Shown here: in pieces, positions 1 to 47,136 of the stretch
How positions within the stretch are numbered: the stretch's first letter is position 1
How the letters are laid out: every line of letters begins with the position of its first letter
NCBI GenBank assembly: GCA_022770525.1
Contig: JALEHN010000062.1
Span: 1-47,136, forward strand
Origin: Clostridiales bacterium
GTDB taxonomy: Bacteria > Bacillota > Clostridia > Lachnospirales > Lachnospiraceae
Direction: 5' to 3'
DNA length: 47,136 nucleotides
Position numbers and translations under genes: made by a program
The notes under the pieces: model-generated
Databases searched by the model: none
Told to the model about the DNA's origin: nothing
Seen by the model: only the letters and a program-made list of their open reading frames with translations

Positions 1-225
1 ATTAAGAAAGACATTGACAACGGGGAACAGCCGGGAGAAGCTGTGACCGCCGCTATGTTCCAAGCCATGCGGGACGCACTGGCGGAACAGAAACAAAAAC
101 CGCTTTCCATTGACGATGTAACGGCGATGATAGCTGGACAGATCGGACAGCTTACGCCGATGGATGAAGAAACTGCCGACCTGTTCCAGCAGTTGGCGAA
201 GAGGATGATTGAGCAGACAGGATAA
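1..225 (+). CDS. 3' end of a mobile-element hypothetical protein (partial)
   Basis: The frame is open from the first base of the window, so the gene starts upstream and only its last 74 codons are seen. The visible part is hydrophilic, helical and rich in Gln, Glu and Met, with no membrane segment and no motif I recognise. It is followed after about 57 bases by another small gene on the same strand, and the context (an oriT-like site further right) suggests cargo or accessory functions of an integrated mobilizable element. No function can be assigned. Confidence 0.6.
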   Translation: MKKDIDNGEQPGEAVTAAMFQAMRDALAEQKQKPLSIDDVTAMIAGQIGQLTPMDEETADLFQQLAKRMIEQTG

Positions 226-281
226 ACATGAACTGTTCAGGAGAAAAAGTCTTGTGTTATGATAAATTTAGGAGAAATTCA

Positions 282-584
282 ATGAAAGAATTAGTTAAAA
301 TATCTTGTTATATTGAAGAATATAGCAATCAAAATGGTAAATTGTGTGCAAGATTGAGAGATAAAGCATCAAACAAAAAAGTGGTTTTAATGGGGCACAA
401 CACGGACAAAAATCATTTATTAAGGTTTCTTACACAAGCGAAAATACATCAAGACATAATGCCAACTATATATGATAAAGATGGGAAAGATATAGTTGCT
501 GTAAGAGGATACATTGTGTCTGATGCACCAGATGAAATAGTGGTCAATATTGACATTGAAATGGGCGGGTATTTATTTGAATAA
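282..584 (+). CDS. Small hypothetical protein (100 aa)
   Basis: The ATG at 282 is chosen because AGGAG at 270-274 lies 7 bases upstream; an in-frame ATG at 228 lacks a good ribosome-binding site. The product begins MKELVKISCYIEE and looks like a small mixed alpha/beta soluble protein with no signal peptide or membrane segment. The gene is more AT-rich than the flanking mobile-element DNA at 1-225 and 1440-2090, as is the next gene, so the two look like a recently acquired cargo pair. I do not recognise the family. Confidence 0.6.
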   Translation: MKELVKISCYIEEYSNQNGKLCARLRDKASNKKVVLMGHNTDKNHLLRFLTQAKIHQDIMPTIYDKDGKDIVAVRGYIVSDAPDEIVVNIDIEMGGYLFE

Positions 585-618
585 AATATAAGATTATCCA
601 AAGGAGGAGCGTTTGCAA

Positions 619-1401
619 ATGAGTTCAGTTACAAAAAGAATTAGCGAAATAAAACAACCGAGGGGAGGATATGTAAAGCCATCTCAATTTGAGATACATA
701 AAATTGATGATGGTCATATTTTATCTGAAACCGAGAATATCCATGCTTCTGTTGTTGGAATGGCTGTGGACTATTTAACAAGATTTGCAATGGGGTCAGA
801 ACTTTTGGAAGCGTTTAAAATATCCTGTATGGGCGCAAAAATGGCAGAAGAATTGTTTAAACAAAAAAATGCCATGAAAAAAGCAAGTAAATTGTTAGCT
901 GGAATAAAAGCTATTGATGAGAAGTCAATTACAAACGCCTGCAAATTAGTAACATATGATGTATGGTTTAGAAATCCGATGGGAGCAATAATGGCTAAGG
1001 GCGCAGATGACATCAATCCAGACGCAGAAACTATACAAAACATAAAAATAATGGTTCAACGAAGTGTAAAATTTTGGGAAGACTACGGCCCTATTGTAAA
1101 AGACGGTTTTACATTTGAGCCTAATGGATATACGGAAACAGTTAATTCGGGAGATGGTGATTATCTTACAGCCGATACTTTGTGGGATTTTAAAGTGAGT
1201 AAATCAAAACCGACTAATAAACATACACTACAACTATTGATGTACTGGATAATGGGGCAACATTCTGGTCAAAAAATATATAAGAGCATCCAAAATTTAG
1301 GAATATTTAATCCTCGTTTAAATGAAGTTTATTTACTTAACGTAAACACTATATCGAAAGAGATAATTACAGAAGTAGAAAGAGATGTTATATGTTATTA
1401 A
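619..1401 (+). CDS. PD-(D/E)XK nuclease-like protein, mobile-element cargo
   Basis: A 260-residue protein. ATG 619 is preferred because a GGAG at 606-609 is 9 bases upstream; a TTG at 613 is the alternative. The C-terminal third carries the pattern of a PD-(D/E)XK phosphodiesterase core: G178-D-G-D181, then hydrophobic LWDFK (D190, K192), then LQLLMYW with Q205, resembling the D...D-x-K...Q-x3-Y series of RecB/Cas4-like nucleases. The N-terminal part is helical. What is seen is the motif spacing; that it cuts nucleic acid is inference. It sits between an AT-rich small gene and the hairpin block with the oriT-like site, consistent with a defence or exclusion cargo gene on a mobilizable element. 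Confidence 0.6.
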   Translation: MSSVTKRISEIKQPRGGYVKPSQFEIHKIDDGHILSETENIHASVVGMAVDYLTRFAMGSELLEAFKISCMGAKMAEELFKQKNAMKKASKLLAGIKAIDEKSITNACKLVTYDVWFRNPMGAIMAKGADDINPDAETIQNIKIMVQRSVKFWEDYGPIVKDGFTFEPNGYTETVNSGDGDYLTADTLWDFKVSKSKPTNKHTLQLLMYWIMGQHSGQKIYKSIQNLGIFNPRLNEVYLLNVNTISKEIITEVERDVICY

Positions 1402-1441
1402 CCTTTTTAAGTCTATAAAGATAGCAAAGCCAGCCGAGCCA

Positions 1442-1486
1442 GTCAACGGTCAAGATGAACGGCGCATTTTATGCGCCGCCGTTGAC
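1442..1486. other. Nested inverted repeat
   Basis: Outer arms GTCAACGG (1442-1449) and CCGTTGAC (1479-1486) enclose a perfect inner hairpin GGCGCAT/ATGCGCC (1461-1467, 1471-1477) with a TTT loop. It is the first of a chain of structured elements that fills the non-coding tail of the mobile element and lies about 40 bases after the preceding stop codon. It may serve as a terminator or as single-strand initiation structure; there is no U tract. Confidence 0.75.
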
Positions 1487-1518
1487 AGTCCCGTCTGTCT
1501 TTGCTGATGGGCAATCAA

Positions 1519-1713
1519 GGCGGGAAAGCCCTAAAATGGCTTCCCGCCCATTTCAAATTTGAGAGAAGAAACGCTCCAAAATCAAAAAGAGATCGGCCAA
1601 GCACTTTGAGGGATTGGCCGCCTTGTTCACCCATTCAGCGGGACGGCGGGCGGCGGTCAAGGCCGGGTGTAAACCCATTCATTTCAGCCTTGACGGTTCC
1701 CCGCTGTCCCGCT
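1519..1713. other. Cluster of further hairpins in non-coding tail
   Basis: Several paired arms are visible: 1519-1530 with 1538-1548 (GGCGGGAA-GCC type stem), CGGCCAA 1594-1600 with TTGGCCG 1614-1620, and an interleaved set in which AGCGGGAC 1637-1644 pairs with GTCCCGCT 1706-1713 around GTCAAGGC 1656-1663 / GCCTTGAC 1687-1694. Long open frames cross this block on both strands but they have no ribosome-binding sites and give Arg/Pro/Ser-rich translations, so I treat the block as non-coding structured DNA. Confidence 0.65.
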
Positions 1714-1929
1714 ACTTTCCCGGGAGTGTGGCCACAACTTCGGGACACTTTGTCCACAAGTCGGAGCGTAGGACGAGGGACGGGGGCTTTCATATACGCC
1801 CTGTCTGCTGATGAAAACAGCCCTGCGCTTGCGGCTCCACGCCACACAAGCACAGCCCTGTTTTCCTGCCGCTTCAAATGCCCTTGCCCTCCCCGGTGGC
1901 AACGGCATTTTCATGGCAACGCCGTCAGA

Positions 1930-1970
1930 GCGTATAACACACTACACTTTGCTTCGCAAAGTCGTGTGCC
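1930..1970 (-). other. oriT-like site of the pMV158/MOBV type
   Basis: On the minus strand the segment reads as an inverted repeat ACTTTGC-GAA-GCAAAGT followed directly by GTAGTGTG/TTATAC. This matches the organisation of the pMV158 MobM origin of transfer, where a hairpin precedes the nick sequence TAGTGTG/TTAT. The predicted nick lies opposite the junction of + positions 1937 and 1938. A second distal GCACAC stretch upstream of the hairpin is also shared. No Mob/Pre relaxase gene is inside the window; it could lie to the left or act in trans. The match is from memory of the pMV158 site, not from an alignment. Confidence 0.65.
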
Positions 1971-1974
1971 AAAT

Positions 1975-1989
1975 GGGGGCGTTGCCCCC
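1975..1989. other. Perfect GC hairpin next to the oriT-like site
   Basis: GGGGGC, loop GTT, GCCCCC, followed by TTTGG. It is the strongest short stem in the block and sits 13 bases right of the oriT hairpin. It could be a short terminator or part of the transfer origin. Confidence 0.7.
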
Positions 1990-2004
1990 TTTGGAAACCC
2001 CCAC

Positions 2005-2054
2005 AAGAAATGGCGGTACGCTACCCCTCCACGGGGCGCATACCGCCTTTTCTT
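2005..2054. other. Long imperfect inverted repeat near element end
   Basis: Arms AAGAAA-GGCGGTA (2005-2018) and TACCGCC-TTCTT (2041-2054) enclose a smaller CCCC/GGGG pairing (2024-2027, 2033-2036). It is the last structured element before the junction with the truncated xre gene about 65 bases further right. Confidence 0.6.
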
Positions 2055-2119
2055 GTTATCCAGCCCTCTGGCTGTATCGGTTGAGCAAAAGTCAGCGTGG
2101 GATTATTGATGTGGTATCT

Positions 2120-2245
2120 TTATCTAAGTGAACCCCCCTGCTCCCATTTAGAAATTGTTTGCCGCACCACATTCAGCTTGACAGCAAGTTCCTGCTGCGA
2201 CAGTCCTTTGGATTTTCTGATTGCTTTAATGTTTTCGTTTAACAT
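2120..2245 (-). pseudogene. XRE-family HTH repressor, truncated after the HTH
   Basis: On the minus strand an ATG at 2245, with a strong AGGAGG at 2255-2260, opens a 41-residue frame beginning MLNENIKAIRKSKGLSQQEL and reaching the conserved SKWEQG of the Cro/C1 helix-turn-helix, then GSLR and stop. Family members normally run on for 30 to over 100 more residues after this point, so the gene lacks its 3' part. The good promoter-proximal end with intact RBS, and the abrupt change to the hairpin-rich block exactly here, suggest that the mobile element inserted in this gene. Confidence 0.75.
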
Positions 2246-2296
2246 CAGAAATAACCTCCTTTTTCAATTGTTACCACTATTGTATGAGGAACTGCC

Positions 2297-2313
2297 CGTT
2301 GCTGCAAGCAACG
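2297..2313. terminator. Short hairpin beyond the patatin gene stop
   Basis: CGTTGC, loop TGCAA, GCAACG. It lies just downstream of the minus-strand patatin-like gene (stop 2318-2320). It has no clear U run, so it is at best a weak terminator or a 3'-end stabiliser. Confidence 0.35.
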
Positions 2314-2317
2314 CATA

Positions 2318-3193
2318 TTAACATCCACGTTTTATCGTCGTATTGAGAAATTTTTTAATTTCGGAAATCTGCGAGGCGGCGGTTTCTCTTCCGATATCGT
2401 AGATTTCTTTCAGCTTTTTCGGGTTTTTTTCGACTTTTCCTATCTGTAATTTTTCCTTAGGGCGTATAACAAATAGCTTTCCCTGCTTTTCCTGTTCTTC
2501 AATGTAAGCAAGGGTTTGGTTATAGACAAGATGGCGGTTTGCCATTGCCTCTGCAAGTTTTGGATATTTTCTGTATTTTACCCGTATAAGGGGCATAAGA
2601 TGATTCTTCTTTTTCTGATAATGTTCAGGCTGGGTAAGGACGACAATATTTTTGTCATAGCCTATTTCTTCAAAGTATTTAACCGGTATGGAGTCGGCAA
2701 CGCCGCCGTCCAGAAGCTTTTGACCGTCTATTTCCACGATTTGGGATACCAGCGGCATTGAAGCAGAAGCACGGATCCAATCAAAACCGTGGTCATCTTG
2801 TCCCTCATAGTTGTGATATACGGCTTTTCCTGTTTCAATGTCCGTGCATACGACATAAAAGTCCATCGGATTGCTTTTATAGGTATCAAAATCGAATACA
2901 TCGTATTTCAGAGGAACTTCACCGTATGCAAAATCCGTATTGTAGATATTGCCGGTTTTTATCAGACTTCCGATGCCTGAATATCGCTTGTCATTACAAT
3001 ACTTCATATTGTACCGAATGACTCTGCCGATCTGTTTTGATTTATAGTTACAGCCAAAAGCAGCGCCGGCAGAAACACCTATGACGCCATCGTATTCTAT
3101 GCCGTTTTCCATCATCACGTCGATGACACCGGCCGTAAACATCCCGCGCATAGCGCCGCCTTCTAATATTAAGCCTTTTTTCAACTTATTCAC
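2318..3193 (-). CDS. Patatin-like phospholipase
   Basis: A 291-residue lipid acyl hydrolase of the bacterial patatin/RssA-YlfF type, expected in the cytoplasm. It starts at GTG 3193, overlapping the end of the tetR-like gene; a TTG at 3184 is the alternative, and both place the start just before KKGLILEGG. Features in order: oxyanion loop EGGAMRG near residues 11-17, nucleophile elbow GVSAG with Ser41, and catalytic Asp162 in DGG. There is no signal peptide or membrane segment. A longer open frame runs upstream through the regulator in another frame and is not credible. The overlap implies co-expression and control by the TetR protein. The physiological substrate is unknown. Confidence 0.88.
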   Translation of the reverse strand: MNKLKKGLILEGGAMRGMFTAGVIDVMMENGIEYDGVIGVSAGAAFGCNYKSKQIGRVIRYNMKYCNDKRYSGIGSLIKTGNIYNTDFAYGEVPLKYDVFDFDTYKSNPMDFYVVCTDIETGKAVYHNYEGQDDHGFDWIRASASMPLVSQIVEIDGQKLLDGGVADSIPVKYFEEIGYDKNIVVLTQPEHYQKKKNHLMPLIRVKYRKYPKLAEAMANRHLVYNQTLAYIEEQEKQGKLFVIRPKEKLQIGKVEKNPKKLKEIYDIGRETAASQISEIKKFLNTTIKRGC

Positions 3194-3743
3194 TTCTTTC
3201 TTTTGAAACCTGATTTTGTGCTTTTTGTGTCGCCTCCCACAGCATGGCCATTTCTTTCGGGGTTTCCTGCATGCCCCGCTTGAACCATTCTTCAATCCAG
3301 CCATATAATCCGTAGGAAAAATACGCTGTCGCATAAGCAACGATGTTAGGCTGCTCCGGTTTGGGCCCGCAGGCTTCTCTGATGCTTTGCAGACTGAGAT
3401 GAGCCAGCCCCTGTTTGTACAGCATGATACATAGTTCACGGTGGTTCCAGTAATGCGAAAAAACAGCTTCCACCAAATTAAAATCCGGCTTTTGTATGGC
3501 CTCAATCCACCAGTTGTCTAACAGTTTTTTCAAATATCTGCTGATGACAGCTTCCTTACTCTCGAAATTGCGGTAGAAAGATGCTCTGCCGACACCGGCT
3601 TCATCGCAGATCTGACTGATGGATATTTCATTGAAATTATGATTTTTCATCAGCTTTAGCATGGCCTGGGTGATATGCTCTACGACATACTGATTTCGTC
3701 CCTCGTTACTCATCGGTGATACATTTTCGCTTGTTTGTCTCAT
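3186..3743 (-). CDS. TetR-family transcriptional regulator
   Basis: A 185-residue regulator. ATG 3743 is chosen because GGAGGG (minus strand) lies 6 bases upstream; earlier in-frame ATGs lack this. Residues about 20-65 form the TetR HTH, with ISISQICDEAGVGRASFYRN as the recognition region, followed by an all-helical ligand-binding domain ending KERSE. It is the first gene of a two-gene minus-strand unit with the patatin-like hydrolase, whose start codon overlaps its stop. GATACA/TGTATC dyads in its promoter region suggest autoregulation. The inducer is unknown; a lipid-like ligand would fit the partner, but that is inference. Confidence 0.9.
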   Translation of the reverse strand: MRQTSENVSPMSNEGRNQYVVEHITQAMLKLMKNHNFNEISISQICDEAGVGRASFYRNFESKEAVISRYLKKLLDNWWIEAIQKPDFNLVEAVFSHYWNHRELCIMLYKQGLAHLSLQSIREACGPKPEQPNIVAYATAYFSYGLYGWIEEWFKRGMQETPKEMAMLWEATQKAQNQVSKERSE

Positions 3744-3778
3744 TTTCTGCCCTCCAATTGACAGTGTTTTACTACGCT

Positions 3779-3809
3779 GATACAATTATATCGCCGATAC
3801 AAATGTATC
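3779..3809 (-). promoter_or_regulatory. Probable TetR operator dyads
   Basis: A perfect 14-bp palindrome GATACAAATGTATC lies at 3796-3809, and a related imperfect copy GATACAATTATATC at 3779-3792, 36 to 66 bases upstream of the regulator's start. The placement and the 17-bp phasing are typical of autoregulating TetR operators; binding is inferred. Confidence 0.55.
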
Positions 3810-3861
3810 ACTTATGTGTATCATTATATTTTGGTTTAGCACGGATGTCAAGAAGAAAGGG

Positions 3862-3895
3862 AAAATCACTGAATAAAAAAACAGTGATTTTTTTG
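3862..3895 (+). terminator. Hairpin with U tract
   Basis: AAAATCACTG (3862-3871) and CAGTGATTTT (3882-3891) form a 10-bp stem followed by further Ts and preceded by As, so it could act in either direction. It separates the leftward tetR unit from the rightward amidohydrolase gene. Confidence 0.5.
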
Positions 3896-3959
3896 TTGAA
3901 AAGGGGTATGATTATACTGTAAATGAAAGGCGGACAAAGCGGTCTTTGTTGGTACATAT

Positions 3960-4027
3960 CCGACAAAAAGTTTCAAAACAGTCTTAAAAATGCAGGCTTT
4001 CGATGTCTGTTTTTGAAATTTTGTCCG
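3960..4027 (+). promoter_or_regulatory. Long imperfect stem-loop in the leader of the amidohydrolase gene
   Basis: CCGACAAAAAGTTTCAAAACAG-like arm (about 3959-3981) pairs with CTGTTTTTGAAATTTTGTCCGG-like arm (about 4007-4027) with one or two bulges around a 25-base loop. It ends about 40 bases before the start codon and lacks a U tract, so it is not a standard terminator. It could be a regulatory leader, an operator or a relic of a small repeat element. I see no known riboswitch consensus. Confidence 0.45.
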
Positions 4028-4065
4028 GCTCTGACAGTTAAAATTTTTGAATAGGAAGAAGTGTT

Positions 4066-5247
4066 TTGTGTATGGATTATTTAAAAAGATCAGAAGAGCT
4101 GTTTGATATGACGGTGGAATTTCGGCGTCATTTGCATCAGATTCCGGAAATCAGTCTGGAACTTCCTGAGACGACGGGATATATTATCGAGCAGCTTACA
4201 AAGATGGGGTATCAGCCGGAAAGATGCGGCGGCGGTGTTGTTGTTACGGTTGGAAAGCCGGGCGGCAAGACGGTGTTATTGAGAGGTGATGTTGATGCAC
4301 TTCCGATGCGGGAAGAGAGCGGGCTTCCGTTTGCCAGTGTGTGTGACAGAGCACATACATGTGGCCATGACATGCATGGCGCGATGCTTTTGACGGCGGC
4401 AAAGATGCTTAAGGAAAATGAAGCAGCACTGGAAGGTATGGTAAAGCTGATGTTCCAGCCGGGTGAAGAGACTTTCATGGGTGCAAAAGCGATGATCAAA
4501 GATGGTCTTCTTGAAAATCCGAGACCGGATGTAGCACTGGGCTATCATGTGACGTCCGGACAGATGCCTCTGGGGTTGTTTATTTACAACGGTAAAGGGA
4601 CAATGATGAATTCAAGTGATAATTTTAAAATTGTTATCCACGGTGTCGGTTCTCATGGCGCTTATCCGGATTCAGGCGTAGACCCGATTAATATTGCCGC
4701 CCATGTGATTATCGGTCTGGAGTCGGTCATTGCACGTGAAATACAGTCTACACAGTCAAGTGTTTTGACTATTGGCAAAGTGGCAGCCGGGGATGCAGGA
4801 AACATTATCCCGGATAAAGCAGAGATGTATGGCACCCTGAGATGTGACAGCAATGAACAAAGAGCGTTTATTTTAAAACGTTTAAGTGAAGTCACAGAGA
4901 GCATTGCAAAAACTTACAGAGGTTCGGCGGAAGTTATAATTACCAGTGGTACACCGCCGCTGATCTGTGATCCGGAAGCCGTTGAAACGTTTATATCATA
5001 TATGAGAGAGTTAAATGTGCCAAATCAGGCGGAATATCCTGATATGCATGCAGCATCTTCTGAAGATATGGCAGTGATTCTTTCTGAGATTCCGGGGGCC
5101 TATATGTTTTTGTCCGCAGGATTTACAGATGGAAGAGAGACCTACAATCAGCATCATCCTAAAGTTGTATTTAATGAAGAAGTTATGAAAGTCGGTCCGG
5201 CATATCTTGCCCATTGTGCTTCCAGATGGCTGGAAGAACATAAGTAA
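4066..5247 (+). CDS. M20D-family amidohydrolase (hippurate/N-acyl-amino-acid hydrolase-like)
   Basis: A 393-residue zinc-dependent cytoplasmic hydrolase that cleaves N-acyl or N-aroyl amino acids in characterised relatives. TTG 4066 has AGGAAG 7 bases upstream; ATG 4072 is the alternative two codons in. Metal and catalytic motifs appear in the family order: RRHLHQIPE, LLRGDVDALPM, HTCGHDMH, QPGEE, then the dimerisation lid with GVGSHGAYPDSGVDP, and a C-terminal HHPK. Length is normal. It stands alone between the leader hairpin and a strong terminator. The exact acyl group cannot be read from sequence. Confidence 0.9.
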   Translation: MCMDYLKRSEELFDMTVEFRRHLHQIPEISLELPETTGYIIEQLTKMGYQPERCGGGVVVTVGKPGGKTVLLRGDVDALPMREESGLPFASVCDRAHTCGHDMHGAMLLTAAKMLKENEAALEGMVKLMFQPGEETFMGAKAMIKDGLLENPRPDVALGYHVTSGQMPLGLFIYNGKGTMMNSSDNFKIVIHGVGSHGAYPDSGVDPINIAAHVIIGLESVIAREIQSTQSSVLTIGKVAAGDAGNIIPDKAEMYGTLRCDSNEQRAFILKRLSEVTESIAKTYRGSAEVIITSGTPPLICDPEAVETFISYMRELNVPNQAEYPDMHAASSEDMAVILSEIPGAYMFLSAGFTDGRETYNQHHPKVVFNEEVMKVGPAYLAHCASRWLEEHK

Positions 5248-5313
5248 AGTATCATCAGGCTTGGTATTGCTTTTTCGGGAAAGAAAGTTATCATAAAAAC
5301 AGAATAGTATTCG

Positions 5314-5377
5314 CAGGGGCTGCCAGGAAAGAAACAGATGCAGGATTGTTCCTTTTCTGACAGCCCCCTGTTTTTTG
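5314..5377 (+). terminator. Rho-independent terminator
   Basis: CAGGGGCTGCCAGGAAA (about 5314-5330) pairs with TTTCTGACAGCCCCCTG (about 5354-5370), followed by TTTTTTG. It ends the amidohydrolase transcript. Confidence 0.88.
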
Positions 5378-5462
5378 ATATATACCTGGTGATGTTTTTC
5401 TTGAATTTATAGTCCGTGCAAAAAAATGTTAAAAATTCAAGTAAAAATAGGTTTATATCAAG

Positions 5463-5507
5463 TTGATGTGATGTTATTATCAATATAACAAAAGAAAATA
5501 ATATAAT
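5463..5507 (+). promoter_or_regulatory. Candidate promoter and operator of the sugar operon
   Basis: A TATAAT hexamer lies at 5502-5507, about 35 bases before the DUF1861 gene; the -35 is weak. Just upstream are two short dyads, TTGAT/ATCAA (5463-5467, 5479-5483) and GTTAT/ATAAC (5473-5477, 5485-5489), which could bind the LacI-type regulator encoded at the end of the operon. Confidence 0.35.
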
Positions 5508-5541
5508 AATTGACGAAAATTAAATAAGGAAGTGAAAAAAG

Positions 5542-6516
5542 ATGGTAAAAAATGACAAAAAAGTCAATACATGTGCGAAATTACTGGATGGATTTGGTAA
5601 CTTGAAATATAAAGATAATTCAAGTTTAATTCAATTTAATACATTGATGAATGATAAAGATGTTTATAACATTACGGCACCGTTTGAATTTGAGGGCTCA
5701 CTGTATATTGCCGGACGGACAGAAGCAAGAGACAGCGAAAATTCAGAAGTGATTTTCTTTAAAAAAGATGGTCATCAGTGGTGTGCCGATGTTACGATTC
5801 CTAAATTAAAGCTTCAGGATCCTTTTATCACACGGTTTAAGGATTTATATATTGTCGGCGGCGTTGAGATTTTTGAAGATCAAAACTGTCACGGCAAATT
5901 AAATTATCGAACGGTTTTCTATAGAGGCAAGTCACTCAGGGATTTGGAGATGTTTGCCAAGGGACCGGACAAGATGAAAGACATACGGCTTTGTTTATTG
6001 CCGGATCAGAGAATATTAGTTATGACAAGACCTCAGGGAAATGATCAGTTAACCGATGACGGAAAAATTCAAGTAGGCTCCAGAGGGAAAATCGGTTATT
6101 TAATGATTGATTCTCTTGAAGAGCTGACTCCGGATAATATTTTAAAAGCTCAGGTTTTGGAGAATATGTTTGTTCCTGAGGAGTGGGGCGGCTGCAACGA
6201 GATGCATGTGCTTAAAAACGGAAAAATCGGTGTACTTGCCCACATCGCCTGCTATGATGAAAAAGGTGACAGGCATTATTATTCAACAACGTTTTGCTTT
6301 GATTATATGACCGGGGATTATTCACCGATGAAGATGATTGCTGTAAGAAATAATTTTCAGGATGGACCGGCAAAGCGTGATGATCTTAAAGATGTTATTT
6401 TCAGCGGAGGTATTGTACGTCTGGAAAATCATAAAGCATGTCTTTATTGTGGGGTCAGTGATACACAAGGTCATAGAATCATCATTGATGATCCGTTTGT
6501 ACCTTATGAAATATAA
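5542..6516 (+). CDS. DUF1861 family protein, GH130-associated
   Basis: A 324-residue soluble protein with AAGGAAG about 10 bases before its ATG. The sequence has the spaced beta-strand/GGxE-like blocks of a five-bladed beta-propeller (for example APFEFEGSLYIAGRTEARDS, RFKDLYIVGGVE, EEWGGCNEMHVLKNGKIGVL), which I associate with DUF1861, a family related in fold to GH32/43/68/130 clans. It is first in a unit with a sugar ABC transporter and a GH130 enzyme, so a carbohydrate-processing or carbohydrate-sensing role in the same pathway is likely. No signal peptide, so it acts in the cytoplasm. No activity should be assumed. Confidence 0.78.
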   Translation: MVKNDKKVNTCAKLLDGFGNLKYKDNSSLIQFNTLMNDKDVYNITAPFEFEGSLYIAGRTEARDSENSEVIFFKKDGHQWCADVTIPKLKLQDPFITRFKDLYIVGGVEIFEDQNCHGKLNYRTVFYRGKSLRDLEMFAKGPDKMKDIRLCLLPDQRILVMTRPQGNDQLTDDGKIQVGSRGKIGYLMIDSLEELTPDNILKAQVLENMFVPEEWGGCNEMHVLKNGKIGVLAHIACYDEKGDRHYYSTTFCFDYMTGDYSPMKMIAVRNNFQDGPAKRDDLKDVIFSGGIVRLENHKACLYCGVSDTQGHRIIIDDPFVPYEI

Positions 6517-6544
6517 AAATTTATTAAAAAAGGAGGAGTTTATA

Positions 6545-7972
6545 ATGAACTTCAAAAGAAGAGCAGCGTTATTACTTTCATTAGTAATGACAACAGCAGC
6601 GTTGGCTGGTTGTGGGGGCACATCAACATCACAGACAGGAGAGCAGTCAGGTGCTGCAAATGAAACTCAGGGAGCAGCAGCAGCTTCCGGCGAAGTACTC
6701 ACAGTTGATTTCTGGACAGCACCACAGCAGGTTCAGTACAACTACTGGGAAAGCAAAGCTCAGATGTTTAATGAAACAAAGACAGAGGTCAATGGCAAAG
6801 TTGTTGAAATTAAAGTTCAGCAGATGCCGGAATCACCTTCATCTGAAGCAGGTATTCAGAATGCCATTGCAACAGGCACAGCACCTGCAGTATCAGAAAA
6901 CATTAACAGAGGTTTTGCTGCAACATTAGCTGCATCAGAAGTTGTGTATGACTTATCAGAAGAAGCATGGTTTAATGACGTTATTGAAGCAAGACATATG
7001 GAAGACAGTATTACAAACTGGGCAATCGACGGAAAACAGTATGTACTTCCTGTATATGTTAACCCTATGGTTTGGCAGTGGAACATGAAAGGTTTACAGG
7101 TTTTAGGCTTTGATAAAGCACCTGAAACAGTCGATGAATTTAATGCTGTGATTAAAGCTTTTGCAGAAAATAAAGATGCTTTGGCTGAAATCGGCGTAAC
7201 GCATACATTCTACAGACCTTCTTTAACACGTCCGGATCAGTATTGGGACAGATGGTTCGACTTCATGATGATTTACAACGGTATTTCACAGGGTGCACCG
7301 ATTCTTGAAAACGGCGCATTAGTGATGGATAAAGAAAGTGCTGTTGAAGCTATGGAAATCATCGGTACATTCGGCAACAGCATCCAGCAGGGTGAATTAT
7401 CCAGCATCTGGATTGAAGAAAAACCTTCAGTACTTGTTTCCATCAATGCACCTTGGGAAATTTCACTGTATAAAGAAAACAATAAAGTATACGGTGAAGA
7501 TTATGTTTATGGTCCTTCTCTTGTTAAAACTCAGGGCGACAACGCTTATAACTATGCAGATTCAAAAGGTTTAACATTCTACAAGACAGATAATATTTCT
7601 GAAGACGAGCATGCAGGCGCTGTTGAATTTGTTAAATGGGTTTATAACAAAGAAAATTCCGCACAGACAGACCTTGACTGGTTAAATGCTACAACAATGC
7701 TTCCTGTAAGAGGCGACTTAAATGATAACGAACTGTTTGCACCTGTGATGGAAGAATATCCTGAACTTGCTGCACTGGCACAGTGGGTACCATATGCAAT
7801 TCCTGGTCTTGCTACAGATAAAGACGCTGATATCTGGACAGCATTTACAGAAGCAGGTACAGCACCTTACATGAACGAAGTTGTCAATGCAGAACCTGGC
7901 AATGCCCCAGATGCAACATCATACATTGATGCAGCTATGGAAGCTATGAAAACAGCAGGTGGTCTTCAGTAA
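6545..7972 (+). CDS. Sugar ABC transporter substrate-binding lipoprotein
   Basis: A 475-residue extracellular solute-binding protein (family 1 type). ATG 6545 follows AGGAGG with normal spacing; the open frame upstream is not used. Residues 1-22 are a lipoprotein signal peptide with lipobox LAGC and Cys23 as the lipidated residue, followed by a Ser/Thr/Gly/Gln/Ala linker and a mature domain starting near VDFWTAPQQ. Aromatic-rich segments (YNYWESK, MVWQWNMK, YWDRWFDFMM) are typical of oligosaccharide pockets. It is followed by a hairpin and then two permeases; the ATPase subunit is not encoded here and is presumably a shared MsmK-like protein elsewhere. Confidence 0.93.
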   Translation: MNFKRRAALLLSLVMTTAALAGCGGTSTSQTGEQSGAANETQGAAAASGEVLTVDFWTAPQQVQYNYWESKAQMFNETKTEVNGKVVEIKVQQMPESPSSEAGIQNAIATGTAPAVSENINRGFAATLAASEVVYDLSEEAWFNDVIEARHMEDSITNWAIDGKQYVLPVYVNPMVWQWNMKGLQVLGFDKAPETVDEFNAVIKAFAENKDALAEIGVTHTFYRPSLTRPDQYWDRWFDFMMIYNGISQGAPILENGALVMDKESAVEAMEIIGTFGNSIQQGELSSIWIEEKPSVLVSINAPWEISLYKENNKVYGEDYVYGPSLVKTQGDNAYNYADSKGLTFYKTDNISEDEHAGAVEFVKWVYNKENSAQTDLDWLNATTMLPVRGDLNDNELFAPVMEEYPELAALAQWVPYAIPGLATDKDADIWTAFTEAGTAPYMNEVVNAEPGNAPDATSYIDAAMEAMKTAGGLQ

Positions 7973-7983
7973 TAACACTCAGT

Positions 7984-8060
7984 CATATCATTCCGTCATA
8001 TCACGCAATAATATCATTCTGTAATATTATTCTGTGATATCATTCATGATATGCATATAC
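7984..8060. repeat. 13-bp tandem repeat, about 6 copies
   Basis: Five copies are in exact 13-bp phase at 7984, 7997, 8010, 8023 and 8036, with consensus NATATCATTCTGT, and a sixth degenerate copy starts near 8048. The array fills the start of the gap between the binding-protein and permease genes. It is AT-rich and mostly non-structured. Confidence 0.85.
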
Positions 8061-8075
8061 TTGTGTATATAATGG

Positions 8076-8101
8076 GCTGTACAATCATGGCGTTGTACAG
8101 C
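8076..8101 (+). terminator. Intercistronic hairpin (attenuator or 3'-end stabiliser)
   Basis: GCTGTACAA (8076-8084) and TTGTACAGC (8093-8101) form a perfect 9-bp stem with an 8-base loop. It lies between the binding protein and the permease genes, the usual place for a hairpin that makes the binding protein more abundant than the permeases. Only a weak T-rich tail follows. Confidence 0.65.
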
Positions 8102-8126
8102 TTCATTTGTAAAGGGGATTGTTTAA

Positions 8127-9026
8127 ATGAAAAATAATAAAAATAAGGTAAGCCGTAAAAAAAGTGTTATGGGGTGGCTGCTCAATGCGCCTTATTTGGT
8201 ATACAGTCTTATATTCTTTTTGATTCCGCTCATTTGGGCCGTATGGTTATCTGTGATGGACTGGAACTTAATGTCCAAAAATAAAACTTTTGTCGGCTTA
8301 GGCAACTTTAAAGCGCTTTTCACGGATAATAAAGTACAGGCTGCATTTATCAACTCGTACAAATATCTTGTACCAATTGTTATTTTGTGTTTTGCCGGCG
8401 GTTTGATTATCGCTTTGTTAGTTTCGAAACTTCCGGATAAAATCAAAGGTATTGTTGCTGTTTTATTCTTTATTCCATATCTGACTTCAGGCGTTGCAAC
8501 ATCCGTTGTTGTTAAATATCTGTTTAATTATAATTCAGTATTAAATACGTTTTTGCGTGACAATTTTAATTTGAATATCAATTGGCTGACCGACCAGAAA
8601 TACGCATTCTGGGTTATGGTCGCAATCGTTGTATGGAAAATGTCAGGTTATTATGCGCTGTTTATTTTGTCAGGTATTGAAAGTATCAGCGCTGATGTCA
8701 ATGAAGCCTGTGCACTGGATGGCTCACATGGTTTACATAAATTAATTCATGTGACACTGCCGATGATCATGCCTACACTGACAACGGTCATCGTACTGGC
8801 AACAGGTCTTGCTTTTGGTATCTTTACAGAGCCGTTCCTGCTGACAGGCGGCGGGCCAAACTTAAGTACAACATCATGGCAGCTGGAAATTTATAATACA
8901 TCATTTACAAGATTCCAGTCCGGTTATGGTGCGGCGATGGCTATCGCAAGTGCCATTCAGATTTTCATTACGCTGCGTATCATTAACTTTATCACTGATA
9001 AGCTGAATCATAAATTTGGATTCTAA
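8127..9026 (+). CDS. Sugar ABC transporter permease, MalF type
   Basis: A 299-residue inner-membrane subunit with about six hydrophobic helices. The N-terminus MKNNKNKVSRKK is basic and cytoplasmic, and the first helix begins near GWLLNAPYLVYSL. The EAA loop that docks the ATPase is seen as NEACALDGSHGLHKLIHVTLP. GGGPNLSTTSWQLEIYN is typical of MalF/UgpA-like CUT1 permeases. It pairs with the next gene 18 bases on. Together with the lipoprotein it should import an oligosaccharide for the GH130 enzyme. Confidence 0.93.
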   Translation: MKNNKNKVSRKKSVMGWLLNAPYLVYSLIFFLIPLIWAVWLSVMDWNLMSKNKTFVGLGNFKALFTDNKVQAAFINSYKYLVPIVILCFAGGLIIALLVSKLPDKIKGIVAVLFFIPYLTSGVATSVVVKYLFNYNSVLNTFLRDNFNLNINWLTDQKYAFWVMVAIVVWKMSGYYALFILSGIESISADVNEACALDGSHGLHKLIHVTLPMIMPTLTTVIVLATGLAFGIFTEPFLLTGGGPNLSTTSWQLEIYNTSFTRFQSGYGAAMAIASAIQIFITLRIINFITDKLNHKFGF

Positions 9027-9044
9027 AGAGGGGATGGTGTAAAG

Positions 9045-9869
9045 ATGAAAAAGAAAATAAGTTTAAAAACAGTAATCATTACAATAATCACGTTGGTTTT
9101 ACTGGCAATTTCTTTGTTTCCATTTTACTATATGGTCATTCAGTCATTTACCCAATGGGATATGGTCGATAAGGTTCTCGTGCCTCATGGCTTTACGCTG
9201 AGAAGTTATGAATATTTAATCGGACGGGGCGGTGCGACCAATTCATTAATGTGGGTGAAAGCTTTATTGAATTCATTTATCGTTTCATTTCCGACGGCCG
9301 TTATTTCTGTGGCCATCGGCCTCGGTATCGGATATTCTGTTGTAAAGCTTCAGTTTAAAGGCGAAAAGTTCATCATGAACTCATTATTGTTCCAGATGTT
9401 TTTTCCTGCAATTATTTTACTTGTTCCAAGATATATGATTGCAAAACCTCTGGCAAATAATTATGCAGGTATGATTATTCCGTTATGTATATCCATCTGG
9501 GCAATTTTCATGTACATCAATTACTTTAAAACAATTCCCAATGATGTATTTGAAGCTGCCAGAATTGACGGCGCAAGCGATCTGAGAATTCTGGCAAAGA
9601 TTGCGTTTCCTATTACAAAGTCCGTAACGACAATTGTATTTTTATCCATTTTCATGCAGAGATGGAGTGAACTGATGTGGGATATGCTGATTGCGCCGGA
9701 TATTAAGATGCAGACTTTAAACGTATTGATTTCAACACAGTTTAAACCGATGGGCGCTTTCCCGGGTCCTATGTATGCGGCATCCGTTATCCTGACACTG
9801 CCGATTATTATTTTGTTCCTTTGCTTCTCTAAGTACTTCAAGGAAGGTATCAGCTTTATGCTTAAATAA
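9045..9869 (+). CDS. Sugar ABC transporter permease, MalG type
   Basis: A 274-residue membrane protein with six predicted helices and the EAA motif FEAARIDGASDLRILAKIAFP (split here by the family's variable positions). It ends SKYFKEGISFMLK, close to the conserved GxxxGAxK tail of MalG-like subunits but with the last residues altered. Its RBS is GAGGGGATGG upstream of ATG 9045. It is the second half of the heterodimeric permease; the GH130 gene follows after 22 bases with its own strong RBS. Confidence 0.93.
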   Translation: MKKKISLKTVIITIITLVLLAISLFPFYYMVIQSFTQWDMVDKVLVPHGFTLRSYEYLIGRGGATNSLMWVKALLNSFIVSFPTAVISVAIGLGIGYSVVKLQFKGEKFIMNSLLFQMFFPAIILLVPRYMIAKPLANNYAGMIIPLCISIWAIFMYINYFKTIPNDVFEAARIDGASDLRILAKIAFPITKSVTTIVFLSIFMQRWSELMWDMLIAPDIKMQTLNVLISTQFKPMGAFPGPMYAASVILTLPIIILFLCFSKYFKEGISFMLK

Positions 9870-9891
9870 ATTTTGAAGGAGAACGATAAAT

Positions 9892-10968
9892 ATGAAAATG
9901 ACTAGATGTGATGCAAATCCTTTAATTAGACCGGAAGATGTGAAACCAAGCCGCCCGGATTTTCATGTGGATGGCATATTTAACTGCGGCGTGGCAGAGT
10001 ATAACGGGGAAGTTATTTTGCTTTGCCGTGTTGCGGAATCGGTAAAATGTGATGACCCTGATCGGCTGATGATACCTGTTGTCGCAAGCAGGGATGGCAA
10101 AGATGTGATGGAGATTGTTACCTATGTGAAATCCGAACATCCTGAACTTAATTTCTCAGATTCAAGACAGGTTTATTTTGTTGAACACGGTAAGAAGAAA
10201 GTTATAAATCTGACTTCATTATCACATTTGAGAATTGCAAGAAGTAAAGACGGCGTTCATTTTGATGTTGATGAGGGACCTTCGATTATGCCGACAGCGG
10301 CAGAAGAAAGCTGGGGTATGGAAGACCCGAGAATCACAAAAATCGGTGATACATATTATATTAATTATACCTCGGTGACGCAGTACGGTCCGGCAACGTC
10401 TCTGATCAGTACATGTGATTTTAAAGAATTTCATCGTCATGGCATTATTTTTGCCCCGGAAAATAAAGATGTTACAATCTTTCCTGAAAAGATCGGAGGC
10501 AGCTATGTTGCATTTAATCGTCCGGTACCAAGCGCTATCGGAAATCCTGAAATGTGGATCGCGAAATCTCCGGATCTGATTCACTGGGGCGAGCAGAAGC
10601 ATTTTTGCGGACTCAATATTGAAGATGAAGATGCATGGGATAACGGCCGGATCGGCGGCGGCGCTGTGCCGTTTTTAACGGAGAGAGGCTGGGTGAAAAT
10701 TTATCATGCAGCCAACAAAGAGGACAGATATTGTCTTGGGGCATTTTTGCTTGATAAAGACGACCCGTCAAAAGTGCTGGCAAAGACAAGACAGCCGATA
10801 TTAACACCGGAAGCAGACTATGAGGTGGACGGTTTCTTTGGTAATGTTGTCTTTACTTGCGGTTGTCTTGTGAAAGACCGTGTGGTAAGTATTTACTACG
10901 GCGCGGCCGATGACAAGATCTGCCGTGCGGACTGTACAATCGATGATATTTTTGAAGCTATGGAATAG
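9892..10968 (+). CDS. GH130 family beta-mannoside phosphorylase/hydrolase
   Basis: A 358-residue cytoplasmic five-bladed beta-propeller enzyme. GAAGGAG precedes ATG 9892. Family marks are NCGVAEYNGEVILLCRVAES near the N-terminus, WGMEDPRIT with the proposed catalytic Asp145, GNPEMWIAKSPDLIHWG, RIGGGAVPF and a C-terminal IYYGAADD. GH130 members phosphorolyse or hydrolyse beta-1,4- or beta-1,2-mannosides such as mannosyl-glucose, mannobiose or mannosyl-GlcNAc. The linked phosphomannose isomerase supports a mannoside. I cannot decide phosphorylase versus hydrolase or the linkage from sequence alone. Confidence 0.88.
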   Translation: MKMTRCDANPLIRPEDVKPSRPDFHVDGIFNCGVAEYNGEVILLCRVAESVKCDDPDRLMIPVVASRDGKDVMEIVTYVKSEHPELNFSDSRQVYFVEHGKKKVINLTSLSHLRIARSKDGVHFDVDEGPSIMPTAAEESWGMEDPRITKIGDTYYINYTSVTQYGPATSLISTCDFKEFHRHGIIFAPENKDVTIFPEKIGGSYVAFNRPVPSAIGNPEMWIAKSPDLIHWGEQKHFCGLNIEDEDAWDNGRIGGGAVPFLTERGWVKIYHAANKEDRYCLGAFLLDKDDPSKVLAKTRQPILTPEADYEVDGFFGNVVFTCGCLVKDRVVSIYYGAADDKICRADCTIDDIFEAME

Positions 10969-11036
10969 GTGTGCCGTTGTTTTTAATTCCTGCAATAAAA
11001 TTCATTGTCAAATGATTGTCAAACCGCGTTACACGT

Positions 11037-11144
11037 GGTACGATATAAACGATGGCTATTGAAAACGTATTCGAACAAAACGTATTCGGGCAAAACACAT
11101 CCGGGACGGCAGCAGGTACGATATAAACAGTACTTATTGAAAAC
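11037..11144. repeat. Direct repeats upstream of the lacI-like gene (30 bp x2 and 15 bp x3)
   Basis: GGTACGATATAAAC plus a divergent quartet and TATTGAAAAC occurs at 11037-11066 and 11115-11144, 78 bases apart. Between them a 15-bp unit AAAACGTATTCGRRC is repeated three times in tandem (11062-11076, 11077-11091, 11092-11106, the last degenerate). The block fills the gap between GH130 and the regulator and could hold regulator-binding sites, though the units are direct rather than dyad repeats. Confidence 0.8.
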
Positions 11145-11171
11145 AAATGATAAATACAGGAGGCCGGATCA

Positions 11172-12215
11172 ATGACGAGAAAAAAAGTGACGATGAAGGA
11201 TATTGCAGAAAAATTAAACCTTTCGATTAATGCTGTTTCGCTTGCTTTAAATGACAGAGCCGGCGTAGGTGAGGAAACACGCAGGCTGATTTTAAATACA
11301 GCCGAAGAAATGGGGTATTTGGATCAGTCTGCGAAATATGTTCAGACATATTCAAATAAAAATATTTGTGTTCTTCTGGAACACCGGTTTTTCAGAGATT
11401 TCAGATTTTACGGGAGAGTTCTGTTAGGCATTGAAGAGCAGGCAAAAAAATCGGGATATGATGTTTTTGTGAATTCCTTTGAAGTTGAAAATGTACCTTC
11501 CTGTGTGGAAAATCATAAAGTGTCAGGAATTATTGTTGTCGGTAAAATCAGCGCCTCCTTTTTGACAAAACTAAAAACGTATCATCTGCCGGTTGTTTTG
11601 GCGGATTACACATCTTTGGAAGAACCGACAGATTGTGTCATGTCAGATAATAAACAGGGTGCGTATAAAATGACCTCATATTTGATTGAAAAGGGGTTCA
11701 GGCGCATCGGGTATATGGGGGATCTGGATTATTCGCCAAGTACGAGGGAACGTTTTTTCGGATACCATGAGGCGATTCAGAATAAACTGGGATTTAAAGA
11801 TTTTGATGAGAGTCTGAAATATGTTCAGAGATTTTCCTGCATATCAGATGTTGAAAATGCTGTCATCAATCAGGATATGGAAAAGCTGTATGAAAGATTC
11901 CTTGATATTCAGGAAAGACCGGAAGTGATTTTTTGTTCCAACGATCACCTGGCATTTTTGCTTCTGAAAGTGCTTCAGAAGAAAGGCTTTTCAATTCCTG
12001 AAGATATTGGCATTGTGGGATTTGATGATGTCGAGATGAGCCACATGGTTTATCCGGCACTGACCACAGTCAATGTCCGCAAAAAAAAGATGGGAGAAAA
12101 TGCAACGAAACGCTTATTATATAGAATCGCGCATCCGAAAGAGGAAGTTCAGATGCTTGTGATGAATGTGGAAATCGTAGAGCGCGATTCTGTATGTATG
12201 GCTAAAAATATTTAA
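11172..12215 (+). CDS. LacI-family transcriptional regulator
   Basis: A 347-residue regulator with RBS AGGAGG before ATG 11172. Residues 5-55 form the LacI HTH and hinge (VTMKDIAEKLNLSINAVSLA, then LNDRAGVGEETR). A periplasmic-binding-protein-like sugar domain follows, with typical strands IIVVGKI, RRIGYMGDLDYSPSTRERFF, EVIFCSNDHLAF and IGIVGFDDVEMSHMVYPALT. It lies in line with the mannoside genes and most likely represses or activates the operon in response to an intracellular sugar; the ligand is not evident. Confidence 0.93.
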   Translation: MTRKKVTMKDIAEKLNLSINAVSLALNDRAGVGEETRRLILNTAEEMGYLDQSAKYVQTYSNKNICVLLEHRFFRDFRFYGRVLLGIEEQAKKSGYDVFVNSFEVENVPSCVENHKVSGIIVVGKISASFLTKLKTYHLPVVLADYTSLEEPTDCVMSDNKQGAYKMTSYLIEKGFRRIGYMGDLDYSPSTRERFFGYHEAIQNKLGFKDFDESLKYVQRFSCISDVENAVINQDMEKLYERFLDIQERPEVIFCSNDHLAFLLLKVLQKKGFSIPEDIGIVGFDDVEMSHMVYPALTTVNVRKKKMGENATKRLLYRIAHPKEEVQMLVMNVEIVERDSVCMAKNI

Positions 12216-12240
12216 CACATAAATATTTTATGCGTGTTTT
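12211..12240 (+). terminator. Weak hairpin overlapping the lacI-like stop
   Basis: AACACATAAA pairs with TTTATGCGTGTT with a small bulge around TATT, followed by TTG. It includes the stop codon region. There is no long U run, so partial read-through into the isomerase-kinase gene 60 bases on is expected. Confidence 0.35.
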
Positions 12241-12302
12241 GTGAGATTTTATTTTAATTCTGAACAGGTAAAATATTTGAACGGTGATGAGGTGACGTTT
12301 TG

Positions 12303-14156
12303 ATGGGAATTTTAAAATTAAAAGCAGCGTATAAAGACTATTTGTGGGGCGGACATCGCCTTGTGGAAGAATTTGGCGAAGAATATGATGGGGATATTCT
12401 TGCCGAGGCATGGAAACTTTCATGCCATCCGGATGGTCCGTCGGAAATTGTTAACGGAGCGTATGCCGGAAGGACATTCATCGATTTTATTCATGAGAAG
12501 GGTAAGGAAGTTCTTGGTAAAAACTGTGCGGGCTTTAAAGAATTTCCGATATTAATCAAATTCATTGATGCAAAAGATAATTTGTCCATACAGGTGCATC
12601 CGGATAATCGATATGCGCTGGAAAATGAGGGGCAGTATGGAAAAACAGAAATGTGGTATGTGCTTGATGCAAAAGAGGGCGCATTTTTGTATTACGGCTT
12701 TAAAGAAGAAATCAGCAGAGAAGAATTTGAACTGCGGATTAAGGAAAATACGTTAACCGATGTCCTCAATAAGGTTTATGTTAAAAAAGGTGATTGTCTG
12801 TTTATTGAAGCCGGAACAATCCATGCAATCGGAAAAAATGTTATGATTGCGGAGATTCAGCAGAATTCCAATGTGACATATCGTGTTTTTGATTACGGGA
12901 GAAAAGACAAAAACGGAAGGACCCGGGAACTGCATGTTTCTAAGGCTTTAGATGTGACAAACAGAGCGCCGGTTCAAAGAAATGACAGGAATTATCCGCA
13001 CCTTGCCGATTGTGATTATTTTACGGTGGATAAGCTTAATCTTGACGGAAGAATGACAAAAAAAGTGGAGGGATTTGCTTCGGAAGCTTCCTTTATCAGT
13101 GTTCTTTTTCTTGATGGAAACGGGTACATCAGCGATGAAAGCGAATCGATTGCATTTAAAAAGGGAGACAGCTTTTTTATCCCTGCAGGTTCCGGAAAAT
13201 ATGTGATTGAAGGGCAATGTGATGCGCTGATCACCTCGATCCGCCCTAAAGCAGATCCTGTACGTATTGGCGTTGATATAGGGGGAACGGACGTTAAAAT
13301 CGGGCTGATCGATTCTGACCAGAATATCATCAGTTCGGCGTCAATACCTACATCTAAGGAAAATGGCATAGAAACGGTGATTAAAAATATTGCCCGTAAA
13401 GTAAATACGATGCTCGAGGAGGCAGGCATCAGTATTGAGCAGTGCATCGGTGTCGGTGTCGGCATACCGGGAACAATTGATTCCGTCAATGGCAAAGTTG
13501 TTTATTCGAACAATATTCCGATGGAAAATGTACCGTTTATTGAGTTGATGGAGAAGTATATACCGCTGCCAATCCATATAGCTAATGATGCTGATTGTGC
13601 AGCTTTAGGCGAAAGTGCTGCCGGTGCGGGCAAAGGCTGCCGGTCTTTAGTGCTGCTTACACTGGGAACCGGTGTCGGCAGTGGATTTATCATGGATGGA
13701 AAGATCTACGGCGGATTTGGTGTCGGCGGCAGTGAATTCGGGCATATGATTATTGAGAGCGACGGCCCGGAATGTACTTGCGGCTCACATGGCTGCCTTG
13801 AAGCATATGCATCTGCAACGGCACTGCGCAGAAAGAGTCTTGATGTTTTCGGAAAATCTCTGGAGCCGATTGAAATATTTGATAAGGCTCATGCCGGCGA
13901 CATAAAGGCTCAGGAAATTGTTAATGATTATATTGAAAAATTAGGTGTCGGCATTGTGAATATTATTAATATGCTGAGACCGGAAAAAATCTTATTGGGC
14001 GGCGGCATTTCCGCTCAGGGAGATAAGCTCGTCGAGCCGATTCTAAACATGGCTAAAGAAAGATGCTTCGGAAAGCATTACGGTTCTCTGCCGGAAATTG
14101 CCGTTGCGCAACTGGGTAATAAAGCAGGTATGATAGGGGCGGCTAATTTATTTTGA
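12303..14156 (+). CDS. manA: Fused mannose-6-phosphate isomerase and ROK sugar kinase
   Basis: A 617-residue two-domain enzyme; ATG 12303 has GAGGTG about 8 bases upstream. Residues 1-318 are a type I phosphomannose isomerase: LWGG near 14-17, zinc ligands Q97 and H99 in QVHPDN, E116 in TEMWYVL, and H174 in GTIHAIG. Residues 320-617 are a ROK kinase: phosphate loop IGVDIGGTDVKIG, catalytic Asp429 in ANDAD, GTGVGSGF, and the zinc cluster H481 with C491, C493 and C498 in CTCGSHGCLE. There is no intervening stop or frameshift. One chain could phosphorylate free mannose or glucose and isomerise mannose-6-P to fructose-6-P, completing catabolism of what GH130 releases. Confidence 0.92.
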   Translation: MGILKLKAAYKDYLWGGHRLVEEFGEEYDGDILAEAWKLSCHPDGPSEIVNGAYAGRTFIDFIHEKGKEVLGKNCAGFKEFPILIKFIDAKDNLSIQVHPDNRYALENEGQYGKTEMWYVLDAKEGAFLYYGFKEEISREEFELRIKENTLTDVLNKVYVKKGDCLFIEAGTIHAIGKNVMIAEIQQNSNVTYRVFDYGRKDKNGRTRELHVSKALDVTNRAPVQRNDRNYPHLADCDYFTVDKLNLDGRMTKKVEGFASEASFISVLFLDGNGYISDESESIAFKKGDSFFIPAGSGKYVIEGQCDALITSIRPKADPVRIGVDIGGTDVKIGLIDSDQNIISSASIPTSKENGIETVIKNIARKVNTMLEEAGISIEQCIGVGVGIPGTIDSVNGKVVYSNNIPMENVPFIELMEKYIPLPIHIANDADCAALGESAAGAGKGCRSLVLLTLGTGVGSGFIMDGKIYGGFGVGGSEFGHMIIESDGPECTCGSHGCLEAYASATALRRKSLDVFGKSLEPIEIFDKAHAGDIKAQEIVNDYIEKLGVGIVNIINMLRPEKILLGGGISAQGDKLVEPILNMAKERCFGKHYGSLPEIAVAQLGNKAGMIGAANLF

Positions 14157-14186
14157 TACAGGAAATTGAGATTTCCTGTATCAAAA
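14151..14186. terminator. 15-bp perfect inverted repeat over the manA-ROK stop codon
   Basis: TTTTGATACAGGAAA (14151-14165) and TTTCCTGTATCAAAA (14172-14186) flank the loop TTGAGA; the TGA stop lies inside the first arm. The tail after it is TAAC rather than a U run beyond the AAAA, so it could act as a bidirectional terminator or an mRNA end stabiliser. Confidence 0.65.
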
Positions 14187-14311
14187 TAACACTCCGCGAG
14201 GATGCTCACGCTTTTGCATAGGAATTTTGTCGCTAAAGCGACGCAAAAGCGGCGCAAGAGTTTGCTTCTCAAACTCTTTGTTCTAATTTGTTCTAATACA
14301 CCGTATCGACG

Positions 14312-14335
14312 AATGCGAAGCATTTTGGAGGATGG
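14312..14335 (+). repeat. Dispersed motif, copy 1
   Basis: AATGCGAAGCATTTTGGAGG followed by ATGG. It matches 22 of 24 bases of a second copy at 19126-19149. AATGC-GAA-GCATT is a tiny stable hairpin (GCGAAGC core) followed by a ribosome-binding-site-like GGAGG. A U-tailed terminator starts about 30 bases downstream. Confidence 0.65.
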
Positions 14336-14365
14336 CGCAGAATAAGTATTTTTAATATTAAGGAA

Positions 14366-14408
14366 AACAGGTATAGCTCCGGTCGGGGAATGCTATATCT
14401 GTTTTTTT
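14366..14408 (+). terminator. Rho-independent terminator
   Basis: AACAGGTATAGC (14366-14377) pairs with GCTATATCTGTT (14392-14403), one G-T wobble, followed by TTTTTC. It insulates the ATPase-nuclease locus from the sugar operon. Confidence 0.82.
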
Positions 14409-14494
14409 CTATAATTAATGCAGCAATTAGACGGTTGATCAATGGTGTATAAAGGTATTAAAAGGTACAAAATTAGATGTATAGCTATAAAAAG

Positions 14495-14523
14495 GTTTTA
14501 AATAATAAAAAACATGCTATAAT
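14495..14523 (+). promoter_or_regulatory. Promoter of the ATPase-nuclease pair
   Basis: TATAAT at 14518-14523 is preceded by TG at 14515-14516 (extended -10); the -35 near 14495-14500 is poor. Upstream, 14450-14500 holds several AAAGGTAT/AAAAGGTAC/AAAAGGTTTT copies that could be regulator sites. Confidence 0.6.
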
Positions 14524-14552
14524 AGTCATAGAAAGTTTTGGGAGGTGGAAGT

Positions 14553-15737
14553 ATGCAGTTGAAAGCAGAAAATGTATTTAAACCAGGAGCATTTCCGGAA
14601 TATACATATGTATCTCGTAATTATGAAAATACAGGGATTTCATATGAATTAAGATTAAAACAGGCTTTACGAACAGCAGGATGCTTAACTTCAATAATAG
14701 GTCCTTCTAAAATGGGAAAGACTATATTATGCGAACAAGTTATAGGTCTTGATAATATTGTTGAAATATCAGGAGCAGATTTTAATGAGAATACAGATTT
14801 TTGGGCGACTATAGCAGCAAAGGTTGGATTACCATACATGGGAGAAATAACTACAGAAAGAGCTGCTACGGAAGGAAATTGTAAAGAGAGTGATAGCAAA
14901 AGCGAAAAATATGTGCTGTCTAAAGATAAAGTAATACAGTATTGCATTGAAAATGAAAAGGTTTTAGTCATAGATGATTTTCACTATGCATCACCAGAAA
15001 TGCAAATGAAAATGGCACAACAGTTGAAAGATGCAATAAGACGAGAATTAAAAGTAGTTGTGGTATCCTTGCCACATAGAGCGGATGATGCTATTAGACA
15101 GAATGCAGATTTATCTGGAAGGCTGAGCTTGATTAATATTGAAGCATGGAAGGAAGAAGATCTGAAAAAGATTGCATTAAAAGGCTTTGATAAATTGAAT
15201 ATTAAAATAGAGAATTCTATTGCGGAGAAATTGGCTGTGGAGTGTCTTACATCGCCGCAATTAATGCAATATATATGTCTCAGTATTTGTACATTATTAG
15301 AAGATGAAGAAAAACAGGAAATAAATGATGACATATTGCAAAGAGCTTACAAATTTACCACAGTGAATTTCAATTATTCTGATGTAGTAAGTGTGATGTC
15401 AAAAGGACCAAATCCACGAGGCCAGCAAAGGAAACATTATCAAACTATTGACGGTAAGAAGCTGGATTTATATGGTTTGATTGTTGAATCTTTGGCAAAA
15501 AATCCTCCATTGGTGGAAATTGATTTTGATAATTTCTATAATAGAATCATTCAGCTTATTAAAACTACCGATATAAAATTAGATAAACAAACTGTTAAGA
15601 GCCATCTGAATAATTTGCAGGGAATATTAGAGGGAAAAGAAGAAATTTATCGTGCAATTGAATGGAAAGATGGAACTATTTATGTCCTTGATCCATTATT
15701 TTTGTTTTATCTAAGATGGGGGAGAATGAATGGATAA
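14553..15737 (+). CDS. P-loop ATPase of a putative two-gene defence system
   Basis: A 394-residue protein. ATG 14553 follows GGGAGGTGG closely; an in-frame TTG within the RBS is rejected. Walker A is GPSKMGKT (residues 50-57), Walker B VLVIDDFHY (137-145), and an arginine-finger-like segment DLSGRLSLI follows a VVVVSLPHR strand, all of AAA+/STAND type. The C-terminal 150 residues are a helical, winged-helix-like extension without a recognised domain. The partner nuclease start codon lies within its last codons, so the two are translationally coupled. The AT-rich composition and codon use differ from the sugar operon. I infer a sensor/regulator ATPase controlling the nuclease; no characterised system is recognised. 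Confidence 0.78.
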   Translation: MQLKAENVFKPGAFPEYTYVSRNYENTGISYELRLKQALRTAGCLTSIIGPSKMGKTILCEQVIGLDNIVEISGADFNENTDFWATIAAKVGLPYMGEITTERAATEGNCKESDSKSEKYVLSKDKVIQYCIENEKVLVIDDFHYASPEMQMKMAQQLKDAIRRELKVVVVSLPHRADDAIRQNADLSGRLSLINIEAWKEEDLKKIALKGFDKLNIKIENSIAEKLAVECLTSPQLMQYICLSICTLLEDEEKQEINDDILQRAYKFTTVNFNYSDVVSVMSKGPNPRGQQRKHYQTIDGKKLDLYGLIVESLAKNPPLVEIDFDNFYNRIIQLIKTTDIKLDKQTVKSHLNNLQGILEGKEEIYRAIEWKDGTIYVLDPLFLFYLRWGRMNG

Positions 15738-16464
15738 GATTTTGGGTGCTTTTATAGAAAAAATCAGGTGTGTTACCACAGAAAAAGAGTATGACAAAGT
15801 TGTCCGGGAATTGAATCAAACACTATATTTGGAAGGTTATTCAGAAGATATTTGTCAGGAAGTTAGGTATAAACAAAAATATATAAAAAATAGGTTCTCG
15901 GATGAGGCGAACAGAGAAAAAATGCTTACGGCAAAAGATAATCTATTAGATTATCTCTGCATGATTTTAAGAAAAGAAAAAAAGAATAATGATATTGAGT
16001 GTTTAAAGAAATATCTGGAAAATTTTTATATGTTTTTAGAGGCACTAACAGAAAGAGAACCTGATAAGCGTGCAACATTGACGAAAGATAAATTACAGCA
16101 GATTAAAATAGAAAATGAATATGATTTGCAGCATCTTCTGTATGCTGTTTTAAAGCCGATATATCCGGAGGTTAGGAAAGAAGTTGCTGAGGATTCAGGG
16201 GTTGGAATGATTAGAAGTGATTTAAAAATTCCGAGTTTAAATTTGGTTTTGGAGACAAAATATACGGGAGAAAAAACGAGATTAAAAAAACTGACTGAAG
16301 AAATTGAGGCAGATATTGTTCACTATTTGGAGGATTATATTTTATTTTACGTATATGATAAAGAAAAAATTATAAAAGATAAATGGAACTTTGAAAATAA
16401 TTTCAATCGAGTATTTGATGGGAAAAATATAATGATTATTATTCAGCAGCCACTGCAATTGTGA
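15730..16464 (+). CDS. PD-(D/E)XK nuclease partner of the ATPase
   Basis: A 244-residue protein overlapping the ATPase gene by 8 bases. Residues 1-120 are helical and charged. Residues 128-225 carry a restriction-endonuclease-like core: E130 in ENEYDLQHLL, D164 in IRSDLKIP, and the E175-T-K177 pair in LVLETKYTG, followed by a helix and the strand YILFYVYD. That order (helix-Glu, Asp, Glu-x-Lys) is the PD-(D/E)XK signature. No signal peptide is present. Activity against DNA or RNA is inferred. With the ATPase it resembles the ATPase-plus-nuclease logic of abortive-infection systems. Confidence 0.75.
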   Translation: MDKILGAFIEKIRCVTTEKEYDKVVRELNQTLYLEGYSEDICQEVRYKQKYIKNRFSDEANREKMLTAKDNLLDYLCMILRKEKKNNDIECLKKYLENFYMFLEALTEREPDKRATLTKDKLQQIKIENEYDLQHLLYAVLKPIYPEVRKEVAEDSGVGMIRSDLKIPSLNLVLETKYTGEKTRLKKLTEEIEADIVHYLEDYILFYVYDKEKIIKDKWNFENNFNRVFDGKNIMIIIQQPLQL

Positions 16465-16516
16465 AATACGGCATCGCATTCTTTGGAAAAATGCTGAAAT
16501 TGCGGTGAAAAATCAG

Positions 16517-16541
16517 TTGACTCTCCCCTTAGAGGAGCCAG
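16517..16541 (+). promoter_or_regulatory. Orphan MerR-type operator with -35
   Basis: TTGACT (16517-16522) is followed by an imperfect dyad CTCCCCTTAGAGGAG. This is the usual shape of a MerR-regulated promoter, where a dyad sits in a 19-bp spacer, but the expected -10 is missing and MerR coding sequence begins instead. Confidence 0.45.
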
Positions 16542-16802
16542 TTGGAGAGTGCTGCAAAGATTAAAGCTTACAGACAGCTTGGTCTTTCCATTGATGAGAT
16601 AAGAGAAATCATAAGCGGTAAAGATGCCAGAGATATTCTTGCCGGGAAAGCAAAAGCATTGCAGACACAAAAAGATGATATTGATGTTCGTCTCTCCATA
16701 ATCAATCACATTTTGGAGGATGATGGTATGAAATATCAGGTAGCGGAAAAGATTATTCCGGCAGCTATTGTTTGTTATACGGAAGCAGTATTCTTAAGTT
16801 GA
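16542..16802 (+). pseudogene. Remnant of a MerR-family regulator
   Basis: The frame starting at TTG 16542 reads SAAKIKAYRQLGLSIDEIRE, matching the second half of a MerR DNA-binding domain, then a coiled coil ending at ILEDD, then MKYQVAEKIIPAA as at the start of a GyrI-like effector domain, and stops after about 86 codons at AVFLS. The first 45 or so residues with the HTH, and nearly all of the effector domain, are absent. It directly abuts an operator-like sequence, as if a deletion joined a MerR target promoter to the interior of the gene. Confidence 0.72.
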
Positions 16803-16820
16803 GAGGATGAGATTATAGTC

Positions 16821-17984
16821 ATGAGAAATAAAACTTCTTTAGTGTTTACAGGTGATATCGGTTTTGACCGTTATATGTATGGACAATGGGATGATGAAGA
16901 GCTTCTTTCTGAAGAAGTTCTCGATTTTTTACATAGTGCAGACCATGTTATTGCTAATGTTGAGGGGCCGATTGCCGAGGTTCCGCAAAATACAGTACAA
17001 AGCGGTGCCCTGCAGCTGCTGCATACGATGGATCCGGCTGTGACAAAGGTGCTTAAGAAAATGAACGCGGATATCTGGAATATCTGCAATAATCATATTA
17101 TGGATGCCGGAGAAATGGGGATGCGCAGTACTCTTGATGAAGCGAAAAAGTGTGGAGCCGAAACGATTGGTGCCGGAATGAATATACAGGAAGCAAGAAC
17201 ACCGCTGATTCTTGATGAAGCGGGCGGTATCGGACTTTTTGGTGTCGGATATCAGCGTGCCTGCAGAGCTGCCGGTGAGGATAAGGCAGGATGTTACAGC
17301 TGGAGTGATCTGGATGCGATTCAGAAGACAATTTCTGATATAAAAAAGCAATGCCGCTGGTGTGTTGTCGTTGCTCATGCCGGTGAAGAATTTACGCCGC
17401 TGCCGTCACCTTATACAAGAGAACGCTATCACAAATATCTGGAAATGGGCGCGGATATTGTTGTTGCCCACCATCCACATGTGCCTATGAATTATGAAAC
17501 CGTTGGTGATAAGATGATTTTCTATTCACTGGGGAATTTTATATTTGATACGGATTATCAGAGAGCACAATATAATACAGAATTCGGTTTGCTCATAAAG
17601 CTGAATTTTACAGAAGATGCTTTGACATTCGAACCGTTTGGTCTGGAAATACTGCGGGGGCCGGAGCATGTTGTAAAGGGTGACCTTCCGAGAATCTTTA
17701 CGGATGTTCAGGAAGAAGAGTATCAGCTTCTGGCACCGCTTTCGGCTAAAATGCTTATCGCGGCAACCAAACGGCAGCAGATTTATCTAAATCCAAAAGA
17801 ATATAAAGATGCTGATGAAGAAAAATGGAAAGAAAACTTCTCAAATCCAATGAGAAGCGGACGTGTTCCGGGTGAGACACTGGACTTTTTCATTATCTGC
17901 CCGCTGGCGGAAAAAGAAAAAGAAAAAGCATGGGAACGGAGTAAATTAGAAGATGTAAAAGCGTACATTCTGGAGCAGATGTAA
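16821..17984 (+). CDS. CapA-family metallophosphoesterase-like protein
   Basis: A 387-residue member of the CapA/PgsA family (calcineurin-like fold). Motifs in order: TGDIGFDR near residue 10, ANVEGPI, CNNHIMDAG, VVAHAGEE near 185, VVAHHPHVP and YSLGNFIFD. These carry the metal-binding Asp, Asn and His residues. Unlike capsule-anchoring CapA proteins it has no signal peptide or membrane helix, so it is probably cytoplasmic. It has its own weak RBS GAGGATGAG and is flanked by a broken MerR gene and an XRE remnant, with no polyglutamate genes nearby. The substrate is unknown. Confidence 0.88.
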   Translation: MRNKTSLVFTGDIGFDRYMYGQWDDEELLSEEVLDFLHSADHVIANVEGPIAEVPQNTVQSGALQLLHTMDPAVTKVLKKMNADIWNICNNHIMDAGEMGMRSTLDEAKKCGAETIGAGMNIQEARTPLILDEAGGIGLFGVGYQRACRAAGEDKAGCYSWSDLDAIQKTISDIKKQCRWCVVVAHAGEEFTPLPSPYTRERYHKYLEMGADIVVAHHPHVPMNYETVGDKMIFYSLGNFIFDTDYQRAQYNTEFGLLIKLNFTEDALTFEPFGLEILRGPEHVVKGDLPRIFTDVQEEEYQLLAPLSAKMLIAATKRQQIYLNPKEYKDADEEKWKENFSNPMRSGRVPGETLDFFIICPLAEKEKEKAWERSKLEDVKAYILEQM

Positions 17985-18064
17985 ATATTGATGTTTTTCT
18001 ACTTTTCGTAGGTAGTGAAAAGTTCCTCCGTATATTATGATATTGAGTATGGAGGTACGATATT

Positions 18065-18271
18065 ATGAATCAATACGTTACGGGAGCGGTCATTAAAGAA
18101 CTGCGTGAAAAAAATCATTACATCTCATTTATGGCAGCGGCATCATCGGATCGAATGCAAATTGTCAAGCTTTATCCTGAAGGAAATGCACAGGCAAGAT
18201 TTAAAATCAATGGTGTAAAGGAAATATTTTATTACTGCAATAAAGACGGATTGTTTAAAATTTATACTTGA
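18065..18271 (+). pseudogene. XRE-family regulator with internal in-frame deletion (68 aa)
   Basis: GGAGG precedes the ATG at 18065 and the frame is clean. MNQYVTGAVIKELREKN is the usual N-terminus of a clostridial XRE regulator that continues into its HTH, but here it runs at once into HYISFMAAASSDRMQIVKLY and a Gly-Leu-Phe end, which resembles the C-terminal desulfoferrodoxin-like domain of the same regulators. The HTH, linker and cysteine-rich middle (normally well over 100 residues) are missing without a frame break. The product may still be made, but cannot bind DNA through the HTH. The interpretation rests on my memory of the full-length family. Confidence 0.6.
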
Positions 18272-18298
18272 CCCTGACGTTGTGTTATAGTTTATGCT
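18268..18298 (+). promoter_or_regulatory. MerR-type promoter with 19-bp spacer
   Basis: TTGACC (18268-18273) and TATGCT (18293-18298) are separated by 19 bp, the spacing that MerR activators compensate for. The -35 overlaps the stop codon of the preceding short gene. The MerR regulator downstream probably controls itself from here. Confidence 0.55.
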
Positions 18299-18328
18299 TT
18301 ATATAACACGAACAGGAAAGAAGGTTTC

Positions 18329-19075
18329 ATGCTTATGATGACAGTGAATGAAGTAAGTAAACTATCGGGGGTGAGTATACGATCCCTGCACCATTATGAC
18401 AAGATCGGTCTTCTGCCGGCCACGGAAGTCACAGCTGCGGGATACAGACTTTATGACGATAAAGCCTTAGAGCGGCTGCAGATGATATTGTTATTCAAGG
18501 AACTTCAATTTCCGTTAAAAGAGATTACAGCTATCCTGGAAAGTTCGGATTTTGATCGGGGCAAAGCGCTGGAGCAGCAGATACATTTGCTTGAATTAAA
18601 AAAAGAACATTTGGAAAACCTGATTGATCTGGCTCGTGGAATAAAAATGATTGGAGTTAATAAAATGAGTAAAATGAGTTTTGAAGCATTTGATACAAGA
18701 AAAATAGATGAATATGCCGCGCAGGCAAAAGCATCCTGGGGAACGACCGATGCTTACAAAGAGTATGAGCAGAAATCAGCCGGACGCACAAAAGAAGAAC
18801 AGCAGGCACTCAATGTGGAAATGATGGATATTTTTGCGGAGTTTGGCAGTCTTAGAAATGCTGCACCGGATGGCAAAGAAGCGCTGGCGGTGGTGAAAAA
18901 GCTGAAGGACCATATTACAGAACATTATTACACTTGTACCGATGAAATTCTCGGGGCCCTCGGGATGATGTATGCAGGCGGCGGTGATATGACAAACAAT
19001 ATCGACAAGGCAGGCGGCAAAGGTACCGCGGAATTTGCGCAAAAAGCCATTGAGGCATATATGAAGCAGCGTTAA
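18329..19075 (+). CDS. MerR-family regulator with TipAS-like domain
   Basis: A 248-residue protein; GAAAGAAGG precedes ATG 18329 (ATG 18335 is possible). Residues 3-72 form the MerR winged HTH: TVNEVSKLSGVSIRSLHHYD, then GLLPATEVTAAGYRLYDD. A long dimerisation helix follows to about residue 110, and residues 125-248 resemble the TipAS antibiotic-recognition domain (YKEYEQKSAGRTKEEQQ, helical, ending EAYMKQR). TipA-type proteins sense thiopeptides or other amphipathic drugs and activate resistance genes; no obvious target gene follows, so it may act elsewhere. Confidence 0.9.
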   Translation: MLMMTVNEVSKLSGVSIRSLHHYDKIGLLPATEVTAAGYRLYDDKALERLQMILLFKELQFPLKEITAILESSDFDRGKALEQQIHLLELKKEHLENLIDLARGIKMIGVNKMSKMSFEAFDTRKIDEYAAQAKASWGTTDAYKEYEQKSAGRTKEEQQALNVEMMDIFAEFGSLRNAAPDGKEALAVVKKLKDHITEHYYTCTDEILGALGMMYAGGGDMTNNIDKAGGKGTAEFAQKAIEAYMKQR

Positions 19076-19125
19076 TCAATCCTATTGTTTAAAAATTTAA
19101 TTTGGAAGATATGCCACACTGACAA

Positions 19126-19149
19126 AATGTGAAGCATTTTGGAGGCTGG
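19126..19149 (+). repeat. Dispersed motif, copy 2
   Basis: AATGTGAAGCATTTTGGAGG followed by CTGG; it differs from the copy at 14312-14335 at two positions, one of which turns a C-G pair of the mini-hairpin into a U-G wobble. As there, a U-tailed terminator begins about 27 bases later. Confidence 0.65.
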
Positions 19150-19176
19150 TTCTGAAAAAAGCTGCGATATTTAACC

Positions 19177-19216
19177 AAAAAGCGACAGTTACCTAAAAAG
19201 TAATTGTCGCTTTTTC
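19177..19216 (+). terminator. Rho-independent terminator
   Basis: AAAAAGCGACA-GTTAC (19177-19192) pairs with GTAATTGTCGCTTTTT (19200-19215), with a CTAAAAA loop and a U tail. It ends the merR transcript. Confidence 0.85.
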
Positions 19217-19279
19217 AGCGACCAAATCAGCGGTTTTATTTTGTATCTTATATGTATAAACAAAATAAGGAGGTCGCTT

Positions 19280-20917
19280 ATGAATATGAGTAACGAAAAT
19301 AATCATCCATGCGGAACGGAGATTGATGAAGCTTCTAAATGCCGTCAGGAAGGGGAAGATTTAAATTGCCCGCAGAAAGAGGAAAATAAAAATCCGGATG
19401 GGGAAACTAAAGTAGCTGCCGGTGAAGAAAAGGAAGGGGAAGTTAAAATACCTGCCGGTGAAGAGAAGGAAGGGGAAGTTAAAATACCTGTCGGAGCAGA
19501 AAGGGAAGGGGAAGAGAAAACACCTGCCGACGGAGAAAGTGATGAGGAAGCGAAAACGAGCGGCAATGAAAAAGGGAAACGAAAATGGCTGATTCCTGCC
19601 GGAATTGCAGCAGCATTTATGATTGTTATCATTATCATCGTCGTCAATGCATTGCCTAAAATCACACGGATCAAAGTGCAGTATACCGGAGATTGTGAAG
19701 CGGGTGTTGTTCTTGATGAGACAAACGAAGGGTTTATGGTGATCGGTATTAAAGAAAACGGTGACAGGGTTGAGCTGAAGCACTGGAAGATTGAGGAACC
19801 GGCAACTTTGGAACCAGACAGTGCATCAAAAATTACGATATCCTATAAAGATTTTTCGGAGAGCCTGACAATCCGGTGTACGACCAGTGTAGTGACGGAA
19901 ATCGAAGCAGAGTATCGGGGCAGTAAAGAGGCGGGCGTCGTCATTGACAATGATTCGGAAATCATTGTTAAAGCAATACATAAAGATGGTTCTGTGACAA
20001 ATTGTGAGGGATGGGCTGTTGAAGAACCGGCCAAACTGACTGAAGATCAGTCGGTGACGGTACGCATCAGTTATGAGGATGTTTCGTGTTCGCTTACGGT
20101 TAAATGCGCAACCAGCGCAGTGACCGGTATTGAGGCACAATATAACGGAAATACTGAAGCAGGTACAGAGATTAATGATCAATCAAAATTTATCGTTAAA
20201 AAAGTACATAAAAATGGCACGCGCACAACTTGTCCGGAATGGAAAGTCAAAGAAAATGCGGTTCTGGAAGCCGATGGTACGGCAGAAGTTGTTATTGTTT
20301 ATGATCAATTTGAAACAACCTGCGAAATAGAATGCTCTACGGTGACAATGGTAGAATTAACGGCCGAATACGATGGGGATACGAAAGAAAATGTTGTTCT
20401 CGATGAAGAAAATGACGGAATTCATGTGACGGCAAAATATAAAAACGGCAAGACAGAAGAAGTAAAAGATTATGCCATTGAGCAGCCAAAGACGTTAAAA
20501 GCGGGAGAGACATCGACGATTAAGATTACCTATAAAGAAATGTCGTGTGAATTAAAAGTGGAATGTTCGACCCTTAGTGAGAGTCAGTATAAAGCAAAAT
20601 GTGAAAGCATCGCCTATGACAAGCTTGCGCGAAATCCTGACAAATATGACGGAAAGATGGTGAAATTTACAGGGCAGGTCGTTCAGACCATAGGAAATAG
20701 CGGACTTGGCGCATTAAGAGTCAACGTTACTAAAGACAGATACGGTTATGAGGATACGGTCTATGTGTCCTATCTCATCGATTCTTCAAACCGGATTCTG
20801 GAAGATGACATTATTACATTCTACGGTGTTTCGATGGGGCTTTATTCCTATGAATCCGTCATGGGGGCAACAATTACAATTCCGGAGGTTCTGGCGGTTT
20901 ATATAGACTTCAATTAA
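19280..20917 (+). CDS. Membrane-anchored protein with four Ig-like repeats and an OB-like C-terminal domain
   Basis: A 545-residue protein; AAGGAGG precedes ATG 19280. Residues 1-100 are acidic and cytoplasmic and include a 12-residue repeat AGEEKEGEVKIP. One membrane helix spans about 103-123 after KGKRK, giving N-in topology. Outside are four units of roughly 75-80 residues, each opening with a variant of IxVQYxGxxEAGVVLD and closing with SxTxxCxT, typical of bacterial Ig-like beta-sandwich repeats. The last 110 residues (from ARNPDKYDGKMVKFTGQVVQ to ITIPEVLAVYI) resemble the tRNA_anti-like OB fold found in Firmicute surface proteins. No sortase signal. Function unknown; a cell-surface binding or envelope-sensing role is possible. 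Confidence 0.78.
   Translation: MNMSNENNHPCGTEIDEASKCRQEGEDLNCPQKEENKNPDGETKVAAGEEKEGEVKIPAGEEKEGEVKIPVGAEREGEEKTPADGESDEEAKTSGNEKGKRKWLIPAGIAAAFMIVIIIIVVNALPKITRIKVQYTGDCEAGVVLDETNEGFMVIGIKENGDRVELKHWKIEEPATLEPDSASKITISYKDFSESLTIRCTTSVVTEIEAEYRGSKEAGVVIDNDSEIIVKAIHKDGSVTNCEGWAVEEPAKLTEDQSVTVRISYEDVSCSLTVKCATSAVTGIEAQYNGNTEAGTEINDQSKFIVKKVHKNGTRTTCPEWKVKENAVLEADGTAEVVIVYDQFETTCEIECSTVTMVELTAEYDGDTKENVVLDEENDGIHVTAKYKNGKTEEVKDYAIEQPKTLKAGETSTIKITYKEMSCELKVECSTLSESQYKAKCESIAYDKLARNPDKYDGKMVKFTGQVVQTIGNSGLGALRVNVTKDRYGYEDTVYVSYLIDSSNRILEDDIITFYGVSMGLYSYESVMGATITIPEVLAVYIDFN
19418..19561 (+). repeat. 36-bp in-frame tandem repeat, 4 copies
   Basis: Units start at 19418, 19454, 19490 and 19526. 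The first two are nearly identical, the third and fourth increasingly diverged. Each encodes a 12-residue acidic segment of the cytoplasmic tail of the surface protein. Confidence 0.9.
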
Positions 20918-21040
20918 CGGAATCCTAAGGTCAAGTGTTTGAACCCCGTATTTTGAACGAACGGGAATCCGGAGGTCAAGTGTTTGAACCCTGTATTTTA
21001 AACGAACGGGAAACCGGAGGTATAGTGTTTTGTCCCATTT
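20917..21040. repeat. 45-bp tandem repeat, about 2.6 copies
   Basis: Units beginning ACGG(G)AATCC(T/G)(A/G)AGGTCAAG start near 20917, 20961 and 21006; TCAAGTGTTTGAACCC recurs exactly 45 bases apart (20931 and 20976). The array starts at the stop codon of the Ig-like gene and runs toward the next locus. Each unit contains GGAGG-like and GAACG-like segments but no gene. Confidence 0.85.
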
Positions 21041-21101
21041 CATCGGCTATATAAATAAATATCTGCGGATGATAGTTATATTCATTGAGTCAAAAAAGTA
21101 G

Positions 21102-21107
21102 TATAAT
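21102..21107 (+). promoter_or_regulatory. Possible -10 of the caspase locus
   Basis: A consensus TATAAT lies 25 bases before the first gene of the caspase locus; no convincing -35 is at standard distance (TTGAGT at 21085 is too close). Low certainty. Confidence 0.35.
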
Positions 21108-21131
21108 AAACAGATAATAGAGTTTGTTCAC

Positions 21132-21692
21132 ATGACTGACGGAAAGCATATTGAGGTTTATATAAGGATGGTTTTATCAAAGAATTTTATGACGGATCTA
21201 AATTTATATATTGCGAGAAATTATGTGCCCAAATCCGGTGATGACCTGATCCTTATGAAGCACAAACAAGAGGCATGTCCGGAGGAAATTGTTAAAGACG
21301 GACATTGTTTCAATGAAAGTGTTTTAAATATTGATGACCTCATCGGTGAAGTCGGAGAGACATTTTATGAAATGTTGTTTCAAAAGATTGATGAAAGCGG
21401 CATGACGGACGTGGAAGTTTATAAACGGGCGAACATAGACCGGAAGCTGTTTTCAAAAATAAGGAGTAATCCTGCCTATCATCCCCGCAAATCAACTGTG
21501 CTGGCGCTGGCCATTGCATTGCGGCTTAATCTGGACGAGACAACAGATTTACTGTCCAGAGCGGAATATGCCCTGTCACCGGGAAATAAAGGTGATCTTA
21601 TTATTAAGTATTTTATAGAACATCAGGTTTACGATGTGCAGGCCATCAATTTTACGCTGTTTGAATACGGACAGTCCCTGCTGGGATGTTAA
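21132..21692 (+). CDS. HTH-like protein of the caspase locus (186 aa)
   Basis: The start is uncertain: ATG 21132 has no clear RBS, and ATG 21168 or 21189 (before [13 protein letters not shown]) are alternatives. The C-terminal 105 residues, from [19 protein letters not shown] through [18 protein letters not shown] and [20 protein letters not shown] to the end, form a compact helical module with a lambda-repressor-like HTH character that I know from many clostridial proteins next to effector genes. It precedes the small gene and the caspase by 25 and about 230 bases on the same strand. It may be the locus regulator or an adaptor; the function is not established. Confidence 0.7.
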
Positions 21693-21717
21693 TAAGACGT
21701 AGGAATGAGATTAAGAT

Positions 21718-21927
21718 GTGAAAGGGGTCATAGATATAGTGAAAGAAATATCCGAAAAAGAGCGGAAAGAAAAAATCGGTGAAATCGTAATGAAGCTGCC
21801 GGATATGACTGATGAGCAGCTGGTGAATGTTCATACTTACACGGTTGATGAGTATGATGAACCAAATCATGAGGCTGTAGCGTTGGACGCAATTATTCAG
21901 TTAAGCAGGAAGTATAAAAATGAGTAA
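21718..21927 (+). CDS. Small helical protein coupled to the caspase gene
   Basis: Up to 69 residues. Candidate starts are GTG 21718 and GTG 21739, neither with an ideal RBS. It is highly charged and helical, ending DEYDEPNHEAVALDAIIQLS-RKYKNE. The caspase ATG (21920) overlaps its last codons, so translation is coupled. The size and position suit an inhibitor, adaptor or activator of the protease, but that is inference from arrangement only. Confidence 0.6.
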   Translation: MKGVIDIVKEISEKERKEKIGEIVMKLPDMTDEQLVNVHTYTVDEYDEPNHEAVALDAIIQLSRKYKNE

Positions 21928-23506
21928 GTATAAGGGGCAGGAAACTGCCCCTGAAACTATGAAGTACCTGAAAAGAAAAACGCTTATAAATCAACATATT
22001 TATGTATTGCTTGCGGCGGTAGGCGAATACAGCCGGATGAAACAGGTAAATTTAAGTTGTTATGATATGGATTTAAAGTTGATGATCAATGCCATAGTCC
22101 AGGGGCTTAAAGTCAATCCTGAGCATATTCGCGTTCTCGGTGAAAAAGGTATTGTTGAAACAAATACATTGGTCAGATGTCTTAAAGAATTCGGCAGCAG
22201 GCTGGATAAGGAAAGTACTTTTATTTTTTATTTTTCAGGTCATGGCAATGGTGAAAGTTTAATTATGAGTGATTCTGCAATTGGATTAAAAGGGCTGGTT
22301 CATTATATCGATCGCATACCTGTGAAAAATAAAATCATTATACTGGACTGCTGTTCTTCCGGAAAAGCCAAAAGCGGCGCAGCCAAAGAACTGAAGGTTG
22401 AAGATTCTCTGGCGGATTTTGTCGGACACGGAACGATGATTATGGCGTCATCATCTGCAGACGAAGTTTCACGAATGGGAATCAATCATAATCACAGTTT
22501 ATTTACCGGCATTGTGGCATCGGTTCTGATGAATAAATCTTTGATACGCAAAGGCGTATTATCTTTGCAGGCTGTGGAAAATGAGATCAGAGCCATATTT
22601 GAAAACTGGAACAAAAAATATCCGGAAAAGTATCAAAAGCCGGTCATCCGCGGCAACATGGGCGGGACCGTTTATTTTCAGGTTGAGGCATATCATGAAT
22701 ACCGGACGAAAGAAATTCATGAAGAATACGATGATTATATTTTGTACAGGGTAAAACCACTGCATGCATCAACCATTAAGCGATTATGCGCATTCGTGAT
22801 TTTAAAAAGAAAAGTATCTTTAGAGGAACTTCCGTTATATACAAAACGCGTTGCTGCGAGACTGAAATATGAAGATGTTTATACCACTGAAAAACAGGAA
22901 ATGTATTTTAAAGGAAAAAAGGTAAGGGCAGTCTGGTGTTACTTCGGATATTCTGAAAGTGATATGATCAGATCCACTTATTTTGCTTATACGATATGGG
23001 CGGCAGATCAGGAAACAGTGCAGATGTATTATACGGAAAAAAAGACATCGAGGGTGATCGATGGCATTTGCGTTAACGATAATAGGGCCTCCTACAATAT
23101 GGTTAAGACAATTCAGGAAGACACAATAAGCAGAGAAGAATACATCGAAATGATTAAAAAGTTGCTGACCGGAATTATTTCAAGGGCTGAAATGTTTATC
23201 GGCAGTTTAAGAGAAATTGAAAATGAAACGATGACGATTGAAAAGGTGCGCAGCGCATACAAAGACTGGATTAAAGATATTTATCACCTGTATCACAAGG
23301 TGACTGACGTGCCTGTGCCTCCTGATGAAATCCATGACTGGGCTGAAAATGTACTGTCATTGGCCGGGTGGGTCGTGGATATTGCCCTGATTTTGGAACA
23401 GTCTGAAAAAGAAAACAAATATGATCAATCGGCGCAATGGCTGATACATCACAAAATTCAGAAATATTATGAATTGCTGGAGAAGGTAAAACAGGTCGGC
23501 GTATAG
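21920..23506 (+). CDS. Caspase-like (C14/metacaspase) protease
   Basis: A 528-residue protein. Residues 20-230 form a caspase-hemoglobinase fold: strand HIYVLLAAVGEY, then FIFYFSGHGNG with catalytic His108, and KIIILDCCSSGKA with catalytic Cys145, then a MIMASSSADEVS strand and a loop with HSLFTGIVASVL. The remaining 300 residues are unlike any domain I recognise and are mixed alpha/beta, then helical. No signal peptide or membrane segment. Bacterial caspase-like proteases act in antiphage or cell-death pathways, usually with a sensor; here the only neighbours are the HTH-like and the small helical gene, so the sensor may be the C-terminal half itself. Confidence 0.85.
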   Translation: MSKYKGQETAPETMKYLKRKTLINQHIYVLLAAVGEYSRMKQVNLSCYDMDLKLMINAIVQGLKVNPEHIRVLGEKGIVETNTLVRCLKEFGSRLDKESTFIFYFSGHGNGESLIMSDSAIGLKGLVHYIDRIPVKNKIIILDCCSSGKAKSGAAKELKVEDSLADFVGHGTMIMASSSADEVSRMGINHNHSLFTGIVASVLMNKSLIRKGVLSLQAVENEIRAIFENWNKKYPEKYQKPVIRGNMGGTVYFQVEAYHEYRTKEIHEEYDDYILYRVKPLHASTIKRLCAFVILKRKVSLEELPLYTKRVAARLKYEDVYTTEKQEMYFKGKKVRAVWCYFGYSESDMIRSTYFAYTIWAADQETVQMYYTEKKTSRVIDGICVNDNRASYNMVKTIQEDTISREEYIEMIKKLLTGIISRAEMFIGSLREIENETMTIEKVRSAYKDWIKDIYHLYHKVTDVPVPPDEIHDWAENVLSLAGWVVDIALILEQSEKENKYDQSAQWLIHHKIQKYYELLEKVKQVGV

Positions 23507-23555
23507 TGATGTGGGACGCATAAATGTGTAGTGTCAAAAGAAAGAAGATGAAAAA

Positions 23556-23777
23556 ATGTTTGGACGCAGAAAGAAACAACAGAGATCGGAGATTACATTT
23601 GATCCCAAAAAGCAAAAGGCTATGATCCGCTGCAGCATCTGTACCGGTGAACAGACTGCGGGATTTAAGGATATTGCTACGGGACATTTTGAGGAGATTA
23701 TGCTGATAAGGAATGCGGGTGATTTGGAGAATTTCAAACGCACCTATGGAATTACGGAAATAACAAAGGAATATTGA
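23556..23777 (+). CDS. Small conserved protein (73 aa)
   Basis: AAAGAAAGAAG precedes ATG 23556. It begins with the basic MFGRRKKQQRS, then IRCSICTGEQTAGFKDIATGH and ends EITKEY. I know similar short proteins in Lachnospiraceae, sometimes mis-annotated as aspartate dehydrogenases, with no known function. It contains one Cys-Ser-Ile-Cys pair that could bind metal. It follows the caspase gene by 49 bases and is followed by a terminator, so it may be the last gene of that transcript. Confidence 0.68.
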   Translation: MFGRRKKQQRSEITFDPKKQKAMIRCSICTGEQTAGFKDIATGHFEEIMLIRNAGDLENFKRTYGITEITKEY

Positions 23778-23790
23778 ATCGAAAGGTTTT

Positions 23791-23829
23791 GCAGACAGTT
23801 TTTCACATATATCTGTCTGCTTTTCCTTT
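23791..23829 (+). terminator. Rho-independent terminator
   Basis: GCAGACAG (23791-23798) and CTGTCTGC (23813-23820) with a 14-base loop, followed by TTTTCCTTT. It closes the caspase locus. Confidence 0.85.
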
Positions 23830-24046
23830 AATTCCCCGGTAAAATTGTTTTTAAATACAAATTGGTCATTGCGCAATGGCAATCACCTTTCCACTAAGTA
23901 AAATATATAGATTGTATGTATCATAATGCAAAAGTGGAAAAAGTGCAATAAAAATACGAATTAATGCAAGATATATCAAAGATATAGGGGTAAAATAAAT
24001 AAAATGCTTTTTAGAACTCACTTGGGGAAAAGGAGACGGATATACG

Positions 24047-25396
24047 ATGACTAAGGATATGACAAAGGGAAGCCCCTGGAAACTGATTTTATTTTTTTCA
24101 ATGCCGGTTTTGCTGGGTAATCTGTTTCAGCAATTGTATAGTATGGTGGATACGGTTATTGTGGGTCGTTTTGTCGGCACTCAGGCATTGGCGGCCGTGG
24201 GATCTACCGGTGCTATTTCATTTCTGGTGCTGGGATTTTCCTGGGGTGTGACCGGAGGCTTTACTGTAATTGTGTCACAGAAGTTTGGAGCGAAGAACGA
24301 AGAAGATGTGAAAAAAAGCATTGGGACAGCTATAGTACTCTGTCTTATTATTGTGGCAATTGTAACTGTTCTGGCATTGCTGACGTCAAAACCCCTTTTG
24401 AAACTGATGAATACGCCGCAGGATATTTTTGATGATGCCTATTTATATTGTATCATTATTTACATAGGTACGGGCGCCAGTGTATTTTATAATCTTGCGG
24501 CAGCCATTATCCGGGCACTGGGAGACAGCCGGACTCCGCTGTATTTTCTGATTTTTTCTTCCGTCCTGAATATCATACTGGATTTATTTTTAATTCTTGT
24601 ATTTAAAATGGGGGTAGCCGGAGCAGGAATCGCAACAGTCTTTTCACAACTTGTATCTGCAATCTTATGTACTATATATTCTTTGAAAAAATTTAAGATA
24701 CTTCGGCTGAAAAAACGGCATTTTGCATGGAATAAGGCTTTGGCTGCGGCCGAACTGAAGGTGGGAATCCCAATGGCGTGCCAGTTTTCCATTACAGGCG
24801 TGGGCATCATGGTACTGCAGGGTGCCCTGAATGTTTTCGGGTCAACGGTCATTGCTTCTTATACCGCGGCCTCCAAAGTGGAGGTTTTGGTTACGCAGCC
24901 GTTTAATGCGCTTGGCATGGCTATGTCCACGTATTGCGGTCAAAATGTAGGAGCGGGGGACTGGCACCGTGTGAAAAAAGGAGTCAATACCGGCATGGGG
25001 CTTATTATGGCATCAGCTGCGCTTGCTATGGTAATTAACATATTTGCCGGAGAATGGTGTACGTCCTTATTTATTAATAATCCTACGCCGGAAATTCTGG
25101 GATATGGACGGACATACTTATTGATTATTGCATTTTTTTATCCTATGCTTGCGACGCTGACCATATACAGAAGCAGTCTTCAGGGCCTGGGTGACGGTTT
25201 ATTTCCGCTGATTGGTGGAATCGGAGAATTTATGGCCCGCTTCCTTGTGGCAATCATTCTGCCCCGGTTTATTGGATTTTATGGAATATGTGCAGCATCT
25301 CCGGTGGCATGGTGTACGGCATCGGGCATTCTTGTTTATAGATATGTGACATGGGTATGTAAAGGGAAAATAAATAACACCATTACAGGCAAATAA
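24047..25396 (+). CDS. MATE-family efflux transporter
   Basis: A 449-residue integral membrane protein with about 12 helices in two MATE bundles. The N-terminus MTKDMTKGSPWKLILFFSMP and the helix-1 segment LFQQLYSMVDTVIVGRFVGT are typical; a second-half equivalent is seen at NALGMAMSTYCGQNVGAGD. It should exchange Na+ or H+ for cationic drugs or metabolites. The GH31 gene follows after 17 bases with a strong RBS, so the two are co-transcribed; this suggests a possible glycoside export or drug-modification link but may be incidental. No convincing promoter could be picked out in the 215 bases after the terminator. Confidence 0.92.
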   Translation: MTKDMTKGSPWKLILFFSMPVLLGNLFQQLYSMVDTVIVGRFVGTQALAAVGSTGAISFLVLGFSWGVTGGFTVIVSQKFGAKNEEDVKKSIGTAIVLCLIIVAIVTVLALLTSKPLLKLMNTPQDIFDDAYLYCIIIYIGTGASVFYNLAAAIIRALGDSRTPLYFLIFSSVLNIILDLFLILVFKMGVAGAGIATVFSQLVSAILCTIYSLKKFKILRLKKRHFAWNKALAAAELKVGIPMACQFSITGVGIMVLQGALNVFGSTVIASYTAASKVEVLVTQPFNALGMAMSTYCGQNVGAGDWHRVKKGVNTGMGLIMASAALAMVINIFAGEWCTSLFINNPTPEILGYGRTYLLIIAFFYPMLATLTIYRSSLQGLGDGLFPLIGGIGEFMARFLVAIILPRFIGFYGICAASPVAWCTASGILVYRYVTWVCKGKINNTITGK

Positions 25397-25413
25397 AGAA
25401 AGGAGAAGAAATA

Positions 25414-27867
25414 ATGGAGAATGTAATGATACAGATCAGGGATACCGGCCTTAAGGGCTATCACCCGGATATGGAAGGTGATCCGCTGTCGGTGGAGAAG
25501 GGGTATTGCCACTTCCGTCATCAGGGTCAGAAGGATTTCCTGAATAAAATACTGGCATATGAGGCAGATTCGTTCGGTGCCGGTTTTGAGGTTGAAACAT
25601 TCAGGGGCCGCCATGCTTTCGTCAGAGTTACTTTTTCCGGGGAAAATGTATTTCGTTTTCAAATGTTTCCGGAGGGAGTGCCGGCGTCAGCCGCAAACGA
25701 AGTGTTCAGTTTCAAAACATTTGACGGCGTCAGCGTAGTGGAGGAGGAAAACTTTATATTGGTGAAAACGGGCCGGGTTTGCCTGCGTTTCAGGATCTGT
25801 CCATGGGAAATGACGGTAGTGCTGGATGGCAGGGAACTGACCAGAGAACAGATTAAAGACCATAATGTTGACCAGAAGTACAAGGCTGTTCCGGTTGGAT
25901 TTACAGTGGATGATAACGGAAAAGTCATCGATGCTTTTGAGACAATGTATATGTATTGCGATGAAGATTTCTACGGATTTGGAGAAAAATTCACAGTTTT
26001 TAACAAGCGGGGACAGAAGATTACTGTATGGCAGCGGGATGCACAGTCGACAAACTCAGATATCTCATATAAAGGCATGCCGTATTTTATGAGTTCTCAG
26101 GGCTATTCTGTATTACTCAATACTTATACCCGTACCCATTTTAATATGGGAGCATCTTCCGGTGTATCTTACACTATGGAAACAGAAGATCCTTATCTGG
26201 ACTATTATATGTTCTGCAACAGAGATTATAAGGGGCTTATTGAAGATTACACAGCTTATACAGGCCGCTCACCGATGATTCCAAAGTGGGCTTTCGGTTT
26301 CTGGATGTCCAAAATGAGCTATTTCACCAGACAGGAAGTGGAAGAAGTTGTTGAGCGTATGGCGCAGTTTGGAATGTCCGTGGATGTTATACACATTGAC
26401 GGATGGATGGACATGATGTCACCGTCAGGCGGCGGTAAGGATGTGCTCACTTTCGATGAAGAACGGTTCCCGAAGCCGGAGGAAATGATTGCCGGGCTGA
26501 AAGATAAGGGCATTCACCTGTCCTTATGGATGTTCCCTTATGTGCAGCTTCGTACCGGCTGGGGACAGGGTAAAGAAATGACTGCACAGTACCTTTATAT
26601 GAAAGAACGGGGATTTCTTGTGAAAGCGCCAAACGGAGAACCTTATATTTTCTCACCGGGAGAAGGGGATGCTGCAGGCGCCGGTGTGGCTGCCCTTGAT
26701 TTTACCAATCCGGAACTGGTCAGCTATATGAAGGAAAGAGTAAAACGGCTGATGAAGATGGGCGTTGGTGTCATAAAAACCGATTTTTCGGAAGAAATAC
26801 CTGAAGATGCGGTGTTCTATGACGGATCCAGCGGTCTGCAGAGCCATAATAAATACACACTTCTCTATGCCAGGACGATATTTGAGGCTTCCAGAGAGGC
26901 CAAAGAGGAGATGGGAGAAAAAGCCTTGCTTTGGGGACGAAGCGGTTTTGCGGGCAGTCAGAATTATCCGGCAAATTGGGCAGGAGACTCATCAGCAGCC
27001 ACAAATAACCTTGCTTCAATCCTTAACGGAGGATTAAGCATGGGTATGAGCGGTGTTTCGTTCTGGGGATTTGATATCGGCGGTTTCTATAACTGTGATG
27101 AAGAAGGCAGGCGGGTGATTCCATCGGATGAAGAATATATTCGTTCCGTACAGATGGGACTTATGTCGCCTTTAAGCAGAAGCCATGGGCAGTCTACCCC
27201 AAGAGAACCATGGGTATTTTCAGAGAAAGCTCAGGAAGCGTTTTTAACTGTAAATAAACTCAGGTATCGGATGATACCCTATATTTACAGTACAGCCTAT
27301 GAAACACATAAGACAGGACTTCCTATGATGCGCGCCATGGTGCTTGAATTTCCGGAGGATTTGAATGTACGAAATTTGTCAACACAGTATATGTTGGGAA
27401 GCGCCTTGCTTGTTGCGCCTGTTTTTGACCAGCAGATACATCATATTTATCTCCCGGAAGGAAGCTGGATTGATTACTATACAGGCAAACGGGTGAAAGG
27501 CGGAGGCTGGATTGTATCTGAAAAGACGCTGGAACGCATTCCGCTGTATATACGGGAAAATTCTGTGATTCCGGGCTTTAGGAAGCCTCCGATGCATATT
27601 TCTGATGATGCATTTGGTCCGCTTGAAATATGGATGAACATTACAGATCGTATTGAGCAGACATATTATGATGAGGAAGAAGGCAGTTTCCGGGCAGTTC
27701 TGGAAGAAAAACTACTGAAGATCGAAACGAAAAATATGCCGGTTCACAGCATTCGGGCCTTTATGAGAGATGTGCCGGAGCGGGTTATTGTAAACGGAGA
27801 CGAGTGGCAATGGTCTGAGGAATCAAATTATATATTTATAGGTAATTGTCAAAGTTATAAAATATAA
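25414..27867 (+). CDS. GH31 alpha-glycosidase (alpha-xylosidase/alpha-glucosidase type)
   Basis: An 817-residue cytoplasmic enzyme; AAAGGAG lies 8 bases before ATG 25414. An N-terminal beta-sandwich (to about residue 270) precedes the catalytic barrel. VDVIHIDGWMD, the nucleophile region GVIKTDFSEE with Asp457, WGRSGFAGSQNYPANW and the acid/base Asp525 in AGDSSA are the GH31 hallmarks, then FWGFDIGGF and SPLSRSHGQ. The YGFGEKFTVFNKRGQ segment is typical of the xylosidase-like subgroup. C-terminal beta domains follow. No signal peptide. The paired MATE transporter and lack of an ABC importer leave the substrate undefined. Confidence 0.92.
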   Translation: MENVMIQIRDTGLKGYHPDMEGDPLSVEKGYCHFRHQGQKDFLNKILAYEADSFGAGFEVETFRGRHAFVRVTFSGENVFRFQMFPEGVPASAANEVFSFKTFDGVSVVEEENFILVKTGRVCLRFRICPWEMTVVLDGRELTREQIKDHNVDQKYKAVPVGFTVDDNGKVIDAFETMYMYCDEDFYGFGEKFTVFNKRGQKITVWQRDAQSTNSDISYKGMPYFMSSQGYSVLLNTYTRTHFNMGASSGVSYTMETEDPYLDYYMFCNRDYKGLIEDYTAYTGRSPMIPKWAFGFWMSKMSYFTRQEVEEVVERMAQFGMSVDVIHIDGWMDMMSPSGGGKDVLTFDEERFPKPEEMIAGLKDKGIHLSLWMFPYVQLRTGWGQGKEMTAQYLYMKERGFLVKAPNGEPYIFSPGEGDAAGAGVAALDFTNPELVSYMKERVKRLMKMGVGVIKTDFSEEIPEDAVFYDGSSGLQSHNKYTLLYARTIFEASREAKEEMGEKALLWGRSGFAGSQNYPANWAGDSSAATNNLASILNGGLSMGMSGVSFWGFDIGGFYNCDEEGRRVIPSDEEYIRSVQMGLMSPLSRSHGQSTPREPWVFSEKAQEAFLTVNKLRYRMIPYIYSTAYETHKTGLPMMRAMVLEFPEDLNVRNLSTQYMLGSALLVAPVFDQQIHHIYLPEGSWIDYYTGKRVKGGGWIVSEKTLERIPLYIRENSVIPGFRKPPMHISDDAFGPLEIWMNITDRIEQTYYDEEEGSFRAVLEEKLLKIETKNMPVHSIRAFMRDVPERVIVNGDEWQWSEESNYIFIGNCQSYKI

Positions 27868-27875
27868 TACGAAAG

Positions 27876-27918
27876 AAAAAACAGGAGCATGTGTGATGAA
27901 TATGCGCCTGTTTTTTGC
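27876..27918. terminator. Rho-independent terminator
   Basis: AAAAAACAGG-GCAT (27876-27890) pairs with ATGC-CCTGTTTTTT (27901-27916). The A-rich 5' and T-rich 3' flanks allow function in both directions; it ends the GH31 transcript. Confidence 0.85.
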
Positions 27919-27961
27919 ATAATTATGTATCGTTTTGGATATGATAATAGAAAAACGAGAA

Positions 27962-28004
27962 ACTTATATTCATTTTGCGAATAATTTGCAAAATGAATAT
28001 AAGT
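27962..28004. promoter_or_regulatory. 17-bp perfect inverted repeat upstream of the rloA-like promoter
   Basis: ACTTATATTCATTTTGC (27962-27978) and GCAAAATGAATATAAGT (27988-28004), loop GAATAATTT. It ends 4 bases before the -35 of the following promoter and has no U tract after it, so an operator or regulatory structure is more likely than a terminator. Confidence 0.65.
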
Positions 28005-28008
28005 AATG

Positions 28009-28037
28009 TTGACAAACTGTAAATACAGAGTAAAATA
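28009..28037 (+). promoter_or_regulatory. Promoter of the RloA/RloB-like pair
   Basis: A consensus TTGACA at 28009-28014 is followed after 17 bp by AAAATA (28032-28037), with TAAAAT offset by one base. The start codon is 43 bases further on. Confidence 0.65.
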
Positions 28038-28079
28038 GAAGGTAAAATAAGTGAAACGTACAAGTTGGAGGCGAAAATT

Positions 28080-29402
28080 ATGCTATTAGAGTTCAAAACA
28101 AAAAATTATAAATCCTTTGCAGGTGAGATGATCTTTTCTTTGACTCCGGCTCCGAAGCAAAAAGGATTGGATTACAGTGTGCTGATAGCTCATGCGGGAA
28201 GCAAAGACTATAAGGGGCTTTGTTCTGCTGTTATCTATGGGCCAAATGCCTCCGGTAAAACAAATGTCATCGGTGCTATGGATACATTCAAGGCCATCGT
28301 CATGAGAGGCAGCATCAGGAATACGGATATATTTTTCTCGCCTAATGCCGCATCTTCTTCTTTAGAGTTTATTCCAAACTGTAATGGATCCCATGTCCCG
28401 ACAGAGTTTTCCGTTCGCTTTGTGGACGATGAGCTTATGGTTGAGTATTCCATCAAAGCAGATATTGGTACTTTCATGGATGAAAATTATGCAAGAAAGA
28501 TTCTTGAGGAAAAGCTGGTTGTCAACGAAAAGCTGGTGTTTCTCAGGGATGAAACATTGACAGTGAATCTCCCTTCTGTAATTAAGGAATATGTAAATAA
28601 GAGTATTAAGCGTAAGTCCCAGAAGTTGCTTGAGATTGCTCAGAGCAGCCTTGTGAATACAGAACTTTTTTTGAATAATGGGTTTAAGTCCATTTATGCA
28701 CAGGAACTTGTAAAGAAGATTCAGGAGTGGTTTGACAGCAAGTTTATTGTTATATATAAATCAGATGATTTGCGGATGGTCAGAAAGTTTGCTGATCCGA
28801 AGGCAAATACCATCTATGTGGAAAAGACTTTGACAGATGCAGCAAAAGAGTTTGGCATTACTTCAAATGCATTGGGTTATAAGGCAAGCGGAGAAAAAGA
28901 AGGTGATGATGTTGTCCTTTATTCCATTTTCAGTAACAAGAAGGTTGCAGTTCCCGCTGATTTGTTTGAATCCTATGGAACTATCCGGTTTATCAATGAG
29001 TTTCCTTTGGTAATCAATGCTCTTCTGAATGGCGGTACGCTCATCATGGATGAATTTGATGCATCTATTCATCCGATGGCATTGATGAACATCATCAACA
29101 TTTTCCACAACGATGACATCAACAAGAAACATGCACAGTTGGTCTTTAATACACATAACCCGATATTTTTGGATGCGTCTTTATTCCGCAGAGATGAGAT
29201 TAAGTTTGTGGAACGGGATGAAAAGACTGGCAACAGTGTTCACTATGCGTTATCTGATTTTAAGACATCAGATGGTATTCGCAAGGGTGAGGATTATATG
29301 AATAATTATTTCGTCAGCCGTTATGGTGCAATTAAAGATGTTGATTTCGGTCCGATTCTGGAGAAAATTATTGAAGTAAACGAGGTGACCGAAAATGAGT
29401 GA
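28080..29402 (+). CDS. RloA/AbiLi-like AAA ATPase
   Basis: A 440-residue ATPase with GGAGG 8 bases before ATG 28080 (an in-frame TTG 15 bases earlier is inside the RBS region). It begins MLLEFKTKNYKSFAGE as SMC/RecF-like AAA_15/21 proteins do. Walker A is GPNASGKT (residues 54-61). Walker B is TLIMDEFDASIHP, followed by the FNTHNP D/H-loop. The ABC-signature region is the divergent FESYGTIRF. The next gene overlaps by 8 bases. Such ATPase plus RloB pairs correspond to AbiL and to anticodon-nuclease-associated Rlo loci, acting in abortive phage defence. Confidence 0.88.
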   Translation: MLLEFKTKNYKSFAGEMIFSLTPAPKQKGLDYSVLIAHAGSKDYKGLCSAVIYGPNASGKTNVIGAMDTFKAIVMRGSIRNTDIFFSPNAASSSLEFIPNCNGSHVPTEFSVRFVDDELMVEYSIKADIGTFMDENYARKILEEKLVVNEKLVFLRDETLTVNLPSVIKEYVNKSIKRKSQKLLEIAQSSLVNTELFLNNGFKSIYAQELVKKIQEWFDSKFIVIYKSDDLRMVRKFADPKANTIYVEKTLTDAAKEFGITSNALGYKASGEKEGDDVVLYSIFSNKKVAVPADLFESYGTIRFINEFPLVINALLNGGTLIMDEFDASIHPMALMNIINIFHNDDINKKHAQLVFNTHNPIFLDASLFRRDEIKFVERDEKTGNSVHYALSDFKTSDGIRKGEDYMNNYFVSRYGAIKDVDFGPILEKIIEVNEVTENE

Positions 29403-30057
29403 GAAATTGGAAACCCGAAAATATACATTTACAGTTGAGGGGGAAACTGAACAGTGGTATCTGTTTTGGCTGCGGGATCAGATTAACACTTGCCCGGAGC
29501 GTACATATAATGTTTCTATTGATGCAAAGGTGCAGCAAAGCCCTAAAAAATTCTTTAAAAATGCCAATGCGAAAGCTACACCAAAGGTTATCCATATCTG
29601 TGATGTGGAGAGTAATGACAAGGTTCATACGGATCAATTTCAGAACATTTTAGATGAGATGAAGGAAGCAAAGACACAGAAAGGTATTGTATATAATCTG
29701 GGTTATAGCAACTTCGCATTTGAACTTTGGATTGTTCTGCATAAAAGAGATTGTAATGGATCGCTTAACCATAGGAAACAGTACCTTGATTATATCAATC
29801 TGGCATTTGGAGAGAAGTTTGAAAACTTGGATCAATATAAGCATGGAGATAACTTCAAACGATGTCTGTCTAAGCTGAAATTGGAGGATGTGAAGAATGC
29901 CATTCGCCGATCTGATGCTATCATGGAGAGGAACAGGCAGGATCAGAAGAAACTGATTAAGTACAAAGGATATGCCTATTACCGTGAGAATCCGGCGTTG
30001 TCTATTCATGAGGCAGTGAGAGAAATGTTTATAGAATGTGGGCTGATAAAGAAATGA
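29395..30057 (+). CDS. rloB: RloB/AbiLii-like protein
   Basis: A 220-residue protein. The N-terminus YTFTVEGETEQWYLFWL has the TOPRIM/OLD-like glutamate strand, VIHICDVESND carries the acidic D-x-E pair, and SNFAFELWIVLHKRDCNG is the RloB family block, followed by helical segments ending with EMFIECGLIKK. It is the presumed nuclease effector of the ATPase gene before it. There is no evident terminator in the 54 bases before the helicase gene, so this pair might be transcribed with the following operon. Confidence 0.87.
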   Translation: MSEKLETRKYTFTVEGETEQWYLFWLRDQINTCPERTYNVSIDAKVQQSPKKFFKNANAKATPKVIHICDVESNDKVHTDQFQNILDEMKEAKTQKGIVYNLGYSNFAFELWIVLHKRDCNGSLNHRKQYLDYINLAFGEKFENLDQYKHGDNFKRCLSKLKLEDVKNAIRRSDAIMERNRQDQKKLIKYKGYAYYRENPALSIHEAVREMFIECGLIKK

Positions 30058-30111
30058 TTGTGAATAGATAAATGTTTTTTGATTTTAAGAGAATGCCGCA
30101 AAGGAGTTTAC

Positions 30112-32577
30112 ATGGAGCCTAAGTATTCGATTTTATATTTTAAGAAAGATCTCAATGAAAATTATGGGGATATCAAAAGATTTTTATATTCGGGCATTAA
30201 AGTTTTCTGGTTTGGAAATGAACGTGATGCCGGGCGGTTAAAGGCAGATTTTCGGGGGTTTTCAAAAGAATTTTTTCTGCAGGTGTTTGATATCGGCGGT
30301 GTGGCGGTGCTTGAGCCGTTTTCAGGCTGCGTGATTGCTGACGGTGAAGGCATTGACGGGGACAGTGATAAGCAGAGGCTAATCAATGTTCTTGAAGACA
30401 AGCTTCCTGCGTTTAATGCGGCTCAGTATAAAGTGGAGCATTGCTTAGCGGAGGCAAATATCGTTGTAAAGGCTTCGGCGGGGACGGGAAAGACGACGGT
30501 GATGATCGACCGTATTTTATATTTGATGCACATGATTCCGGATCTGGATATGTCGGAAATTTATATGATTACATTTACAAACGAAGCAACGAATCAGATG
30601 AATGACAGACTTCAGAAGACTCTCCTTAAAAAGTATGCGCTGACAAAAAACAAGCGTTATATGACGTGGCTTGAGCAGCAGTCCCAGATGCATATCAGTA
30701 CGATTGACAGCCTGGCCTATGATTTGTTTCGAAGATTCGGCACCGGTGCTGGATTCGGACGGGATCTGCAGATTAAACCATTTGAAAAGGAACGGAAGGA
30801 TCTGATTAAAGATCTGCTTTCAGATGCGCTTGATGACAGAAATCCCATTACCGTGCAGATTGGCATGACTTATTCCGAAGCCGCAAGGCTTGTTGATGAT
30901 TATTGGAAAGAGCTGACAAGTAAAGGGTATACGATATCGGAAATTCTTAATAAAGACTGGGGCGATGCCGGCTGTGAGCCGGAAGCTGCAGGTTTTCAGC
31001 GTATTTTAAAAACAGTGCTTCAAAAATTTGAAGAAAAGTACCGTCAGATGAAGCTGGATGCCAATGCGATTTCCATTAATGATTTATTTTTTGATTTTGG
31101 ACATTATCTTCTGGAAGGGCGTTTAAGCTGCAGCGGTCTTGCCATGCGGTACCTTTTCGTGGACGAGTTTCAGGATACCGATGCCACGCAGATCCGGACA
31201 TTTGCGGGGCTTGTTAAGACCCTGGGGGCAAAATTATTTGCGGTAGGCGATGTCAAACAAAGTATCTATGCATTTAAAGGGGCAACAGATGCGGCTTTTG
31301 ATATACTGGAGGAGGAAATGCACGGAAAGCTTCGTCATTTCAGCCTTCGCAATAACTATCGGACGTGCGGCAATATCATGAAGGTCATGGAGAAATATTT
31401 CTTTGCGTGGGCTGATGAGGGACTGCTGCGTTATGAGGAATCGGTACGCCCTTTCAACAAAGATGAGGGTATGGTGGAGATGGATATTGTGATGAATAAA
31501 GCGTCCATGCAGGCCCAGACGATGAATATGATTGATCAGGCGCTGCAGGAGCTTGAGCTTGATGTGCGCTCCGGCGGGAAAAAGGTGACGGCTCAGACAA
31601 AGGTTGCCGTACTGGTCAGGGGAAATACAAAAGCGGCAGAGCTTGCCCGACTTTGCCGTAAACACGGCAAAACGGTTGTTTTAAACTCGGACCGGCCTTT
31701 CTTTTTGTCCAAAGCGGTGAGAGATTTCTATGCCATGATCAGTTCTTATATTTTTGAGGAGCAGCCGATTTATACATATAATTACCTGATGACCCCTTAC
31801 GCGGCCTACGACGGTGTGATTTCCGTGACGGAAATGGAACAGCTTGAGGGAAAGCAGGAGGCGTTAAATCAGTATCTGGATCAGTTTAAAACAAAGACAA
31901 GCTGGTATAAATATCAGCGGGAGTTTCGGATCCGTCCTGTGCTGTCGGTGATACGGGAAATCGTGGGCAATGAAAATATCATTGAAAATTTCATTGCCAT
32001 GGATAAAGTTCATATGAACGGGGAGGGCTGGACCGAAGCGAAGAAAAACAGACAGGCACTTATTGATGCGAAAAGTTACCGCATGAATCTGGATAAGCTG
32101 ATGGATATCATTCAGCAGCGTATGGATGGGGAGTTTACCACGCTGTATGATCTGTATGTTTATCTGTCTTTGATGATCGCGACGAATCGGGAAGAGATGG
32201 AACCGGATATCGATATGACCGATGATTATACAAGCGTGTATATTATGACGGTCCATAAATCAAAAGGACTTGAGTATGACACGGTGATTTTGCCGGCAAT
32301 GAATCACAGTGTTGTCCCGGTTAAAAGAACGACGATTTTATCCGATGCGCATAAAGTGGCCTGGTATTACAAAAGAAATGACCGCAGATTTATGCAGAGT
32401 GCCTGGTTTGAGACGCTTTGGAAAGATGCTGCCCAAAAAGGCGTTGAAGAGGAAACAAGGATGCTTTATGTTGCCATGACAAGGGCAGTCAACAAGCTGA
32501 TACTTCTGGTGAGTCCTTGGGATTCTCATGAAAGCTGGTCGTCACTGATACGAAGGGTAGGGCTTATCAATGAGTAA
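30112..32577 (+). CDS. UvrD/AddA-like superfamily 1 helicase without nuclease domain
   Basis: An 821-residue helicase; AAAGGAG lies 6 bases before ATG 30112. A divergent N-terminal 95 residues precede the Q motif FNAAQYKVEHC, Walker A ASAGTGKTT (121-129), TFTNEATNQM (Ia), FVDEFQDTDATQ (II), AVGDVKQSIYAFKGA (III), NNYRTC, TVHKSKGLEYD (V) and YVAMTRAVNKL (VI). These are all the motor motifs of a 3'-5' SF1A helicase closest to the AddA/RecB type. It ends shortly after motif VI, so the C-terminal nuclease of AddA/RecB is absent. The next gene overlaps by 8 bases and resembles AddB, suggesting an AddAB-derived complex. Confidence 0.88.
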   Translation: MEPKYSILYFKKDLNENYGDIKRFLYSGIKVFWFGNERDAGRLKADFRGFSKEFFLQVFDIGGVAVLEPFSGCVIADGEGIDGDSDKQRLINVLEDKLPAFNAAQYKVEHCLAEANIVVKASAGTGKTTVMIDRILYLMHMIPDLDMSEIYMITFTNEATNQMNDRLQKTLLKKYALTKNKRYMTWLEQQSQMHISTIDSLAYDLFRRFGTGAGFGRDLQIKPFEKERKDLIKDLLSDALDDRNPITVQIGMTYSEAARLVDDYWKELTSKGYTISEILNKDWGDAGCEPEAAGFQRILKTVLQKFEEKYRQMKLDANAISINDLFFDFGHYLLEGRLSCSGLAMRYLFVDEFQDTDATQIRTFAGLVKTLGAKLFAVGDVKQSIYAFKGATDAAFDILEEEMHGKLRHFSLRNNYRTCGNIMKVMEKYFFAWADEGLLRYEESVRPFNKDEGMVEMDIVMNKASMQAQTMNMIDQALQELELDVRSGGKKVTAQTKVAVLVRGNTKAAELARLCRKHGKTVVLNSDRPFFLSKAVRDFYAMISSYIFEEQPIYTYNYLMTPYAAYDGVISVTEMEQLEGKQEALNQYLDQFKTKTSWYKYQREFRIRPVLSVIREIVGNENIIENFIAMDKVHMNGEGWTEAKKNRQALIDAKSYRMNLDKLMDIIQQRMDGEFTTLYDLYVYLSLMIATNREEMEPDIDMTDDYTSVYIMTVHKSKGLEYDTVILPAMNHSVVPVKRTTILSDAHKVAWYYKRNDRRFMQSAWFETLWKDAAQKGVEEETRMLYVAMTRAVNKLILLVSPWDSHESWSSLIRRVGLINE

Positions 32578-35209
32578 TAGAGTTTATACATATACAAAGA
32601 TCACAGAACTGAAAAATGCCCGCTATTTTTCAGAGATTGCGCCCCTGCCTCAGCTTGCCATGTCCCTTGAAATGAAGAATGCCATGGCGCACGATATGCC
32701 CATATTCAGAAAGAACATTATGGCTTTTTCGGTGTTTCAGACGAGACTGTTTCCGGGATGGAATACAAGCGGCCAGCGGTTTGGATATTATACGGTTTTA
32801 AACCGTATGCTTCGTGAAAAAATTGCGGCTGCCAAAGATAAATCTGAGAGGGAGTGGCTTTTCGGGTGCAAAAAAAATATCACTTTTGCGGTTAATAATA
32901 TTATTCGGTTCGAAGAAGCGGGGGTTCATCCGTGTGACATCAAAGAACGGGACAGAGATATATTATTGTTTCTTGATATGTGGCGTTGTCTTGAGGCAGC
33001 GGATGGTCATATAAAAAATTTCAGGCAGCGGCTTATTCAGCTTCACGACCCGGAAGTTTTCAGTGAGGAAGTCGGCAAAATTTTTCGGTTTCACGGCAGA
33101 AAGCAGATGGTGTGGCACGGTTTTCAGTTTTTTACACCGCTGCAGCAGTTTGTGTATGACTGCTTTATAAGGGCCGGTTATGACATTTACGCACTGATTC
33201 AGTATGAGGAAAAGTATCCTTATGCAAATGAGATATGGGATTATCTTTATAGGCCTTCGCATGGCTTTCCGGAAAAAAGCGCATGGATCAGACAGGAAAA
33301 ATCAGATGAAAAAAATCCCCTTGGAGAAATTTTTGAAACCGGTGAAAAGGTAGTGGCTTCAAACATAAAAATGATAAAATATGACAATACGGTGGAATTT
33401 GTTGAAGATATTGCCCGCATCAAAGATGAAGGCTTTTATATTTACTGCGCGGATGATAAAGCGGCGAATCATATGCTGAAAGATTATTTCCCGGAGCGCT
33501 ACGGCGTTCGGAATCTTCTGGCATATCCGGTCGGGCAGTTTATATACGTGCTGCATAAAATGTGGGATGAAAACCGCCAGTGTATTGTATTGAGTCAGGA
33601 TGGGTTAAGAAAGTGCTTTGCCTCCGGGTGGATGTCGGTCGATGGCAAAAGCAGTGTGCATTATACGGAAGATCTGGAGCGCCTGTTGCCGTATTTCGAA
33701 GGATGTCATACGGTGGATGAGTGGTACAAACGGCTGGATGTTTTTATGGATGCCTGTGAAAATGCCGTTGATGTATTCGCGGCAGAGGCAACGGTAAATG
33801 AGAATATTGTGGATATTTCCGCATCAGAGGTTTCGGGCTGTGGATATGATGCCCTAAAACAGCAGATGTTTGGGAACCCGCTGAAACATTTTGGCCCATT
33901 TTCCATAAAAGAAGATCGGCGTGATGCGGTCATTGCGATGATTAAAAAGCTTATACAGATGGCAGACGCTTTGTTTGGAGAGAATGCGCCGGTTTCAATT
34001 CAGACGCATATGAGTAAGCTTGATGCGATGCTTTATATGCCGGATGGTATGCCGAAGGCGTTATATCTGGAAGAAAAGCAAAAGGTTAAACAGATTTTTG
34101 AGGCTCTGGAGAGTGATCAAATAAGGGATTTTATGTGTTATCCGGGTGATCTGGCCGCTGCGATGCTTTCTTTGATGGGTGATAAGAATCAGGAAGAGCT
34201 GAATGAGGAATTAAGTGAGCATCAGCGCAATGTTGATCTGAAAGTTCTTGTATTTAATATATTTCAGGTGGAATCGGCACCGATTGCCGCAAATAGCAAA
34301 GTACATATCTGTCTTGCGGACATCTCCCGATTGCCGGGGGGAGCCGGTAAATACAGCTGGCCGGTTGATGAAGCCTGGCTGAAATCCATTTTACAAAACA
34401 CGAAGAAAATTTACATAAAAAACTGGATTGAAAACAATCATTTAACAGCATTGTCGAACCGGTATTATACGTATGCTGCTTTAAAAAATGATAACGTGGA
34501 AATTTCATGGATACAGAAACAGGGCGAGAAAATGTATGCGCCGTCACCATATGTGACCCTTCTTGATCAGCTGTCGGATGCGAAAATTGAAGAAAGTCAT
34601 GTGCGAAAGCTTGATTTAATGACGGTTTCAAAAATCGATGCAAAGAAAAGATTTGAGAAAGAATACATATCTTTGGAAAATCCAAAGTTTCATTTTTATG
34701 ACAGTGAACTGGCGTATGCATTATGCCCGATGCGTTTTGTATACAGTTATGTACTGGGCAATCGTCCGGCTTACAGAAACGAATATCAGCAAAATCGTGC
34801 GCTTGTGCGGTTAGTTCAGTCACTGTATGAGCTTTTGAAAGATAAGTATTCTGTTGAGCAGATTGCGGCAAATGTATTTGAACTGTTTCCGGGTATCCGA
34901 AAGGCTGAAAAACGGCAGATGATCGATGATGCTATCCGGTGGCCGTTACCTGAGTGTGAAGGGGGTTATACCTCTTTCGGGGAATACAGGTATACAAACT
35001 ATCGTTTAAATATGGTATTTCCGGATCAGGGAGCTTATGAAGCCGCAAAAAGAGCAGAGCAGATGATGCGCCGGGAAGGACGCAAAGACATTTATTATGC
35101 ACAGAGGGGAACGGAAGGTTCAAGAAACTGCGAATTATGCCCGCATTCCGGGTATTGTATGGAAGCGCTTTTTGGCGTAGATTATAAAGAGGGAGAAGCA
35201 TCATGGTAA
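32570..35209 (+). CDS. AddB-like Fe-S protein, nuclease core apparently lost
   Basis: An 879-residue partner of the helicase. The first 690 residues look like an AddB/RecC-type degenerate helicase scaffold with no Walker A, containing WHGFQFFTPLQQFVYDCF as in AddB. Near the C-terminus ALCPMRFVYSYVLG provides the first cluster cysteine and CELCPHSGYC provides C-x2-C-x5-C, the AddB iron-sulfur staple. Only about 135 residues separate them, and no G-R-I-D or D-Y-K type catalytic motif of the PD-(D/E)XK core is seen between. So the cluster is kept but the nuclease seems deleted. Start ATG 32570 overlaps the helicase stop. Structural or DNA-binding role is inferred. Confidence 0.75.
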   Translation: MSNRVYTYTKITELKNARYFSEIAPLPQLAMSLEMKNAMAHDMPIFRKNIMAFSVFQTRLFPGWNTSGQRFGYYTVLNRMLREKIAAAKDKSEREWLFGCKKNITFAVNNIIRFEEAGVHPCDIKERDRDILLFLDMWRCLEAADGHIKNFRQRLIQLHDPEVFSEEVGKIFRFHGRKQMVWHGFQFFTPLQQFVYDCFIRAGYDIYALIQYEEKYPYANEIWDYLYRPSHGFPEKSAWIRQEKSDEKNPLGEIFETGEKVVASNIKMIKYDNTVEFVEDIARIKDEGFYIYCADDKAANHMLKDYFPERYGVRNLLAYPVGQFIYVLHKMWDENRQCIVLSQDGLRKCFASGWMSVDGKSSVHYTEDLERLLPYFEGCHTVDEWYKRLDVFMDACENAVDVFAAEATVNENIVDISASEVSGCGYDALKQQMFGNPLKHFGPFSIKEDRRDAVIAMIKKLIQMADALFGENAPVSIQTHMSKLDAMLYMPDGMPKALYLEEKQKVKQIFEALESDQIRDFMCYPGDLAAAMLSLMGDKNQEELNEELSEHQRNVDLKVLVFNIFQVESAPIAANSKVHICLADISRLPGGAGKYSWPVDEAWLKSILQNTKKIYIKNWIENNHLTALSNRYYTYAALKNDNVEISWIQKQGEKMYAPSPYVTLLDQLSDAKIEESHVRKLDLMTVSKIDAKKRFEKEYISLENPKFHFYDSELAYALCPMRFVYSYVLGNRPAYRNEYQQNRALVRLVQSLYELLKDKYSVEQIAANVFELFPGIRKAEKRQMIDDAIRWPLPECEGGYTSFGEYRYTNYRLNMVFPDQGAYEAAKRAEQMMRREGRKDIYYAQRGTEGSRNCELCPHSGYCMEALFGVDYKEGEASW

Positions 35210-36021
35210 ACAGGCGTTTTTGGGAGGATGCAAAAAGTGTCTGGGTGATGGCGGCACCTGCTAAAATCCCGGGTGCAAAGACCGGTTCGGGCGGTGTCAT
35301 CTCCCCGGAACTTTTTAAAGATCCGTTGGATATAGAAAAATCGGGAAGTTTCGGTATGAATGACGGTGTATGGGCCGGGGAATATGATGAAGAAATTCCT
35401 TTCGACCAGCTGAATGATGATGCGGTATTATGGGCTGTGTTTAACGGGGAGGATATGCCGGGACAGCCACGTCAGATGAAAGTATCGGGGCAGGGAAAAC
35501 ATTCGGGGCAGCAAAGTGCATCGGCGCAGAAGGCGCCGGAGCCTCCGAAAGTGCCGCCGCGGCCGAAGCTGGACATAAAAGCCTTTGAACAGGCGATGGC
35601 AGAGAAAACATTGCCGGGATTTGTTGCTGCGGCACAGCTCCTTATGAAATGTCAGCTGCCGGAAGAAATGAATCAATTATATGTACAGCTGACAGAGCGT
35701 ATTCCGGTGCTTCAAAATGCGTCTGAGAAATTTGAGGCTGTGTACCAGGCGGATCTGGAACCGTTTTATGAATATTACATACCGGAAGCGCTGGAGCTTA
35801 CAGAAGTCTATCTTGAATATCTGGACAACGGTGTCGGTGAGGATATTGTAAAAGATACGGAACAGGAGATTGTTGATGCGGTGAAAAAGCTGATACAGGC
35901 GGTCAATGAAAAGACCGATGAAATTTATAAATTTGCGTCCATTGAAATCAAGGCGAAGGCAAAAGCACTGGAGTCACTGATGAGCCAGAACGGATTTGTG
36001 GATTCGGATTATAAATTATAG
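35203..36021 (+). CDS. XpaC-like protein, partner of TelA
   Basis: A 272-residue protein whose ATG overlaps the AddB-like stop by 7 bases; GGGAGAAGC precedes it. Residues 1-85 contain an acidic region, 86-120 a Gln/Ser/Pro-rich linker (PEPPKVPPRPK), and 140-265 a helical domain like that of XpaC (FYEYYIPEALELTEVYLEYL, then DTEQEIVDAVKKLIQAVNE and a helix ending LESLMSQNGF). The membrane helices of classical XpaC are missing, so it is soluble. XpaC and TelA genes are often neighbours in Firmicutes, as here. Its last codons are the seed of a 60-bp tandem repeat. Confidence 0.75.
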   Translation: MVNRRFWEDAKSVWVMAAPAKIPGAKTGSGGVISPELFKDPLDIEKSGSFGMNDGVWAGEYDEEIPFDQLNDDAVLWAVFNGEDMPGQPRQMKVSGQGKHSGQQSASAQKAPEPPKVPPRPKLDIKAFEQAMAEKTLPGFVAAAQLLMKCQLPEEMNQLYVQLTERIPVLQNASEKFEAVYQADLEPFYEYYIPEALELTEVYLEYLDNGVGEDIVKDTEQEIVDAVKKLIQAVNEKTDEIYKFASIEIKAKAKALESLMSQNGFVDSDYKL

Positions 36022-36206
36022 TGAAAGCGCAGGATATGGCCAGATGCCGGATTGGATGCGGATTCAGACGATAAATTATAGTGAAAGCGCAGGAAACGGC
36101 CAGATGCCGGATTCGATGCGGATTCGGACGATAAATTATAGTGAAAGCACAGGAAACGGTCAGATGCCGGATTCGATGCGGATTCGGAGGATATATTATT
36201 TTGAAA
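36001..36206 (+). repeat. 60-bp tandem repeat, 3.4 copies
   Basis: Exact 60-bp units start at 36001, 36061 and 36121, with a partial unit at 36181. The first unit begins with the last six codons and stop of the XpaC-like gene, and every unit repeats that 3' end (GATTCGGA-, ATAAATTATAG) and a segment CAGATGCCGGATT. Identity between units is above 90 percent. The last partial unit runs into the RBS AGGAAGG of telA. Confidence 0.92.
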
Positions 36207-36222
36207 GAGGAAGGTAAATGTT

Positions 36223-37434
36223 ATGGAAAATCGTTATGATAACAATCCTGATATGGACGAGGAACTTGCAAATATAAAAACACCGGTATTGTCGATTCAT
36301 CCGGAAGAGAAGACATTTAAAGATCCTTTTGGCCGGGAACCGGCTTTAGAAAGCGCGGATGCATCGGATATGAAAAGTGAATCGGAAGCATCCGCCGGTT
36401 CTGTCAGTGAATCACAGCTCAGTGAAGATGAAAAAAGGCAGGTGGAAGCCTTTGTAAAGCAGATTGATATCAGAGACGTAAAAATGGTGAATTCCTATGG
36501 GGCGAATGCACAGAAGGGTATTTCCACCTTTTCTGTTTCCATTACAAACAATGTCAGGGCAAAAGAGTTCGGAGATGTCGGTGTGAGCTTAAGAGAGCTT
36601 GGTGCAGCAATCGGAAGCACGACTGCTCCGGAAAAGAAAGGCCTTTTTGGACTTTTACAAAAAGGAAAGAGAAAGGCGGCATATTTGATTTCAAATTATG
36701 AATCGGCGGAGGCAAGCATCAAAAAAATTGAAAAGGATCTGCAGAGACATCAGCAGCAGCTGACAAAAGACATATATGTTTTTGATCAGATGTATGACAT
36801 GAATCTGGAGTTTTATAAAGAATTGACGATGTACATTATTGCCGGAAAGAAAGCGCTTGAGCTGGCGAAAAAAACGAAGTGCTTAGAACTTCGAACGAAG
36901 GCGGAGAAGACCGGTGATCAGCTGGATATACAGATGTACAGAGATTATGAAAGTGCCTGCAAGCGGTTTGAAAAGCGGATTTCCGATCTGGAAACCACAA
37001 GGCTTGTGTCGATTCAGATGGCACCTCAGATCAGACTTTTGCAGGATGCAGACCAGGAAGTGGTAGATAAACTGCGTTCGGATATTATAAATACGATACC
37101 TCTGTGGAGAAACCAGATGGTTCTGGCACTGGGGATTACACATAGCAGACGGGCTCTTGATGCTCAGAGTGCTGTGACAGATATGACCAATGAAATGTTA
37201 AAAAGAAATGCGGAAACATTAAAACAGGGCGCCATTGACGCGGCGCGGGCTTCTGAAAAAGGCATTGTCGATGTGGAAACACTGAGGAAAATCAATGCGG
37301 ATATTATCGCGTCAATCAACGAAGTCGTGCAGATTCATGAAGAAGGTTCCAGAAGGAGGGCTTTGGCTCAGGAGGAACTGGCTAAGATTGAAGATGAATT
37401 AAAGCAGGCGCTTTTGGATGCCGGAAGCAGATAA
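36223..37434 (+). CDS. telA: TelA-family toxic anion resistance-like protein
   Basis: A 403-residue soluble coiled-coil protein with AGGAAGG before ATG 36223. A disordered acidic N-terminus of about 65 residues precedes the TelA domain: QVEAFVKQIDIRD, VNSYGANAQKGISTFSV, LQRHQQQLTKDIYVFDQMYD, YIIAGKKALELAK, SIQMAPQIRLLQDADQ and a run ending ALGITHSRRALDAQSAVTD. It is named for tellurite resistance, but in most genomes acts in poorly understood stress or envelope systems with XpaC, as its upstream neighbour is here. It is last in the helicase operon, before a strong terminator. Confidence 0.9.
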   Translation: MENRYDNNPDMDEELANIKTPVLSIHPEEKTFKDPFGREPALESADASDMKSESEASAGSVSESQLSEDEKRQVEAFVKQIDIRDVKMVNSYGANAQKGISTFSVSITNNVRAKEFGDVGVSLRELGAAIGSTTAPEKKGLFGLLQKGKRKAAYLISNYESAEASIKKIEKDLQRHQQQLTKDIYVFDQMYDMNLEFYKELTMYIIAGKKALELAKKTKCLELRTKAEKTGDQLDIQMYRDYESACKRFEKRISDLETTRLVSIQMAPQIRLLQDADQEVVDKLRSDIINTIPLWRNQMVLALGITHSRRALDAQSAVTDMTNEMLKRNAETLKQGAIDAARASEKGIVDVETLRKINADIIASINEVVQIHEEGSRRRALAQEELAKIEDELKQALLDAGSR

Positions 37435-37546
37435 GGTTGAGCGTGTATTCAAACCTCCTCTATGAGAGCGGCATAACTATGCTTTGCCCGGCTTTAGACA
37501 GTTACGGATTGCTTTTATAATATGACAAGTATAACGGATATTATTT

Positions 37547-37586
37547 ACCCCTGTAAGACGGATATGCGTCTTACAGGGGTTTTTTT
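37547..37586 (+). terminator. Rho-independent terminator
   Basis: ACCCCTGTAAGACG (37547-37560), loop GATATG, CGTCTTACAGGGGT (37567-37580), then TTTTTT. A perfect 14-bp stem that ends the telA operon. Confidence 0.95.
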
Positions 37587-37597
37587 GAAGAAATTTG

Positions 37598-37647
37598 TTG
37601 CATTTTGGAAATTTATATAATATAATTGACGGGCAAAGGTATTACCT
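37598..37647 (+). promoter_or_regulatory. Promoter of the gntR-pur cluster with a probable GntR operator
   Basis: TTGCAT (37598-37603) and TATAAT (37621-37626) are 17 bp apart. A dyad AGGTA-T-TACCT lies at 37637-37647, just after the likely transcription start, and resembles the GT-N-TA-N-AC type operators of HutC-subfamily GntR proteins, implying autoregulation. Confidence 0.6.
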
Positions 37648-37669
37648 ATTTTTTAAGGAGGGGACTGCT

Positions 37670-38401
37670 GTGGATATTGAATTTGATAAAGAGTGTTCGA
37701 AATCGATCTCCAGGCTGCTGCTGCAGGAGATGAAAGACGGTCGTTTTTCTGAATGCGGCAGGCTGCCGCGGGAAACCGTACTGGCGGAGACATTTGGCAT
37801 CAGCCGGACGCAGTTAAGGGATGCTTTGGCGCAATTGGAGAGGGAAGGATATATCACCCGCAGGCATGGTGTGGGGACGATCATCAACCGTCATGTATTG
37901 CAGGTAAAGAACCGTATGGATATGGAGACGGAGTTTATGGATATCATCCGGCAAAGCGGTTATACGCCGAATGTGTCACATATACATATGCAGGATGAAC
38001 GGGCGGATGCGTTCATTGCAAAAAAAATGAAAATTCCGGAAGGAAGCGAAATTGTCCGGATATGCCGTATTTGCACAGCGGATGACAAGCCTGCGATTTA
38101 CTGTGAAGATGTGTTGGAAAAAAGATATGTTAAAGGGGATTACACACTTAAGGATCTGGAACCTCCGATTTTTCTTTTTTTGCAGAAGTTCTGCAATATA
38201 TATGCGTATATGGATTTAACACAGCTTCATGCTGTATTATCAAATGATACGGTATCGGAAGCGCTGGAAATTCCGAAAGGAACTCCGGTTTTAAATATGC
38301 AGGAGGTCGATTTTGATATTGATGGCAATATTATTTTATATTCCAATCAGTATTTTGTTGATGAGTTATTTGAACAGACAGTTATGAGAAAAAAGTTTTA
38401 G
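37670..38401 (+). CDS. GntR-family regulator, HutC/UTRA type
   Basis: A 243-residue regulator; GTG 37670 is chosen because AAGGAGGGG precedes it with good spacing. Residues 5-72 are the GntR winged HTH (LPRETVLAETFGISRTQLRD, then LEREGYITRRHGVGTIINRH). Residues 90-243 are a UTRA ligand domain with typical IPEGSEIVRICRI and GTPVLNMQEVDFDIDGNIIL. It is 30 bases before purM on the same strand, which makes a role in purine gene control likely; no purine riboswitch is visible. The ligand, possibly a purine or a folate intermediate, is unknown. Confidence 0.9.
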   Translation: MDIEFDKECSKSISRLLLQEMKDGRFSECGRLPRETVLAETFGISRTQLRDALAQLEREGYITRRHGVGTIINRHVLQVKNRMDMETEFMDIIRQSGYTPNVSHIHMQDERADAFIAKKMKIPEGSEIVRICRICTADDKPAIYCEDVLEKRYVKGDYTLKDLEPPIFLFLQKFCNIYAYMDLTQLHAVLSNDTVSEALEIPKGTPVLNMQEVDFDIDGNIILYSNQYFVDELFEQTVMRKKF

Positions 38402-38431
38402 TAAGGTGAACAGACAGGAAAGGAAAAGTTT

Positions 38432-39469
38432 ATGGAAAAGTCACATTCTGCTTCTTATGCCGCTGCAGGCGTCAATATCGAAGCCGGTTATGAAGGCGTG
38501 CGCTTAATGAAAAAACACGTTGCACGGACGATGATTCCCGGTGTTGTTTCTGATATCGGAGGATTTGGGGGCCTTTTTACCCCGGATATTAAAGACATGG
38601 CAGAGCCTACACTGGTTATGGGAACCGATGGTGTCGGGACAAAGCAGCGGATCGCCCAGATTATGGATAAACACGATACGGTTGGTATTGACTGTGTGGC
38701 AATGTGTGTCAATGATATTGTATGCTGCGGCGCGAAACCGGTTGCATTTTTAGATTATATTGCCATTGGAAAAAATGAACCGGAAAAAGTGGCAACACTT
38801 GTATCAGGTGTGGCAGAAGGATGTGTTCAGGCCGGATGCGCGCTGATCGGCGGAGAGACTGCAGAACATCCGGGGACGATGAAAGCGGACGATTATGATC
38901 TTGCCGGGTTTGCCGTTGGCATTGTAGATAAAAGTAAAGTGATCAATCAGAAAGAAATGTCTTCCGGTGATGTTGTGATCGCGCTGCCATCCAGTGGATG
39001 TCATTCCAATGGATATTCCCTTGTGAGAAAAGTGTTTGATGTTGAAAATGCGGATCTGAACAAGTATTACGATGAACTTGGGAAAACGCTTGGAGAAGCG
39101 CTTTTAACACCGACGGTGATTTATGTGAAACCTGTCTTAGCTGCCATCGATGCGGCCAAAGTCCATGGGGTAAGCCATATTACCGGCGGAGGATTTTATG
39201 AGAATATTCCGCGCTGTATTCCGGATGGCCTTACTGCGAAAATCAATAAGGCTGCCATTAAAGTGCCGCCGATTTTTAATTTGCTTGAGCGCAAAGGAAA
39301 TATTCCTGAGAGAGATATGTATAATACCTACAATATGGGTGTTGGCATGGCTTTGATTGTAAGCCGTGACACTGCAGACAGCGCTCTGAAGGCTTTGGCG
39401 TCAGAAGGCTGTGACGCATATATCATTGGCGAGGTGATCGCCGGAAATGAAAAGGTGATTTTATGTTAA
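38432..39469 (+). CDS. purM: Phosphoribosylformylglycinamidine cyclo-ligase (AIR synthase)
   Basis: A 345-residue cytoplasmic enzyme that makes AIR from FGAM with ATP. Seen: SYAAAGVNIEAGYEGVRLM at the N-terminus, TLVMGTDGVGTKQRI, GETAEHPGTM, LPSSGCHSNGYSLVRK and HITGGGFYENIPR, in normal order and with normal length. AGGAAAGG precedes ATG 38432. It overlaps purN by 7 bases, so the two are translationally coupled. Confidence 0.97.
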   Translation: MEKSHSASYAAAGVNIEAGYEGVRLMKKHVARTMIPGVVSDIGGFGGLFTPDIKDMAEPTLVMGTDGVGTKQRIAQIMDKHDTVGIDCVAMCVNDIVCCGAKPVAFLDYIAIGKNEPEKVATLVSGVAEGCVQAGCALIGGETAEHPGTMKADDYDLAGFAVGIVDKSKVINQKEMSSGDVVIALPSSGCHSNGYSLVRKVFDVENADLNKYYDELGKTLGEALLTPTVIYVKPVLAAIDAAKVHGVSHITGGGFYENIPRCIPDGLTAKINKAAIKVPPIFNLLERKGNIPERDMYNTYNMGVGMALIVSRDTADSALKALASEGCDAYIIGEVIAGNEKVILC

Positions 39470-40104
39470 AGAAAGCACGAATTGCCGTTTTCGTTTCAGG
39501 CGGCGGGACCAATTTAGAAGCTTTATTCAAAGCACAGGAAGAAGGAAAGATGCCTCACGGGGAAATTGTTCTGGTGTGCTCAAGCAATGAAAAGGCCTAT
39601 GCTTTAGTGCGGGCGGCCAATCATGGTGTGCCGGGGATTGCGGTTGCGCGAAAAGGGGTATCCCAGAGCGTGTTTGAGGCATCGTTAAGTCAATATTTAA
39701 AAGAATACCGGATTGATTTTATCATTCTGGCCGGATTTTTATCTATATTATCAGAAGTCTTTGTGAAACAGTGGGAGAACAGAATCATTAATGTTCATCC
39801 TTCTCTGATTCCATCTTTTTGCGGCAGGGGGATGTATGGTTTAAAAGTACATGAAGCCGCGCTGTCGAGGGGTGTCAAAGTTACCGGTGCAACTGTGCAT
39901 TTCGTAAACGAAATTCCCGATGGCGGCCGTATTCTTTTACAAAAGGCAGTTCCGGTCCTTCCCGGTGATACTGCGCAAATTTTGCAGCGCAGGGTCATGG
40001 AACAGGCAGAATGGGTTTTATTGCCGGAAGCTGCTGAAATGATAGCACTTCAAATGACAGAAGGATCATCATATATAGAAACAGGTATTTTGAGTCGGTT
40101 TTGA
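39463..40104 (+). CDS. purN: Phosphoribosylglycinamide formyltransferase
   Basis: A 213-residue folate-dependent transformylase converting GAR to FGAR with 10-formyl-THF. The phosphate loop FVSGGGTNLEAL, the catalytic INVHPSLIPSF (Asn and His) and GATVHFVNEIPDGGRIL with the catalytic Asp are present. It starts inside the last codons of purM. Its formyl donor is produced by the formate-THF ligase encoded downstream. Confidence 0.96.
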   Translation: MLKKARIAVFVSGGGTNLEALFKAQEEGKMPHGEIVLVCSSNEKAYALVRAANHGVPGIAVARKGVSQSVFEASLSQYLKEYRIDFIILAGFLSILSEVFVKQWENRIINVHPSLIPSFCGRGMYGLKVHEAALSRGVKVTGATVHFVNEIPDGGRILLQKAVPVLPGDTAQILQRRVMEQAEWVLLPEAAEMIALQMTEGSSYIETGILSRF

Positions 40105-40161
40105 GAGATTTTATCCGGCTTTTAACAGTTACAAAAAATATGAGTCTGAGGAGAATAACGT

Positions 40162-41439
40162 ATGAATCTTTTAGTTGTTGGCGGCGGCGGAAGAGAGCAT
40201 GCCATTATTAAAAAATTAAAAGAAAATCCGGAAGTGGAAAAGATCTATGCTCTTCCGGGGAACGGAGGTATTGCGTCGGATGCTGAATGTGTCAGTGAAA
40301 TCGGCGCAAAGGATATCGAAAAGATTGTGGGATTTGCAAAAGAACATGGGATTGATTTTGCTGTTGTGGCACCGGATGACCCGCTGGCACTGGGATGCGT
40401 AGACAGGCTTCATGAGATCGGGATAGCCTGTTTCGGGCCGGATCAAAAAGCGGCACGCATCGAGGCAAGTAAAGTTTTTTCTAAAAACCTTATGAAAAAA
40501 TATGGCATTCCCACTGCTGAATACGCAGTGTTTAATGATGCTAAGAAGGCACTGTCATATTTAAAAACCGCTGAATTTCCGATGGTTATAAAGGCCGATG
40601 GTCTTGCACTTGGCAAAGGGGTATTGATTGTACAGGATTTTGAAGATGCAAAAAAGGCTGTGAAAACAATCATGGAAGATAAGGCTTTTGGTGATTCGGG
40701 CAATGAGATTGTCATCGAAGAATTTTTGACAGGTCCGGAAGTCAGTGTTCTGGCCTTTACTGACGGCAAAGCGATTGTTCCGATGGTTTCTTCTATGGAT
40801 CATAAAAGAGCCGGTGATGGTGATACCGGATTAAATACGGGCGGCATGGGGACAATCGCACCGAATCCGTATTATACAAAGGCACTGGCGGATATTTGTA
40901 TGGATACGATTTTTCTTCCGACGTTGGAAGCGATGCGTCTGGAAGGATGTCCTTTTAAAGGATGTCTTTATTTTGGACTGATGATGACACCAAATGGTCC
41001 GAAAGTCATCGAATATAACTGCCGTTTCGGCGATCCGGAGACACAGGTTGTTCTTCCGCTATTAAAGACGGATTTGCTGACGATTATGCAGGCGGTGGAA
41101 AATGAAACTTTGTCAGAACTTAAAGTGGAGTGGCATGACGGTGCGGCAGCCTGCGTGATTTTAGCGTCCGGAGGTTATCCGGGAAGTTATGAAAAGGGAA
41201 AAGTGATGATCATACCGGAAAATATGCCGTCTAATGTTATGATTTATCATGCCGGTGATAAGTTGGCGGATGGTAAACTTGTTACCAGTGGCGGCAGGGT
41301 TCTTGGTGTTACAGCTGCGGCGCCTGCATTAAAAGAAGCATTAAAAGATGCGTATGACGTGGCTGAAAAAATTCAGTTTGAAGGCAAATATATGCGCCAT
41401 GATATTGGAAAGAAAGCGTTAATGACACAGGAGGTTTAA
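40162..41439 (+). CDS. purD: Phosphoribosylamine-glycine ligase
   Basis: A 425-residue ATP-grasp enzyme making GAR from phosphoribosylamine and glycine. The N-terminal VVGGGGREHAI, FPMVIKADGLALGKGV, TGLNTGGMGTIAPNPYY and VIEYNCRFGDPETQVVLP are the family motifs. GAGGAG precedes ATG 40162. Length and order are normal. The next gene begins 2 bases after the stop. Confidence 0.97.
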   Translation: MNLLVVGGGGREHAIIKKLKENPEVEKIYALPGNGGIASDAECVSEIGAKDIEKIVGFAKEHGIDFAVVAPDDPLALGCVDRLHEIGIACFGPDQKAARIEASKVFSKNLMKKYGIPTAEYAVFNDAKKALSYLKTAEFPMVIKADGLALGKGVLIVQDFEDAKKAVKTIMEDKAFGDSGNEIVIEEFLTGPEVSVLAFTDGKAIVPMVSSMDHKRAGDGDTGLNTGGMGTIAPNPYYTKALADICMDTIFLPTLEAMRLEGCPFKGCLYFGLMMTPNGPKVIEYNCRFGDPETQVVLPLLKTDLLTIMQAVENETLSELKVEWHDGAAACVILASGGYPGSYEKGKVMIIPENMPSNVMIYHAGDKLADGKLVTSGGRVLGVTAAAPALKEALKDAYDVAEKIQFEGKYMRHDIGKKALMTQEV

Positions 41440-41441
41440 TC

Positions 41442-44400
41442 ATGGTAAGACGAATTTATGTGGAAAAAAAGCCGGGTCTTCGTCAGGAAGCTGCCGTTTT
41501 GCTCAATGAAATACGCACGCTGTTAGGGATTACGGCTTTAACAGACCTGCGTCTTGTTCAGCGCTATGATGTTGAAGGATTAGATGAGGATGCTTTTCAG
41601 AGGGCAGTTCAGACTGTTTTTTCAGAACCCCAGGTCGATGATACAATGGCACAGTGTCCGGAAGGCGATTTTGAGGTGTTTGCCGTGGAATCTCTGCCGG
41701 GTCAGTTTGACCAGCGTGCGGATTCCGCCAGCCAGTGTATCCAGCTGATGACCCAGGGAGAACGTCCGGCTGTCCGCACGGCAAAATTATATTTACTTTC
41801 GGGAAAGCCTGGTAAAAAAGATATTGAAAAAATTAAAAAATATGTGATTAATCCGGTAGAATCCAGGGAAGCTTCATTGGAGCCCGTGGATACTTTGCAG
41901 GTGACATATGATATCCCGACAATGGTTGAAACGGTGGAAGGATTTATTTCCATGAGTGAGGAAGCTTTGGTAAAGCTTTCAGAGCGTCTTGGTCTGGCGA
42001 TGGATATTGATGATTTGAAGTTCCTGCAGACCTATTTCCGTGATGAGGCGCAGAGAGATCCGACGATTACAGAGATTCGTGTCGTTGATACATATTGGTC
42101 TGATCATTGCCGTCATACAACATTCTCTACTTATATTGACAATGTTGAGATTCATGATGAAGAGATTCAGGCGGCTTATGAGCGGTATCTGGCAGCCCGC
42201 GTGGAAGTTTACGGCGAAGCAAAGGCCGCTGTCCGTCCGCAGACGCTGATGGATATTGCGACCATTGGGGCGAAAGTGTTAAAGAAAAGAGGAATGCTGC
42301 CTGAACTTGATGAAAGCGAGGAGATCAATGCCTGCTCCATTCATGTCACTGCAGATGTTGACGGTGAAGCACAGGACTGGCTTTTGATGTTTAAAAATGA
42401 AACACACAATCATCCGACAGAGATTGAGCCTTTTGGCGGTGCGGCAACATGTATCGGCGGCTGTATCAGGGATCCGTTATCGGGACGCGCCTATGTCCAT
42501 CAGGCTATGCGTGTGACTGGATGCGGCGATCCCCGCGCAGCGCTTGATGAAACTCCGGAAGGAAAATTACCGCAGCGTAAGCTGGCGCAGACTTCGGCGG
42601 CAGGGTATTCTTCCTATGGCAACCAGATCGGTCTTGCAACAGGTCATGTCGCTGAAATTTACCATGAAGGCTATATCGCAAAGCATATGGAATGCGGTGC
42701 AGTCGTCGGCGCGGCACCGGCATGTAATGTTCGCCGTGAATGCCCGGTACCGGGTGATGTGGTCGTGTTACTTGGCGGACGTACAGGGCGCGACGGTATC
42801 GGCGGCGCAACCGGATCCTCTAAAAGTCATAATTTAAAATCTTTAACGACGATGGCTTCTGAAGTTCAGAAGGGCAATGCGCCGGAAGAACGTAAGATCC
42901 AGAGATTGTTCAGAAACAGTGATGTGACACGTCTTATTAAACGGTGCAATGACTTTGGTGCAGGCGGTGTCAGTGTGGCCATCGGTGAACTGGCGGACGG
43001 ACTTCGCATCAACCTTGACGCTGTCCGTAAGAAATATGACGGTCTTGACGGCACGGAGCTTGCCATTTCCGAATCTCAGGAACGTATGGCGGTTGTTGTG
43101 GCTAAGGAAGATGCGGATCAATTGATTGCGGCAGCCGAAAAAGAAAATCTGGAAGCCTACCGTGTGGCTGTTGTTACAGAAGAACCCCGTATGGTCATGG
43201 AATGGAACGGCGTGACGATTGCGGATCTCAGCCGCGATTTTCTGAATACAAACGGTGCGGTAAAGCATGCACGGGCTTATGTTGACGGTAAAGATCGTAC
43301 GGCCTTTGGTGCAAAAACATATGGAACATTAAGAGAAATGGCAGGAAGTCTTAAGTCGGCATCCCGACGCGGTCTGGCGGAGAGGTTTGATGCTTCTGTC
43401 GGTTCGGGCTCCGTGCTGATGCCGTTTGGCGGAAAGACCCAGCGGACACCGGCGCAGGCAATGGCCGCGCTGTTTCCGGTGCTTCCGGGTCAGGAAACGA
43501 ACCAGGCCAGTGTCATGTCCTGGGCATGTGACCCGGATCAGACAAGCATTGATCCATATACAGGCGCCTACAATACCGTCTATCATTCGATGGCTAAACT
43601 GGTGGCTGCCGGTGCAGACTATAAGAAAGCGTATCTGACACTTCAGGAATTTTTTGAAAAGCTTCGCCGGGAAGCAGACAGATGGGGAAAGCCGCTTGCC
43701 GCACTGTTAGGTGCATTTGACGCGCAGATTGAACTGGGCGCCGCAGCCATCGGCGGCAAGGACTCGATGTCAGGTTCTTTTCTTGATTTAGATGTGCCTC
43801 CGACACTGATTTCTTTTGCCATTGCACCGATTAAGGCAGACGAAGTCTTGTCGCCGGAATTTAAAGAACCGGGACATCCGGTATATCTGTTTGAAGGAAA
43901 AACTGCCGGAGAAAAGAAAACAGCATGGGAGAAATTCTATGCGCTGCATAAAGCCGGCAAAGTCAAAGCGGCATGGGCTGTTGAAAACGGCGTTGCCGAG
44001 GCCGTTATGAATATGGCGTTCGGTAATGAAATCGGTTTTGCGGCAGCAGGTACGGAAGTTCAGTGGGATGTTCTTTATCCGGGTGCCATCGTGGCAGAAT
44101 TGACAGAAGATACGGCAGATGCTTTGCTGATCGGTGTGACAACAAAAGAACCGTTTATTGCCATTGGTGATGACTGTGCGCCGATCGCAGAACTGCTGGC
44201 ATTAAATGAAGGTGTACTTGAAGACGTATATCCAAACAGAACAAAATTGGATGAGGCCAAAGTGCCTGTGCTGGCATCAACCGCGGTTTCATATGCGTCA
44301 TCAAAGACCGGTACAGGGGAAACAAAGACCGGTGCAGTAGCTTTAAAGGCCGGCACAGCGGTATCAAAGACCGGTACAGCAGCTCTAAAGGCCGGCACAG

Positions 44401-45245
44401 CGGTATCAAAAGCCGGTACAGCAGTTCCAAAGACCGGTGCAGGGGTACCGAAAGTACTGATTCCGGTATTTCCGGGTACAAACTGTGAATATGACGGTGC
44501 CCGTGCCGTAGAGAAAGCAGGAATGAAACCGGAGATTATCGTTGTGAACAACCAGTCTGCCCGGGGCGTTGCTGATTCCGTATCACGTTTTGCAAAAGCA
44601 GTACAAGGCAGCCAGATTATTTTTATACCGGGCGGATTCTCCGGCGGTGACGAACCGGACGGATCAGGTAAATTTATCACAGCATTTTTCCGTAATCCGG
44701 AAGTATGTGAAGCCACGATGGATCTGCTGAAAAAACGGGATGGTCTGATGCTTGGTATTTGTAATGGTTTCCAGGCACTGATTAAACTGGGACTTGTGCC
44801 TTACGGGGAAATTATTGATACTGATGAGACATGTCCGACACTGAGTTATAATGTTATCGGGCGTCATCAATCTAAAATTGTGCGTACAAGAGTTGCCTCT
44901 AATCGTTCGCCATGGCTTTCCAAAGCGCAGGTGGGAGATATTGTCAATGTGCCTGTGTCTCACGGCGAAGGACGTTTCCTTTGTGAAACCAAGCTGCTGA
45001 AGAAATTGGCGGCAAACGGGCAGATTGCGACACAGTATGTGGATTTAAACGGTGTTCCGACAATGGATGTAGACTTCAATCCAAATGGTTCTGTCTGGGC
45101 CGTTGAGGGAATTACTTCCCCGGATGGCCGCATCCTTGGAAAAATGGGGCATTCGGAGCGCATTGGCGACAGCCTGTACCGTAATGTACCGGGAAATTAT
45201 GATCTGCGTCTGTTTGAGGCGGCAAAAGATTATTACAGTTTATAA
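41442..45245 (+). CDS. purL: Phosphoribosylformylglycinamidine synthase, single-chain, with repeat linker
   Basis: A 1267-residue long-form FGAM synthase (glutamine amidotransferase fused to the synthetase). Order: N-terminal PurS-like part, FKNETHNHPTEIEPFGGAAT, the two synthetase halves with GGRTGRDGIGGATGSSKSH and AAIGGKDSMSG, a linker at residues 954-1002, then the glutaminase with PVFPGTNCEYDGARA, the nucleophile Cys in LGICNGFQAL and SHGEGRF. The linker is a 7-residue Lys-[Thr/Ala]-Gly unit repeated seven times. AGGAGG precedes the start. All catalytic motifs are intact. Confidence 0.96.
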   Translation: MVRRIYVEKKPGLRQEAAVLLNEIRTLLGITALTDLRLVQRYDVEGLDEDAFQRAVQTVFSEPQVDDTMAQCPEGDFEVFAVESLPGQFDQRADSASQCIQLMTQGERPAVRTAKLYLLSGKPGKKDIEKIKKYVINPVESREASLEPVDTLQVTYDIPTMVETVEGFISMSEEALVKLSERLGLAMDIDDLKFLQTYFRDEAQRDPTITEIRVVDTYWSDHCRHTTFSTYIDNVEIHDEEIQAAYERYLAARVEVYGEAKAAVRPQTLMDIATIGAKVLKKRGMLPELDESEEINACSIHVTADVDGEAQDWLLMFKNETHNHPTEIEPFGGAATCIGGCIRDPLSGRAYVHQAMRVTGCGDPRAALDETPEGKLPQRKLAQTSAAGYSSYGNQIGLATGHVAEIYHEGYIAKHMECGAVVGAAPACNVRRECPVPGDVVVLLGGRTGRDGIGGATGSSKSHNLKSLTTMASEVQKGNAPEERKIQRLFRNSDVTRLIKRCNDFGAGGVSVAIGELADGLRINLDAVRKKYDGLDGTELAISESQERMAVVVAKEDADQLIAAAEKENLEAYRVAVVTEEPRMVMEWNGVTIADLSRDFLNTNGAVKHARAYVDGKDRTAFGAKTYGTLREMAGSLKSASRRGLAERFDASVGSGSVLMPFGGKTQRTPAQAMAALFPVLPGQETNQASVMSWACDPDQTSIDPYTGAYNTVYHSMAKLVAAGADYKKAYLTLQEFFEKLRREADRWGKPLAALLGAFDAQIELGAAAIGGKDSMSGSFLDLDVPPTLISFAIAPIKADEVLSPEFKEPGHPVYLFEGKTAGEKKTAWEKFYALHKAGKVKAAWAVENGVAEAVMNMAFGNEIGFAAAGTEVQWDVLYPGAIVAELTEDTADALLIGVTTKEPFIAIGDDCAPIAELLALNEGVLEDVYPNRTKLDEAKVPVLASTAVSYASSKTGTGETKTGAVALKAGTAVSKTGTAALKAGTAVSKAGTAVPKTGAGVPKVLIPVFPGTNCEYDGARAVEKAGMKPEIIVVNNQSARGVADSVSRFAKAVQGSQIIFIPGGFSGGDEPDGSGKFITAFFRNPEVCEATMDLLKKRDGLMLGICNGFQALIKLGLVPYGEIIDTDETCPTLSYNVIGRHQSKIVRTRVASNRSPWLSKAQVGDIVNVPVSHGEGRFLCETKLLKKLAANGQIATQYVDLNGVPTMDVDFNPNGSVWAVEGITSPDGRILGKMGHSERIGDSLYRNVPGNYDLRLFEAAKDYYSL
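44301..44447 (+). repeat. 21-bp in-frame tandem repeat, 7 copies, inside purL
   Basis: Seven units in exact 21-bp phase (44301, 44322, 44343, 44364, 44385, 44406, 44427) encode SKTGTGE, TKTGAVA, LKAGTAV, SKTGTAA, LKAGTAV, SKAGTAV and PKTGAGV. Units 3 and 5 are almost identical, and 4 is close to 1 and 6, indicating recent duplication. It separates synthetase and glutaminase domains. Confidence 0.95.
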
Positions 45246-45349
45246 TGATGCAGGAAGTTTATAGTCATGCAGGCAGTGAATTATGATATAAGAAGTTTGC
45301 GCAGTGCAGGCGCTGAATTATGATATAGAAAATTGATCATCATGCAGGA
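45237..45349 (+). repeat. 19-bp degenerate tandem repeat between purL and fhs
   Basis: Six units of 18-19 bp (starts 45237, 45256, 45275, 45294, 45312, 45331) alternate between an AGTTTATAxTxATGCAGGx form and an AGTGAATTATGATATAxGA form. The first overlaps the last codons of purL; the last supplies the AGGAGG of fhs. There is no gene in this gap. Confidence 0.8.
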
Positions 45350-45358
45350 GGAATAAAT

Positions 45359-47047
45359 ATGGAATTTAAAACGGATATAGAGATTGCTCAGGAATGCCAA
45401 ATGGCACCGATTACAGAAATCGCGAAAAAAGCAGGTATTGATGAAAAGTATCTGGAGCAGTATGGAAAGTACAAAGCTAAAATTGATTATAATTTACTGA
45501 AAGAAAGTGATAAAAAGGACGGCAAATTAGTTCTTGTGACAGCCATCAATCCGACACCGGCGGGCGAAGGAAAAACGACAACAACCATCGGCCTTGCGGA
45601 TGGTTTGCAAAAGCTTGGTAAAAATGTCATGGCAGCCTTAAGAGAGCCGTCACTGGGACCGGTGTTTGGTGTCAAAGGCGGCGCGGCAGGCGGCGGATAC
45701 GCACAAGTCGTTCCGATGGAAGATATTAATCTTCATTTTACAGGTGATTTTCATGCAATCGGTGCGGCGAACAATCTTCTGGCAGCGATGATCGACAATC
45801 ATATTTATCAGGGCAATGAATTAAATATTGATCCGAGAAAAATCACATGGAAGCGCTGCGTAGATATGAATGACCGTCAGCTTCGTTATGTTGTGGATGG
45901 TCTTGGAGGCAAGGTCAACGGTACACCGCGTGAAGACGGATATGATATTACAGTTGCATCTGAAATTATGGCTGTGCTTTGCCTTGCCAAAGACATTACT
46001 GATTTAAAGGAACGGCTTTCACGCATCATTATCGGATATACTTACGGAAAAATTGCTGACCAGAAACCGGTAACGGTAAAGGATCTGCATGCGGAAGGGG
46101 CTATGGCTGCACTGCTTAAAGATGCCTTAAAGCCAAACCTTGTTCAGACACTGGAAAAAGTTCCGGCAATTGTTCACGGCGGACCATTTGCAAATATCGC
46201 CCATGGCTGCAACTCTGTTACAGCAACGAGAATGGCAATGAAGCTGGCGGATTATGCAATTACAGAAGCAGGGTTCGGCGCGGATCTCGGTGCGGAAAAA
46301 TTCCTGGATATTAAATGCCGTATGGCCGGTATTAAACCAAATGCTGTTGTCATTGTTGCGACGGTCCGTGCATTGAAATACAACGGCGGTGTGGCAAAGG
46401 CCGATCTTAATCATGAAAATTTGGAAGCACTGAGTAAAGGACTTCCGAACCTTTTGAAACATGTAAGCAATATTAAAAATGTATATCACCTTCCGTGTGT
46501 GGTCGCCATCAATGCTTTTCCTTCAGATACGAAAGCGGAGCTTGACCTTGTGGAGGCAAAATGTAAAGAACTGGGTGTCAATGTGGCACTTTCAGAAGTA
46601 TGGGCTAAAGGCGGTGAAGGCGGCAAAAAACTTGCTGAAGAAGTGATTCGCCTCTGTGAAGAATCAAATGACGATTTTTCATATTCCTATGCATTGGATG
46701 GCTCTATTGAAGATAAATTAAATCAGATTGTACAGAAAATTTATGGCGGAAAACGCGCAGTGCTTACACCGCAGGCACAGAAACAGGCAAAAGAACTGGA
46801 AAAGCTGGGATTTGGAAACTGCCCGATCTGTGTTGCAAAAACACAGTACAGCTTAACAGATGACCCGACAAAGCTTGGCGCTCCGACAGATTTTGAAGTG
46901 ACGGTCCGCAATCTTAAAATATCAGCCGGTGCCGGATTTATCGTGGCGCTTACGGGCGATATTATGACAATGCCGGGATTGCCGAAAGTTCCGGTAGCGG
47001 TTCACATTGATGTGGATGAAAACGGCAAAATTACAGGGCTGTTCTAA
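45359..47047 (+). CDS. fhs: Formate-tetrahydrofolate ligase
   Basis: A 562-residue ATP-dependent enzyme making 10-formyl-THF from formate. Motifs: [20 protein letters not shown] at the N-terminus, P-loop [75 protein letters not shown] and [14 protein letters not shown]. Length matches the family. In gut Clostridia it serves purine synthesis and, in acetogens, the Wood-Ljungdahl pathway; its place between purL and purE points to purine supply. GCAGGAGG lies 8 bases before ATG. Confidence 0.97.
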
Positions 47048-47060
47048 CAGGAGAGAAAAC

Positions 47061-47136
47061 ATGAGAGTTGCTGTCATTATGGGCTCCACCAGCGATATTG
47101 GGAAAGTGGAACCTGCAATAGGAATTTTAAAAGACT
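47061..47136 (+). CDS. purE: N5-carboxyaminoimidazole ribonucleotide mutase (partial)
   Basis: The first 25 codons before the window ends: MRVAVIMGSTSDIGKVEPAI and ILKD. The MGSTSD loop binds the ribose phosphate and is diagnostic for class I PurE. ACAGGAG precedes ATG 47061, 13 bases after the fhs stop, so it belongs to the same transcript. Confidence 0.92.
   Translation, partial: MRVAVIMGSTSDIGKVEPAIGILKD

Follow-up and report, generated by a model that had tools for sequence, protein, structure and literature searches.

A conserved operon couples a predicted cutter-less AddAB-like DNA motor to an XpaC-like protein and TelA

We describe a conserved gene set in the gut family Lachnospiraceae that couples a predicted cutter-less DNA motor, composed of an AddA/RecB-like helicase and an AddB-like protein, to the stress protein TelA by way of an XpaC-like gene. 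The set lies in a stretch of 47,136 nucleotides, referred to as the window. We infer a role in defence and give about even chances to the reading that the four-gene operon is an anti-phage or anti-plasmid module whose motor acts through the XpaC-like protein and TelA. From the DNA letters, the first-pass annotation had proposed a DNA-damage, phage or envelope-DNA system. Of these, defence is favoured because the operon is patchily distributed and defence genes neighbour it, an envelope link is suggested only in relatives, and DNA repair is disfavoured.

Results

Four genes form one operon

The helicase, AddB-like, XpaC-like and TelA genes are open frames on the + strand (Table 1). The first-pass annotation had described one tight operon with overlaps of 7-8 bases between its first three genes, a repeat array before the last and a terminator closing the set, and each of these elements was confirmed. 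The helicase and AddB-like genes overlap by 8 bases and the AddB-like and XpaC-like genes by 7, while TelA starts 201 bases after the XpaC-like stop, a gap that is nearly filled by the tandem array. The terminator-like stem-loop has 14 pairs followed by a T run and is the top site of its kind within 27-40 kb. Promoter-like sites are frequent in the region (43 found vs 29 expected), and the site located 5' of the AbiL pair is correspondingly weak evidence for a start of transcription. Neither Rfam matches nor tRNA genes were found in the window.

Copies of the array match at 91%. The XpaC-like reading frame runs into the array for its last codons, which suggests that the array arose by local duplication of the 3' end of that gene. 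In eight of the nine other loci that contain all four genes (TelA-complete loci), the gap between the XpaC-like gene and TelA is 1 to 134 bases, and in the ninth (L004) a gene is inserted there. The array folds slightly better than its shuffles (z -1.68; 4/200 shuffles equally good). We considered the array as a functional element of the conserved system and rejected it: the XpaC-like stop lies inside it, other loci have a short spacer or none, and its folding is barely above that of shuffles.

Table 1. Features of the operon and its upstream neighbours (window positions)
Feature	Position	Strand	Details
Promoter-like site, 5' of AbiL pair	28009..28036	+	11/12; weak evidence
AbiLi-like AAA ATPase, upstream neighbour	28065..29402	+	PADLOC AbiLi E 1e-70; Pfam AAA_21
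AbiLii/RloB-like protein, upstream neighbour	29395..30057	+	Pfam RloB E 6.9e-20; PADLOC AbiLii E 3.1e-12
AddA/RecB-like SF1 helicase, without C-terminal nuclease domain	30112..32577	+	821 aa
AddB-like protein	32570..35209	+	879 aa; predicted AddB fold, four invariant cysteines, without Walker A, without AddB nuclease motif
XpaC-like protein, without predicted membrane span	35203..36021	+	272 aa
60-bp tandem array	36000..36207	.	3.5 copies; local, not conserved
TelA, operon-specific clade	36223..37434	+	403 aa; PF05816 and tree
Terminator-like stem-loop and T run	37547..37580	+	

Gene order is conserved

Conservation was assessed over 12 loci, namely the window and 11 others, 10 of which (window included) are TelA-complete. 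The order helicase, AddB-like, XpaC-like is kept in all 12, and TelA follows within the operon in 10. The 8-base overlap between the helicase and AddB-like genes recurs in 11 loci and measures 17 bases in the twelfth, counted from the longest-frame start; this recurrence places the gene order beyond chance. One of the remaining loci, L001, has the operon without TelA and carries a shortened operon-type TelA 13 kb upstream amid other genes. Scattered orthologues, which the first-pass annotation had named as the observation that would speak against a real link, were thus not what we found.

The predicted motor resembles AddAB and lacks its cutting motifs

The first-pass annotation had called the motor AddAB-derived. 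That ancestry is borne out, for the helicase by motif and for the AddB-like protein by predicted fold, with the refinement that the pair has no nuclease motifs and no AddB ATPase motif. More specifically, the helicase matches the Pfam families UvrD-helicase and UvrD_C. It scores best against RecB/AddA models, yet under their cut-offs (156 bits against the AddA equivalog TIGR02785, cut-off 707.65), and is nearer to these models than to those of GajB. Walker A is present in 12/12 operon helicases and DEFQD in 11/12. The proteins stop 28-29 residues past motif VI in 11/12, the motif being unrecognised in L007; this short C-terminus leaves no room for the C-terminal nuclease domain.

For the AddB-like protein, the assignment rests on the fold of an AlphaFold2 model, with its PDB matches, and on the cysteines C719, C854, C857 and C863. 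These are invariant, and the AddB cysteine set, which we take to bind an iron-sulphur cluster, is found in 60/60 alignment rows. Walker A and the nuclease motif are each found in 0/60 rows, whereas the genome's own canonical AddB has both. Compared as sequences, the AddB-like alignment had no detectable relationship to the canonical AddB of this genome (probability 2.9 by hhalign) or to solved chains. The loss of ATPase and nuclease motifs with retention of the cysteine set, in the operon and in remote relatives that have other partners, points to a motor that would hold or move DNA rather than cut it.

The XpaC-like protein is remote and TelA forms its own clade

The link to a TelA/XpaC module, also part of the first-pass annotation, stood for TelA; the XpaC-like protein proved only remotely related to XpaC. 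TelA matches PF05816 with 344 bits (gathering score 30), and the operon TelAs fall into one separate clade (10/10, support 100/99). The predicted TelA model is of too poor quality to support an effector fold. Against PF10112 the XpaC-like protein reaches E 0.036 and 14.5 bits, below the cut-off of 29.8, and only 1/39 homologues has E <0.01, so that from sequence alone the XpaC label is weak. A profile of these 39 rows aligned to the genome's canonical XpaC with probability 82 and E 1.1e-5 over 86 columns (hhalign); the aligned part is the C-terminal XpaC region, and the gene is placed before TelA. Maximum mean hydropathy is 0.49-1.51 in the 12 operon proteins vs 2.47 in this genome's canonical XpaC, and unlike the latter they are predicted to have no membrane span.

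Defence genes lie upstream in most loci

In the window, an AbiLi/AbiLii-like pair stops 54 bases 5' of the helicase on the same strand. The AbiLi-like gene is possibly part of the same transcription unit; the pair is outside the conserved core, and the AbiLi-like gene is not a neighbour at other loci. Defence genes of unrelated types are found upstream in 8/12 loci (AbiL, HKD+Snf2 with UvrD, DISARM-like, Csm6-like, Tmn-like, BREX-like, type III/IV restriction). PADLOC matches at 1e-20 or better were obtained for 13/20 flanking proteins of the other loci, plus AbiLi in the window, and for 0/10 control proteins, both sets being hand-picked and not independent. A Card1-like gene, which was left out of the controls, lies near the canonical XpaC-TelA as well. 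The AddB-like, XpaC-like and TelA proteins themselves match no PADLOC-DB 2.0.0 model at 1e-3.

The upstream gene is co-directional with the operon in 11/12 loci and at most 70 bases away in 6/12, and it is a different neighbour each time, which would suit an accessory arm of whatever defence system sits upstream, processing the DNA ends or stalled DNA that its neighbour leaves. We consider this rather unlikely: the core is identical despite very different neighbours, L001 has no defence gene found alongside, and the neighbours at L006, L007 and L009 also all fall short of 1e-20.

The operon is rare and accessory

Near relatives were found in 1/397, 4/392 and 1/398 genomes, with its own genome counted each time; in the genus-level search that genome was the sole member of the set. 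The operon is patchy, rare and accessory. No viral copies were found by a pattern scan of viral contigs or among 50,697 phage records, and remote relatives occur in two plasmid records. In the Exiguobacterium record the relative is annotated as a PD-(D/E)XK nuclease family protein, contrary to our nuclease-less reading; a pattern check of this protein found no PD-(D/E)XK motif.

With its AddAB ancestry, the motor could instead serve replication and repair, as a cutter-less paralogue of AddAB that would unwind broken ends and leave them undegraded, and for which the XpaC-like protein and TelA provide a scaffold. This is improbable because the operon is accessory in a genome that still has its canonical AddAB; the operon's defence neighbours also argue against it.

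Genes added after TelA suggest an envelope link in relatives

A rhomboid protease gene (4/10) and/or a gene for an endonuclease with an N-terminal hydrophobic span (5/10) follows TelA in 8/10 TelA-complete loci. Neither follows TelA in the window, and the envelope link that these genes suggest therefore applies to relatives. Rhomboids after TelA would fit an envelope- or toxic-compound-stress operon that works like canonical xpaC-telA and simply carries the motor genes along. In B. subtilis the canonical pair is controlled by sigma W (PMC3498285), and disruption of Listeria TelA raises sensitivity to nisin and tellurite, as told in a passage of PMC12791056. Such a role is nevertheless very unlikely, given the separate TelA clade, the membrane span lost from the XpaC-like protein, the motor and XpaC-like genes kept together in 12/12 loci, and the canonical XpaC-TelA pair still present elsewhere in the genome. 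Import of DNA, by a surface nuclease outside and the helicase inside, is suggested by the hydrophobic span of the endonuclease and is the least likely reading, since that gene is missing in half of the TelA-complete loci (window included), no channel gene is among the scanned neighbours, and the neighbours are defence genes.

Discussion

If the operon is a defence module, the helicase and AddB-like protein would pair up as AddA and AddB do and load on DNA ends, supplied by incoming linear DNA or by cuts and stalls of a neighbouring system. The dead AddB half may hold or read the DNA while the helicase pulls. Once engaged, the motor could recruit or switch the XpaC-like/TelA pair, a putative output arm that would stop the DNA or send a signal at the membrane, and that the rhomboid protease and membrane-span endonuclease would lengthen in relatives. 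On this view, TelA would act as an effector or adaptor instead of conferring ion resistance.

A broader proposal, which we hold to be doubtful, is that bacterial immunity reuses the helicase/dead-AddB pair as a cutter-less DNA-motor chassis. Together with the XpaC-like protein and TelA, joined in relatives by the rhomboid and a surface endonuclease, the pair would grip incoming DNA within the cell and pass it to an envelope-bound arm, TelA being the output arm of an immune DNA motor; other relatives of the pair would have as partners SNF2 and DEAD helicases, a second UvrD helicase or an HNH endonuclease. A motor of this kind appears common to several operon types, in which the AddB-like member is largely unannotated. 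TelA was named for resistance to tellurite and toxic anions and its mechanism is unsettled; a fixed DNA-motor partner and a clade of its own make its role testable by ordinary genetics. Among the papers listed by our searches, none links TelA or XpaC with an AddAB-like pair in its title or passages; Anantharaman 2012 (PMC4104200), covered through passages that cite it, may mention the neighbourhood.

Comparison with known systems

Like the AddAB helicase-nuclease, the operon places an AddA/RecB-like helicase beside an AddB-fold protein with the cysteine spacing C-x2-C-x5-C. It differs in that the helicase has no nuclease domain and the partner has neither Walker A nor nuclease motif. The inter-cysteine stretch is 116-154 residues in AddB-like proteins and at least 269 in the genome's own AddB, measured from the cysteine cluster to the nearest upstream cysteine.

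Gabija likewise has a UvrD-type helicase in a defence neighbourhood, GajB, which senses DNA ends; its role at these ends is described in passages of PMC10952713. In the operon, however, no GajA lies beside the helicase, whose partner is AddB-like; GajA models gave only E 1e-4 among the window proteins, with the AbiLi-like protein. A passage of PMC10910872 describes non-CRISPR repeat arrays accompanied by an AddB-like protein whose helicase domain is inactivated. That system has a PD-(D/E)XK nuclease/helicase with interspersed arrays, whereas the operon's AddB-like protein has no nuclease motif and the array in the window consists of simple tandem copies.

Ter-family proteins occur in defence as TerB in Shango and Bunzi and as TerY-P beside CoCoNuTs, so that, as in the operon, proteins originally named for tellurite resistance stand in a defence setting. 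The passages on these systems that we consulted do not mention TelA or XpaC, and the operon has no TerB or TerY among the genes scanned. With Ter stress-response clusters, in which TelA accompanies TerD and others, the operon has TelA in common, and a Ter-like cluster (L110) has a rhomboid gene after TelA as do some operon relatives. Twelve of the 13 Ter-type TelAs in the tree are outside the operon clade, and TerB, TerC, TerD and TerY were found neither among the 16 window proteins scanned with Pfam (part of the window genes) nor among scanned neighbours. In the canonical XpaC-TelA pairs (B. subtilis xpaC-yaaN; Listeria lmo1966-lmo1967) an XpaC-type gene also directly precedes TelA; the operon differs from them by its TelA clade, its apparently span-less XpaC-like protein and its fixed link to a DNA motor.

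Layout and conservation of the operon

The first-pass annotation had joined a helicase, an AddB-like, an XpaC-like and a TelA gene into one tight operon, and gene calls together with repeat and terminator scans bear out the order, overlaps, array and terminator that it described. In the window (contig C107 of the 155 contigs in this 3.2 Mb genome, G000), the helicase and AddB-like genes overlap by 8 bases and the AddB-like and XpaC-like genes by 7, TelA is set off from the XpaC-like gene by 3.5 tandem copies of a 60-bp unit, and a terminator-like stem of 14 pairs with a T run follows TelA. Overlooked in that annotation were the start of the array within the final codons of the XpaC-like gene and an AbiLi/AbiLii-like pair ending 54 bases 5' of the helicase on the same strand. 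The G+C of this pair (0.39) is below that of the operon (0.42-0.48), and the pair may thus be a later arrival. The in-frame tandem repeats elsewhere in the window have units of 36/72 bp (at 19396-19557) and 21/42 bp (at 44300-44442).

Features of the window and of compared loci, with coordinates on the respective contig
Feature	Location	Coordinates	Strand	Description
Four-gene operon	window	30112-37434	+	helicase, AddB-like, XpaC-like, TelA; open frames
AbiLi/AbiLii-like pair	window	28065-30057	+	PADLOC AbiLi 1e-70, AbiLii 3e-12
Caspase-like protein	window	21920-23506	+	528 aa; Peptidase_C14, E 6e-9; ~4.5 kb 5' of AbiL pair
Tandem repeat	window	19396-19557		within frame of 558-aa protein; no Pfam match at 1e-5
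Tandem repeat	window	44300-44442		within frame of 1267-aa FGAM synthase-like protein
Ter-like cluster	L110 (G102)	6448-10272		XpaC, short TelA, TelA nearest operon clade, rhomboid directly after the latter
Card1-like CARF nuclease	L039	15388-16638	-	near the genome's canonical XpaC-TelA and two ABC transporter genes
AddB-like locus	L067 (Exiguobacterium plasmid)	5325-17102		helicase, AddB-like, hypothetical, ATP-binding protein, HNH endonuclease, SMI1/KNR4 protein
Rhomboid gene remnant	L167 (own genome, contig C126)	863-1130		TelA-linked type; interrupted, middle missing; beside other genes

A scan of genome contigs returned 11 loci, L001-L010 from records of Lachnospiraceae bacteria, Blautia, Butyrivibrio, Brotaphodocola and Eubacterium ruminantium and L011 from Tumebacillus; an order-wide search added L073 (genome G610), its other two strong foreign matches appearing to be the L001 and L002 contigs again. 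Orthologues scattered in other genomes would have spoken against the four-gene link, and they are not scattered: the order helicase, AddB-like, XpaC-like is kept in all 12 operon loci, window included, and TelA follows within the operon in 10. L009 ends just past the XpaC-like gene. In L001 the downstream position is without TelA, and the contig carries one of operon type 13 kb upstream, shortened by a gap within it and not broken. Insertions occur between the AddB-like and XpaC-like genes (a UvrD-like gene, L010 and L073) and between the XpaC-like gene and TelA (an AlbA-domain gene, L004), and the AddB-like and XpaC-like frames of L008, as cut, contain in-frame stops.

Pairwise identities among the operon loci are 67 to 98% for TelA, 40 to 96% for the helicase, 30 to 93% for the AddB-like and 26 to 93% for the XpaC-like protein. 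The L010 motor (helicase and AddB-like) is nearer to L073 (55 and 46%) than to L003 (42 and 32%), whereas its XpaC-like protein and TelA are nearer to L003 (41 and 82%) than to L073 (27 and 74%). These identities suggest that XpaC-like/TelA can pass as a unit from one motor lineage to another, and that TelA faces a constant partner.

Near AddB-like relatives are found in 1 of 397 family-sample, 4 of 392 order-sample and 1 of 398 phylum-sample genomes (own genome included each time), and 84 relatives reach E 0.001 in the protein database. In the order listing, the gene is missing from other members of genera that carry it: G153, G543 and G570 alongside G610, and G263 alongside G703. No copies were found in the viral contigs or phage records searched.

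A distinct TelA clade and its XpaC-like partner

The window TelA is a clear family member by Pfam. TelA matches at 1e-30 occur in 189 of 397 Lachnospiraceae genomes; the window's own copy aside, those listed share at most 54% identity with it. In a 54-row maximum-likelihood tree, whose bootstrap is not fully settled, all 10 operon TelAs form one group (support 100/99). The genome's own housekeeping copy sits among the TelAs common in Lachnospiraceae. Of 13 TelAs from Ter clusters, 12 stand apart, and the thirteenth, from L110, is the nearest outsider.

The XpaC-like protein of the window scores below the Pfam cut-off; of its 39 aligned homologues, one attains E 0.01 against Pfam XpaC. Its profile aligns with the genome's canonical XpaC over 86 columns near the C-terminus (probability 82, E 1.1e-5), and both genes directly precede a TelA. 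The hydrophobic span of the canonical protein is strong, its mean hydropathy peaking at 2.47, against maxima of 0.49 to 1.51 in the 12 operon proteins.

All-against-all comparison of locus genes identified two families after TelA: a DNA/RNA non-specific endonuclease with an N-terminal hydrophobic span (L002, L003, L004, L010, L073) and a rhomboid protease (L006, L007, L008, L073). Pfam scans of the L002 endonuclease (PF13930) and of the L007 and L073 rhomboids (PF01694) gave these identities, the other members being assigned by similarity. At least one is present in 8 of the 10 TelA-complete loci; the window and L005 have neither. Since relatives of both families also occur elsewhere in some of these genomes, these genes were probably recruited. 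The window's genome holds a rhomboid remnant on another contig (Table).

The motor pair in other settings

The family search also gave 12 remote relatives of the AddB-like protein, which score 41 to 80 bits and all adjoin a helicase 1036 to 1110 aa long. In the 11 loci whose contig extends further, the genes that follow encode 1074-1151 aa (split in two in L050), 806-830 and 257-271 aa; in L051, the one locus scanned, the first two are SNF2/DpdE-like and DEAD/DpdF-like. L041-L052 and L074 repeat one arrangement, in which a UvrD-type helicase and an AddB-like gene are followed by genes for about 1100, 820 and 260 aa; it resembles a second system built around this motor pair. No XpaC-like or TelA gene was found in nine loci of the wider AddB-like family that were checked. 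In L011, where a type II methyl-directed restriction gene is close to the pair, and in L066 (Geobacillus plasmid), the pair is followed by another UvrD-type helicase and has neither XpaC-like nor TelA genes with it. Yet other genes follow it in L067 (Table).

Defence genes beside the operon

We scanned 20 hand-picked flanking proteins from 11 operon loci with PADLOC and found 13 matches at 1e-20 or better, one of them generic (UvrD, L003). They include HKD+Snf2 (L002), DrmA (L003), Csm6-like CARF-HEPN (L004), type IV restriction (L005), type III restriction and MkoA-like (L008), TmtA-like (L010), and PglX, BrxHI, PglZ and BrxA (L073). At least one match is present in 7 of 11 loci, or 8 of 12 once the window's AbiLi/AbiLii is counted; the proteins scanned from L001, L006, L007 and L009 gave none at this cut-off. 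None of 10 control proteins flanking nine Ter-type loci and the canonical AddAB locus matched, though some may belong to Ter clusters themselves (Fisher's p ~0.001, for proteins hand-chosen and not independent). The Card1-like gene near the canonical XpaC-TelA of L039, which was not among the controls, counts against this contrast.

In 11 of 12 loci the helicase and the gene 5' of it run in the same direction, and in 6 the two are at most 70 bases apart. The strongest rival to an autonomous role, in which the operon would serve the upstream system as an accessory arm, we consider less likely.

Proposed function and relation to known systems

We lean, with roughly even confidence, to a defence module in which an AddAB-like motor lacking cutting motifs would engage DNA ends and then act through XpaC-like/TelA; engagement, output and target are our inference. 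Roles in repair or in envelope stress are less likely, because the genome keeps both a canonical AddAB and a canonical XpaC-TelA pair. For the canonical pair, sigma-W control (PMC3498285), nisin and tellurite data (PMC12791056) and a proposed sub-membrane role (PMC7824862) have been reported; as far as the tree shows, these data do not concern the operon TelA clade.

The motor is not AddAB itself: the nuclease domain was sought in the helicase and not found, and none of 60 AddB-like rows has a Walker A or the nuclease motif of AddB. Against solved structures, the match of the helicase is a tie. The operon is not Gabija either, and at 1e-3 no PADLOC model matches the window's TelA or its AddB-like or XpaC-like protein. 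The literature searched, whose coverage excludes a key 2012 paper, contains no description of the helicase/AddB-like/XpaC-like/TelA combination. Earlier reports already place TerB (PMC10952713) and TerY-P (PMC11090510) in defence settings, and one describes non-CRISPR arrays accompanied by an AddB-like protein whose helicase domain is dead (PMC10910872).
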